Shown: positions 1-34,637 of the stretch, in pieces
How positions within the stretch are numbered: position 1 is the first letter of the stretch
Layout: the number at the start of each line of letters is the position of its first letter
From: Chryseobacterium gleum
GTDB lineage: Bacteria > Bacteroidota > Bacteroidia > Flavobacteriales_D > Crocinitomicaceae
Reading direction: 5' to 3'
Assembly (NCBI GenBank): GCA_945888595.1
Contig: CAMDAO010000017.1
Span: 1-34,637 of the forward strand
DNA: 34,637 nucleotides
Translations under genes and position numbers: made by a program
Notes under the pieces: generated by a model
What the model was told of the DNA's origin: nothing
What the model saw: the letters and a program-made list of their open reading frames with translations, nothing else
The model's database searches: none

Positions 1-89
1 ATAAAACATAATAGAAGTAGAATGATCCTGCAGTGAAAAAACTCATTTTATTTCATGATTAAATTGAAGTGAATCAAGTTATTTATAGT

Positions 90-97
90 TATTTTTG
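90..97 (+). promoter_or_regulatory. Candidate -7 promoter box upstream of the TPR/PD40 gene
   Basis: TATTTTTG matches the Bacteroidota -7 consensus TAnnTTTG and lies 33 bp before the chosen ATG at 131. A TTG that could serve as the -33 element lies about 23 bp upstream. This is motif matching only. Confidence 0.4.
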
Positions 98-130
98 CAC
101 ATTAAGTTGTTTTATAAAATATACATATAT

Positions 131-1516
131 ATGAATTTCAGATTTCTACTTTTATTTCTTATTCCGTTTTTATCATTTACTTCGCAAGCTGGTGTTTTTG
201 AAAGTAATGCAGTTACTCCTCCTGATTCAACGACGAAATTGATTGATAAATCTTCTGCTTTTATGATGATAGAAGAAGGGAAACGATTGTTTAGCGAAGG
301 AAAGATGAGAGATGCCTTGTCACAATTTCGTCAAGCTGCTGTTAAAGATCCAAATAGTTGGAAACCTATTTATTGGATTGGAGAATGTCATTATGCGATG
401 TCAAATTTTGGTTTTGCCCTTAAATATGCAAGTGAGGCGCTAAAAAACAATGCAGCTGACGTAGAGAAAGAAGTTTATTTTTTATTAGGTAAATCCTACC
501 ATCATTTGGGGAAATTAGATTCTGCAATAACCAATTATCAATTTGCACTTACGTATCTTACACCCAGCCGCTCGAAGGAATTAGGGGTTGCATGGAAAAT
601 AAATCAATGTAAGTTTGCTAAAAACGCTTTAGAAGTTGGAGAAAAATCGAAAAGAGTGCATCTAAATGAAGATGTTAATTCTGGTTTTAACGACTATTCC
701 CCGATTTTAAGTCACGATGGAAAAATGCTTTATTTTACTTCTAGACGCAGTGACACCAGAGGTTCGAGAATAAACCCTGACGATCAAGAATATTTTGAAG
801 ATGTCTACAGAGCTGTTTGGAATGAGTCAACGCAAAAATGGGATAGTATAACCAATGACATTGACCGAATTAACACGGGTGGTTTTGATTCATTTTCGTA
901 TCTTTCTGCGGATGGATTATCCGCCTTAATGACTGTAAATACGACTGCTACTGATCAGAAAAAAACAACCGCAGGTTCTGACCTTTTTGAATTGTCATTC
1001 ACAAACAAAGGGAAATGGGCTACTCCAAAAAGCATAGTAAATCCAACGATTAATACTAGTTTTTTTGAAGGAAGTCCGACGATGACTGGTGATGGAAATA
1101 CAATGTATTTTGTGTCAGACAGAGAAGGTGAAAAGAAAATGACCGATATCTATGTCGTGAATAAAAACGGCAAGACGTGGGGAGAAGCTGTTGCAATAAG
1201 TGATAGCGTAAATACGGCAGGAAATGAAACTACACCGTATATCACTGCAGATGGAAAATATTTGTTTTTTAGTTCTGATGGCCATATGGGCATGGGAGGT
1301 TATGATGTATTTGTGTCTGAAAATTTAGGAAACAATTGGTCTAAACCAAAAAATCTGGGTACAATTGTTAATACGGTTAACAATGATACCCATTTTAAGT
1401 ATTACAAGGAATTAGAAAAAGCATTTATGGCAGGTTTCGAAATAGTTGGTAATAAATCAAGTATGGATATCTATGAAGTAGATATGAAAGGATATGTTTT
1501 TCCTATTTTTTATTGA
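131..1516 (+). CDS. Exported TPR and PD40 (beta-propeller) protein
   Basis: The ATG at 131 is chosen over an in-frame TTG at 95 because it starts directly with a signal peptide: a hydrophobic run from MNFRFLLLFLIPFL, then FTSQAG. The mature protein has TPR-type helices over about residues 45-150. A PD40/WD40-like propeller follows, with repeated blocks such as YSPILSHDGKMLYFTSRR, SPTMTGDGNTMYFVSDR and TPYITADGKYLFFSSDG. This layout resembles the N-terminal part of Bacteroidota envelope proteins such as the PorE type, but the C-terminal OmpA peptidoglycan-binding domain is absent. Its role is probably structural or a binding role in the periplasm or at the outer membrane; the ligand is unknown. 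It is transcribed towards the 3' end of the trp operon and is not part of it. Confidence 0.8.
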   Translation: MNFRFLLLFLIPFLSFTSQAGVFESNAVTPPDSTTKLIDKSSAFMMIEEGKRLFSEGKMRDALSQFRQAAVKDPNSWKPIYWIGECHYAMSNFGFALKYASEALKNNAADVEKEVYFLLGKSYHHLGKLDSAITNYQFALTYLTPSRSKELGVAWKINQCKFAKNALEVGEKSKRVHLNEDVNSGFNDYSPILSHDGKMLYFTSRRSDTRGSRINPDDQEYFEDVYRAVWNESTQKWDSITNDIDRINTGGFDSFSYLSADGLSALMTVNTTATDQKKTTAGSDLFELSFTNKGKWATPKSIVNPTINTSFFEGSPTMTGDGNTMYFVSDREGEKKMTDIYVVNKNGKTWGEAVAISDSVNTAGNETTPYITADGKYLFFSSDGHMGMGGYDVFVSENLGNNWSKPKNLGTIVNTVNNDTHFKYYKELEKAFMAGFEIVGNKSSMDIYEVDMKGYVFPIFY

Positions 1517-1692
1517 TTGAGGATCAGTGCATATTTCTGTGGAGCTAAAACAATATGTTTCAAAACCACTGCTCTCATCTAACCTTCCAATCTGCATCTT
1601 TTATCATTTTCTCCTATTTAGTTTCGAAGTTATATTGCAACAAGAGAGAAAAAATAGCATGATAAATCGGTAAATACTGTTTGTACAGGAAT

Positions 1693-2439
1693 TTATGAGC
1701 ACACCTCTTCTATAAAACGAAGGGATTCACCTTTACGAAGTGCTTTCAAATAGGCCGAGCCAATAATGGCACCATCACAATGATTTTGAGCCATTTTCAC
1801 ATCTGCAGCAGTAGAAATTCCAAATCCCATCATTACAGGTATATTGCCACACAGTTTTTTAATTTCATCGTAACGATTTACGATGTTTAAATCAGTTATT
1901 AATTTCCCACCTGTAATACTGGTATTCGAAACTAAATACACGAAACTTTTACGAGAGATATTTTTTATTTTTACTATTCGTTCATTTTCTGTTAAGGGAG
2001 TTATCAAAAAAGTAACAGGAATTGAATAGTGGTCAAATTTACTTTTGTAAAATCGTTCATATATCTCTAAACTCATATCTGGAAGTAGGACAGAAGCAAT
2101 TGATAATTCTTGACATAGCTGCAAGAATTTCTCTAGACCAAATTGCAGCACTGGATTTAAATACCCCATCAAAACGAGGGGTGTATGGAGTTGACTTTTA
2201 ATCGATTTTAATTGGTTAAATAATAAATTCAGATCCATTCCATTGGCTAAAGCTATTGAACTCGTTTCTTGAATAACTGGTCCATCCGCCATTGGGTCGG
2301 AAAAAGGAATACCTACTTCGATGAAATCTATTCCGCTTTCTTGCAAAGAAATTATTTGTTCGATTGTACTTTCTAATGCAGGATATCCAGCTGTAATGAA
2401 AATACTTATTTGTTTTTTATTCTTTATAAATGGGTTCAT
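1693..2439 (-). CDS. trpA: Tryptophan synthase alpha chain
   Basis: Cleaves indole-3-glycerol phosphate to indole and glyceraldehyde 3-phosphate in the last step of tryptophan synthesis, passing indole to TrpB. The 248-residue TIM barrel carries the family motif EVGIPFSDPMADGP; E41 and D52 occupy the positions of the catalytic Glu49 and Asp60 of the enteric enzyme, with the same 11-residue spacing. The phosphate-binding GFGIS motif is near residue 205. It is the last gene of the trp operon, 10 bp after trpB. No clear terminator was found in the 176 bp between it and the convergent gene. Confidence 0.96.
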   Translation of the reverse strand: MNPFIKNKKQISIFITAGYPALESTIEQIISLQESGIDFIEVGIPFSDPMADGPVIQETSSIALANGMDLNLLFNQLKSIKSQLHTPLVLMGYLNPVLQFGLEKFLQLCQELSIASVLLPDMSLEIYERFYKSKFDHYSIPVTFLITPLTENERIVKIKNISRKSFVYLVSNTSITGGKLITDLNIVNRYDEIKKLCGNIPVMMGFGISTAADVKMAQNHCDGAIIGSAYLKALRKGESLRFIEEVCS

Positions 2440-2449
2440 TTTATTGTTT

Positions 2450-3640
2450 TTAATACCAATTCCCTATATACGTTTTCATATCCTTGTCTCCTCTTCCTGA
2501 TAAATTAATCACGACTACATCATTCGAATTTAATTCAATTTTATGCAATGCCGCTAACGCGTGTGCACTTTCTAATGCAGGAATAATTCCTTCTTCAATC
2601 GTTAGCTTTTTTGCTGCAGTTAACGCTTCTTGATCTGTGACTGAAATACTTTTTGTTCTTCCAGCTTCAATCGTATATGCATGTAAAGGTCCTATTCCCG
2701 GATAATCTAACCCTGCAGAAATGGAATACGGCTCGGTCACTTGTCCATATTCATCTTGCATGAGCAACGTTAAACTACCATGTAAAACACCAGGTGTTCC
2801 TAGGATAGAAGTTGCTGCTGAGTGTCCTGAGTCGTTTCCTAGACCAGCTGCTTCGACGGCTATTAATTCTACCTCTGGATGGTCGTAAAATTCAAAAAAA
2901 GCTCCTGCTGCATTACTGCCTCCTCCAACGCATGCTATCACTTTTGTTGGTAATTCATTCCCTGTTTTTTCTTTAAGTTGCATTTTTATTTCTTTCGAAA
3001 TAATTGCCTGAAAATAAGTAACCATTTCCGGATAGGGATGCGGACCAACTACACTTCCGATCAGATAATAGGATGACGAATGATTAATCCAATGACGAAT
3101 TGCTTCATTTGTTGCGTCTTTTAACGTTTTACTTCCACTAGTTGCTGAAACAACCTCGGCTCCTAGCAGTTGCATGCGTTGTACGTTTGGGGCTTGTCGT
3201 TCGATATCTTTTTCTCCCATATATACAATGCATTTCATGTTCATCAAAGCGCAAACTGTTGCTGTTGCTACACCATGCTGACCAGCACCTGTTTCTGCAA
3301 CAATATCCGTTTTACCCATTTTCCTCGCCAATAAAATCTGCCCAATTGCATTGTTTATTTTGTGAGCACCCGTATGATTTAAATCTTCTCTCTTTAAATA
3401 AATTGGGCAGCTAAATTGATTCGTCATTTTTTTAGAAAGATAAAGTGGCGTAGGCCTTCCAACATAATCAGCTAATAAATTTTTAAATTCGTTTTGAAAA
3501 TCAAAATCAGTTGCGATACGTTCAAAATTTTCTTTTAATTCTTCTATATTTTGACGAAGTAATTCAGGAATAAAGGCCCCACCAAAATCTCCGTAAAAAC
3601 CCATTTCATCTGGCTTCGTATACCTATTTTTTTTCTCCAT
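2450..3640 (-). CDS. trpB: Tryptophan synthase beta chain
   Basis: PLP enzyme joining indole and serine to give tryptophan. The ATG at 3640 ([14 protein letters not shown]) is preferred to an in-frame TTG at 3661, giving 396 residues, the usual TrpB length. The PLP lysine is K94 in [11 protein letters not shown]; the phosphate-binding loop GGGSNA and the C-terminal SGRGDKD motif are present. The 5' end overlaps the 3' end of trpF by 17 bp, suggesting translational coupling. TrpB and TrpA form a complex, consistent with their adjacency. Confidence 0.96.
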
Positions 3641-4268
3641 TATTTCTATTTTTGATTTCAAATAAATTATTCAATTCTAGTATAAATCTCTTTATCATTT
3701 CTATATTTTTATCTCCTGGATGATTTTCAAAACCACTGTTTAAATCTATCCCAACAAATGAAGGGTGCTTAAATTCAACAATATCTTGGGCTGAATTTGC
3801 AGTGATACCTCCACTCAATAAAAAAGGAATTTGTAATCGATAGTTTGATAATAGTTGCCAATTGAAAATCTTTCCTGAACCGCCATACTCTATTGTTCTG
3901 GTGTCAAATAAAAAATAATCAACGCTATGTTGATACTGGATTAATTGCTCAAAATCAAAGAATTCATCAATTCCAAAAGCTTTAATAATGCAAAATTCTC
4001 TCCTTAATTCTTTGCAAAATTCAGGTGTTTCTGAACCATGTAATTGCAAAATTTTTAAGGTATTACTATTCGCAATATTTCTTATTTCGCCTATCTTTTC
4101 ATCGACAAAAACACCAACTTTTAACGATTTTTTAACTTTTGAAGAAGACGAAAGCACCCTTCTCTTTGATTTCGCATAAAAAATAGAACCCAACCAAGTC
4201 ACAGAATCTAGCTCGTCTAACTGAATTACTTGTTTTTCTTGCTTTAAACCACAAATTTTGATAATCAT
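3624..4268 (-). CDS. trpF: Phosphoribosylanthranilate isomerase
   Basis: Converts N-(5-phosphoribosyl)-anthranilate to the carboxyphenylamino-deoxyribulose phosphate used by TrpC. The 214-residue barrel starts with the typical MIIKICGLK; the Cys at residue 6 is the expected general base and the Asp in LFDTRT is the expected general acid. GGSGKIFNW and LSGGIT are the phosphate-binding segments. It stands as a separate gene, not fused to trpC as in enterics. It lies 4 bp after trpC and overlaps trpB. Confidence 0.93.
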
Positions 4269-4272
4269 TTCT

Positions 4273-5055
4273 TTATTGCTTAGCTGTTTGACCTAAATTC
4301 AGAATAAAATCAGAGGGGGAATCACTCTTTAAAATACTTTCACCAATTAAAGCACCATGATAGCCGCACACAGCCATATGGAATAAGTCTTCTCTTGATT
4401 GCAATCCTGATTCTGAAATTAGCGTTTTATTTTTTGGAAGGAAATCAAACAATTCAATCGACGTAGAAATGTCAGTCTTCTGAAGTTTTAAATTCCGATT
4501 ATTCACCCCCACCATATCCACCTCATCATTCAATTTATACATTTGCGATTTTTCGTGAAATTCCATCAGGACTTCCATTCCTAAACTTTGAGCTAAAATG
4601 GTAAAATGTAGCGCTTTTTCTTCTGTTAACGCTTCAGCAATTAACAAAATAGCATCTGCTCCAATAGCCTTAGCTTGGAAAATTTGAATTTCATCAATAA
4701 TAAAATCCTTTCGTAAAATTGGAAGTGAAACTTGCTTCTTGATTTGCATTAAATCATCAATTGAACCCCCGAAAAAATTAAAATCAGTCAATACTGAAAT
4801 TGCAGCAACGCCTGATTTTTCATATTCATGCGCTAACAAACTTGGATTAACATCCTTTTTTAAAAGTCCTGCGCTTGGAGATTTTCGTTTTATCTCAGCA
4901 ATAATTCCAAATTCTTTTGATAGAATTGAATCCTTCATCGAAATTACATTTTCAAAGAAAAAAGATGATTTTTCAAAATCTTTTAAAGTGAAATGAGCTT
5001 TTAAAATTTCAACTTCGATTCTTTTTTGCTCTAATATTGTATCTAATAGTGTCAT
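4273..5055 (-). CDS. trpC: Indole-3-glycerol phosphate synthase
   Basis: Closes the indole ring to form indole-3-glycerol phosphate. It is a single-domain enzyme of 260 residues. Visible motifs are AEIKRKSPSAG (catalytic Lys in the first barrel strand), LRKDFIIDEIQI, GVNNRNL and ISESGL, in the correct family order. It sits between trpD (18-bp gap) and trpF (4-bp gap) in the operon. Confidence 0.95.
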   Translation of the reverse strand: MTLLDTILEQKRIEVEILKAHFTLKDFEKSSFFFENVISMKDSILSKEFGIIAEIKRKSPSAGLLKKDVNPSLLAHEYEKSGVAAISVLTDFNFFGGSIDDLMQIKKQVSLPILRKDFIIDEIQIFQAKAIGADAILLIAEALTEEKALHFTILAQSLGMEVLMEFHEKSQMYKLNDEVDMVGVNNRNLKLQKTDISTSIELFDFLPKNKTLISESGLQSREDLFHMAVCGYHGALIGESILKSDSPSDFILNLGQTAKQ

Positions 5056-5073
5056 GATTATTTTAATTTATTA

Positions 5074-6054
5074 CTATGAAAACATCTTTTTTCCTGACTC
5101 ACCACTTTTTATAAAATCAAGTGAATGATGGAAAAGTGCTTGTATTTTTTCTTCCGGATGATAACATTGCAATGCCAGCGCCGAATTGGCAGCAATTACA
5201 AAATTTTGAGATTGGGTGCCATGACCATGCAAGATATTTTTCAAAATACTTGCTGCTTCTTTTATCGTTTCACCCGAATAAAGTGCTAGTGGATTTATAG
5301 CTGCAACACCAAAACTAGCAGCACTTAAATAGGCATCCACATCTCCTCCCAAAACGCGTGTTTGATCAGTTAACGTCAATTCATCATACAGATCCATGCC
5401 ATATACAATTCTGTATCCTGTGCGTTCGTCTTTTAAAATATGTTGATAAATTTTAGCCAATTCTAAATTGAAAGTGCCTGTCAATTGATGTTTTGGTTGC
5501 ACTGGATTTAGCAACGGACCCAATGAATTAAAAAAGGTTCTAATTCCTAAATTTTTCCTTAAAGGGCCCACTTTCATTAATGTGGGGTGAAATAAAGGAG
5601 CATGAAGAAAGCAAATATTCGTTTCCGACAATTGTTTATTTAACTTCCGGACATCGTTGGTAAATACAAAACCTAATTCTTCTAATACATTGGAAGAACC
5701 ACAAAGAGAACTCACGCCATAATTTCCATGTTTAATAACTTTATATCCCATAGAAGCTAGCACAAAAGAAGTGGTCGTAGATATATTAAAAGTATTCTTA
5801 CTGTCACCGCCTGTGCCGCATAAATCAATCGCATCTGTCCCTTCTATTTCAGGAGGTATGCACACTTCTAATAAAGCTTCACGAAAGCCCTTTATTTCTT
5901 CTAATTGTAATCCGCGCATTTGTAAACCGACTAAAACAGCTACGATTTGCGCATCATTTATTTTCTCTTCTGAAATGGCATAAATAATTTCCTTCGCCTC
6001 CTCAAAAAGTAAAGGCTCTCGTTCTAAAATCTTATGCAATATATTTTTCATCAT
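5074..6054 (-). CDS. trpD: Anthranilate phosphoribosyltransferase
   Basis: Transfers phosphoribose from PRPP to anthranilate. The 326-residue protein has the PRPP-binding motif DLCGTGGDSKNTFNIST, the KHGNYGVSS segment, and the Mg-binding DELT motif near residue 226. It is slightly shorter than the enteric domain and is not fused to TrpG. Two adjacent Met codons (MMKN) make the start uncertain by one residue. Confidence 0.95.
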   Translation of the reverse strand: MMKNILHKILEREPLLFEEAKEIIYAISEEKINDAQIVAVLVGLQMRGLQLEEIKGFREALLEVCIPPEIEGTDAIDLCGTGGDSKNTFNISTTTSFVLASMGYKVIKHGNYGVSSLCGSSNVLEELGFVFTNDVRKLNKQLSETNICFLHAPLFHPTLMKVGPLRKNLGIRTFFNSLGPLLNPVQPKHQLTGTFNLELAKIYQHILKDERTGYRIVYGMDLYDELTLTDQTRVLGGDVDAYLSAASFGVAAINPLALYSGETIKEAASILKNILHGHGTQSQNFVIAANSALALQCYHPEEKIQALFHHSLDFIKSGESGKKMFS

Positions 6055-6087
6055 GTGTTTCGTATTAATTTGGAGCTCCTACGGTGT

Positions 6088-6654
6088 TTACTTTTCTAAA
6101 ATCCAATTGTTTATAATCTTTCTACCTTCAGGTGTTAAGATCGACTCAGGATGAAATTGCACCCCCCTTGTATCGTGGGAAATATGCCGAATTGCCATTA
6201 TTTCATTGGTATCTGACAACACTGTCACATTCAATTCTTTTGGCAGTTCTTCAGATATTTTCCAACTGTGATATCTTCCCACCTGAAATTGATTTGAAAT
6301 CCCTTTAAATAAAGAATCTTCCCTAACTTGCTGTACCAAAGATGATTTACCATGAACAGGCAATGCGCAGAGTTCCAAGTTACCTCCAAAAACTTCCGCT
6401 ATAGCCTGATGACCTAGACAAACACCTAACATTTTTTTATTTCCAGAATATTTTTTAATTATGGATAATAATTCTCCTGCCTCAGAAGGTATTCCAGGTC
6501 CTGGGGATAGCAGAATGGCGTCACAAGTATCTAAAATAGCATAATCAATTTGATTATTTCGTTGTACTATTATTTCATTTTTGGAGCATTCTTTTAAATA
6601 TCGCACGATATTGTATACGAAAGAATCAAAATTATCTATTACTGCAATTTTCAT
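6088..6654 (-). CDS. trpG: Anthranilate synthase glutamine amidotransferase component
   Basis: Class I glutamine amidotransferase that supplies ammonia to TrpE. The 188-residue protein has LLSPGPGIPSEAG, the nucleophile C79 in LGVCLGHQAIAE and the His-Glu pair in VQFHPESI. Its start codon overlaps the trpE stop by 4 bp (ATGA), consistent with coupled synthesis of the two subunits. Homologues can serve folate synthesis as PabA; the surrounding full trp operon supports the TrpG role. Confidence 0.94.
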   Translation of the reverse strand: MKIAVIDNFDSFVYNIVRYLKECSKNEIIVQRNNQIDYAILDTCDAILLSPGPGIPSEAGELLSIIKKYSGNKKMLGVCLGHQAIAEVFGGNLELCALPVHGKSSLVQQVREDSLFKGISNQFQVGRYHSWKISEELPKELNVTVLSDTNEIMAIRHISHDTRGVQFHPESILTPEGRKIINNWILEK

Positions 6655-8102
6655 GTGAATGATTGTTTTTTGGGTTGGATTGTATTTTCAGAAATATGCG
6701 TGGTTTGAGACCTTCCTGACAGATCTTGACTTATGCCCGCAATAATGGCGCTGCGTATCGCTCGCAATTTATGATGCACTTCTTGGGTTTCACTTTCTGG
6801 ATTTGAATCTAAAACTACTCCAGCCCCTGCTCTGTAATTCAATTGATTATTCTTACTTAATACACTGCGAATGACAATTGCCATATTCACATCTCCATTC
6901 GAACCAATTATCCCAATAGCTCCGCCATAGAAATCTCTTGTTGATTTTTCATATTTCGCAATTAACTCTAAAGCTTTCGGTTTTGGCGCGCCTGAGAGAG
7001 TTCCTGCAGGAAATGAACTATTTAAAACAGGAAAAGGATTCACTACTTGCAATTCGCCGGTAACTTTTGATACTAAATGAATAACGTGACTAAAATGCTG
7101 TACTTCTTTGTATCTCTGCACTTTTACAACTGTGCAATCTTTACTTAGATCATTTCTGGCTAAATCTACAAGCATCGTATGTTCTGCATTCTCTTTTTCA
7201 TCATTCATCAGAAAGTGAATACGTTCATCGTCTATGAAAGAATTACCAGTCTTTGGAACGGTACCAGCAATTGGATGAATCTCTGCTTTTCCATCTGAAA
7301 TAATTAATTGCGCCTCGGGTGAAGATCCAAATAAACGATATGATTCGAAATCAAAATAGAACAAATAGGGAGATGGGTTTAATCTTCTAAGTTGCCTGTA
7401 AACTTGGAAATCATCCCCGAAAAATCGATGTGAAAAAGCATTGGAAACAACCATCTGAAAAACATCACCCTGCGCACAATGCACCTTAGTTTTCTCTACT
7501 AGTCGCGTAAATTCTTCATCCGAAAAATCTGACTTTTCTTCACCTATTAACTCAAAAGGTAAATCAGTGAATGGTCGTTTACTTAATAATGAATTTATAT
7601 ATACCTCATCCGCCGGTTCTTCTACTAAGCTATTTAAAAGAATAGATCCATTATCTCTAAAATGATCGATGACTATTACCGTTTTAAAGAGGAAAAAGTG
7701 AACATCTGGTAAACCCAAAGTACTCTCTATTTTCTCAATATGACTTTCTTCTAAAAGGGAAAATTCAAATCCGATACGACCAAAAAAACCATTATACGAA
7801 GGAGACTTTTCATCCATGTGAAATGAATTTAAAACTTTCTGAATTTGCACGGAAACTGATTCTGTTGATTCTAAGCGAATCGTTTCATTTCTTATTTCAC
7901 CTGCAATTAGTATAAAATTGTCTTCCACTTTTATTTCGACAATCGGGTCTAAACCAATAAATGATTTACTATCGCTGCGCGAATGATAGTCATTACTTTC
8001 CAACAAACACGTTTTTCTATAATGATTTCGAAGCGACATGTACAATTCGACGGGCGTGTGGATATCGGCATTGAAGGAAGTAATTGTTGTGTAAATATTC
8101 AT
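6651..8102 (-). CDS. trpE: Anthranilate synthase component I
   Basis: Chorismate to anthranilate, the committed step of tryptophan synthesis. The 483-residue protein keeps the N-terminal LLES motif (residues 33-36) associated with tryptophan feedback binding. The C-terminal chorismate-binding domain contains PIAGTVPKTG, HTMLVDLARNDL, FPAGTLSGAPKPKA and YRAGAGVV. It is the first structural gene of the operon and lies about 108 bp after the leader peptide, with an intrinsic terminator between. Expression should therefore be controlled both by attenuation and by enzyme feedback. Confidence 0.95.
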   Translation of the reverse strand: MNIYTTITSFNADIHTPVELYMSLRNHYRKTCLLESNDYHSRSDSKSFIGLDPIVEIKVEDNFILIAGEIRNETIRLESTESVSVQIQKVLNSFHMDEKSPSYNGFFGRIGFEFSLLEESHIEKIESTLGLPDVHFFLFKTVIVIDHFRDNGSILLNSLVEEPADEVYINSLLSKRPFTDLPFELIGEEKSDFSDEEFTRLVEKTKVHCAQGDVFQMVVSNAFSHRFFGDDFQVYRQLRRLNPSPYLFYFDFESYRLFGSSPEAQLIISDGKAEIHPIAGTVPKTGNSFIDDERIHFLMNDEKENAEHTMLVDLARNDLSKDCTVVKVQRYKEVQHFSHVIHLVSKVTGELQVVNPFPVLNSSFPAGTLSGAPKPKALELIAKYEKSTRDFYGGAIGIIGSNGDVNMAIVIRSVLSKNNQLNYRAGAGVVLDSNPESETQEVHHKLRAIRSAIIAGISQDLSGRSQTTHISENTIQPKKQSFT

Positions 8103-8155
8103 AAATGAGATTTGTTAACTGATAAAATTGAAATGGAAAATGTGTAAAACAAAAA

Positions 8156-8186
8156 AAAACGGCTTGTCTATGTGATAAGCCGTTTT
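8156..8186 (-). terminator. trp operon attenuator (intrinsic terminator)
   Basis: In the trp direction the sequence forms a 10-bp stem AAAACGGCTT/AAGCCGTTTT with an 11-nt loop, continuing into a run of nine T. It lies about 25 bp after the leader stop codon and about 54 bp before trpE, as expected for a transcription attenuator. An alternative antiterminator pairing was not worked out. Confidence 0.85.
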
Positions 8187-8210
8187 ATAATATTTTGAAT
8201 AAATTACAAA

Positions 8211-8279
8211 CTAGCACCAGACACACCAACTGTTCGTTGAGTGCCACCAATAGTTTGAATTTAAAGTATTTGTTTTCAT
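8211..8279 (-). CDS. trpL: Tryptophan leader peptide of the trp attenuator
   Basis: A 22-codon reading frame on the minus strand, ATG at 8279 and TAG ending at 8211. Its C-terminal part reads NYWWHSTNSWCVWC, so four of the last twelve residues are Trp. It is followed by an intrinsic terminator and then trpE. A ribosome stalled at Trp codons when charged tRNA-Trp is scarce would be expected to favour read-through. The gene is far below usual gene-calling size. The frame, composition and position are directly visible; the mechanism is inferred from known Trp leaders. Confidence 0.87.
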   Translation of the reverse strand: MKTNTLNSNYWWHSTNSWCVWC

Positions 8280-8340
8280 CTGTGGTCAAAGGTTTGAATT
8301 TTTTTTTGGATAAAACAACTTAAATGTCATTTATTTTTCA

Positions 8341-8348
8341 TCTATTTG
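8341..8348 (+). promoter_or_regulatory. Candidate -7 box of the aro operon promoter
   Basis: TCTATTTG matches seven of eight positions of TAnnTTTG and lies 18 bp before the aromatic leader ATG at 8366. It directly abuts the opposing trp -7 box. Confidence 0.4.
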
Positions 8349-8350
8349 TA

Positions 8351-8358
8351 CAAAATTA
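8351..8358 (-). promoter_or_regulatory. Candidate -7 box of the trp operon promoter
   Basis: On the minus strand this reads TAATTTTG, a full match to TAnnTTTG, about 70 bp upstream of the trpL start. No strong -33 TTTG is visible at the expected distance. Confidence 0.45.
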
Positions 8359-8365
8359 AATTAAA

Positions 8366-8413
8366 ATGAAAGGAGAAACTGCATTTTATTGGTGGCTACA
8401 AAGTATCGAATAA
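8366..8413 (+). CDS. Aromatic leader peptide (Phe-Tyr-Trp-Trp) of the aro operon attenuator
   Basis: A 15-codon frame reading MKGETAFYWWLQSIE, ending in TAA at 8411-8413. It contains consecutive codons for Phe, Tyr, Trp and Trp, one run covering all three end products of the pathway. An intrinsic terminator follows 36 bp later, then the DAHP synthase gene. This suggests that starvation for any aromatic amino acid relieves termination before the first enzyme of the shikimate pathway. The peptide and terminator are seen directly; the regulation is inferred. Confidence 0.82.
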   Translation: MKGETAFYWWLQSIE

Positions 8414-8448
8414 GTGCGCTGGATTCTCCTAGTATAATAAATATTTAG

Positions 8449-8481
8449 AAAACCCGTTTCGTACTTCGAGATGGGTTTTTT
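8449..8481 (+). terminator. aro operon attenuator (intrinsic terminator)
   Basis: A 13-bp stem (8449-8461 with 8467-8479, two G.T pairs) with a 5-nt loop, ending in a six-T run. It lies between the aromatic leader peptide and the DAHP synthase gene, 31 bp before the latter. Its position makes it a conditional terminator and not the end of an upstream unit. Confidence 0.85.
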
Positions 8482-8511
8482 CAATTTAATACACGTAAGA
8501 AAAAAGAAATA

Positions 8512-9588
8512 ATGAATTTAACACAAAATATTCAAGAATCAAATCGTCCTTTTTTAATCACGGGACCTTGCAGTGCGGAATCTCCTGAACAAGTGATGTC
8601 CGTTGCGAAGGAAATTGCTGTAAATGGCCATGCGAATGTTTTAAGAGCGGGTATTTGGAAACCTAGAACTCGTCCGGATTCGTTTGAAGGTATGGGCGAA
8701 ATCGCCTTGCCTTGGTTAATTGAAGCAGGAAAAGAAACTGGACTTCCCGTCACAATAGAAATTGCGAATCGTCATCATGCAGAATTAGCGTTAAAAGCTG
8801 GGGTTGATATTTTATGGATTGGCGCTAGAACAACTGTAAATCCTTTTGCGATTCAAGAAATTGCTGATTTTTTACAAGGAGTGAAAATTCCGGTCATGGT
8901 AAAAAATCCTGTGAATCCTGATTTAGAACTGTGGATTGGGGCCTTTGAACGTTTAGATAAAGCTGGCATCACTGATTTAGTAGCTATTCACCGAGGTTTT
9001 TCTGTGTACAAGCACCCTAAATATAGAAATGTTCCCACGTGGGAATTACCCATCGCTTTGCGCGAACGATTGCCCGATTTACCTATTATTTGCGACCCGA
9101 GTCATATTACAGGCAGGAGAGATTTATTGTTGGAAGTTTCTCAAAAAGCAATGGATTTAAACTTCGATGGATTGATGATTGAAACGCATCCGAATCCAGA
9201 TAAAGCATGGTCCGATGCTGCTCAACAAGTTACCCCAGATGGATTAAAAGATATTCTTAGGCAACTAATTCTTCGTACGAGAGATTTTTCTTCGATCGAT
9301 ACGGGTGCGATCGATGAACTTCGACTAAAAATAACCAATTTAGATGATCGCTTATTTGATATTCTGTCTGCCAGAATGAACATGAGTGAGGAAGTGGGCC
9401 GCTTTAAATTACAACATAACATTACCATTCTGCAGCAAGAATGGTGGATGAAAATAATTGAATCTCGTTTAAGTAAATCGGATAACTATCAACTTTCTGA
9501 GCGGTTTATTCGGCAAATAATGGATGCCATTCATCAAGAATCCATTCGTCACCAGACAAAAGTGATGAACAAACGAAATGAACCATGA
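8512..9588 (+). CDS. Bifunctional DAHP synthase / chorismate mutase
   Basis: The N-terminal domain (about residues 10-260) is a type I-beta, KDO8P synthase-like DAHP synthase that condenses erythrose 4-phosphate and PEP. Motifs are GPCSAES, RAGIWKPRTRP, VAIHRGF, CDPSHITGRR and IETHPNPDKAWSD. The C-terminal part (about 265-350) is an AroQ-type chorismate mutase helix bundle beginning IDELRLKITNLDDRLFDILSAR. This domain order is known from other Bacteroidota, where the mutase domain helps allosteric control. Thus the same protein acts at the entry of the shikimate pathway and at the branch to Phe/Tyr. It overlaps aroA by 4 bp and is preceded by the FYWW attenuator. Confidence 0.94.
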   Translation: MNLTQNIQESNRPFLITGPCSAESPEQVMSVAKEIAVNGHANVLRAGIWKPRTRPDSFEGMGEIALPWLIEAGKETGLPVTIEIANRHHAELALKAGVDILWIGARTTVNPFAIQEIADFLQGVKIPVMVKNPVNPDLELWIGAFERLDKAGITDLVAIHRGFSVYKHPKYRNVPTWELPIALRERLPDLPIICDPSHITGRRDLLLEVSQKAMDLNFDGLMIETHPNPDKAWSDAAQQVTPDGLKDILRQLILRTRDFSSIDTGAIDELRLKITNLDDRLFDILSARMNMSEEVGRFKLQHNITILQQEWWMKIIESRLSKSDNYQLSERFIRQIMDAIHQESIRHQTKVMNKRNEP

Positions 9589-10853
9589 AAAAAGTAATTC
9601 AACCTGGTAAAAGATTTGGAACAATAGCAATTCCAGCTTCAAAAAGTGATGCACAACGTTCCCTTTTAGCAGCGGCTTTAGCACATGGAGAAAGTAAAAT
9701 CCATAATATTGGCCAAAGTCAGGATGAAGTATCAATGATTTCCTCCATTCAAAAGTTAGGGGCAAAGGTGGATTTTATTAGTACAACATCAGCACGTATT
9801 ACTGGAATTAAAACCTTTCCCAAACAAGTGGAGTTAAATGTGGGTGAAAGTGGACTTGGAGTTCGCCTGCTGACCAGTATTTGCGCGGCACATGATGGAG
9901 TTTTTACCATTCTTGGTACTGGTTCTTTGGAAAGCCGACCTTTGACTTTTTTCAGTGACACACTGCCGAAATTTGGGGCTAAATTTCAATCAAACGATGG
10001 ATTTATTCCTTTACAAATTGAAGGTCCCATGGAGGGAGCAACCGTTGAATTAGACGGAAGTTTAAGTTCGCAATATATTTCAGGATTATTAATGGCTTTA
10101 CCGCTGGTAAAAAAAGACAGTCATTTGTCTATTTCAACTTTAAATAGTCTGCCCTATATTCAAATGACGTTAAGCACTTTAGGGAAATTTGGAATTGAAA
10201 TTCTTCATCAAAATTATGAGGAATTTATTATTCGAGGCGAACAAAAGTACATGCCAACAAACCACACCATTGAAAGTGATTGGAGTTCTGCTAGTTTTTG
10301 GTTGGTTGCTTCCGCGCTGGGAATGAATATTAAATTAACCGGACTTTCAATGACAAGTTTGCAGGCGGACAAACAAATTATTGACGCTTTTGAGGCAGCA
10401 AATTGCATCTTAAGCTACAAGGAAAATAAAATGAGAATGGATGGTCGAAATAGAACACCCTTTCAATTTGATGCTACTCATTGCCCTGATTTATTTCCTG
10501 CTTTGGCAACGTTTGCGGCATTGTGTGATGGCCGATCAGAAATAAAGGGTGTCAGTAGATTAGCGCATAAAGAAAGTAACCGAGGACTCGTTTTACAAGA
10601 AGAATTTGCAAATATTGGGGTACTTATTATTATAGATGGCGACATCATGCACATTCATGGAAAAACCAGTATTGAAGGAGGAAAAGTAGATGCTCACCAC
10701 GACCATCGGATAGCCATGTGCTTCGGAATCGCGGCACTTTTCGCAGATGAACCCATTGAAATAAAAGGTGCCGAAGCAGTCGCTAAAAGTTACCCTCAAT
10801 TTTGGGATGACCTAGAAGAATTATTTATAGATTCACGGTTCAAAAAGTCTTAA
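9585..10853 (+). CDS. aroA: 3-phosphoshikimate 1-carboxyvinyltransferase (EPSP synthase)
   Basis: Transfers the enolpyruvyl group of PEP to shikimate 3-phosphate. The 422-residue protein has PASKSDAQRSLLAAAL near the N-terminus, NVGESGLGVRLL (the diverged equivalent of the NAGTAMRP loop), DGSLSSQYISGLLMALPL, HKESNRG and DHRIAMCFGIAAL. The loop wording is diverged from enteric AroA but the order and length fit the family. It is translationally coupled to the DAHP synthase gene and shares its attenuator. Confidence 0.93.
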   Translation: MKKVIQPGKRFGTIAIPASKSDAQRSLLAAALAHGESKIHNIGQSQDEVSMISSIQKLGAKVDFISTTSARITGIKTFPKQVELNVGESGLGVRLLTSICAAHDGVFTILGTGSLESRPLTFFSDTLPKFGAKFQSNDGFIPLQIEGPMEGATVELDGSLSSQYISGLLMALPLVKKDSHLSISTLNSLPYIQMTLSTLGKFGIEILHQNYEEFIIRGEQKYMPTNHTIESDWSSASFWLVASALGMNIKLTGLSMTSLQADKQIIDAFEAANCILSYKENKMRMDGRNRTPFQFDATHCPDLFPALATFAALCDGRSEIKGVSRLAHKESNRGLVLQEEFANIGVLIIIDGDIMHIHGKTSIEGGKVDAHHDHRIAMCFGIAALFADEPIEIKGAEAVAKSYPQFWDDLEELFIDSRFKKS

Positions 10854-10984
10854 CCTATTTTTTGCCATTTTTAGCTCTTCCTTTACATGCTGAGTTGCGT
10901 ATATCCACTCAAATCGAGAAATAGACGCCATAATTTTCTTTTATATCTCAACTTTTTCATTAACTTAAGTAACAAAAATTGACC
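10854..10984 (+). other. Intergenic region between aroA and the recombinase gene
   Basis: 131 bp of AT-rich sequence with no clear hairpin terminator and no strong TAnnTTTG box. It is the boundary between core metabolism and the accessory region. Confidence 0.5.
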
Positions 10985-12406
10985 ATGAAAGAGAATCCAA
11001 TGACAAAACCACCTATTAATCAAACTATTACCAGTAAAAAAAGTTCATACAACGAGATTAAGATAGAAGTGTTTGAGCGACGAATTTTTTTAAAAATTCC
11101 GAAAAATGAAGCCGATATTGCATTTGTCCGTAAAATACAATTTGTGAAATGGGACAACAATTGGTTTCATTGGGTAATTCCCAACTATCCAGGCAACCTA
11201 TCTTTACTTCAAACCTACTTTAGTGGGAGAATAGATTCTTTTATTGAACACCAGAGCGAAATGGTAGAAATAAAGCCATTAGAGGAAAAAATACTAAAAA
11301 AGAGAGACGACGTTTTACTGATAAAAACAAAAAATAATCGATTAAGAATCCTATTTGGGTTTAATCAAAAACTACTTCAAACGATAAAAAAAATACCTTA
11401 TAATAGTTGGGATGGTAAAAACAAATGGTGGTCTATCCCTTATTCAGATTCATTTAAAGATCTTATATTGAAACAAATAGATGAGTTAAGTCTTTCTTTG
11501 ATCTATAAAGAAGAAGCCACAGAAGCGCCAAATACACACAAGCGCATAACTGCTTTTGATATTCCAAATTACAAGCAATGTCCGGAGGATTTTATCCTGA
11601 AATTAAAGGAATTGAGATACAGTTTAAATACCGAAAAGACCTATAAATTTGCCTTAGAAGATTATATCAATTACCATCATACAATTGACATTGACAAGCT
11701 AAACGAAAGTCATATTCAAACCTTCCTTAGACATCTTGTGATGGAGCGAAATGTATCTACTTCGTATCAAAACCAAGCCATCAATGCTGTAAAATTTTAT
11801 TATGAACGAGTATTAGGCGGTCAACGAAAAACGTATTTTATCGATCGACCAAAAAAAGAAAAAACATTACCAGTCGTTCTAAGCGAAGAAGAAATCATGC
11901 TTATTTTGCGCAGTGTAACGAATATAAAACACAAAGCAATTCTAATGATTATCTATTCTGCAGGCTTGCGTATTTCAGAATGCATTAATTTAAAAATAAA
12001 AGACATAGATTCTCATAGAATGCAAATTCGAGTTGAACAATCAAAAGGAAAGAAAGACCGTTACACCCTTTTAGCTACAAAAACTTTGCACGTGTTAAGA
12101 GATTATTTTAAAGAATATCGACCCAAAGAATTCCTATTTGAAGGACAAGATGGCGGATGCTATTCAGCGAGAAGCATTCAAAATATTTTCAGAGATGCTG
12201 TTGAAAGAGTAAAAATAAACAAGAAAGTAAGTGTTCATTCTCTCAGGCATAGTTTTGCAACTCATTTACTTGAGAATGGAACAAATTTAAGGTATATACA
12301 AAGTTTATTAGGGCACGCGAATAGTAAAACTACTGAAATATACACACATGTTACCACAAAGGGATTTGAAAATTTAAAAAGTCCTTTGGATAATTTGGAT
12401 ATCTAA
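10985..12406 (+). CDS. Tyrosine recombinase with N-terminal HARP-like repeats, probable cassette integrase
   Basis: The ATG at 10985 is taken in place of a TTG two codons earlier, giving 473 aa. In the 475-residue numbering from the TTG, a SAM-like N-terminal core-binding domain spans about 200-285 and the catalytic domain about 295-465. Catalytic residues are R331 (AGLRISEC), a Lys in SKGKKDR (356-359), H420 and R423 (HSLRHSFATHLLENG), H446 (LLGHANSKTT) and Y455 (IYTHV). The catalytic domain is XerC/D-like; I do not see the extra insertion before the HxxR patch that marks integron IntI proteins. Residues 25-90 and 110-175 form two related repeats (KWDNNWFHWVIP and SWDGKNKWWSIP), resembling the HARP domain of SMARCAL1-type annealing helicases. 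The gene lies 163 bp before the attI-like site and points the same way as the cassettes. Its role as the cassette integrase is inferred from this position. Confidence 0.88.
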   Translation: MKENPMTKPPINQTITSKKSSYNEIKIEVFERRIFLKIPKNEADIAFVRKIQFVKWDNNWFHWVIPNYPGNLSLLQTYFSGRIDSFIEHQSEMVEIKPLEEKILKKRDDVLLIKTKNNRLRILFGFNQKLLQTIKKIPYNSWDGKNKWWSIPYSDSFKDLILKQIDELSLSLIYKEEATEAPNTHKRITAFDIPNYKQCPEDFILKLKELRYSLNTEKTYKFALEDYINYHHTIDIDKLNESHIQTFLRHLVMERNVSTSYQNQAINAVKFYYERVLGGQRKTYFIDRPKKEKTLPVVLSEEEIMLILRSVTNIKHKAILMIIYSAGLRISECINLKIKDIDSHRMQIRVEQSKGKKDRYTLLATKTLHVLRDYFKEYRPKEFLFEGQDGGCYSARSIQNIFRDAVERVKINKKVSVHSLRHSFATHLLENGTNLRYIQSLLGHANSKTTEIYTHVTTKGFENLKSPLDNLDI

Positions 12407-12548
12407 AAAATAAATGTAATTTAGAAGAAAAATTGTAAAAAAGTATGAACCGACCGCTTAAGCTATTCATTTCTAAAGAGTCACAATCGGGAATAATCGG
12501 ATATCTAACTGATTTTGAATATATTAATAGAAATAGATATAGTGGATA

Positions 12549-12578
12549 TATACGCGCGTATAGCGACACGTTACAAGC
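12549..12578 (+). other. Single attI-like recombination site next to the recombinase gene
   Basis: A perfect 14-bp palindrome TATACGCGCGTATA (12549-12562) is followed by GCGACAC|GTTACAAGC, with the inferred crossover between C12569 and G12570. The GCGACAC|GTTA core is shared with the right side of the third attC-like site (21,895-21,904). GTTACAAGC is the exact reverse complement of GCTTGTAAC at 18928-18936, the start of the site that ends cassette 1. No 20-nt stem surrounds this site, so it looks like the unpaired primary site of the array and not another cassette end. Confidence 0.72.
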
Positions 12579-12590
12579 AACCCTATGACG

Positions 12591-12627
12591 ACAGTGATAA
12601 CATTAAACGACAGTGATAAAATGAACG
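12591..12627 (+). repeat. Short tandem repeat near the start of cassette 1
   Basis: ACGACAGTGATAA is followed 20 bp later by ACGACAGTGATAA and then by a partial third ACGACAG. The surrounding words (TAACATTAAA, ACGACAGAA) recur in altered form beside the hairpin before the arsenic operon (27887-27923), so this leader is shared by the two large cargo units. Confidence 0.6.
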
Positions 12628-12664
12628 ACAGAACAATTTTGGCAAAGCCATTTGGCTATCCTTC

Positions 12665-12730
12665 GCAAAAGCAAAAGAGCTGCAAAGCCAACGCACAAGC
12701 CAACGCGATTTGCAGCACATTTGCTTTTGC
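12665..12730. repeat. Second-family hairpin, copy 1 (before the ubiquitin-like operon)
   Basis: Arms 12665-12686 and 12709-12730 pair over 22 nt except for two A.A mismatches (AAAGAG facing CACATTT); the loop is 22 nt. CCAACGCAC occurs in the loop and CCAACCGCAC just after the right arm. Copies 2-4 have different stem sequences but keep the two mismatches and the CCAACGCAC/AACCGCAC words. Confidence 0.75.
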
Positions 12731-12832
12731 CCAACCGCACCAAGACCGTTCAGTATTAAACACATATTATTAACTTTGAAAAATTATTAGAAAAAATTAA
12801 ATGGAAGTTTTAAATGTTAAACTGCAGATAAA

Positions 12833-13801
12833 ATGAGCTATCAAAACAAATACGCAGTAAAAGCAAAAGCCCTCATCTACCAAGGTGAGTTGGACTACAT
12901 TTCAAAATGTGTTCTTGATTATCCCGACATTGAAACAGGCGGAGATTTATTTGGCTTTTGGACTTATTCAGGTTTTCCGGTTATTCAATATGTAATTGGG
13001 CCAGGGAAAAAAGCAAATCATCAAGTTGCCTTCTTCAATCAAGACATTGACTATTTGCGTGAAGTAGGAAATGCTTTGCGTAATACACACGGACTACAAC
13101 ACATTGGCGAGTGGCACTCACATCACAGGTTAGGACTTGCAGAACCAAGCGGACATGACATCACCACAGTTACGAAGGCAATTGATAATTACAACTTAGG
13201 AAAGTTTTTTTTGGTAATTACAAATGTTCACCAAAGTTCATCAGGCATCAACGGTTTTATGTTTACGAAACAACAAGGAAGAGTTTTTGATTACACTGGT
13301 TGGGTTGTTCTAAATGGAGAAAGTCCAATGAGAAATTCTTTTGACAAAGAATTTGATTCGCTTGTTTACAAACCACAAACACAACGAGCATCAATAGTTG
13401 ATTTGACAACAGCAAGTTTAGGAGAAACAGAATTTGTAAAACCTGAATACACTGCTGAATATTGGTTAAGCGACAAATCAAACCACAAGGTTCTAAAAAA
13501 TATAATTGACGGACTTAGTGACGGAGTTGAAGAAGTAAAAGTATTTCAGAACAACGAGGACAAATCAATTTACTTAATGTTTCAGCACAAGGAAAAAAAT
13601 TATTCCTTGTCATTCCCAACTGACTTTCCACAATCAAAGCCAGTGATAAAGGAACTATCAAATGAAGCGGAAACAATTATAGATGCTAACGGGCAAGAAT
13701 GGAATCCCGAAGAAGAAATTTCTAAATCAACAATTGCATTTACCGAAAATATTTTAGGAATTAAAAAGAAAACTTTCTTTCAAACTTTATTAAGCAAATA
13801 A
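12833..13801 (+). CDS. JAB/JAMM-domain protease with C-terminal E2-like domain
   Basis: The N-terminal JAB fold has E34 in ETGG and the metal site EWHSHH...SGHD (H95, H97, D109), the zinc-binding pattern of deubiquitinase-type metalloproteases. Residues about 195-290 contain YSLSFPTDFPQSKPVI, the strand-turn pattern of UBC/RWD folds, without a catalytic Cys. In bacterial ubiquitin-like operons such proteins process the modifier precursor or remove it from targets. It is the first gene of a tight operon: 1 bp separates it from the E2-like gene. Confidence 0.83.
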   Translation: MSYQNKYAVKAKALIYQGELDYISKCVLDYPDIETGGDLFGFWTYSGFPVIQYVIGPGKKANHQVAFFNQDIDYLREVGNALRNTHGLQHIGEWHSHHRLGLAEPSGHDITTVTKAIDNYNLGKFFLVITNVHQSSSGINGFMFTKQQGRVFDYTGWVVLNGESPMRNSFDKEFDSLVYKPQTQRASIVDLTTASLGETEFVKPEYTAEYWLSDKSNHKVLKNIIDGLSDGVEEVKVFQNNEDKSIYLMFQHKEKNYSLSFPTDFPQSKPVIKELSNEAETIIDANGQEWNPEEEISKSTIAFTENILGIKKKTFFQTLLSK

Positions 13802-13802
13802 A

Positions 13803-14228
13803 ATGACACCACAACGACTACAACACGAAACAGCAATTTTGGAAAAATACTTTCCTAAAAAATACAAGTTTGAAAACTTGAATTTAGCAAACGAACTTTT
13901 AGATGTTGGAGTAAAAACCCAATCAGGAAAAGTATATCGTTTAAATATCAGGTTGAAACCTGATTACCCAAACTCACTTCCTGAAGTATTTGTAGTTTAT
14001 CCATTGCCTTTGAGAAGGCATGATGGTTCTGCAATTGATGGTGCTTCACATGAATTGCATACGCTTTCAAATGATGGAGACAAAATACAAATCTGTCATT
14101 TCAAACCTAATAACTGGAATCCTATTCAATCACTTTACAAAATAGTTTTAAAAGCAAGAATTTGGCTTGAAGCATACGAAGGACATTTAAGAACAGGAAA
14201 ACCAGTTGACGATTATTTAAACAGTTAA
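13803..14228 (+). CDS. E2-like (UBC-fold) conjugation protein
   Basis: 141 residues. YRLNIRLKPDYPNSLPEVFV matches the UBC meander strands, followed by HTLSNDGDKIQICHF and NWNPIQSL. C98 in ICHF is the probable catalytic cysteine and W105-N-P follows as in many bacterial E2-like proteins. The eukaryotic HPN motif is not present. It is expected to receive the modifier from the E1-like protein encoded two genes downstream. Assignment rests on motif pattern and on its position between JAB and E1 genes. Confidence 0.75.
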   Translation: MTPQRLQHETAILEKYFPKKYKFENLNLANELLDVGVKTQSGKVYRLNIRLKPDYPNSLPEVFVVYPLPLRRHDGSAIDGASHELHTLSNDGDKIQICHFKPNNWNPIQSLYKIVLKARIWLEAYEGHLRTGKPVDDYLNS

Positions 14229-14241
14229 ACAATAAAATAAA

Positions 14242-14439
14242 ATGGAAAACGAAAACAAAGCAACAAATCAAGAGATAACTAATTCTCTTGAGCAAATGAA
14301 CAAGGGATTAAACAACAACAGCAATCAGTTGGTGTTTGACCCGACAACAGGAGAGTTTGTTGTTGCAAAGCCGAACCAACAAGTTTCGCCTGATGCAACT
14401 ACAATCAATTCAATAGCACAAGACGGATTCGCCAAGTAA
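14242..14439 (+). CDS. Small protein of the conjugation operon, candidate modifier
   Basis: 65 residues, Asn/Gln-rich and hydrophilic, with the segment LVFDPTTGEFVVAKP in the middle and the C-terminus IAQDGFAK. No ubiquitin beta-grasp pattern can be recognised, and the protein may be largely disordered. It lies 13 bp after the E2-like gene and 5 bp before the E1-like gene, where a modifier is often encoded. G62 followed by three residues could be exposed by the JAB protease. FxPxTGEF is repeated at the N-terminus of the Ig-like protein in the same operon. No function is established. Confidence 0.6.
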   Translation: MENENKATNQEITNSLEQMNKGLNNNSNQLVFDPTTGEFVVAKPNQQVSPDATTINSIAQDGFAK

Positions 14440-14444
14440 CGCCT

Positions 14445-15707
14445 ATGAAACCACTTGTATATGTTTACGAAGAACATCTTCGTGAACTGATTGCTGCTTC
14501 ACAAACAGATATAATCAGAGGCGTTGCCTTTGAATGGAAAGGTGAAAGCGTTTATCATGTTCACACAAAGTTTCCGAAGGTTGCACCTTCGGGCTATCCT
14601 TCAATTGCCTTTTTTAAAATTGAAAAAGACAAAGATGCATTTGAAAACTGCAAAAGCAGTTTTCAAATGGTTGCTGATAGCGTTCACAATCCTGATACTG
14701 GTTTTTATAATTCAGTTCTTGGTGTTTTCCTTTTCCTTGACAAAGAGAAACTTTATCAATGTGCGTTTAGAAAATCCGAAACTGGTATTGAAGAATGTGA
14801 AGTAAAATATGTTCCTGAAAAAAGTGAATTGTATTCACGAAGCAAAGGACTTATTGAAGTTGACATTTTGGAGAACAAGAATGTTTTGATAATTGGTTTA
14901 GGAAGTTTCGGTTCACAAATAGCCGTTGAACTTGCGAAAGCAGGTATTGGAAATTTTACATTGGTTGACTTTGACAGAGTTGAACTATCAAATATTTCAA
15001 GACACATTTGCGGAGTCAATGAATTAGGAAGATTAAAAACATTTGCGGTTCGTGATGCGATTCTTGTGAAAAATCCATTTGCAAAAATTGATACTTGTGA
15101 GATAGACATAAATGAAAAATTAGAGTTGCTTACGCAACTCATTCAAAAAACAGACATTGTAATTTGTGTTACAGATAATAACCGTAGTAGATTCAACATA
15201 AATGAAATTGCTTTTGGTTTAGACAAGCCAGTAATTTATGGCAGAGCAGTTACAAGAGCAGAAGGCGGTGATGTTTTCAAATTGAAAGGACATGCAAGCC
15301 CTTGTTATGCTTGCTTAGTAAATGAAAGCGGGCAAATGAAATTCGGAGGTGATGAAGAAATTTCTACAAAGAAACAAGCAACGGAAGCACTTCCAACATA
15401 CACTAATCAGAACGATATTAATGCTGTTGTGCAAGTTGGTTTATCATCAGACATTTTACCGATGTGCAACTTGATTGTAAAACTTTCATTGCTTGAACTT
15501 TCAAAAGGATTAAGCAGCGGAATAAATTCTCTTGAAAGCGAATTGACTTACGATTATTATTTCTGGGCAAACCGTAGAGAGAAAAATTATTTGAACTATC
15601 AGCCATTTAATAATTCCAAAATGCAACCAACCATTTTAAAATGGTTTGGTGCAAAAATTCCGACAAATCCTGATTGTTTTCTTTGTTCAACATTACAAAA
15701 CCAATGA
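14445..15707 (+). CDS. E1-like (ThiF/MoeB) activating enzyme
   Basis: 420 residues. The adenylation domain (about 140-350) has the nucleotide loop GLGSFG (151-156), VDFDRVELSNISRH with D175, D177, N183 and R186, and VTDNN near 244. Four cysteines, C287/C290 (PCYAC) and C411/C414 (DCFLC), form the zinc site typical of the family. The N-terminal 130 residues are an extra domain that I do not recognise. Expected reaction: ATP-dependent adenylation of the modifier C-terminus and transfer to a thiol. The stop overlaps the next start by 4 bp. Confidence 0.87.
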   Translation: MKPLVYVYEEHLRELIAASQTDIIRGVAFEWKGESVYHVHTKFPKVAPSGYPSIAFFKIEKDKDAFENCKSSFQMVADSVHNPDTGFYNSVLGVFLFLDKEKLYQCAFRKSETGIEECEVKYVPEKSELYSRSKGLIEVDILENKNVLIIGLGSFGSQIAVELAKAGIGNFTLVDFDRVELSNISRHICGVNELGRLKTFAVRDAILVKNPFAKIDTCEIDINEKLELLTQLIQKTDIVICVTDNNRSRFNINEIAFGLDKPVIYGRAVTRAEGGDVFKLKGHASPCYACLVNESGQMKFGGDEEISTKKQATEALPTYTNQNDINAVVQVGLSSDILPMCNLIVKLSLLELSKGLSSGINSLESELTYDYYFWANRREKNYLNYQPFNNSKMQPTILKWFGAKIPTNPDCFLCSTLQNQ

Positions 15708-16489
15708 ACGAAAATATTCGCTTAGACGATAGCACGGTGTTTAATCCGCAGACAGGAGAGTTTGGAACTCTACCTCAAATTTTGCTATTCTCTACTGACA
15801 AGAATATTTTAACTGACGAAACACCAGCAATAGTAAATTGGACAGTATCAAACGCAACTGTAATAAAACTAAACAATGAAGTAGTTGAACCGACTGGAAC
15901 AAGAGAGTTTCATACAAGTGAACCTTTGACACTTACCCTATCCGCTTCAAATGATGTTGGTGCGGCAGAACCTAAGGCAATTACAATTGACATTGACAGA
16001 CGAATTCCTGTTATTCACTTTTTCAAACCGAATGTTCCAGTTGCAATAAAAGGTTCTCCCGTAGTATTGAATTGGAATGTTGAAGGAGCATACAAAATTG
16101 AAATTGGTGGAATAGGAATAGTGCCAAGCACTTCATCAAAAACAATAACATTAGGCGACAACGGAGTATTTACTCTCATCGCTAAAAATTATTTTGGTAT
16201 TCAAACAGAAGTAACAGCATCTGTAACAGTTTTCCCTACTCCCATTTTAGAAAGATTAATTGTTCCAATTCCTGACTTCAACAGAAAACTAAATTTGAAT
16301 CCACTTCATATTGAAGCACCAATTATTGATGTTTCAATTAAACGAAGTTACTCACTTGAAAAACCCAACTTTACAAAACAGTCATTTGACTTGCAAACAA
16401 CAAGGGCAATGCACAAACCAAAATATTCATACTTCAATCTGTCAGAAGTATTTCACCGAATAACAAAATCATTAAGAAACACGACATGA
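15704..16489 (+). CDS. Ig-like protein of the conjugation operon
   Basis: The ATG at 15704 overlaps the E1 stop (ATGA) and is preferred to an upstream in-frame start. The 261 residues begin MNENIRLDDSTVFNPQTGEFG, sharing the FNPQTGEF/FDPTTGEF motif with the small protein. Two beta-rich Ig-like segments follow (about 25-100 with VNWTVSNATVIKLN; about 105-180 with VLNWNVEGAYKIEIGG). The basic C-terminal 70 residues look unstructured. There is no signal peptide, so it is cytoplasmic. It could be a target, adaptor or sensor; the function is unknown. Confidence 0.65.
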   Translation: MNENIRLDDSTVFNPQTGEFGTLPQILLFSTDKNILTDETPAIVNWTVSNATVIKLNNEVVEPTGTREFHTSEPLTLTLSASNDVGAAEPKAITIDIDRRIPVIHFFKPNVPVAIKGSPVVLNWNVEGAYKIEIGGIGIVPSTSSKTITLGDNGVFTLIAKNYFGIQTEVTASVTVFPTPILERLIVPIPDFNRKLNLNPLHIEAPIIDVSIKRSYSLEKPNFTKQSFDLQTTRAMHKPKYSYFNLSEVFHRITKSLRNTT

Positions 16490-18264
16490 AAAAGCCAAAC
16501 CTTCTTCAAACCTTTTTTATTGCCTGTTCGGGTGCTGACAGAGACATAATGTTAGAATGTCCTTCTGAATACAACAAGTATTCAGGAATTGGAGCAACAA
16601 TTTTTTTAACTGCTGCACTTGCAGTTTTTACTGGTGGTTATGCTTTGAATTTTGTTTTTGATAATGCTCCTCTTTCTATTCTCTTCGGTATTCTTTGGGG
16701 GATTATCATTTTCAATCTTGACAGATACATTGTATTAAGTTTAAGAAAAGAAAAGATTCCAACTAAGACAGACATTTTAAGAGCACCATCAGAACAAGAG
16801 AGAACAGAACTTAAATCTGAAAGAAGCAGATTGTTGTGGAATCAGGCACTCATGGCTTCGCCAAGATTTTTAATTGCACTTGTAATTGCAATTACAATTT
16901 CAAAACCTCTTGAACTTCGTTTGTTCAGCACAAAGATTTTAAAAGAACATGAGAGAAGCTCTAAAGTTGAAACGGATAAATTTGATAAAGATGAAAACGA
17001 TAGGGTTGCAGGTTTCAACAAACAACTTCAAGACCTTAACGGAAAAGAAGAAAACGAAAAGACAGCGATTTATTCTAACAATCCAATTTACAAGGAAGCA
17101 ATTACAAAATTGCCAGAGATTCAAACTGGAATTGAAAGCAAAGAGAGTTTGATAAAAACCAACAACGGTATCATTGAAAAAAATAAATATTTAGAAACTG
17201 GTAGCAGGGAAAAACAAAATCCAATTAGTAAAGAGTGGGAAACAATCTACTACAAGTATTGGGTTAAGAATGCAACAGCAAGAGAAAAGGATGCTGAAAA
17301 TGTTCGCTTGAACAATGAGAAAAAACAACTTGCAACAGAAAAAACTACTTACACTTCAAAAAAAGACACTGTTGAAAAACAGCTATTAGCAAAAACAGTT
17401 TCAATTGCAAGCCAGTATGATTTACAACGAGCACCAATTAAGCAAAGCATTGAAGATTTAAAGGAAACATATCCTATAAGGAAAGCAAAATATATTTCAA
17501 CTGTCCAGCTTAATCCCGACATTCTTGAACGAATGCAATATTTGTCAAACATCTCAACATGGTTCAATCCTGTTTGGTGGGCAAGTTTTGTAATCACTCT
17601 TTTATTCATGCTTCTTGAAACAGCACCAGTTGTAGTAAAACTTCTAACTAAAAGAGGACCGTATGACGATAAACTTGATAGAATTGAATATGAGCATTAC
17701 ATAAATGAACAAGAAATTATTTCAAGGTGGAATACTAAAATAAATGTGTTGCTTGAAAAGGCAAGAGAAGCCGCAAGGTTAGAAGGTGATGTTTTTATCA
17801 AGATTGAACAACAACGCCTTGACCATGAATTAAAAAATAACCAAACAATTCTTGACGACTTAGCAGGTAAACAGGAAACACTTGCGAAAATGGCAATTGA
17901 AAAATGGTATGAGGAAGAACTTAGAAAAAGTAAATCGCAAGACACAACTGAAAGCAATCAAAGCAATCAGAATGGTCAGCATAATCAATTCAAACTTGAA
18001 GATACATTTTGGAAGTTAGTAAACTCACCAAGCGATATTCAATATTTCTTTAGAAATGGTTCACCAATAAGCAACGAATTATTGTACCGTGAAGACGGCA
18101 AATTGACATTGGGTAAATGGAATTATGGAGAAGATAAAACAGAAATTGCTGTTGATATTTTTGAAGAAAAAAGAAATTATAAAATTGAATCTTTGTCTAA
18201 CAATTCTTTGAAGTTGAAAGAGAGGGGAACTACTGAATTAATTGAATTTGAAAAAACATCATAA
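16486..18264 (+). CDS. DUF4407 membrane protein with coiled coil and C-terminal extension
   Basis: 592 residues. ADRDIMLECPSEYNKYSGIG and the next two hydrophobic segments (about 30-55 and 60-80, ending NLDRYIV) are typical DUF4407. A third membrane segment lies around 127-145. Charged coiled coil covers about 150-330, a fourth membrane segment (WFNPVWWASFVITLLFMLL) about 362-385, and a second coiled coil 400-490. The last 90 residues form an extra beta-rich domain (LGKWNYGEDKTEIAVDIFEE). It overlaps the Ig-like gene by 4 bp. A membrane effector or sensor for the conjugation system is possible but not shown. Confidence 0.78.
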   Translation: MKKPNLLQTFFIACSGADRDIMLECPSEYNKYSGIGATIFLTAALAVFTGGYALNFVFDNAPLSILFGILWGIIIFNLDRYIVLSLRKEKIPTKTDILRAPSEQERTELKSERSRLLWNQALMASPRFLIALVIAITISKPLELRLFSTKILKEHERSSKVETDKFDKDENDRVAGFNKQLQDLNGKEENEKTAIYSNNPIYKEAITKLPEIQTGIESKESLIKTNNGIIEKNKYLETGSREKQNPISKEWETIYYKYWVKNATAREKDAENVRLNNEKKQLATEKTTYTSKKDTVEKQLLAKTVSIASQYDLQRAPIKQSIEDLKETYPIRKAKYISTVQLNPDILERMQYLSNISTWFNPVWWASFVITLLFMLLETAPVVVKLLTKRGPYDDKLDRIEYEHYINEQEIISRWNTKINVLLEKAREAARLEGDVFIKIEQQRLDHELKNNQTILDDLAGKQETLAKMAIEKWYEEELRKSKSQDTTESNQSNQNGQHNQFKLEDTFWKLVNSPSDIQYFFRNGSPISNELLYREDGKLTLGKWNYGEDKTEIAVDIFEEKRNYKIESLSNNSLKLKERGTTELIEFEKTS

Positions 18265-18443
18265 TGGGTTGGAGATTTAGAAAATCATTTGGGTTCGGAC
18301 CAGTTCGGACAACTTTCTCTCAAAGAGGAGTTGGAAAAAGTATTGGCTTCTTTGGTTTTCGTTGGGGAGTTACGGCAGACGGCAGAAAGTATTGGAGTTT
18401 CGGTATTCGTGGGACAGGTTTGTATTACATCAAATATTTGTAG
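18264..18443 (+). CDS. Small DUF4236 protein
   Basis: 59 residues starting MGWRFRKSFGFGPVRTTFSQ and ending IRGTGLYYIKYL. The MGxRFRKS...SxxGxxxSxGxxG...GTGLYY pattern is that of DUF4236 proteins. The start overlaps the DUF4407 stop (TAATG). It is easily missed because longer frames overlap it. Function unknown. Confidence 0.78.
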   Translation: MGWRFRKSFGFGPVRTTFSQRGVGKSIGFFGFRWGVTADGRKYWSFGIRGTGLYYIKYL

Positions 18444-18445
18444 TT

Positions 18446-18745
18446 ATGGACAAAATCATAAAAGTTGTTTTAGCCGTTCTCTTTTTTATTTGCTTACTTG
18501 AAATGCCTTATGGTTTTTATCAGTTTGTAAGGTTTGCAGGACTAGTTGGCTTTGCAATTCTTGCCTATCAAGCAAACCAACAAGGCAGACAAACAGAAAT
18601 GATAATTTACGTTGGACTTGCTTTGTTATTTCAACCGTTTTTTAAAGTAGCCCTCGGCAGACAAATGTGGAATATTGTTGACATTGTAGTAGGACTTAGT
18701 TTAATCATAAGCATTTTTCTAAAGCCTAAATCCCAAAGCAAATGA
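18446..18745 (+). CDS. Small membrane protein, DUF6804-like
   Basis: 99 residues from the ATG at 18446, two bases after the DUF4236 stop. Membrane segments are about 5-22, 29-43, 50-68 and 74-92. The wording MPYGFYQFVRF and LLFQPFFKVALGRQMWNIVD is characteristic of small proteins I know as DUF6804. It is the last gene of the conjugation operon. Function unknown. Confidence 0.7.
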   Translation: MDKIIKVVLAVLFFICLLEMPYGFYQFVRFAGLVGFAILAYQANQQGRQTEMIIYVGLALLFQPFFKVALGRQMWNIVDIVVGLSLIISIFLKPKSQSK

Positions 18746-18788
18746 CATTAGTTCTAACACGACCGACAGCGTTCCAAAAGCCCACGCA

Positions 18789-18855
18789 TTTGCACTCACA
18801 TTTGCTTTTTTGCAACCGCACAAACCAACCCGAAAAAAGCAAAAGAGAGTGCAAA
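18789..18855. repeat. Second-family hairpin, copy 2 (after the ubiquitin-like operon)
   Basis: Arms 18789-18813 and 18832-18855 pair with the same conserved mismatches as copy 1 (CACATTT facing AAAGAG), but in the opposite order relative to the cargo: the CACATTT arm comes first here. AACCGCAC follows the first arm and CCAACGCAC the second. Copies 1 and 2 therefore face each other across the 6-kb operon. Confidence 0.72.
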
Positions 18856-18927
18856 CCAACGCACCCAGACAATGCAATAATTCATTGCAAACATGGGCGG
18901 ACACTGCTTCGGACGGACAGAAGGGCA

Positions 18928-19063
18928 GCTTGTAACAGCGGGTTTAAGAAATTGGCGGTTCAGTGCTCCGCAGACACATTTGTGGTTAATCAAACATTGG
19001 TTCTCCGCATCAACATTTGTGGTGAAAATCGCCAACTTCTTAAACCCGCAAAACGTTAGTGGC
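18928..19063 (+). repeat. attC-like site 1 (end of cassette 1)
   Basis: Opens with GCTTGTAAC; arms 18938-18957 and 19030-19049 form a 20-nt stem with one mismatch, A18951.C19036 at stem position 14. The loop is 72 nt. The right side is GC-AAAAC|GTTAGTGGC, with the inferred crossover before G19055. The loop contains two near-repeats of CTCCGCA...ACATTTGTGGT. Confidence 0.85.
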
Positions 19064-19153
19064 AAGTCAATAAAAACCAAACACCGTCCGACTTAATAGT
19101 ATCGTAACAGTTAAATTAAATATGATAGACACCGAAAATTAAATAGTATTCTT

Positions 19154-20716
19154 ATGAAAAAAAACATTCTCTTATCAATCTTTTTAATTGCGATAGTCCT
19201 TAAATCACAAGGAGCAATTCGCTATGTCACGCCATTAGGAGCGGGTGCTTTAAACGGCACAAGTTGGGCAAATGCTTTTCCTGGTACTTCGTTACAAACT
19301 GCTATTACTTCATCAGGCATTGGAGATGAAGTATGGGTTGCAGCAGGAACATATTATACAACAACAACGACTAGTCGTAGTATTTCGTTTAGTATGAAAA
19401 ATGATGTCTCAATCTACGGAAGTTTTACAGGGACAGAAACCTTATTATCACAAAGACTACTCACAACGGGCTTGACAAGTATATTGAGTGGCGAAATTGG
19501 AGCAATAGGAATAGGCGATAATAGTTATCATGTGATACACAATACTGCCTTAAACAATACTGCAATTATTGATGGCTTTATCATCAGAGAAGCAAATGAT
19601 AATAGAGTGGTTTCATATACAAATGGACTTGGCGGTGGAATATTCAATCAAGGAAGTGGTGCAGGAGGAGTATGTAGCCCTACAATTAGAAATTGTATTA
19701 TTACCAATAATCGAGCTGTATTTGGTGGAGGTATTTTTAATGATGGTTATAATGGAGGGAACGCTTCTCCAATAATTTCTAACTGTATAATCTCCAACAA
19801 TACCGCTACAAGCGGTGGTGGTGGGCTTGACAACTTTGGAGTTGCTGGCATAGCAAGCCCAACTATAACAAATTGTGTAATTTATAATAACACAGCTACT
19901 CAAAGAGCTGGCGGTATGTATTGTTGGGGTGGTAATAGTGGCAATGCAAATCCAACTGTTCTAAATACAGTATTTGCAAACAATACGGCTGTTGATGGTG
20001 GAGGGGTGGTTTCAGATAGATTAAATGAAAGTGGAGGTGGTAGTTCGGGTAATAGCAATCCCAATTTTAGAAATTGTATTTTTTGGGGAAATACGGCATC
20101 TGGGACCGGCCCTCAATTTTTCATTTTAGGCGGAGCAACTTTCGTAGCAACTTATTCTGACATTAATCTCACAGGACAACTTTCCCCTCATGTTGTTTCA
20201 GGTCCTGCTACTGGAAATATTATTACAAATCCTTTATTTTCAAATATTGCATTAGGTGTTGGTGTAGATGGAAATTGGATGACTACTGATGATGGATTGC
20301 AATTACAAAGTTCATCTCCGTGTATTAATGCAGGAGACAACACAGGAGTGCCTTTAACAGATATTTTGACAAATAACAGAATACTCAATTCTATTGTTGA
20401 CATGGGGGCTTATGAATTTAGCTCAACGTTGACAGTAGTTACAGAAATTGATAAACAAAATATCGGTATTGTTTTGTTTCCTAATCCAACAAGTAACATA
20501 CTTAACATTACCTTTAAGAGTTCAGAAACCGACAATATTGTTTTAGCCATTTTCGACATCAATGGACGACTTGTGAATACTATACACCAAGGACAAATCG
20601 CAATAGGAACTTACAATTATCAAGTTGATTTATCGCAACAAAAATGTGGAATTTATTTTTTAACACTCAAGACGACCAAACAAGAATATACACAGAAAAT
20701 AATGCGGACAGAATAG
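19154..20716 (+). CDS. Exported parallel beta-helix protein with T9SS sorting domain
   Basis: 520 residues. It has a signal peptide (MKKNILLSIFLIAIVLKSQG), then AIRYVTPLGAGALNGTSWANAF, the usual start of right-handed beta-helix proteins. Repeats such as PTIRNCIITNNRAVFGGGIFN, PIISNCIISNNTATSGGGG and PTITNCVIYNNTA form the helix (about 140-330). The C-terminal 85 residues (VLFPNPTSNILNITF... to ...YFLTLKTTKQEYTQKIM) are a type A T9SS sorting domain, so it is probably secreted or surface-attached. It is the only gene of cassette 2. Helix proteins of this kind often bind or cut polysaccharides; no catalytic motif was identified. Confidence 0.85.
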   Translation: MKKNILLSIFLIAIVLKSQGAIRYVTPLGAGALNGTSWANAFPGTSLQTAITSSGIGDEVWVAAGTYYTTTTTSRSISFSMKNDVSIYGSFTGTETLLSQRLLTTGLTSILSGEIGAIGIGDNSYHVIHNTALNNTAIIDGFIIREANDNRVVSYTNGLGGGIFNQGSGAGGVCSPTIRNCIITNNRAVFGGGIFNDGYNGGNASPIISNCIISNNTATSGGGGLDNFGVAGIASPTITNCVIYNNTATQRAGGMYCWGGNSGNANPTVLNTVFANNTAVDGGGVVSDRLNESGGGSSGNSNPNFRNCIFWGNTASGTGPQFFILGGATFVATYSDINLTGQLSPHVVSGPATGNIITNPLFSNIALGVGVDGNWMTTDDGLQLQSSSPCINAGDNTGVPLTDILTNNRILNSIVDMGAYEFSSTLTVVTEIDKQNIGIVLFPNPTSNILNITFKSSETDNIVLAIFDINGRLVNTIHQGQIAIGTYNYQVDLSQQKCGIYFLTLKTTKQEYTQKIMRTE

Positions 20717-20723
20717 ATGACCA

Positions 20724-20859
20724 GCCACTAACAGCACCTACAAAAAATTGGCGGTTCAGTGGTTAAATCAACCATTGTGCTTCCTATCAAGTTCAGAGCT
20801 GGCAGACAGTTTTGTGCTTCGAAATCGCCAACTTCTTGCAGCTGCAAAACGTTGTGCGA
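20724..20859 (+). repeat. attC-like site 2 (end of cassette 2)
   Basis: Opens with GCCACTAAC; arms 20734-20753 and 20826-20845, loop 72 nt, then GC-AAAAC|GTTGTGCGA. The stem carries the conserved A.C mismatch at position 14 plus three others (positions 4, 7 and 11), making it the most worn of the five stems. Confidence 0.82.
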
Positions 20860-20900
20860 CATTTTGACTGAACGAAACGAAAAACAGAAAAATTTAAAGA

Positions 20901-21761
20901 ATGAATGAAAATATTTCTCCAATTATTCAAGCATCAGAATTGCTGAATTTATATAAATCTGAAAATTTAATTATTGTTGATGTTAGCAATGGAAAAAATG
21001 CAAAGTTAAATTATGACGCAAAACATTTAGAAGGAGCAATATTTGTAGATTTAAACACTCAACTTGCAGAAATTAAAAATGATTTGTCAATTGGCGGAAG
21101 ACATCCATTACCCAAAATTGAAAATTTCGCAAAAACCTTATCAAATCTTGGAGTTTCTCCAAAAAGTCAAGTTGTGATTTATGATGACAAAAATGGCTCA
21201 AATGCGTCAGCTAGATTTTGGTGGATGTTGAAATCAATTGGTCACGAAAAAGTTCAAGTTCTAAATGGCGGAATTCAAGAAGCAGAAAAGAATAATTTTC
21301 CATTAAGTTCAAAAACTGAAAGTATCAACAAAACTGAATTATATAAATTTGACAATTGGAAATTAAAAATTGCCGAAATAGAAGAAGTTGAAAAAGTTTC
21401 ACAAACCGAAAATCATATTGTAATTGACGTTCGAGATGTTGAACGCTACAATGGAGAAACCGAGCCAATTGATTTAATTGCCGGACATATTCCTGGAGCA
21501 ATAAATGTTCCATTTACTGAAAATTTAGACGAAAACGGTTTGTTTTTATCTCCAAATTTGCTAAAACAGAAATATGAAAAAGTATTTGGAAATACTAAAA
21601 CTGAAAATATAATTGTTCATTGTGGTTCTGGTGTTACAGCGTGTCACTCAATTTTAGCAATCGCATATGCTGGTTTGGAAATTCCAAAACTTTATGTAGG
21701 TTCGTGGAGTGAATGGAGCAGAAATAATAAATTAATAGAAATAAAAACTGAAAACATTTAA
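20901..21761 (+). CDS. Sulfurtransferase, 3-mercaptopyruvate type (double rhodanese)
   Basis: 286 residues with two rhodanese domains. The first (about 8-135) is inactive; the second (about 155-286) has the persulfide cysteine C241 in HCGSGVTAC. The CGSGVTA loop points to mercaptopyruvate, not thiosulfate (which usually has CRKGVTA), as donor. No signal peptide, so cytoplasmic. It is the only gene of cassette 3 and would move as a self-contained metabolic gene. Confidence 0.88.
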   Translation: MNENISPIIQASELLNLYKSENLIIVDVSNGKNAKLNYDAKHLEGAIFVDLNTQLAEIKNDLSIGGRHPLPKIENFAKTLSNLGVSPKSQVVIYDDKNGSNASARFWWMLKSIGHEKVQVLNGGIQEAEKNNFPLSSKTESINKTELYKFDNWKLKIAEIEEVEKVSQTENHIVIDVRDVERYNGETEPIDLIAGHIPGAINVPFTENLDENGLFLSPNLLKQKYEKVFGNTKTENIIVHCGSGVTACHSILAIAYAGLEIPKLYVGSWSEWSRNNKLIEIKTENI

Positions 21762-21770
21762 AAAAAACGA

Positions 21771-21909
21771 TCGCACAACAGCCGTTTCACGAAATTGCGG
21801 GGTTTGGGATTTATCAGAATTGGTAATTTTTGAAACTAAATTTTGTCTATATTTGTAATCAAAAGTGTTGAAAATCCGCAACTTCGTGAAGCGGCGACAC
21901 GTTAGCAGT
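21771..21909 (+). repeat. attC-like site 3 (end of cassette 3)
   Basis: Opens with TCGCACAAC; arms 21781-21800 and 21876-21895, loop 75 nt, then GACAC|GTTAGCAGT. Stem bases differ from sites 1, 2 and 5 in many paired positions, yet pairing is kept with one G.T pair and the conserved A.C mismatch at position 14. The spacer GACAC equals that of the attI-like site. The loop is unlike the other four and contains a promoter-like box. Confidence 0.83.
21848..21855 (+). promoter_or_regulatory. Candidate -7 box inside the loop of attC-like site 3
   Basis: TATATTTG, a full match to TAnnTTTG, preceded by TTTTG and TTTTTG words that could form a -33 element, although the spacing is not ideal. It points into cassette 4, whose gene begins 105 bp downstream. 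Confidence 0.4.
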
Positions 21910-21959
21910 AAGTGAAATAGAATACAAAAACATAATTATTTAATGAAATAACAACAAAA

Positions 21960-22781
21960 ATGAATAAACAACGAAATTTTGACCCTTTACAAAAGGAAAA
22001 ACTAGGGGAATATGTATACGCATTGCGAGACCCAAGAGATAAGAAAATATTTTATGTTGGACAGGGCATCAAAGATAGGGTATTTGAACATTTTAATGAA
22101 GCACAGAGCAGTCTAAATTCTGCTATACCCTTCAATCAAATGAGTAGTAAAGTTATTCGCATATTAGACATTTGGAATAATAACGAGGATGTGGAATGGA
22201 TTATTTTAGCCCATAATTTACCTTCTAATAACAATGTTGCTGATTTCGTTGAATCCGCAATCTTTGATGGCCTTTCTGAATCGCAAAATGGAGAAACTCT
22301 GAACGAACAAACGCCTCCAAGGTCTTCAAGGCTTTTACCTGAAGACTTAGAGGCAATGGCAGCAGAATTTGTTTATCCAACAACAGCACACTCTCATGTA
22401 TTTGTTTTTCCAATTCAAAGCGCCTTATATTATGGTTTAACTCCTTATAATGCAACAAGATCAACATGGGGCATTCATAGTCAGTACCAAACACTTAATC
22501 CAGCCTTTGCTGTTGGATTGAAAAATTCTATATCCAAAGGAAGTTTTGAAGTATCGGCATGGAATAATGTGACGGGAACAGGAAAACAAGAATTCAACTC
22601 ACCAAATCATCCAAATCCTAACGACTATACCCCACTTTTAAACAAAAACTGGAACAATGTACTTGCAATTGCAAAAGGCTTTTGGCAAAGAGGGGGTTAT
22701 TTAATCGTTGAATTTGATGGCAATGGTAGCTTCAGAATTATAAGAGGATCGAAAGATAAAAATTGGCATCATTGTATTTAA
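21960..22781 (+). CDS. GIY-YIG nuclease-domain protein
   Basis: 273 residues. The N-terminal GIY-YIG domain (about 12-115) has YVYALRDPRDKKIFYVGQG, a conserved Arg in DRVFEHF, and the Glu in VESAIFDGL as the likely metal ligand; it resembles the LEM-3-like branch. The C-terminal region (about 125-273) has FAVGLKNSISKGSFEVSAWN, reminiscent of EVE/PUA-like folds, but I cannot assign it firmly. It is the only gene of cassette 4. A DNA-cutting role, possibly in defence or repair, is inferred from the domain only. Confidence 0.72.
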   Translation: MNKQRNFDPLQKEKLGEYVYALRDPRDKKIFYVGQGIKDRVFEHFNEAQSSLNSAIPFNQMSSKVIRILDIWNNNEDVEWIILAHNLPSNNNVADFVESAIFDGLSESQNGETLNEQTPPRSSRLLPEDLEAMAAEFVYPTTAHSHVFVFPIQSALYYGLTPYNATRSTWGIHSQYQTLNPAFAVGLKNSISKGSFEVSAWNNVTGTGKQEFNSPNHPNPNDYTPLLNKNWNNVLAIAKGFWQRGGYLIVEFDGNGSFRIIRGSKDKNWHHCI

Positions 22782-22813
22782 AATAAACTAATACGAAAGA
22801 CAATCTAACACCT

Positions 22814-22949
22814 ACTGCTAACAGCGGTTTGGCGTAATGGCGGGTTCAGTGCTTCGTATAATGGTTTTGTGGTTGGTTCAAGGTAGTTCTTCGATTGAAC
22901 TATTGTGCTAAAAGTCTGCCACTACGCCAAGCCGCAAAACGTTAGCGGT
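22814..22949 (+). repeat. attC-like site 4 (end of cassette 4)
   Basis: Opens with ACTGCTAAC; arms 22824-22843 and 22916-22935, loop 72 nt, then GC-AAAAC|GTTAGCGGT. The stem sequence (GCGGTTTGGCGTAATGGCGG) differs strongly from the others while pairing is kept, again with A.C at position 14. Confidence 0.84.
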
Positions 22950-23046
22950 CATGCTAAGACATGAAGCAAGTAATCACGAAAAAATAAATTTTTAAACAGA
23001 TTAAACCTTTTTGTTTTTTTTAAGTCCAAATTAAAAATAATTAAAC

Positions 23047-24822
23047 ATGAAAAAAAACTACACCCTTTTTTTATCATTTATTTCAATGATAGCTTATTCC
23101 CAAAACCCAACAATAACAATAGACATAGGCAATGTGGTCACTTCAGACTCCCTAATGAAACCAATACTTGGTGTAATTTCAGGACCAGATGCAAATTATA
23201 ATTCTGCAAATGCCAATCTTACAACTCAGTTTCAAAATATTGGGGTAACAAGCATTAGAAATAATGATTATTCTGACGACAGACTTGACATGGATTTAAT
23301 GTTTAATTGTGGAGGGGCTACTTATCCGAGTTGGGGTTCATGTAGTCCAACAGTAAGTGCCAATTATAATTTTACGGCTAGTGATATACAATATAGCAGT
23401 TATGTTAGTGGAGGGTTTGAACCTTTTTTAAGACTAGGTAGCGAAAATCCGCCCACTTCAGGTCCTTTTGTTAAAGATAATATTGGTCCGATAAATTCTA
23501 CAGAAGAAACAAATTGGATTATAGCAGCTGATACTGTAGCAAAACATTATTCAAATTTTCCTGGTGGAAACGGTGGATTACAATATTTAAATGTTTGGAC
23601 AGAATGGCCAAACTCATTTAGCTTTTGGCCAAGACCGAATTCGGAATTTTATCCATTTTTTACTTCGGCAGTTTCTCAATTAAAAACGAGCCACCCAACC
23701 AAAAAAGTAGGTGGGCCAGGAATGTTAAGTAGTTATATGTGTAAAGGCTTGCCTGTTGTAGCTAATGAACCATATCAACTTGTTAATTACATGTATCAAA
23801 ACAATGTAAAACCTGATTTTTTCACTTTTCATGTATTCAGTAGCAATCCAATGAATTACTATAATGCATCAAAACAATACAGCGATATGCTTTTAGGTGT
23901 TGGCAGCTTTAATGGAGTACCATGGGCAGGTACTGGTTTTTTTGATACAACAGAATTAATTATTGACGCATGGGGGAATACAAATAATCCAACAAATGAA
24001 TTTGGGGCATCTACTGGAACATATAACCCGACAGATATGGATAAATATTTGGCAAAAAAAGAAGGCTCTACTGCGTTTTTAGCAGCATGGGCAGTTTTGC
24101 AAAGAGCCAATGTTGAGCGCGGGTATTATTATCGGTCTGGAGACATGGGACCGACAACATCAGCAGCTTTAGCAAATGGAGCATCTCTTGGTTTGTTTTA
24201 TGGAGATGGCTCATATAAAAGAGTAGCGTATGCTTTCAAAATGTGTGCTAACTTATATTCCAACTACAATAAAATATTAAACACTTCATTAATAAATGTT
24301 ACAAATCAAAATGATTCAATCTTTTGTTTATCGGGGATGTCTATAAATGGAACAAAGGCATTGTTAATAGCAAATACGACTATGAAAAATATAGATGTTA
24401 ATTTAACAGTAAACGGATCATCCATAGTTTCTGCAAATTATTCATCTATAGAATACTATTTGATTGATAATACAAGTGATGGAACTAATCCACAAGTTTG
24501 GAATCCCTCCATAACAAATACTATTGCATCTCAAACAGGCGTTTTGGTAGTTCTAACTCCAATAAATGTAGTTAGTGTTGCCGAAAACAGAACAAGTTCC
24601 GACATAACTGTATATCCAAATCCTACAAACGGTGACGTAAACATTATACTACAAAATCAAAATCTGGTTAGTACTAAAATTTACAATTTAATTGGTGAAT
24701 TGATTCAAGAAGTTTATACATCTGAATTTTCAATTTCCAATTTGCCTAATGGCATATACTTTTTACAAATCCAAACCAATAATTCGACTTACACTAGTAA
24801 AATAATAAAAAATAATCCTTAA
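23047..24822 (+). CDS. Exported glycoside hydrolase-like protein with T9SS sorting domain
   Basis: 591 residues: signal peptide (MKKNYTLFLSFISMIAYSQ), a TIM-barrel-like domain (about 25-420) and a T9SS sorting domain (about 515-591, VYPNPTNGDVNIIL...NLPNGIYFLQIQT). LRLGSENPP, YLNVWTEWPNSFSFW, KVGGPGM and PDFFTFHVFSS recall GH39-type beta-xylosidases, in which a Glu after a strand-4 N-x-W/P-E pattern is the acid/base. The Glu in VWTEWPN is a candidate. Substrate unknown. First of two genes in cassette 5, 3 bp before the next. Confidence 0.7.
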   Translation: MKKNYTLFLSFISMIAYSQNPTITIDIGNVVTSDSLMKPILGVISGPDANYNSANANLTTQFQNIGVTSIRNNDYSDDRLDMDLMFNCGGATYPSWGSCSPTVSANYNFTASDIQYSSYVSGGFEPFLRLGSENPPTSGPFVKDNIGPINSTEETNWIIAADTVAKHYSNFPGGNGGLQYLNVWTEWPNSFSFWPRPNSEFYPFFTSAVSQLKTSHPTKKVGGPGMLSSYMCKGLPVVANEPYQLVNYMYQNNVKPDFFTFHVFSSNPMNYYNASKQYSDMLLGVGSFNGVPWAGTGFFDTTELIIDAWGNTNNPTNEFGASTGTYNPTDMDKYLAKKEGSTAFLAAWAVLQRANVERGYYYRSGDMGPTTSAALANGASLGLFYGDGSYKRVAYAFKMCANLYSNYNKILNTSLINVTNQNDSIFCLSGMSINGTKALLIANTTMKNIDVNLTVNGSSIVSANYSSIEYYLIDNTSDGTNPQVWNPSITNTIASQTGVLVVLTPINVVSVAENRTSSDITVYPNPTNGDVNIILQNQNLVSTKIYNLIGELIQEVYTSEFSISNLPNGIYFLQIQTNNSTYTSKIIKNNP

Positions 24823-24825
24823 AAT

Positions 24826-25914
24826 ATGCAAGTGAAAAAATATTTTATACCCAAAATTATACTTACAGTTTTATGCTTGTTTAATCTTAACGCTCATGCT
24901 CAACTCTCTGGATTGGTAATTACAGGAACACCAGATAGTCCGAGTGGAGCAACTTGGACATACAATGCAACAATTGGTTCAGTTGTTTACGATTTGAAAG
25001 GATTAATTTATAAACCTTTGGGTACTGGAAATTTCCCAGCAGTTATAATTAATCATGGCACTGGTGGAAATACGGATGTAAATGGATATAGTGATAAAGT
25101 AGCCAAAGAAATGGTAACGTGGGGCTATGTTACTATTGCAACAAATTATTGTCACATGGGTACGAGTATGGCTTTTCCATGTGGTTCGCCAGGGGTTTGT
25201 ACAGGAATGACAGATTGGGGAGCTAGTTCGAATAATTTTTTACGTGCAATGAAAGTGTGGGATATTCTTGCGTCACTTACATATGTTGATACAAATTGTA
25301 TTGCAACTTTTGGTCATAGCAGAGGATCTTTTTTGACTACTGGATTAGCTGCAAATTATTCAGATAAATTTAATTGTGCGGGACATACGGATGGTGGAGT
25401 AGCTATTCCAGACCAAATAACAATGCCAACTTTGGTGATGGCAAACGATGTTATCATTCCATATATTTTGCACCATGGTGATTCAAGTGTTCAGGTTCCA
25501 ATAATAAACGATGACAATTTCGATTCAATTTTAACCCAAAATGGTGTAATTCATGACTATTATGTTTACACAGGTTACGTCCATTCGGATATGCCACATG
25601 ATTCATTGGTTTATGTTAGAACGCAAACTTTTTTTAATCAATACATTTGTAATACAACGACAGGGTATATAGACAATAATGTAATTTTTTCAAGGCTTAT
25701 TTTTTTTCCTAATCCCGCATCTATCGCCATCCAGTTAGAAATTCATGAAAAAAGTAATATGACAATTTATAACTTCACTGGACAAATCGTAATTTCAAGA
25801 ATAATATCTCCTAAGGAAAAAGTTGATATTTCGAATTTAGAAAATGGCGTCTATTTTATCTCACTATCAGAAGGAGAAAAAAATAAAACCGCAAAATTGA
25901 TTATTGCAAATTGA
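24826..25914 (+). CDS. Exported alpha/beta hydrolase with T9SS sorting domain
   Basis: 362 residues with a signal peptide ending near NAHA. The alpha/beta hydrolase domain (about 28-275) has the oxyanion-side INHGTGG and the nucleophile elbow GHSRGS with S165; YVHSDMPHDS may supply the catalytic His. The domain resembles PET-hydrolase/dienelactone-hydrolase-like exported esterases. The C-terminal 75 residues (IFFPNPASIAIQLEI...NLENGVYFISLSEG) form a T9SS sorting domain. Cotranscribed with the glycoside hydrolase-like gene, so the pair may act together on decorated polysaccharide. Confidence 0.8.
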   Translation: MQVKKYFIPKIILTVLCLFNLNAHAQLSGLVITGTPDSPSGATWTYNATIGSVVYDLKGLIYKPLGTGNFPAVIINHGTGGNTDVNGYSDKVAKEMVTWGYVTIATNYCHMGTSMAFPCGSPGVCTGMTDWGASSNNFLRAMKVWDILASLTYVDTNCIATFGHSRGSFLTTGLAANYSDKFNCAGHTDGGVAIPDQITMPTLVMANDVIIPYILHHGDSSVQVPIINDDNFDSILTQNGVIHDYYVYTGYVHSDMPHDSLVYVRTQTFFNQYICNTTTGYIDNNVIFSRLIFFPNPASIAIQLEIHEKSNMTIYNFTGQIVISRIISPKEKVDISNLENGVYFISLSEGEKNKTAKLIIAN

Positions 25915-25937
25915 CAATTGCATTACACACAGCACGA

Positions 25938-26067
25938 ACCGCTAACAGCACCTACAAGAAATTGGCGGTTCAGTGGTTCGTATGACAGTTTTGTGGTTAA
26001 TCAAACATTCGTTCTTCGTATGAACATTTGTGGTGAAAATCGCCAACTTCTTGTAGCTGCAAAACGT
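25938..26067 (+). repeat. attC-like site 5 (end of cassette 5), interrupted by an IS
   Basis: Opens with ACCGCTAAC; arms 25948-25967 and 26041-26060, loop 73 nt, then GC-AAAAC|GT followed at once by the IS end CAGGCTGTG. The stem has the conserved A.C at position 14 and a C.C mismatch at position 4. The missing right core, CGTTAGCGGC, lies at 27861-27870 on the other side of the IS. Confidence 0.82.
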
Positions 26068-27859
26068 CAGGCTGTGAAAAAACCTACATTTTCACACTCC
26101 ACCTGTCAAAATAGCTGTTTTTTTTTCGATTTTAAGCGTTGTATTGGGTTGTATTTTTAGGCTACGGATTTGTAATTCAAAATACGAAAGTTGTCATAGA
26201 GTCTTAAAAACAGCTGTTTTTTGTTCGATTTTAGGAAAGCAGGGTATTTTGGTTTCCATTTCTTGAGTTTTTCCAATAACTTTTCTATTCCCAGTATATT
26301 GATGGCCCGTTTCATATTATAAACCGTCATGATCAATGCCATTTCACCGTTTACTTTTTCAAGTCCTCTGAGGTTGGTGTGATTATATCCCCATTGCCGT
26401 TTGATGGTGCCAAATATATGTTCGTTAATCTATTCAGTTGTATTTTGATTTTTATTTGACTTCATGAGTTCCGCTGCGCTCCAGTTCTTGTCTTTTACGG
26501 TAAAGGTCTTTGTTTGCTTTGTAATGTAGTCCATTTTTCTCCACTGCATTAGCATATTGACTGCGGTCTATTTCTCTTCTACCGTCTGCTTTTGCGGTGC
26601 AAAGCTTTTGAACAGGACATGTTTTACAAGCAGGTGTTCGGTATTTTTTGAACTGATAACTATCTCGTTCTCGCGTCTTTTTGTGCCATGAACCAGTGGT
26701 AGTCAGAATGTTTCCTTCGGGACAAGTATACGTATCGGAAGCAGCATTGTAGTTGAATTTATCCACCATATAATCGGCGGTGGTTCCTTTATTGTTCGCA
26801 TTTACGATAGTTGGTGGACAAACCAAAGTGGTAATTCCAGCTTTTTGACATGTTTCAATTTCTCTTCCGTTGTGATATCCCTTGTCTAAAATAGCAGTGA
26901 AGCTTTTTTAACTTCAGATTTTCTTTTGTTTCTAAAGCAATACCGCTCATTGCATTTCGGTCGTTTCGGTTAATGGTATGCGTGGCAACCACCAGATTAT
27001 GTTTCTGATCAACAGCAGCTTGCACGTTATAACTCACCTCAACAACTTGACCTTGTACAAGCAAAGCCCTGGCATCGGGATCTGTAGTGCTAACCTGTGG
27101 CTCTCCGCTTGCTTCAATAGCTTTGGACAATTGTTCATATTTGATCTTATTGATGCTGAGTTTTGCTATTTTTTCTTGAATGTGAATCACTTTTTCTACA
27201 GACTTTTCGTTCAAATCGTTTTGTTCCAGGGCTGCTAAATATTCGTTTGTCTTTTCTTCAATATACGCCAAATGGCGTTCTATTTTTTTTGGACTATAGT
27301 TACTCTTTTTACTGTTGTTTGCGCGTACTTTTGTTCCACCATCGCTACAACTTCGCCAGTAATCAACTGCGCATCTTTCAAAAACAGCACAAAAAGTTTA
27401 AAGGTAGTTTTTAACGCTTTGGGATTGATTTTTCTGAAATCTGAAATACTGTGATAGTTGGATGCTAATCCTTCCAAAAGCCAATGCAATTCAACATTAC
27501 GAATCGCTTCTTTCTCCAATTTCCTGCTACTTCGCAAACCGTTTAAATACCCATAAAAATAGAGTTTCAAAAACACTTTGGGATTAAAGGCAGGTCTTCC
27601 TTCGGTTTTCAAGGTGGCTATCTCAAAACCCAATTTATCAAGTTCCAATTGCTCTACAAATGCATCCACAAACCGCACAGCATTTTCTTTCTCAATAAAT
27701 TCCTCCATGCTACGCATCTGAATTTGAAACCGATCTTGAACACCTAAATAACTCATTTTTATGGATTTATTTTACATAAATATACGGGTTTTGTAGGTAG
27801 TTATTAAACTTTAATTGCTATATTTATGAACTGATTAGTGTTGGTTTTTTCACAGACTG
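26068..27859 (-). mobile_element. IS1182-like insertion sequence, copy 1
   Basis: About 1.79 kb with inverted ends CAGGCTGTGAAAAAACC (left) and CAGTCTGTGAAAAAACC (right, read inwards). Flanks are AAAACGT on the left and CGTTAGCGG on the right, so CGT appears duplicated and the target was AAAACGTTAGCGG. Removing the IS and one CGT restores a normal attC-like right side. The exact length of the target duplication is not certain. Confidence 0.8.
26157..27756 (-). pseudogene. IS1182-family transposase, disrupted
   Basis: Four frame pieces make one transposase. The N-terminal part (27756-27280; MSYLGVQDRFQIQMRSMEEF, GRPAFNPKVFLKLYFYGYLNG, RNVELHWLLEGL) is the DUF772 region. A break occurs at an A8 run directly before TAG near 27280, a second at an A6 run near 26893, and stops follow at 26452 and near 26430 before the C-terminal EHIFGTIKRQWGY segment. 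Restoring frame at each point gives normal family sequence (for example LDKGYHNGREIETC), so the gene is decayed and not naturally split. Confidence 0.85.
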
Positions 27860-27861
27860 CC

Positions 27862-27937
27862 GTTAGCGGCAAGGCTAGGGGACGCGCTAACATCAAATTT
27901 TCGTGCTGACATTGGACGACAGAAAAGCCAACGCTTC
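27862..27937 (+). other. Start of a possible sixth cassette (orphan right core)
   Basis: GTTAGCGGC is the right core of attC-like site 5, displaced by the IS. Within 30 bp lies GCGCTAAC, a 7-of-8 complement of the core, but no 20-nt stem follows. No GCCGCTAAC partner was found to the end of the window. The words CTAACATCAAA and ACGACAGAAAAGCC resemble the start of cassette 1. Confidence 0.5.
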
Positions 27938-28002
27938 GTAAAATTAAAAGAGGTGCAAGCCAACACACAAAACCAACCCGTTTGCACCACATTTAATTTT
28001 AC
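27938..28002. repeat. Second-family hairpin, copy 3 (before the arsenic operon)
   Basis: Arms 27938-27959 (GTAAAATTAAAAGAGGTGCA...) and 27981-28002 (TTTGCACCACATTTAATTTT...) pair with the same two A.A mismatches as copy 1 and in the same order, followed by CCAACCGCACC. The stem bases differ from copy 1 but pairing is kept. Confidence 0.74.
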
Positions 28003-28094
28003 CCCAACCGCACCCAAAGCCCACCCACCACCCGACAATTTGGACGACAAGAAGAAGTTTGAAAATTTAATTGCTCAATTCAAAATATTTATCG

Positions 28095-28102
28095 TAATAT
28101 TG
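28095..28102 (+). promoter_or_regulatory. Candidate promoter of the arsenic operon
   Basis: TAATATTG (seven of eight to TAnnTTTG) with a TTG about 21 bp upstream in TTTAATTGC, 19 bp before the arsR start. ArsR would be expected to bind in this region; no clear operator palindrome was resolved. Confidence 0.45.
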
Positions 28103-28120
28103 CAATTTAAATATGAAGTT

Positions 28121-28453
28121 ATGGGTGCTACAAAGACAGAACATTTTACAGACAAACAAAACACAATAGCGACAATTGCTAAAGCGTTGGGACATCCTGC
28201 AAGGGTTGCCATTATTGACTATTTGCTAAAAGTGGACGCTTGTATTTGTGGCGATATTGTAAACGAATTGCCATTGGCACAGCCGACAGTTTCGCAACAT
28301 TTGAAGGAACTCAAAACCGCAGGACTTATCAAAGGTGACATTGAAGGAAACACAATTTGCTACTGCATAGACGAAAAAGCCCTTGACAAACTGCAAAGCT
28401 ATTTTGCAAACATTTCAACCAAATTAGAAAAGAAGAAAAAAGATTGTTGTTAA
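28121..28453 (+). CDS. arsR: ArsR-family arsenic-responsive repressor
   Basis: The ATG at 28121 gives 110 residues; the upstream in-frame extension runs through the hairpin and is rejected. Winged-helix sequence ALGHPARVAIIDYLLK and the recognition helix LAQPTVSQHLKELKTAGLI are clear. C41 and C43 in DACICGDIV match the metalloid-binding CxC of ArsR, and two further Cys end the protein. It should repress the operon until arsenite binds. Confidence 0.9.
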   Translation: MGATKTEHFTDKQNTIATIAKALGHPARVAIIDYLLKVDACICGDIVNELPLAQPTVSQHLKELKTAGLIKGDIEGNTICYCIDEKALDKLQSYFANISTKLEKKKKDCC

Positions 28454-28473
28454 CCAAACAAATAAAAAGCAAA

Positions 28474-28941
28474 ATGAAATTATCAGAAATAAAAAAACAT
28501 TTAAGCACTGCCGAAGCAGTGAATTTTGAACTTCAAAATGGAACTTCAGTTCCCGAACATTTTCACGTTACAGAAGTTGGCGTAGTAACCAAACACTTTA
28601 TTGACTGCGGTGGGACAATCAGAAATGAGAAAGTAGCAAACTTTCAATTGTGGGATGCAAACGATTTTGAACATCGCTTGAAACCTGCAAAATTGCTCAA
28701 CATCATTAAACTTTCCGAAGAAAAATTGGGAATGGAAGATTTGGAAATTGAAGTTGAGTATCAAGCCGAAACAATCGGTAAGTATGATTTAGATTTTAAT
28801 GGAAAAGACTTTGTGCTTGTTTCAAAACAAACTGCTTGTTTAGCTTCTGACAGTTGTGGAATTCCACAAGAAAAGTTGAAAGTAAATTTAGCAGATGTAA
28901 CAACTCAAAATTCTTGTAAGCCAGGCGGTGGTTGTTGTTAA
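28474..28941 (+). CDS. DUF6428-like protein of the arsenic operon
   Basis: 155 residues from the ATG at 28474, 20 bp after arsR. Sequence such as VPEHFHVTEVGVVTKHFIDCGGTIRNE and LQLWDANDFEHRL-type wording (here FQLWDANDFEHRL) is typical of small proteins found next to arsR in Bacteroidota. The C-terminus ends NSCKPGGGCC, and CLASDSCG lies upstream, so it is Cys-rich at its end and may hold a metalloid. The biochemical function is not known. Confidence 0.75.
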   Translation: MKLSEIKKHLSTAEAVNFELQNGTSVPEHFHVTEVGVVTKHFIDCGGTIRNEKVANFQLWDANDFEHRLKPAKLLNIIKLSEEKLGMEDLEIEVEYQAETIGKYDLDFNGKDFVLVSKQTACLASDSCGIPQEKLKVNLADVTTQNSCKPGGGCC

Positions 28942-28956
28942 TTTAAATACAGTAAA

Positions 28957-29667
28957 ATGAAAATAATAAAAAAAACAATTCTTTTGACTTTATGCACCAT
29001 TGGTATATTAACTATTTCATCTTATAAGCAAATGAAAAAAGAAGAATTATTTCCAAAGCTATCAACTTATTGCGAGAAGCTTTCAGAAGAGTTTATTCAA
29101 ATACCCGATGAACGAAAAGTAGAACTAAAAGATATAGCTAATTTTATAGTGGAACAAAGAAAAGAACATAAACCAGCTAATTTACTGTTTGTATGCACAA
29201 GTAATTCACGCAGAAGTCACATGGCACAAGTATGGTCTCAAATTGCTTCCTATTATTATAACATTGATAGTGTATTTACATTTTCGGGAGGCACCGAACA
29301 AACTCGTGTAAACATTAATGCCATTGATGCACTAAATAGAACAGGAATTGAAATTTACTCAAATAATCAGGGCGACAACCCATTAAGGTATGTTAGGGTT
29401 GGTAATAAAATCAATCCTTGGGTTATTTTTTCTAAAAAATATACTGATGCTACAAATCCAAAAAATAATTTTGCTGCTGTTATGGTATGCTCCGAAGCCG
29501 ACAAAGCATGTCCTTTTGTTGAGGGTGCCGAATCAAGAATTGGCTTGCCATATCAAGATCCAAAAGAATTTGACAATTCCCCATTAAAAGAAGCAAAGTA
29601 TGACGAACGTTGCCGTCAAATTGCAAGAGAAATGTTTTATATAATGGACTTTGTTTCAAAAAAATAA
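28957..29667 (+). CDS. Arsenate reductase-like LMW protein-tyrosine phosphatase family protein
   Basis: 236 residues. The low-molecular-weight phosphatase loop is CTSNSRRS (C80, R86) after NLLFV, and an Asp follows in PYQDPKEFD. It is expected to reduce arsenate to arsenite for the pump encoded next. Residues 1-25 form a hydrophobic signal-like segment (ILLTLCTIGILTI) not usual for this cytoplasmic enzyme. An internal Met at residue 26 (ATG at 29032, MKKEELFPKLSTY) matches where homologues normally begin, so either start is possible. Confidence 0.82.
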   Translation: MKIIKKTILLTLCTIGILTISSYKQMKKEELFPKLSTYCEKLSEEFIQIPDERKVELKDIANFIVEQRKEHKPANLLFVCTSNSRRSHMAQVWSQIASYYYNIDSVFTFSGGTEQTRVNINAIDALNRTGIEIYSNNQGDNPLRYVRVGNKINPWVIFSKKYTDATNPKNNFAAVMVCSEADKACPFVEGAESRIGLPYQDPKEFDNSPLKEAKYDERCRQIAREMFYIMDFVSKK

Positions 29668-29670
29668 ATT

Positions 29671-30741
29671 ATGTCAGCAAATGATTGTGCGCCTGTGGCT
29701 GAAAGAAAGAAACTCAGTTTCTTAGACCGTTTTCTTACCTTATGGATTTTTATTGCAATGGCGTTTGGCGTTGGTATCGGCTATTTCATTCCTTCAAGTA
29801 GCAATATAATCAATTCCTTTTCAAGTGGAACAACCAATATACCTTTAGCCATTGGCCTAATATTAATGATGTATCCACCACTTGCCAAAGTGAAATATGA
29901 GCAAATGGGTAAGGTTTTTAAAAACACAAAAGTACTTGGAGCTTCATTATTTTTAAACTGGCTTGTTGGACCTGTATTGATGTTTTTTTTAGCATTGACT
30001 TTTCTTCAAGGCTATCCCGAATATATGATTGGATTAATCTTGATTGGATTAGCCCGTTGCATTGCAATGGTTGTAGTTTGGAACGATTTAGCAGACGGAA
30101 GCAGAGAATACGCAGCAGGATTGATTGCACTGAACAGCATCTTTCAAGTGCTTTTATACAGTGTTTACGCATATGTTTTTATCTCAATACTTCCACCCAT
30201 ATTTGGATTTGATGGTTTTGAAGTAAACATTAGTATTGGTCAAATTGCCGAAAGTGTAGGTATTTATTTGGGAATTCCATTTGCATTAGGTATCCTCAGC
30301 CGTTATTCTTTAATTAAATGGAAAGGTGCAGAATGGTTTCAAAACAAATTCGTTCCTATGATTTCCCCAATCACACTTGTTGCTTTGCTTTTTACAATTG
30401 TTCTAATGTTCAGCTTAAAAGGCAAACTTATTGTTCAAATTCCAATGGACGTTGTTCGTATTGCTATTCCACTAATTATTTATTTTGTGGTAATGTTTAT
30501 TGTAAGTTTTTTCGTGGGTAAATACTTCGGTGCTGATTATTCAAAAAGCACATCCATTGCATTTACAGCAACTGGAAATAATTTTGAATTAGCGATTGCA
30601 GTAGCAATTGGTGTTTTTGGTATTAATAGTGGGCAAGCATTTGCAGGGGTTATCGGTCCTTTAGTTGAAGTTCCTGCACTAATTGCATTGGTAAACGTGG
30701 CGTTTTGGTTTAGAAAAAAATATTTCAATGATAAAATTTAA
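29671..30741 (+). CDS. ACR3-family arsenite efflux transporter
   Basis: 356 residues and about ten membrane segments. [18 protein letters not shown] contains the conserved membrane Cys (C130) of the ACR3 family, and [18 protein letters not shown] matches the later conserved helix. It exports arsenite using the proton motive force. It lies 3 bp after the reductase gene and 8 bp before the phosphoesterase gene. Confidence 0.93.
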
Positions 30742-30749
30742 TACAGAAA

Positions 30750-31523
30750 ATGAAAATTGCATTATTCTCCGACATCCACTCAAATCTTCCTGCATTGGAA
30801 GCATTTTTTAAAGACCTTGAAACCACAAAACCCGATGTGGTTTATTGTTTGGGCGACTTAGTAGGCTACAACATTTGGCCAAACGAAGTAATAAACGAAA
30901 TTAGAAAAAGAGGTATTCCGACCATTGCAGGGAATTATGATTTTGGTGTTGGCAGAACTTCGGACGACTGCGGTTGCGCTTACAAAACAGACGAAGAAAA
31001 AGGAATGGGTGTTCAGTCAATTGCTTTGACAAATTCATTAGTAAAACCCGAAGAACGCCAGTATTTGCGGATACTTCCTGCACATATTCAAGTGGAGTAT
31101 CAACTCAACAACGACCATTTATTTTTATTGATGGTTCACGGAAGTCCACGAAAAATAAACGAATATTTATTTGAAGACCGTGACGAAAAAAGTATGCTCC
31201 GCATATTGGAAACTTCAAATGCTGACTTGATGTTTTTTGGACACACTCACAAACCGTATCACCGCATTTTTGAATACGACAAAGACGGACAAAAAGCATT
31301 TCGGCACGCCATCAATTTAGGTTCAATTGGCAAACCAAAAGACGGAGACCCAAGAGGCTGTTATGTTATGATTACTATAAACGACAACAGTAGCAAGTTT
31401 GACAAAGACAGTATAAAAGTTGAATTTATTCGGGTTGCTTATGATGTAGAAAAAGCAGCAAAGGCAATAGAAGAAAGCATTTTACCAAATGCTTATGCAG
31501 AAATGCTAAGAAAAGGATTTTAA
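30750..31523 (+). CDS. Metallophosphoesterase of the arsenic operon
   Basis: 257 residues. Calcineurin-like metal motifs in order: LFSDIHSNL (D8, H10), LGDLVGYN, AGNYDFG, MVHGSP and FGHTHKPY. The substrate is unknown. Co-occurrence with ACR3 suggests removal of a phosphorylated or arsenylated compound, but this is inference only. It contains a Cys pair in DDCGCAYKTDE that is not part of the fold signature and might sense metal. Confidence 0.8.
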   Translation: MKIALFSDIHSNLPALEAFFKDLETTKPDVVYCLGDLVGYNIWPNEVINEIRKRGIPTIAGNYDFGVGRTSDDCGCAYKTDEEKGMGVQSIALTNSLVKPEERQYLRILPAHIQVEYQLNNDHLFLLMVHGSPRKINEYLFEDRDEKSMLRILETSNADLMFFGHTHKPYHRIFEYDKDGQKAFRHAINLGSIGKPKDGDPRGCYVMITINDNSSKFDKDSIKVEFIRVAYDVEKAAKAIEESILPNAYAEMLRKGF

Positions 31524-31527
31524 GAAA

Positions 31528-32262
31528 ATGAAGAGAATTTTATTTTTTACCGCTATAACCTTCATTGCTTTTCAAAATACAAAAGCACAATCAACTTATG
31601 TTGGCGGACTTTTCCCGACTATTGACCATTCGGGAACAATCACAAAACATTTAGATTATAGCTTTTATTATTTCGGTGCATTTCCGTTGGTCAAATTCAA
31701 CAAGCCCGACATTTCTAAAGACGCAAATTTTTTATTGTTCTATTCTGAGCAGGCATTAACATTCAATTTAAACAAGCATTTATCTTTTACTGGAAGTTAT
31801 GTTTACCAAAGAGAAAATGTAACTAAAGACAACTACTCAAACGAAAATCGTGTTCACATTCAAGCCACCTACAAACATTTGGCAAAGACAATAAATCTAA
31901 AGCACCGTTTGCGTTTTGATAGCCGTTTTGTTCATAATAGAACAACAGGAGAAACGCCATACACACACCGTTTGCGTTACCTCATTGGACTTGATGTTCC
32001 AATTAAAAGCAAGAAAAATAATTTATACTTTACAGCATACGAAGAAGCATTTTTTAATACTTTCAAAAATGCAGGTGCGGTTTACGGAGAGAATTGGGCT
32101 TATGCTGCAATTGGCGTAAAACTCAACGACAAAAACAAAATAGAAACTGGACCGCTTTACATCACTTGGAACACAGGCGGAAACAATTGGTTTCATCAAT
32201 ACTATTTACAACTGACTTGGGTTTCACATTTGGACTTTACTAAACCTAAACAGACAAAGTAG
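31528..32262 (+). CDS. DUF2490-like outer-membrane protein
   Basis: 244 residues with a signal peptide (MKRILFFTAITFIAFQNTKAQ). Alternating aromatic strands such as FSFTGSYVYQRENV-type wording (LSFTGSYVYQRENV), KTINLKHRLRFDSRFVHN and YYLQLTWVSHLDF suggest a small beta-barrel, as in DUF2490. It is the last gene of the arsenic operon, 4 bp after the phosphoesterase gene. Role in arsenic handling unknown. Confidence 0.72.
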   Translation: MKRILFFTAITFIAFQNTKAQSTYVGGLFPTIDHSGTITKHLDYSFYYFGAFPLVKFNKPDISKDANFLLFYSEQALTFNLNKHLSFTGSYVYQRENVTKDNYSNENRVHIQATYKHLAKTINLKHRLRFDSRFVHNRTTGETPYTHRLRYLIGLDVPIKSKKNNLYFTAYEEAFFNTFKNAGAVYGENWAYAAIGVKLNDKNKIETGPLYITWNTGGNNWFHQYYLQLTWVSHLDFTKPKQTK

Positions 32263-32270
32263 CCAACACA

Positions 32271-32342
32271 TTTGGTGGCACATTTGTATTTTTTTTTTTC
32301 AGCACACCGACCAAAGCTAAAAAAATCCAAAAGAGCCACCAA
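32271..32342. repeat. Second-family hairpin, copy 4 (after the arsenic operon)
   Basis: Arms TTTGGTGGCACATTTG...TTTTTT (from 32271) and AAAAAAATCCAAAAGAGCCACCAA (to 32342) pair with the conserved CACATTT/AAAGAG mismatch, in the same order as copy 2, followed by CCAACGCAC. The lower stem (TTGGTGGC/GCCACCAA) is unlike the other copies but fully paired. Confidence 0.7.
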
Positions 32343-32437
32343 GCCAACGCACAGGGACAGTACAAACTTGACACAACAGACCGTTGACCGAAAGAAGCCC
32401 AGCAGGTAACATTTAGCGAACTAGCAGAAAAAAGTCC

Positions 32438-32469
32438 AAAAAAAGAGTCCAATACGTGGACTTTTTTTT
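32438..32469. terminator. Intrinsic terminator after the arsenic operon
   Basis: A-rich tract and GTCCA pair with TGGAC and an eight-T run, with the 5-nt loop ATACG. It can act in both directions, ending the arsenic operon on the plus strand and the IS91-like remnant on the minus strand. Confidence 0.7.
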
Positions 32470-32665
32470 GTTAGTTGGTGTTGACCGATTGCTTTTTCTT
32501 TTTATAGGTGATAAAGTAACTCAAATCTCTTTTTTCATTTCTTCTTCCATTTTTCATTTTTCATTTTTCGCTATTTTAGTTCGTTCTACTATACAACTTC
32601 CTTACCCGTCGTCCTTCAGCCGATGGACAGGAAAATTAAAAGCAAGATGTCTTGACTAACCTTTG
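32470..32665. other. Intergenic, no recognised gene
   Basis: AT-rich sequence containing repeated CATTTTTCATTTTTC words. A short open frame here has no recognisable protein features. Nothing else is supported. Confidence 0.4.
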
Positions 32666-32896
32666 TTATTCAAATTCGCACGGCGAAGCCTTGTTGTTTA
32701 GCTTATTCATGGTTTCCGTTTTTTCCGTTTGTTTGGTTCCAACCCTAAATGTGTATACAATTTCCATTTTTCCAATCTTGCAACAGGGGCAAACAGTAAA
32801 ATCTTTTCCATACTTCTCAAGCATCCGTTGACTTGCAGGAATGCGAACCACCACTTTTAAAGGTGTTAATTTCAGGGCTTTTCGAATGGCTTCCAA
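32666..32896 (-). pseudogene. C-terminal remnant of an IS91-family-like transposase
   Basis: About 76 residues in which LTPLKVVVRIPASQRMLEKYG is followed by CPCCKIGKME, the pattern found at the C-terminus of IS91-type Y2 transposases. The catalytic and zinc-finger N-terminal parts are missing. The frame is cut off at about 32,897 where IS1182-like sequence begins. Confidence 0.6.
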
Positions 32897-32897
32897 C

Positions 32898-33217
32898 CGT
32901 TTAAATACCCATAAAAATAAAGTTTCAAAAACACTTTGGGATTAAAGGCAGGTCTTCCTTCGGTTTTCAAGGTGGCTATCTCAAAACCCAATTTATCAAG
33001 TTCCAATTGCTCCACAAATGCATCCACAAACCGCACAGCATTTTCTTTCTCAATAAATTCCTCCATGCTACGCATCTGAATTTGAAACCAATCTTGAACA
33101 CCTAAATAGCTCATGCTTATGGGTTTATCTTACATAAATATACGGGATTTGTAGGTGGTTATTAAACTTTAATTACTATATTTATGAACTGATTAGTGTT
33201 GGTTTTTTCACAGACTG
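32898..33217 (-). mobile_element. IS1182-like element, copy 2 (truncated)
   Basis: The right-hand 320 bp of the element, nearly identical to copy 1, including the end TTTTTTCACAGACTG and the first 72 codons of the transposase (start 33114). It breaks into the IS91-like remnant at YGYLNG. The outer flank is ACGTTTGC, again beginning with a CGTT core. Confidence 0.82.
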
Positions 33218-33286
33218 ACGTTTGCAATAATACTAAAAATCGTAGAAAAATAGAACGAGAATAATTTTTAAGATTTTCAATTTGAT

Positions 33287-33294
33287 TATATTTG
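33287..33294 (+). promoter_or_regulatory. Candidate -7 box of the zeta-toxin gene
   Basis: TATATTTG, full match to TAnnTTTG, only 5 bp before the ATG at 33300, so the transcript may be almost leaderless. Confidence 0.35.
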
Positions 33295-33299
33295 CAATT

Positions 33300-33884
33300 A
33301 TGAATAAGAACCTTTATATAATTGCAGGTTGCAATGGAGCAGGAAAAACAACCGCTTCTTTTACTATTCTGCCAGAAATTTTGGATTGTAAAGAGTTTGT
33401 AAATGCTGACGAAATAGCAAAAGGTCTATCACCATTTCAACCCGAAAAAGTTTCTTTTGAAGCAGGTAGAATTATGATACGTCGAGTAAATGAGCTACTT
33501 GTTATGAATAAAAATTTTGCTTTCGAAACTACATTGGCTACTAAAAGTTACAAATCAAAAGTGATTAATGCTCAAAAAAACAACTATACGGTTACGTTGC
33601 TTTTCTTTTGGTTGCAAAACGTAGATTTAGCAATTGAAAGAGTCAAAAATAGAGTGTCGGAAGGCGGTCATAATATTGAAAATGAGGTTATTCGAAGAAG
33701 ATACAAGAATGGGATAAAAAACTTATTTGAAATTTATATTTCCATTGTTGACGAAGTGATGATTTTTGATAATTCAGCGGGAAAACCTGAATTAATAGCA
33801 GAAAAAACATTGGAATCAGAAGTGAATATTTTAAGTGAAATTAAATTCAATAAACTAAAAAATTACTACCATGAAAACTCATAA
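33300..33884 (+). CDS. Zeta-toxin-family kinase
   Basis: 194 residues from the ATG at 33300 (an upstream in-frame start is less likely because it lies inside the promoter-like box). P-loop AGCNGAGKTT (K16, T17), NADEIA with D37, and FAFETTLAT are typical of zeta toxins, which phosphorylate UDP-N-acetylglucosamine or related substrates. Standalone zeta-like kinases that are not toxins also occur. The gene lies just beyond IS copy 2 and ends 14 bp inside the next small gene. Confidence 0.82.
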   Translation: MNKNLYIIAGCNGAGKTTASFTILPEILDCKEFVNADEIAKGLSPFQPEKVSFEAGRIMIRRVNELLVMNKNFAFETTLATKSYKSKVINAQKNNYTVTLLFFWLQNVDLAIERVKNRVSEGGHNIENEVIRRRYKNGIKNLFEIYISIVDEVMIFDNSAGKPELIAEKTLESEVNILSEIKFNKLKNYYHENS

Positions 33885-34017
33885 AAGAACACAAAACCAA
33901 ACTAAAATATTGGAGGGAATGGACAAAGTTTATGAAAAATTAATTGAGTTCAAAAAGAAAATGAATAGCGATTTGATTATATTGAAAGATAATCAAATCA
34001 TACGAATTAAACCATAA
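33871..34017 (+). CDS. Small protein overlapping the zeta-toxin gene, candidate antitoxin
   Basis: 48 residues, highly basic, starting MKTHKRTQNQTKILEGMDKV and ending KDNQIIRIKP. It overlaps the toxin gene by 14 bp and so is likely coupled to it. No domain is recognised. Antitoxins of zeta-like proteins usually precede the toxin, so this role is only a possibility. Confidence 0.5.
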   Translation: MKTHKRTQNQTKILEGMDKVYEKLIEFKKKMNSDLIILKDNQIIRIKP

Positions 34018-34055
34018 AGGAAGCTCTCTTGCCTCAAGCTGTAAGCATTTTTTTT

Positions 34056-34376
34056 TCAGGTAATATAATTGTACTTGAAAATAGAAAAGCACGCATAAAG
34101 TGTTAAAATTGACTCCTTTATTTTTGACACTAAGCCTTTAGGGTGTTTTGGTTCCCATTTCTTAATTTTTTCCAATAACTTTTCTATTCCTAGTAAATTG
34201 ATGGCCCGTTTCATAGTATAAACCGTCATAATTAATACCATTTCACCGTTTACTTTTTCAAGTTCCAATTGCTCCACAAATGCATCCACAAACCGCACAG
34301 CATTTTCTTTCTCAATAAATTCCTCCATGCTACGCATCTGAATTTGAAACCGATCTTGAACACCTAAATAGCTCAT
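34056..34376 (-). pseudogene. Internally deleted IS1182-family transposase
   Basis: The first 39 residues (to FVEQLEL) match copy 1, then the frame joins directly to EKVNGEMVLIMTVYTMKRAIN, the C-terminal region of copy 1. The middle of about 1.25 kb is missing. The junction falls in TTTTTCAAGTTCC, where copy 1 has TCAAGT at both deletion ends. No catalytic core remains. Confidence 0.8.
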
Positions 34377-34479
34377 AATTATGGATTTATTTTACTTAAA
34401 TATACGGGATTTGTAGGTAGTTATTAAACTTTAATTACTATATTTATGTACTGATTAGTGTTGGTTTTTTCACAGACTG
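34140..34479 (-). mobile_element. IS1182-like element, copy 3 (MITE-like deletion derivative)
   Basis: About 340 bp aligned to both ends of copy 1. The right end TTTTTTCACAGACTG is intact and followed by CCGTTATAAG. The left end could not be placed: sequence before about 34,140 does not resemble copy 1. Confidence 0.7.
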
Positions 34480-34520
34480 CCGTTATAAGAAATTGCCTGA
34501 GTTCACGCTTCGGGTCTGGG
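34480..34520 (+). repeat. Possible relic of an attC-like left arm
   Basis: CGTTATAAGAAATTGCC followed by GAGTTCACGCTTCG resembles the left arm and loop start of the attC-like sites (TTTAAGAAATTGGCG, GTTCAGTGCTTCG). No matching right arm is present, so it would be a decayed or cut site. Confidence 0.4.
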
Positions 34521-34570
34521 GAAATCGATAAATTTTTAAATTTCCTTAATGGAAAGTTACATATTTTCGC

Positions 34571-34578
34571 TATTTTTG
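34571..34578 (+). promoter_or_regulatory. Candidate -7 box before the last gene
   Basis: TATTTTTG, full match to TAnnTTTG, 26 bp before the ATG at 34604. Confidence 0.4.
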
Positions 34579-34603
34579 ATTAATAAACAAAAAATAAAAC
34601 AAA

Positions 34604-34637
34604 ATGAAACAAAATTTTCTAATTATAGTATTAACAG
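34604..34637 (+). CDS. Start of a gene cut by the window end
   Basis: Only MKQNFLIIVLT is visible. The Lys-Gln start and hydrophobic run suggest a signal peptide or membrane segment. No function can be given. Confidence 0.45.
   Translation, partial: MKQNFLIIVLT

Follow-up and report, generated by a model that had tools for sequence, protein, structure and literature searches.

The trpL and pheL leaders of E. coli each respond to a single amino acid and control terminal branches of aromatic synthesis. The DAHP synthase genes of the same organism, aroF and aroH, are repressed by TyrR/TrpR (PMC11802643). A leader peptide ahead of a DAHP synthase gene has been described in C. glutamicum: the aroR leader of aroF carries Phe-Tyr-Phe and acts by ribosome-mediated attenuation (PMC4046766; PMC11802643), Phe limitation being effective and Tyr without effect (Neshat et al. 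2014, as cited in PMC11802643). In the phylum Bacteroidota, a Trp leader RNA is known as Bacteroid-trp (Rfam RF01692; Weinberg et al. 2010, PMC2864571), while in Acholeplasma the element uORFC-13-1 comprises an uORF and a terminator upstream of aroF, also encoding DAHP synthase (PMC8632094). For the leader considered here, we found no description in the open papers, most of the subscription literature being unsearchable.

This leader lies in a 34,637-nucleotide stretch of DNA (hereafter, the window) from a MAG that named relatives place in the Crocinitomicaceae (Bacteroidota, Flavobacteriales). It encodes 15 codons and precedes a gene for a fusion of DAHP synthase I and chorismate mutase, with which the overlapping aroA is probably co-regulated. 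The first-pass annotation had read the sequence, frame and coordinates of the leader and the identity of the downstream gene correctly, and its 13-bp terminator core (AAAACCCGTTTCG/CGAGATGGGTTTT) was confirmed as well; it had recognized the leader and the terminator, while missing the antiterminator, the 5′ protector hairpin and the leader on the trpE side. We scanned the window for short ORFs with either WW or four consecutive aromatic residues and a terminator no more than 100 nt away. Whereas 100 dinucleotide shuffles yielded no such pair, the window contains two: one is the DAHP synthase leader, and the other (8279-8211, minus strand) belongs to the divergent trpEGDCFBA operon. Thus, the 410 bases separating trpE from the DAHP synthase gene hold two putative attenuators in divergent orientation.

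Table 1. Features of the DAHP synthase leader and its surroundings (positions in the window).
Feature	Position	Strand	Remarks
trpE-G-D-C-F-B-A operon	1693..8102	-	divergent neighbour
Terminator of the trpE-side leader	8149..8186	-	AAAACGGCTTATCACATAGACAAGCCGTTTT and T-run
trpE-side leader peptide MKTNTLNSNYWWHSTNSWCVWC	8211..8279	-	ORF and terminator; sub-threshold RF01692 match at 8174-8299
Leader peptide ORF MKGETAFYWWLQSIE	8366..8413	+	ATG 8366, TAA 8411-8413; conserved in frame and aromatic cluster (comparison of 28 leaders)
1:2 (protector) hairpin	8371..8430	+	GGAGAA...UUCUCC at the base; predicted for the window
Regulatory codons Phe7-Tyr8-Trp9-Trp10	8384..8395	+	TTT-TAT-TGG-TGG; Trp alone invariant among relatives
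Antiterminator, 5′ arm	8412..8422	+	AAGUGCG-C-UGG; overlaps the stop codon; predicted pairing
Intrinsic terminator (3:4)	8447..8481	+	strong; stem 8447-8461 with 8467-8481, loop UACUU
Antiterminator, 3′ arm	8454..8466	+	CCG...CGUACUU; within the terminator's 5′ arm and loop; predicted pairing
DAHP synthase-chorismate mutase gene	8512..9588	+	bifunctional, regulated gene; PF00793 and PF01817; ATG 8512
aroA (EPSP synthase)	9585..10853	+	overlaps the DAHP synthase gene

The predicted folding energy of the 116-nt leader is -37.6 kcal/mol (z = -5 relative to dinucleotide shuffles). The core of the predicted antiterminator joins AAGUGCG (8412-8418) to CGUACUU (8460-8466) and is extended by UGG/CCG. 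Since the antiterminator and the terminator both use the 5′ arm of the latter, they are mutually exclusive, and the 5′ arm of the antiterminator would be covered by a ribosome standing at the stop codon. An intrinsic terminator is present in all 28 leaders compared, always before the first structural gene. The protector hairpin is strong in the window (p = 0.012, duplex versus shuffles); when it is treated as a simple duplex, its conservation among the relatives falls short of significance (combined p = 0.09). Taken together, a short ORF with codons for end products of the pathway, an intrinsic terminator and a predicted antiterminator excluding it match the layout of an attenuator of transcription that works through the ribosome.

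We therefore favour, at a probability of roughly 87%, a classical attenuator of this type on the trp-linked DAHP synthase-chorismate mutase-aroA operon, with Trp as the principal signal. We infer that the leader is translated and that ribosomes stall in it, and, further, both the read-through and the identity of the acting amino acids. When charged tRNA-Trp is scarce, the ribosome would stall at UGG UGG (8390-8395), leaving 8412-8422 free to pair with 8454-8466; the terminator would be blocked and RNA polymerase would read through. With ample Trp, the ribosome would reach UAA and mask the 5′ arm of the antiterminator, so that the terminator could form. Were the leader left untranslated, this arm would be sequestered by the 5′ hairpin. 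Ribosomes halted at the adjacent upstream Phe or Tyr codon would likewise leave it free, and the copy in the window may thus sense shortage of Phe or Tyr, too.

Relatives within the Crocinitomicaceae conserve the frame of the leader, its placement and the antiterminator, the latter being rebuilt in different letters. Congeneric leaders at the equivalent place include MTIKNTRFFWWWNNLN, MKNYNTRFFWFWNSLS, MFFNSSDIWWLLNLN, MNFTKQNFWWWFKTR and MNFSTQLFWWWYITQ, and the frame and the aromatic cluster are conserved in other genera as well. A covariance model of the genus (R1), searched across the family, recovered the element in a sister genus, and further leaders emerged when 80 named DAHP synthase loci were surveyed. 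Below E ~1e-4, many R1 matches were plain gene-end terminators; a match at L048/L102, being a gene tail followed by a terminator, was rejected as a leader. The model also picks up His leaders (HHHH before a hisG-like gene), which served as a sanity check; such leaders, accompanied by a terminator, were seen at three loci (L057, L058 and L060) of another genus of the family (MTQLFHHHHRLLC, MTQLHHHHHMLS and MTTFLHQHHHGLLS).

In eight congeneric sequences, 100% of the counted cells of the antiterminator pair, versus 30-55% when the arms are slid by 1-3 columns. The changes observed there were one two-sided replacement of G-C by A-U and a single change of G-U to A-U; formal covariation is weak in this alignment because the sequences hardly vary. 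The case for the antiterminator rests instead on the wider set of leaders, in which predicted helices recur in other letters: CGAAGC/GCUUCG (L089), GGGAGGUUU/GAGUCUCCC (L027), GCGUUGGAU/AUCCUGACGC (L069), AAAGCGAAUAGGG/UCCCAUUCGCUUU (L108) and, among the same 28 leaders, GCGAAUAGGG/UCCCAUUCGC. Across 18 groups formed from these 28 leaders of many genera, the duplex energy of the antiterminator beats that of shuffles (combined p = 4e-6), with weak scores in several distant leaders (L074, L076, L078, L045 and L019). The proposal of the first-pass annotation that a leader peptide controls DAHP synthase by attenuation is thereby supported, at the level of sequence, by a conserved frame, a covarying antiterminator and a terminator.

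It is also important to distinguish this leader from the one on the trpE side. RF01692 scores 38.8 bits on the latter in the window (threshold 49) and exceeds 49 bits in four other loci (L011, L074, L082 and L117). The plus-strand DAHP synthase leader of the window was unmatched by RF01692 even at E up to 10, and the DAHP synthase side was unmatched at gathering score in 20 loci.

The presence of the leader follows tryptophan biosynthesis. The trpE gene was found in 26 of 27 leader-bearing genomes versus 4 of 46 leaderless ones (L095, L119, L124 and L126; Fisher p = 1.6e-14); trpE calls scored well above the background of ~400-residue chorismate-binding paralogues, while many of the surveyed genomes are incomplete MAGs and the absence of a leader is a call of our own scanner. 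Of 11 independent contrasts on the DAHP synthase tree, ~10 agree with this association and none runs against it (sign test p ~0.002). Two congeners, G003 (99% complete) and G007 (96%), retain DAHP synthase without the leader, and trpE, trpB and trpD are absent from both. G003 shows 95.6% identity with the window from base 8501 on, that is, from twenty bases beyond the terminator; upstream of this point it is wholly different, both leaders being replaced by a tsaB-like gene; DAHP synthase there stands immediately downstream of a TsaB/TsaD-family gene. The gene upstream of DAHP synthase in G007 has an end closely similar to that gene of G003. Linkage accounts for part of the co-loss, since the leader and the trp operon adjoin and one deletion takes both. 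In three genomes (L019, L108 and L112), DAHP synthase retains a WW leader even with trpE situated on a different contig. Overall, the pattern of co-loss fits a Trp-centred device. At one further locus (L107), an intact leader, MKIQIQNKFILWWSTIFY, lies ~700 bases upstream of 3001, with a short apparent remnant of a trpE start upstream of it; a full trpE was not found in that genome. The Trp pathway may have been lost here only recently, the leader having so far survived.

The codons themselves point in the same direction. Every one of the 28 leaders has Trp codons, mostly 5-9 codons ahead of the stop. Phe or Tyr stands in the Trp cluster in 19 of the 28 (Phe in 15, Tyr in 9, both in 5), and neither in the remaining 9; Trp-only clusters include ISWSW, VWWQ, TWLW, IWWLL and KWWS, and examples of leaders with Trp alone are MMNRTQISWSWGALI, MKLTISNTWLWSNLK and MNTTIKVWWQSMTISL. 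Tyr shows no conservation within the genus. Nevertheless, Phe and Tyr cluster beside Trp in the DAHP synthase leaders beyond chance (permutation p = 0.0004), whereas the trpE leaders of these genomes show no such clustering (p = 0.31); the paired comparison of the two sides gives p = 0.015, and Trp codons number ~4 per leader on the trpE side versus ~2 on the DAHP synthase side. Such clustering makes an auxiliary Phe/Tyr input plausible. At the same time, the Trp-only leaders and the presence of both Phe and Tyr in just five indicate that what is conserved is not an equal response to all three amino acids.

The first-pass annotation had supposed that one peptide reads all three end products, so that any single shortage would switch on the common pathway. 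We regard as doubtful a sensor in which shortage of any one of Phe, Tyr and Trp relieves termination about equally. A ribosome stalled at any of the four codons in the window would indeed leave the antiterminator free, and FYW combinations recur in separate lineages (FYWFW in L043, FYW in L099); the clustering of Phe and Tyr near Trp, specific to the DAHP synthase side, speaks for this reading as well. However, the alignment that the first-pass annotation called for, of F/Y/W codons in relatives, returned conservation of the frame and of Trp, whereas Phe and Tyr join Trp in 5 of 28 leaders. The leader also vanishes with Trp biosynthesis though DAHP synthase remains, which counts against equal sensing, and in G003 it has gone with the trp genes while the pheA operon stays. 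We also considered whether genomes with a single DAHP synthase-chorismate mutase keep Phe/Tyr codons and those with an additional, pheA-linked copy lack them, and found no association: ~7 of 9 two-copy and 12 of 18 one-copy genomes have them. Moreover, UUU and UAU are cheap in an AT-rich leader and could serve RNA pairing, and C. glutamicum AroR, for all its Phe-Tyr-Phe, is unresponsive to Tyr (PMC11802643). At the opposite end, the leader might sense Trp only, the Phe and Tyr codons being incidental or needed for RNA structure. Trp is the sole invariant aromatic residue, and the leader follows trpE; in addition, a conserved FFF accompanies the Asn codons of candidate asnA leaders (see below), so a leader may contain Phe codons without a regulatory role. 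We hold this explanation to be possible, if short of even odds, the enrichment in Phe and Tyr confined to the DAHP synthase side being the evidence against it.

Explanations that dispense with the stalled ribosome fare much worse. A constitutive terminator or a chance ORF, with no regulation involved, is very improbable, given the outcome of the shuffles and the conservation of the frame, the Trp position and the antiterminator across many genera. A Trp riboswitch or an RNA-binding-protein attenuator (TRAP-like or T-box) would be compatible with a terminator/antiterminator pair as such. Yet none of the Rfam families reaches its gathering score in the window, the leader yields neither a T-box nor another known riboswitch even at E up to 10, and the conserved unit is a frame of Trp codons whose stop overlaps the antiterminator, which the position of a ribosome explains best; we give this mechanism hardly any credence. 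The best reading of the sequences is, in our opinion, a Trp-responsive attenuator with an auxiliary and evolutionarily labile Phe/Tyr input. It is tempting, albeit tentative, to go further and suppose a compound sensor of the OR type: a 15-codon leader combining Trp with Phe and Tyr shortage, whose codon mix would be retuned among lineages while its Trp core stayed constant, and which would be dropped entirely with every loss of Trp synthesis.

Several other putative leaders were encountered in the family. Phe-rich leaders with a terminator (MTQNFNFFFFSFFHKCD, MKKMNNFFFYDFHWRD and MFNKHFHFYWYMLDKVGK) precede a pheA-DAHP synthase-CM(2)-aroB-aroA operon at L141, L142, L143 and L145 (minus strand; gene order as read in L142), representing a second putative aromatic attenuator in the family; G003 keeps MKKMNNFFFYDFHWRD before its pheA-DAHP synthase-aroB-aroA operon. 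Some genomes thus carry two DAHP synthase-chorismate mutase operons with different leaders, one Trp-centred and one Phe-rich, which makes isozyme-specific control through codon content testable. In the assembly of the window itself (86% complete), pheA was not found, so the isozyme comparison rests on congeners. Candidate Asn leader attenuators were seen before asnA (aspartate-ammonia ligase) at L142, L146 and L147 (MKTTNYNFFFNHNRFR, MSNNFFFNNNNHIR and MKINNTYFFFNNNYMT), all with FFF directly before the Asn codons.

Elsewhere in the window, positions 12833-18264 hold genes for JAB-domain, E2-like, ThiF/E1-like, unknown and DUF4407 membrane proteins. The PADLOC models JAB, E2 and E1-E2 match the first three, and a tyrosine recombinase lies nearby (10979-12406); the gene content suggests a bacterial ubiquitin-like system, possibly an anti-phage one. 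A Zeta-toxin-like kinase (PF06414, E 5e-10) is encoded at 33282-33884, and two minus-strand transposase-like copies (27280-27756 and 34056-34376) have their first ~40 residues in common.

If our interpretation is correct, leader-peptide attenuation in Bacteroidota is not confined to the Trp branch, where Bacteroid-trp represents it, but reaches the enzyme at the entry to aromatic synthesis, the constant signal being Trp. The ~10 independent contrasts in which the leader and the tryptophan pathway change jointly provide natural replicates.

Set against the systems described above, the DAHP synthase leader differs from Bacteroid-trp in its shorter peptide, in having 1-3 Trp residues often with Phe/Tyr nearby, and in its antiterminator. 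With uORFC-13-1 of Acholeplasma it has the combination of uORF and terminator in common, whereas the element of that other phylum has Phe codon(s) only and a motif of its own. To trpL and pheL it is alike in mechanism, as far as anatomy tells, through leader codons and alternative 2:3 and 3:4 helices. A counterpart in layout is aroR of C. glutamicum, likewise a multi-aromatic peptide before DAHP synthase under ribosome-mediated attenuation (here judged by anatomy); this actinobacterial leader, however, is Phe-responsive with no Trp codons reported, whereas Trp is invariant in ours, and convergence of the two is likely. For mixed codons ahead of a DAHP synthase gene, Phe-Tyr-Phe of AroR is a precedent. 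Overall, we might conclude that the leader belongs to a known class of mechanism and that its codon mix is unusual.

Follow-up and report, generated by a model that had tools for sequence, protein, structure and literature searches.

The window analyzed here, that is, the whole stretch of 34,637 nt read on the forward strand of contig CAMDAO010000017.1 (assembly GCA_945888595.1), contains a gene for a tyrosine recombinase, which is followed on the same strand by an attI-like site and a series of gene cassettes with attC-like hairpins. An insertion sequence on the opposite strand interrupts the series ahead of an arsenic-resistance operon. The recombinase gene and the regions coding for its domains are as follows.

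10985..12406, plus strand: ORF of the HARP-type tyrosine recombinase (473 aa from ATG 10985; TTG 10979, giving ORF 10979-12406, is also a possible start)
11057..11248, plus strand: HARP-like repeat 1 (about aa 25-88), supported by the family HARP profile (E 7.3e-6 in its own genome), by hhalign to repeat 2, and by AlphaFold2
11285..11512, plus strand: HARP-like repeat 2 (about aa 101-176), supported by PF07443 (21.4 bits on the segment), by 4o66 (E 1.4e-4), and by Foldseek (4o66, probability 0.85)
11588..11818, plus strand: SAM-like core-binding domain (PF13495, E 2.3e-17)
11879..12358, plus strand: catalytic domain without the IntI insertion (PF00589 and alignment with IntI)

Catalytic part of the recombinase

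The Pfam matches of the recombinase are Phage_integrase (PF00589, E 4.5e-40) and SAM_4 (PF13495, E 2.3e-17). All expected catalytic positions are filled, the candidate residues being R329, K354 or K357, H418, R421, H444, and Y453, and the catalytic arginine, lysines, and tyrosine are invariant or nearly so across 35 relatives. Among solved structures, the integron integrase 2a3v ranked first (E 9e-39) and archaeal XerA next, and the AlphaFold2 model of the recombinase gave an identical ranking. The score against the IntI family TIGR02249 was 229.2 bits and did not reach the cut-off of 265, and that against the XerA-type family NF040815 narrowly reached its cut-off (221.9 vs 220 bits). The initial annotation had described this protein as a recombinase combining an XerC/D-like catalytic domain with two HARP-like repeats. 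The tyrosine recombinase and the repeats were borne out, but the XerC/D label was not: the catalytic part scores closer to IntI and archaeal XerA and is properly designated as IntI/XerA-like.

HARP-like repeats in the N-terminal region

The two N-terminal segments are indeed related to each other, as had been supposed from their sequences. They carry the motifs WDNNWFHWVIP and WDGKNKWWSIP, and aligning the profiles of the two repeats by hhalign gave a probability of 97% and an E value of 5.6e-11. The Pfam HARP profile PF07443 matched only the second repeat of the full recombinase (17.8 bits, E 0.0025) and gave 21.4 bits on the repeat 2 segment alone, both below the gathering score of 25. At E ≤ 0.01, it matched 11 of 47 relatives, with a best E value of 1.7e-6. 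When a profile of the two-repeat family was compared with solved structures, the sole match at E < 0.01 was 4o66, the HARP domain of SMARCAL1 (E 1.4e-4), and the profile of the second repeat matched 4o66 at E 0.001.

The AlphaFold2 model of the repeats (pLDDT 88) consists of two strand-strand-helix-strand-strand-helix units. A Foldseek search with this model gave a modest match to 4o66 (probability 0.85, E 0.095, 33% identity over 58 columns), and the XPB damage-recognition and MutS-beta domains scored about equally. Both the Pfam score below the gathering threshold and this modest match count against the platform reading presented below. The HARP, XPB damage-recognition, and MutS-beta domains probably constitute one fold group, and domains of the HARP, XPB, and MutS types are structure-specific DNA binders. 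Judging from the AlphaFold2 model, the Foldseek match, and the profile match to 4o66, the N-terminal region appears to adopt a HARP-like and not an unrelated fold, in agreement with the initial annotation. The recombinase resembles SMARCAL1 HARP (PF07443; 4o66) in sequence profile and probably in predicted fold; it differs in that the domain is fused to a tyrosine recombinase, where SMARCAL1 has an SNF2 motor, remains below the Pfam gathering score, and occurs in tandem copies. Each relative has one, two, or three HARP-like units. PF07443 was nearly blind to HARP recombinases as a genome probe, finding them in 3 of 198 genomes, and the family's own HARP profile was therefore needed. A literature search, with preprints and most subscription papers outside its reach, found no description of a HARP domain combined with a tyrosine recombinase.

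Absence of the IntI insertion and phylogenetic position

The additional domain of IntI, with its patch III insertion in the catalytic domain, has been called unique to and required for integron recombination (PMC9668308) and essential to integron function (PMC8138268). In an alignment of all HARP recombinases with nine in-frame IntI proteins, IntI1 among them, the stretch corresponding to this domain comprised 28 residues in the HARP recombinases (30 in Flavihumibacter) vs 59 in IntI. The lack of an IntI-type insertion, already noted in the initial annotation, is accordingly real. A phylogeny of the catalytic domain against IntI had been proposed as a check. In the maximum-likelihood tree, 15 IntI proteins formed a single clade (100/99) with no HARP recombinase inside, which places the recombinase of the window outside IntI. 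The same tree did not recover the HARP recombinases as one clade, and this counts against the platform reading presented below.

The attI-like site and the cassette array

The features downstream of the recombinase gene are as follows.

12541..12578, plus strand: attI-like site, consisting of palindromic ATATACGC/GCGTATA, then GCGACAC, then GTTACAAGC
12571..19055, plus strand: cassette 1, with JAB (12833), E2-like (13803), E1/ThiF (14445), ORF 15674, DUF4407 (16486), and DUF6804 (18362); GTTACAAGC pairs with GCTTGTAAC
18928..19063, plus strand: attC-like site S1
19056..20851, plus strand: cassette 2, secreted repeat protein with a type IX sorting tail; GTTAGTGGC pairs with GCCACTAAC of S2
20724..20859, plus strand: attC-like site S2
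20852..21901, plus strand: cassette 3, rhodanese sulfurtransferase; GTTGTGCGA pairs with TCGCACAAC of S3
21771..21909, plus strand: attC-like site S3
21902..22941, plus strand: cassette 4, GIY-YIG protein like the defense protein PD-T4-3 (padloc E 7e-19); GTTAGCAGT pairs with ACTGCTAAC of S4
22814..22949, plus strand: attC-like site S4
22942..26066, plus strand: cassette 5, GH39-like protein and alpha/beta hydrolase, each bearing a type IX tail; GTTAGCGGT pairs with ACCGCTAAC of S5
25938..26066, plus strand: attC-like site S5, its R' box broken by the insertion sequence
26068..27860 (ends approximate), minus strand: insertion sequence with transposase fragments, separating S5 from the next cassette
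27863..32262, plus strand: presumed cassette 6, arsenic-resistance operon, which opens with GTTAGCGGC after the insertion sequence

The attI-like site is located 166 nt past the last recombinase codon and has its core GTT at 12570, and the exchange point would lie after G12570. Here, GTTACAAGC pairs with GCTTGTAAC, the R'' box of S1, and by this pairing the attI-like exchange point falls immediately after the recombinase gene and cassette 1 spans 6.5 kb. In each of the five attC-like hairpins, a long stem is flanked by two outer boxes, the first with AAC at its end and the second with GTT at its start; in S5, the latter box is cut short by the insertion sequence. The first bases of a circular cassette must pair with R'' of its own downstream site, and all five cassettes of the window passed this test with 9-nt matches. 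The genes of presumed cassette 6 code for ArsR, a DUF6428 protein, a phosphatase-like protein, an ACR3-type transporter, and a metallophosphatase; the cassette's own 3' site was not found.

Beyond the window, R' of attI matched R'' of the first site in at least 6 of 7 nt at 16 of 23 loci, vs 3.2% of controls. The matching R' was located 18-252 nt 3' of the gene, often after a palindromic GCGTATA motif. The closest relative (L005) shows 97% nucleotide identity, which is confined to positions 10895-12573 around the recombinase. This identity stops three bases beyond the attI G (G^TTA); the two loci have different cassettes and different left flanks.

Several further elements were noticed. An inverted attI-like motif, GCGTATATCCACT, is present upstream of the recombinase gene (about 10898), with similar ones upstream in several relatives, and its position suggests that the platform itself may be mobile or autoregulated. 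The insertion sequence exists in a larger copy that splits S5 (26068-27860) and in partial copies at 32895-33223 and 34048-34484. A second, hairpin-forming repeat family (GCAAAAGC...CAACGCAC) occurs near cassette starts and ends, at 12665-12743, 18775-18865, 27966-28015, and 32323-32353. Other contigs of the same genome contain a fragment of a second HARP recombinase at a contig end, as well as more sites (G000:C173:3189-3716, C24:16429-16572, and C171:2806-3689).

Behavior of the sites across arrays

A plain scan for hairpins bounded by AAC and GTT detected two of the five sites; it was too coarse and was replaced by covariance models. The model built from the five window sites finds arrays beside relatives. 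A cultured carrier, Flavobacterium enshiense (L058), has an array of 11 sites. When R' was compared with R'' of the next site, 69% of 39 consecutive pairs were perfect over the six variable bases; this was the case for 5% when the two boxes of the same site were compared and for 4% of the other pairs. Two further arrays, one with 20 sites in 35 kb and the other with 18 in 37 kb, gave 84% perfect pairs vs 3% (p 7e-17). The stems covaried at 22 of 25 pairs, with a score of 0.60 vs 0.15 in shuffles and a collapse when slid, and the five window sites alone showed covariation in 10 stem pairs. The bottom strand was predicted to be more stable in 52 of 64 sites (p 1.3e-8). In the site alignment A3, there is one invariant A.C mismatch on the top strand, which corresponds to G.T on the bottom strand. 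In a crude count over the two extra arrays and the VEB site described below, A.C was the best mismatch in 24 of 39 sites, and its invariance in A3 may thus be partly due to ascertainment. Given the R'/R'' pairing between neighbors and the pairing with attI R', the five hairpins behave as attC sites, as the initial annotation had implied by calling them attC-like.

Co-occurrence of sites and recombinases in Bacteroidota

Among 392 Bacteroidota genomes, the HARP profile was matched in 73, the sites were found in 186, and classical IntI scored above the cut-off in 107. Sites were present in 68 of the 73 genomes with the HARP profile vs 118 of the 319 others (odds ratio 23, p 7e-20), and they were rarer in genomes with IntI (odds ratio 0.51). 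Nearly all sites within 30 kb of a recombinase (44 of 46) were downstream of it and on the same strand. The five genomes that matched the HARP profile and had no sites comprised three with recombinases and two in which the match, judged from its translation, was to another kind of protein (in one case an SNF2-type helicase, in the other a large unrelated protein). The three recombinases (L111, L113, and L114), from genomes without a recognized site, may use diverged sites; these genomes also count against the platform reading. Apart from exceptions such as these three, recombinases without such arrays do not commonly carry the HARP domain; the opposite result would have spoken against the original idea.

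Sites were also found in 118 genomes without a HARP profile match, 90 of which have no classical IntI either, and this counts against the platform reading; these 90 may reflect incomplete assemblies, orphan arrays, or diverged enzymes. The genome of the window itself has no classical IntI above the search threshold. None of these sites occurred in the flanks, which are short, of twelve Bacteroidota IntI loci (L088-L099). In phages, among the matches listed, only the catalytic part was matched. IntegronFinder surveys found almost no complete integrons in Bacteroidetes (PMC9024848), and the proportion of genomes with IntI above the cut-off in our sample (107 of 392) is far above what that complete-genome survey suggests.

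A proposed integron-like platform with a HARP-type recombinase

We propose that the recombinase serves as cassette integrase in an integron-like platform and that its HARP-like domains most likely handle the folded bottom strand; we assign this reading a probability of about 0.83. A gene-capture platform of this kind, run by a HARP-type recombinase, is well supported at the level of sequence by the architecture of the recombinase, the missing insertion, the attI, the covarying attC hairpins, the cassette boundaries given by R'/R'' complementarity, and the association across genomes. From these features we infer catalysis by the recombinase, a single-stranded substrate, and a role for the HARP domains. 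The recombinase would join folded attC-like sites with the attI-like site located 18-252 nt 3' of its gene, cleaving GTT after the G, and circular gene cassettes would thereby be inserted, excised, and reordered. The one to three HARP-like domains would most likely take over the recognition or stabilization of the folded bottom strand. Since the hairpin-reading insertion of IntI is absent, another part of the recombinase should do its job, and the most economical idea, toward which we lean, is that the HARP domains replace this insertion in reading the folded site.

The platform resembles that of IntI (TIGR02249; VchIntIA, 2a3v; IntI1) in several respects: IntI is the top-scoring solved relative and the best fold match, the recombinase is located at an attI beside an array of attC cassettes, the exchange triplet is GTT, and the hairpins are biased to the bottom strand. 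In contrast to IntI, the recombinase lacks the additional domain, scores 229 vs 265 bits, falls outside the IntI clade, and bears extra N-terminal HARP-like domains; moreover, its attI is 3' of the gene, with the array running in the gene's own direction. The archaeal-type XerA (NF040815; 5hxy) has a similar catalytic part without the insertion, and its cut-off is narrowly reached, but the HARP recombinase has multi-site arrays instead of one dif site and carries the N-terminal HARP domains. Because the three tested features of IntI (the additional domain, the TIGR02249 score, and the clade) fail, the platform is to be regarded as an integron variant and not as an IntI member. In our judgment, it is a new and widespread variant of a type undescribed in the literature searched.

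A more far-reaching version is tentative, and we rate it at slightly less than even: this would be a second, independently evolved integron class, in which tandem HARP domains read the folded attC, strand choice depends on the near-fixed A.C/G.T mismatch together with a 1-against-5-nt internal loop, and Bacteroidota serve as the reservoir from which pathogens obtained the blaVEB-1 cassette and the tet(X3) region. The variant itself may have originated either independently or by loss of the insertion.

The alternative that survives best, although we consider it rather unlikely, accepts the recombinase as the cassette integrase and assigns the HARP domains to binding attI, to aiding strand annealing or loading, or to regulating the gene. 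It accords with the variable HARP copy number (one to three) among relatives and with the inverted attI-like motif upstream of the gene, and the part of PMC9371921 that cites EMBO Rep 2011 links HARP in SMARCAL1 to annealing-helicase activity. However, the insertion known to read hairpins in IntI is absent throughout the HARP recombinases, and HARP-type, XPB, and MutS domains are binders of specific DNA structures.

An improbable alternative is that the hairpins are normal attC sites on which a classical IntI encoded elsewhere in the genome acts, the adjoining HARP recombinase being unrelated. Of the 392 Bacteroidota genomes, 107 do have classical IntI above the cut-off, and a class 1 integron uses an attC of this type (blaVEB-1). 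Nevertheless, no IntI was above the search threshold in the genome of the window, and the HARP recombinase gene is immediately followed by an attI whose R' matches. The twelve Bacteroidota IntI loci without such sites, a weak argument alone in view of their short flanks, point in the same direction. Classical IntI as the enzyme serving the sites was rejected on the genome counts, the sites being fewer in IntI genomes (odds ratio 0.51).

That an ordinary Xer-like resolvase or element integrase stands by chance beside repeated terminators or other repeats is hardly credible: the NF040815 cut-off is met (221.9 vs 220 bits) and hairpins behind genes can be terminators, but the R'/R'' cassette logic, the attI, the co-occurrence, the orientation, and the recurrent strand-asymmetric mismatch are not terminator features, and presence in about a fifth of the genomes together with linkage to arrays disfavors chromosome dimer resolution at a single dif.

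Links to resistance genes in pathogens and implications

The proposed platform has counterparts beside resistance genes of pathogens. In Acinetobacter plasmids (L085:6690-8200, FJ012881; also L084, L086, and L087), tet(X3) is preceded by a remnant of a HARP-type recombinase, and the order is the 'xerD' remnant, the same attI-like sequence as in the window, tet(X3), and a truncated attC-like half site. The 'xerD' of this xerD-tet(X3)-res module is a 78%-identical piece of the HARP recombinase family (residues 238-475) and is likewise followed by this attI-like sequence, but it is truncated, and the downstream attC is cut by the res/ISCR2 junction. The remnant is entirely without the HARP region, which counts against the platform reading. 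A search of plasmids with the HARP region and linker (210 aa) gave no match, so that only truncated copies are seen in plasmids, and the start of tet(X3) itself showed no pairing with R''. For this tet(X) environment, an earlier study had obtained no match in Flavobacteriaceae (PMC7494873). In a class 1 integron, the site model matched exactly one site, the attC of blaVEB-1 (L100:2079-2219, minus strand, 48.8 bits), and none of the other attC sites of that array. R'' of the blaVEB-1 attC pairs with the start of its own cassette. These arrangements suggest that tet(X3) and blaVEB-1 may derive from arrays of the present kind.

Integrons are defined and searched for via IntI, and a platform with another recombinase would therefore be missed. 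If the proposed reading is true, about a fifth of the sampled Bacteroidota genomes harbor a system for gene capture that current definitions do not cover, and a natural comparison becomes available for studying how tyrosine recombinases come to act on folded single-stranded DNA. The 'xerD' next to tet(X3) would then be accounted for, as would the source of the blaVEB-1 cassette, and the route of these resistance genes would become testable. The JAB, E2-like, E1/ThiF, and DUF4407 genes in one cassette (12833-18264) constitute a ubiquitin-like conjugation operon of a kind listed among phage-defense systems, and with this operon as the first cassette, the arrays also look like carriers of phage-defense genes.

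Follow-up and report, generated by a model that had tools for sequence, protein, structure and literature searches.

An A.C pair kept at stem position 14 of attC-like sites in Bacteroidota cassette arrays, and its possible role in strand marking

Known integrons and the array in the window

In classical integrons, the extrahelical bases of the attC site and the insertion of the IntI integrase are regarded as essential for recognition of the correct folded attC strand. The classical sites (class 1 attCs, Vibrio VCR) are imperfect inverted repeats at the 3' end of the cassette: they carry a variable loop and R''/R' boxes with an AAC|GTT crossover, they occur in cassettes of one orientation, and the two strands of their hairpin are asymmetric. 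The strand of attC bound by integron integrases is the bottom one (PMC3053210), and in the IntI stretch 179-247 the base T12'' is contacted by P232, H240 and H241, and G20'' by K209, Y210 and W219, which account for most of the G20'' contacts (PMC3053210). Within the Bacteroidetes proper, IntegronFinder 2.0 listed one complete integron, that of Salinibacter ruber (PMC9024848). This integron comes from the same wider group as the DNA analysed here and was found by the canonical IntI and attC models, whereas the sites described below are of another type.

The window, i.e. the whole analysed stretch of 34,637 nt from Chryseobacterium gleum (assembly GCA_945888595.1, contig CAMDAO010000017.1), contains five attC-like sites on the plus strand, to which the above description of the classical attC layout also applies: site 1 at 18923-19059 (R'', stem 18938-19049 and R'), site 2 at 20719-20855 (stem 20734-20845), site 3 at 21766-21905 (stem 21781-21895), site 4 at 22809-22945 (stem 22824-22935) and site 5 at 25933-26070 (stem 25948-26060). 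Re-reading of the window sequence reproduced the original prediction, namely 20-nt stems, 72-75 nt loops and, in all five, an A opposite a C at arm position 14: the arms were 20 nt long throughout, the loops measured 72, 72, 75, 72 and 73 nt, and the A.C pairs were A18951/C19036, A20747/C20832, A21794/C21882, A22837/C22922 and A25961/C26047. Position 14 was the sole irregularity common to the five stems. Site 2 had in addition C.C at position 4 and A.C at 7 and 11, site 5 had C.C at 4, sites 3 and 4 had T.G at 5, and site 4 also G.T at 19; as predicted, sites 3 and 4 diverged from the others with compensating changes. The difference from the classical attC lies in the nearly continuous 20-bp stem with its invariant A.C/G.T pair; moreover, where classical sites have two paired spacers plus two extrahelical bases, the predicted bottom-strand fold of the five window sites shows a single TTTT bulge next to the R box, and on neither arm of these folds were two extrahelical bases present. 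A stem bulge was found in only some relatives.

The R'' of each window site was complementary to the R' of the preceding site over 9, 9, 10 and 9 nt, as against only 2-6 nt for any other window site. The same register held over all loci, with complementarity of at least 8 nt in 126 of 168 neighbouring pairs, compared to 8% with the R' of the same site and 3% for random pairs. Such a match between neighbouring sites is seen in integron cassettes, since every cassette has an R' of its own at the 5' end. The partner predicted from site 1 (GTTACAAGC) was found at 12570, 163 nt past the integrase stop, within a candidate attI at 12556-12583 on the plus strand (GCGTATAGCGACAC|GTTACAAGCAACCC), whose R' half matches the site 1 R'' over 9 nt. 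In 25/36 integrase-array entries, a match of at least 8 nt to the first R'' lay no more than 250 nt from the integrase stop, and these attI-like partners were often of the form GCGTATATA...|GTT. Another, near-identical locus (L008), whose integrase is 98% identical to that of the window, aligns with the window through 12573, i.e. the GTTA of the attI-like site, and then continues with a different cassette. This natural polymorphism at the junction is an indirect sign that the integrase may insert and excise cassettes.

Within an array, all sites point the same way, at a median distance of 1163 bp from one another. In the window, the first cassette-like unit (12570-19052, plus strand, 6.5 kb) runs from the attI to the site 1 crossover and possibly represents fused cassettes. 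It is followed on the same strand by cassette 2 (19053-20848) with a T9SS-sorted protein, cassette 3 (20849-21900) with a rhodanese/sulfurtransferase-like protein, cassette 4 (21901-22939) with a GIY-YIG protein similar to PD-T4-3, and cassette 5 (22940-26065) with two T9SS-sorted proteins. The R' of site 5 is broken by an IS1182-family element (26063-27864) sitting in its crossover, whereas a relative of this site in locus L029 (14229-14363) is intact; the junction CCGT|CAGGCTGTG... recurs in a different attC-like site, in L008 (at about 12150), and in locus L092 similar starts come after the site. The element seems, from these junctions, to target the attC core.

The presumed array integrase is a tyrosine recombinase of 475 aa (10979-12406, plus strand). 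Its best match among solved structures was IntI4 (PDB 2A3V; 9e-39), with the catalytic core aligned. The IntI4 residues 179-247 (68 residues) are bridged by 25 residues in the window integrase, so that an insertion of about 43 residues is missing: the inserted IntI domain with the I2 helix near patch III was absent from the window integrase in the IntI4 alignment. In the IntI model TIGR02249 it reached 229.2 bits, below the cut-off of 265, and in the XerA/integron-type model NF040815 221.9 bits, just above the cut-off of 220. The spacing of the catalytic motifs was similar to that of XerA, XerC and XerD, and all array-associated recombinases scored had this Xer-like spacing of 85-92 aa, except one truncated frame at 102. 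Unlike the Xer enzymes, the window integrase adjoins a cassette array and an attI-like site and possesses an extra N-terminal domain, which also distinguishes it from IntI. This extension of about 200 aa (window 10979-11578) has a conserved WD..NKWW motif, two tryptophans of which are invariant or almost invariant across 32 relatives, and its second repeat (residues 124-157) resembles HARP, although the match is weak (E 5e-4, below the Pfam cut-off). HARP is a fork or annealing DNA-binding domain. The position of the window array, 3' of the integrase and in the same orientation, is a further difference from the IntI systems. The segment missing from the integrase and the extrahelical bases absent from the sites fit each other, and the window integrase presumably acts on these sites.

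The features of an integron platform found here are an adjoining tyrosine recombinase gene, an attI matching the first R'' and an array of attC-bearing units. Judged from sequence, the system appears integron-like in its working, with an integrase that fails two IntI-family tests and sites that fail the canonical attC motifs.

Position 14 in larger samples of sites

The original prediction proposed a covariance-model search of genomes, which was run with position 14 masked as N, against bias towards A.C. The masked model recovered 95 sites, nearly all with A.C at position 14; the matches adjoined relatives of the integrase and came also from genomes within the family and the phylum of the window. 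The A and C within AACA and CGTT were present in 90 of the 95 matches, the model itself favouring these letters. A second, model-independent finder used only AACA, CGTT, their spacing and complementarity, and rewarded pairing everywhere, position 14 included; since it imposes AACA and CGTT, conservation of those letters is not claimable from it. Applied to the window and the integrase loci it returned 62 sites, 58 of them with A.C at 14, and in 2.28 Mb it returned 349. Chance inverted repeats were ruled out by the dinucleotide-shuffled sequence, which gave 7 sites, and bias of the model as the source of the A.C pair by the masking together with the reward for pairing at that position. The classical motifs rarely fit these 349 sites: GTTRRRY was matched by the R' of 24 and RYYYAAC by the R'' of 14.

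After reduction to distinct stems (n = 204), position 14 was A.C in 183, i.e. the larger alignment did not show it often paired. The flanking positions were Watson-Crick pairs of several types each (position 13 in 97% and position 15 in 94% of the distinct stems). The A.C pair was present in 86/92 sites supported by R''/R' complementarity with a neighbouring site, and each of the stem clusters with at least three members was 100% A.C at position 14. Its identity was specific, with C.A or any other mismatch almost never found there, and in 7 of the ten confident exceptions the A.C was shifted one step inward, to position 15. The A.C at position 14 is therefore confirmed as a real and general feature, far beyond chance. 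Two loci, one from a Chlorobi MAG (L047) and one from a Cytophagales MAG (L035), each had two A.C pairs that, by eye, lay four base pairs apart; the position 14 rule seems to hold in their more distant sites as well.

The stems otherwise vary in a concerted manner. In 60 unrelated stems, outside position 14, changes on both sides that kept the pairing numbered 413 and one-sided changes that kept it 24, with 92 cells unpaired. Compensatory changes were thus much commoner than single ones, and the 413 to 24 ratio supports the predicted selection on a folded single strand. The claim that this strand has one defined irregularity was borne out in part: the A.C at position 14 is kept almost without exception, but it does not stand alone. 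An A.C also recurred at the crossover-proximal (junction) pair, and 140 of the 183 stems had a second irregularity at positions 8-12, mostly A.C at 11 or a bulge on the 3' arm. T.G at position 5 was present in about 44% of stems. In one site (L093; G000:C171) the 5' and 3' arms came from two different site types and did not pair, and this site is possibly a deletion or a recombinant.

Strand asymmetry and competing explanations

The top-strand A.C at position 14 becomes a G.T wobble when the bottom strand folds. The bottom-strand folds of the five window sites, computed with the R boxes of the cassette itself, had an R box of about 9-11 bp followed by a TTTT-type bulge, past which the predicted stem was continuous through position 14, with one mismatch near the base in sites 2-5; in the top-strand fold, an internal loop lay next to the R box and the A.C was a mismatch. 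When the R box and the spacers were included, the bottom strand was computed to be more stable in 89/92 register-supported sites, by a mean of 4.1 kcal/mol. Energies computed for the arms by themselves showed a strand bias that was weaker and not consistent (41/51), with window sites 3 and 4 favouring the top strand. The spacers, of unequal length (1 nt as against 4-5 nt), are a further feature by which the strands can be told apart.

In 69 bulge-free sites the mean bias towards the bottom strand was 4.53 kcal/mol. A change of position 14 to G-C lowered it to 3.70 (a share of about 0.8), a change of the junction A.C next to the crossover lowered it to 2.61 (a share of 1.9), and replacement of all A.C by G-C nearly abolished it (from -4.53 to -0.26 kcal/mol). 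The irregular pairs at the other stem positions from 6 to 20 in unrelated stems were 29 A.C, 6 C.A, 6 T.G and 2 G.T, i.e. 35 of the A.C/C.A type, the one that pairs on the bottom strand, against 8 of the G.T/T.G type (p = 4e-5). The T.G at position 5 has the opposite direction, being a mismatch on the bottom strand.

We favour, with a probability of roughly 0.6 for the two parts jointly, a reading in which these sites would be recombination sites of the attC type in an integron-like system for gene capture in the Bacteroidota and in which the A.C/G.T pairs mark the bottom strand for the integrase, replacing the extrahelical bases. The two strands of an inverted repeat otherwise fold almost alike; the A.C/G.T pairs would break this symmetry, with only the bottom strand pairing through. 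The strand-asymmetric pairs would be position 14, the junction pair by the crossover and, in many cases, a third within 8-12. The bottom strand would then be the better and recognisably different substrate, on which recombination would proceed in the correct orientation, and with the bottom strand only being used, the cassettes would be inserted one way round. An integrase devoid of the IntI insertion would rely on this asymmetry where IntI uses extrahelical bases. Strand marking by wobble or mismatch asymmetry rather than by extrahelical bases is plausible, and, by analogy with the classical integrons, the bottom strand would be the strand used.

The original prediction saw the strand choice differently: the top strand would fold and the recombinase would read the A.C mismatch in the way that extrahelical bases are read. 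In the top-strand hairpin, the A.C is indeed the only mismatch that is nearly universal, and a role in strand choice remains plausible. The mismatch, however, exists only if the top strand folds; the folded bottom-strand substrate is not irregular at position 14, because the same pair is a G.T wobble there. The comparison with extrahelical bases is a weak one, given that the segment reading them is absent from the integrase. The bottom strand is also the one computed as more stable, the irregularities outside positions 5 and 14 are of the type pairing on it, and a crossover at R' with cleavage of the AAC strand, as in the classical integrons, would place the reaction on it. We consider the top-strand version improbable. 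Still far less probable is that the hairpins act as RNA, i.e. as terminators or processing signals in the cassette transcripts, with the A.C as an RNA feature. The top strand is the transcript sense and the sites of an array have one orientation, but such a role leaves unexplained the register between neighbouring R'' and R', the attI and the divergence exactly at the crossover. No match to a curated Rfam family was found at the sites, and the wobble pairs favour the other strand.

The strongest competitor, in our estimate unlikely but well ahead of the former two, is base-specific recognition: the A (5' arm) and C (3' arm) at position 14, the C at 11 and the T-A at 6 would be letters contacted by the integrase in the folded stem, their failure to pair a by-product and the strand bias incidental. 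In favour of this are the specific identity of the A.C, a T-A pair at position 6 in 185 of the 204 distinct stems, a C on the 3' arm at position 11 in most stems whether paired or unpaired, and the small energy share of position 14. Recognition of letters does not, however, predict the enrichment of the A.C type at the varying positions 8, 9, 11 and 12, and the strand bias is accounted for by all A.C pairs together. Energy alone does not explain a near-invariant position 14 either, because its share is below 1 kcal/mol, and a base-specific contact there is equally possible. The position 14 pair would be read by the protein or act through folding; since it contributes little energy and yet is the most constant, we think that a protein contact is involved too, also within the strand-marking reading.

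Distribution, significance and further observations

The sites (R1 matches) were present in 146/395 Bacteroidota genomes and 86/171 sampled genera, and in 138/200 sampled genomes of the family of the window itself. They may represent a phylum-wide class of Bacteroidota integrons with a folded single-stranded attC, an integrase without the IntI insertion and a G.T/A.C strand mark perhaps read by the HARP-like N-terminal domain, a proposal to which we give slightly less than even odds. A search of the open-access literature gave no description of this site type; with subscription journals outside this coverage, its novelty is not certain. If the favoured reading is true, a widespread system lacking both marks would be a second solution to strand recognition and could help to explain the origin of single-strand recombination from Xer-like enzymes. 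Gene-cassette arrays would then probably be common in a phylum for which standard detection finds hardly any.

Two units of the window carry genes resembling phage-defence proteins. In the first unit (12570-19052), the JAB, E2-like and ThiF/E1 genes match the PADLOC E1/E2/JAB models and are accompanied by DUF4407 and DUF6804 genes; by these matches, the unit is perhaps a phage-defence operon in a cassette. In cassette 4, the GIY-YIG gene (21960-22781) has a match (7e-19) to the PADLOC model for PD-T4-3, an anti-phage protein. A cultured host is available in Flavobacterium enshiense DK69, in which ten or more sites follow a 361-aa integrase reading frame (locus L061, 11683-19503); in several of these sites the loop is about 105 nt long. 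Elsewhere in the window, the minus strand at 8174-8299, upstream of trp genes, gave a sub-threshold match to the Bacteroidete tryptophan peptide leader RNA.
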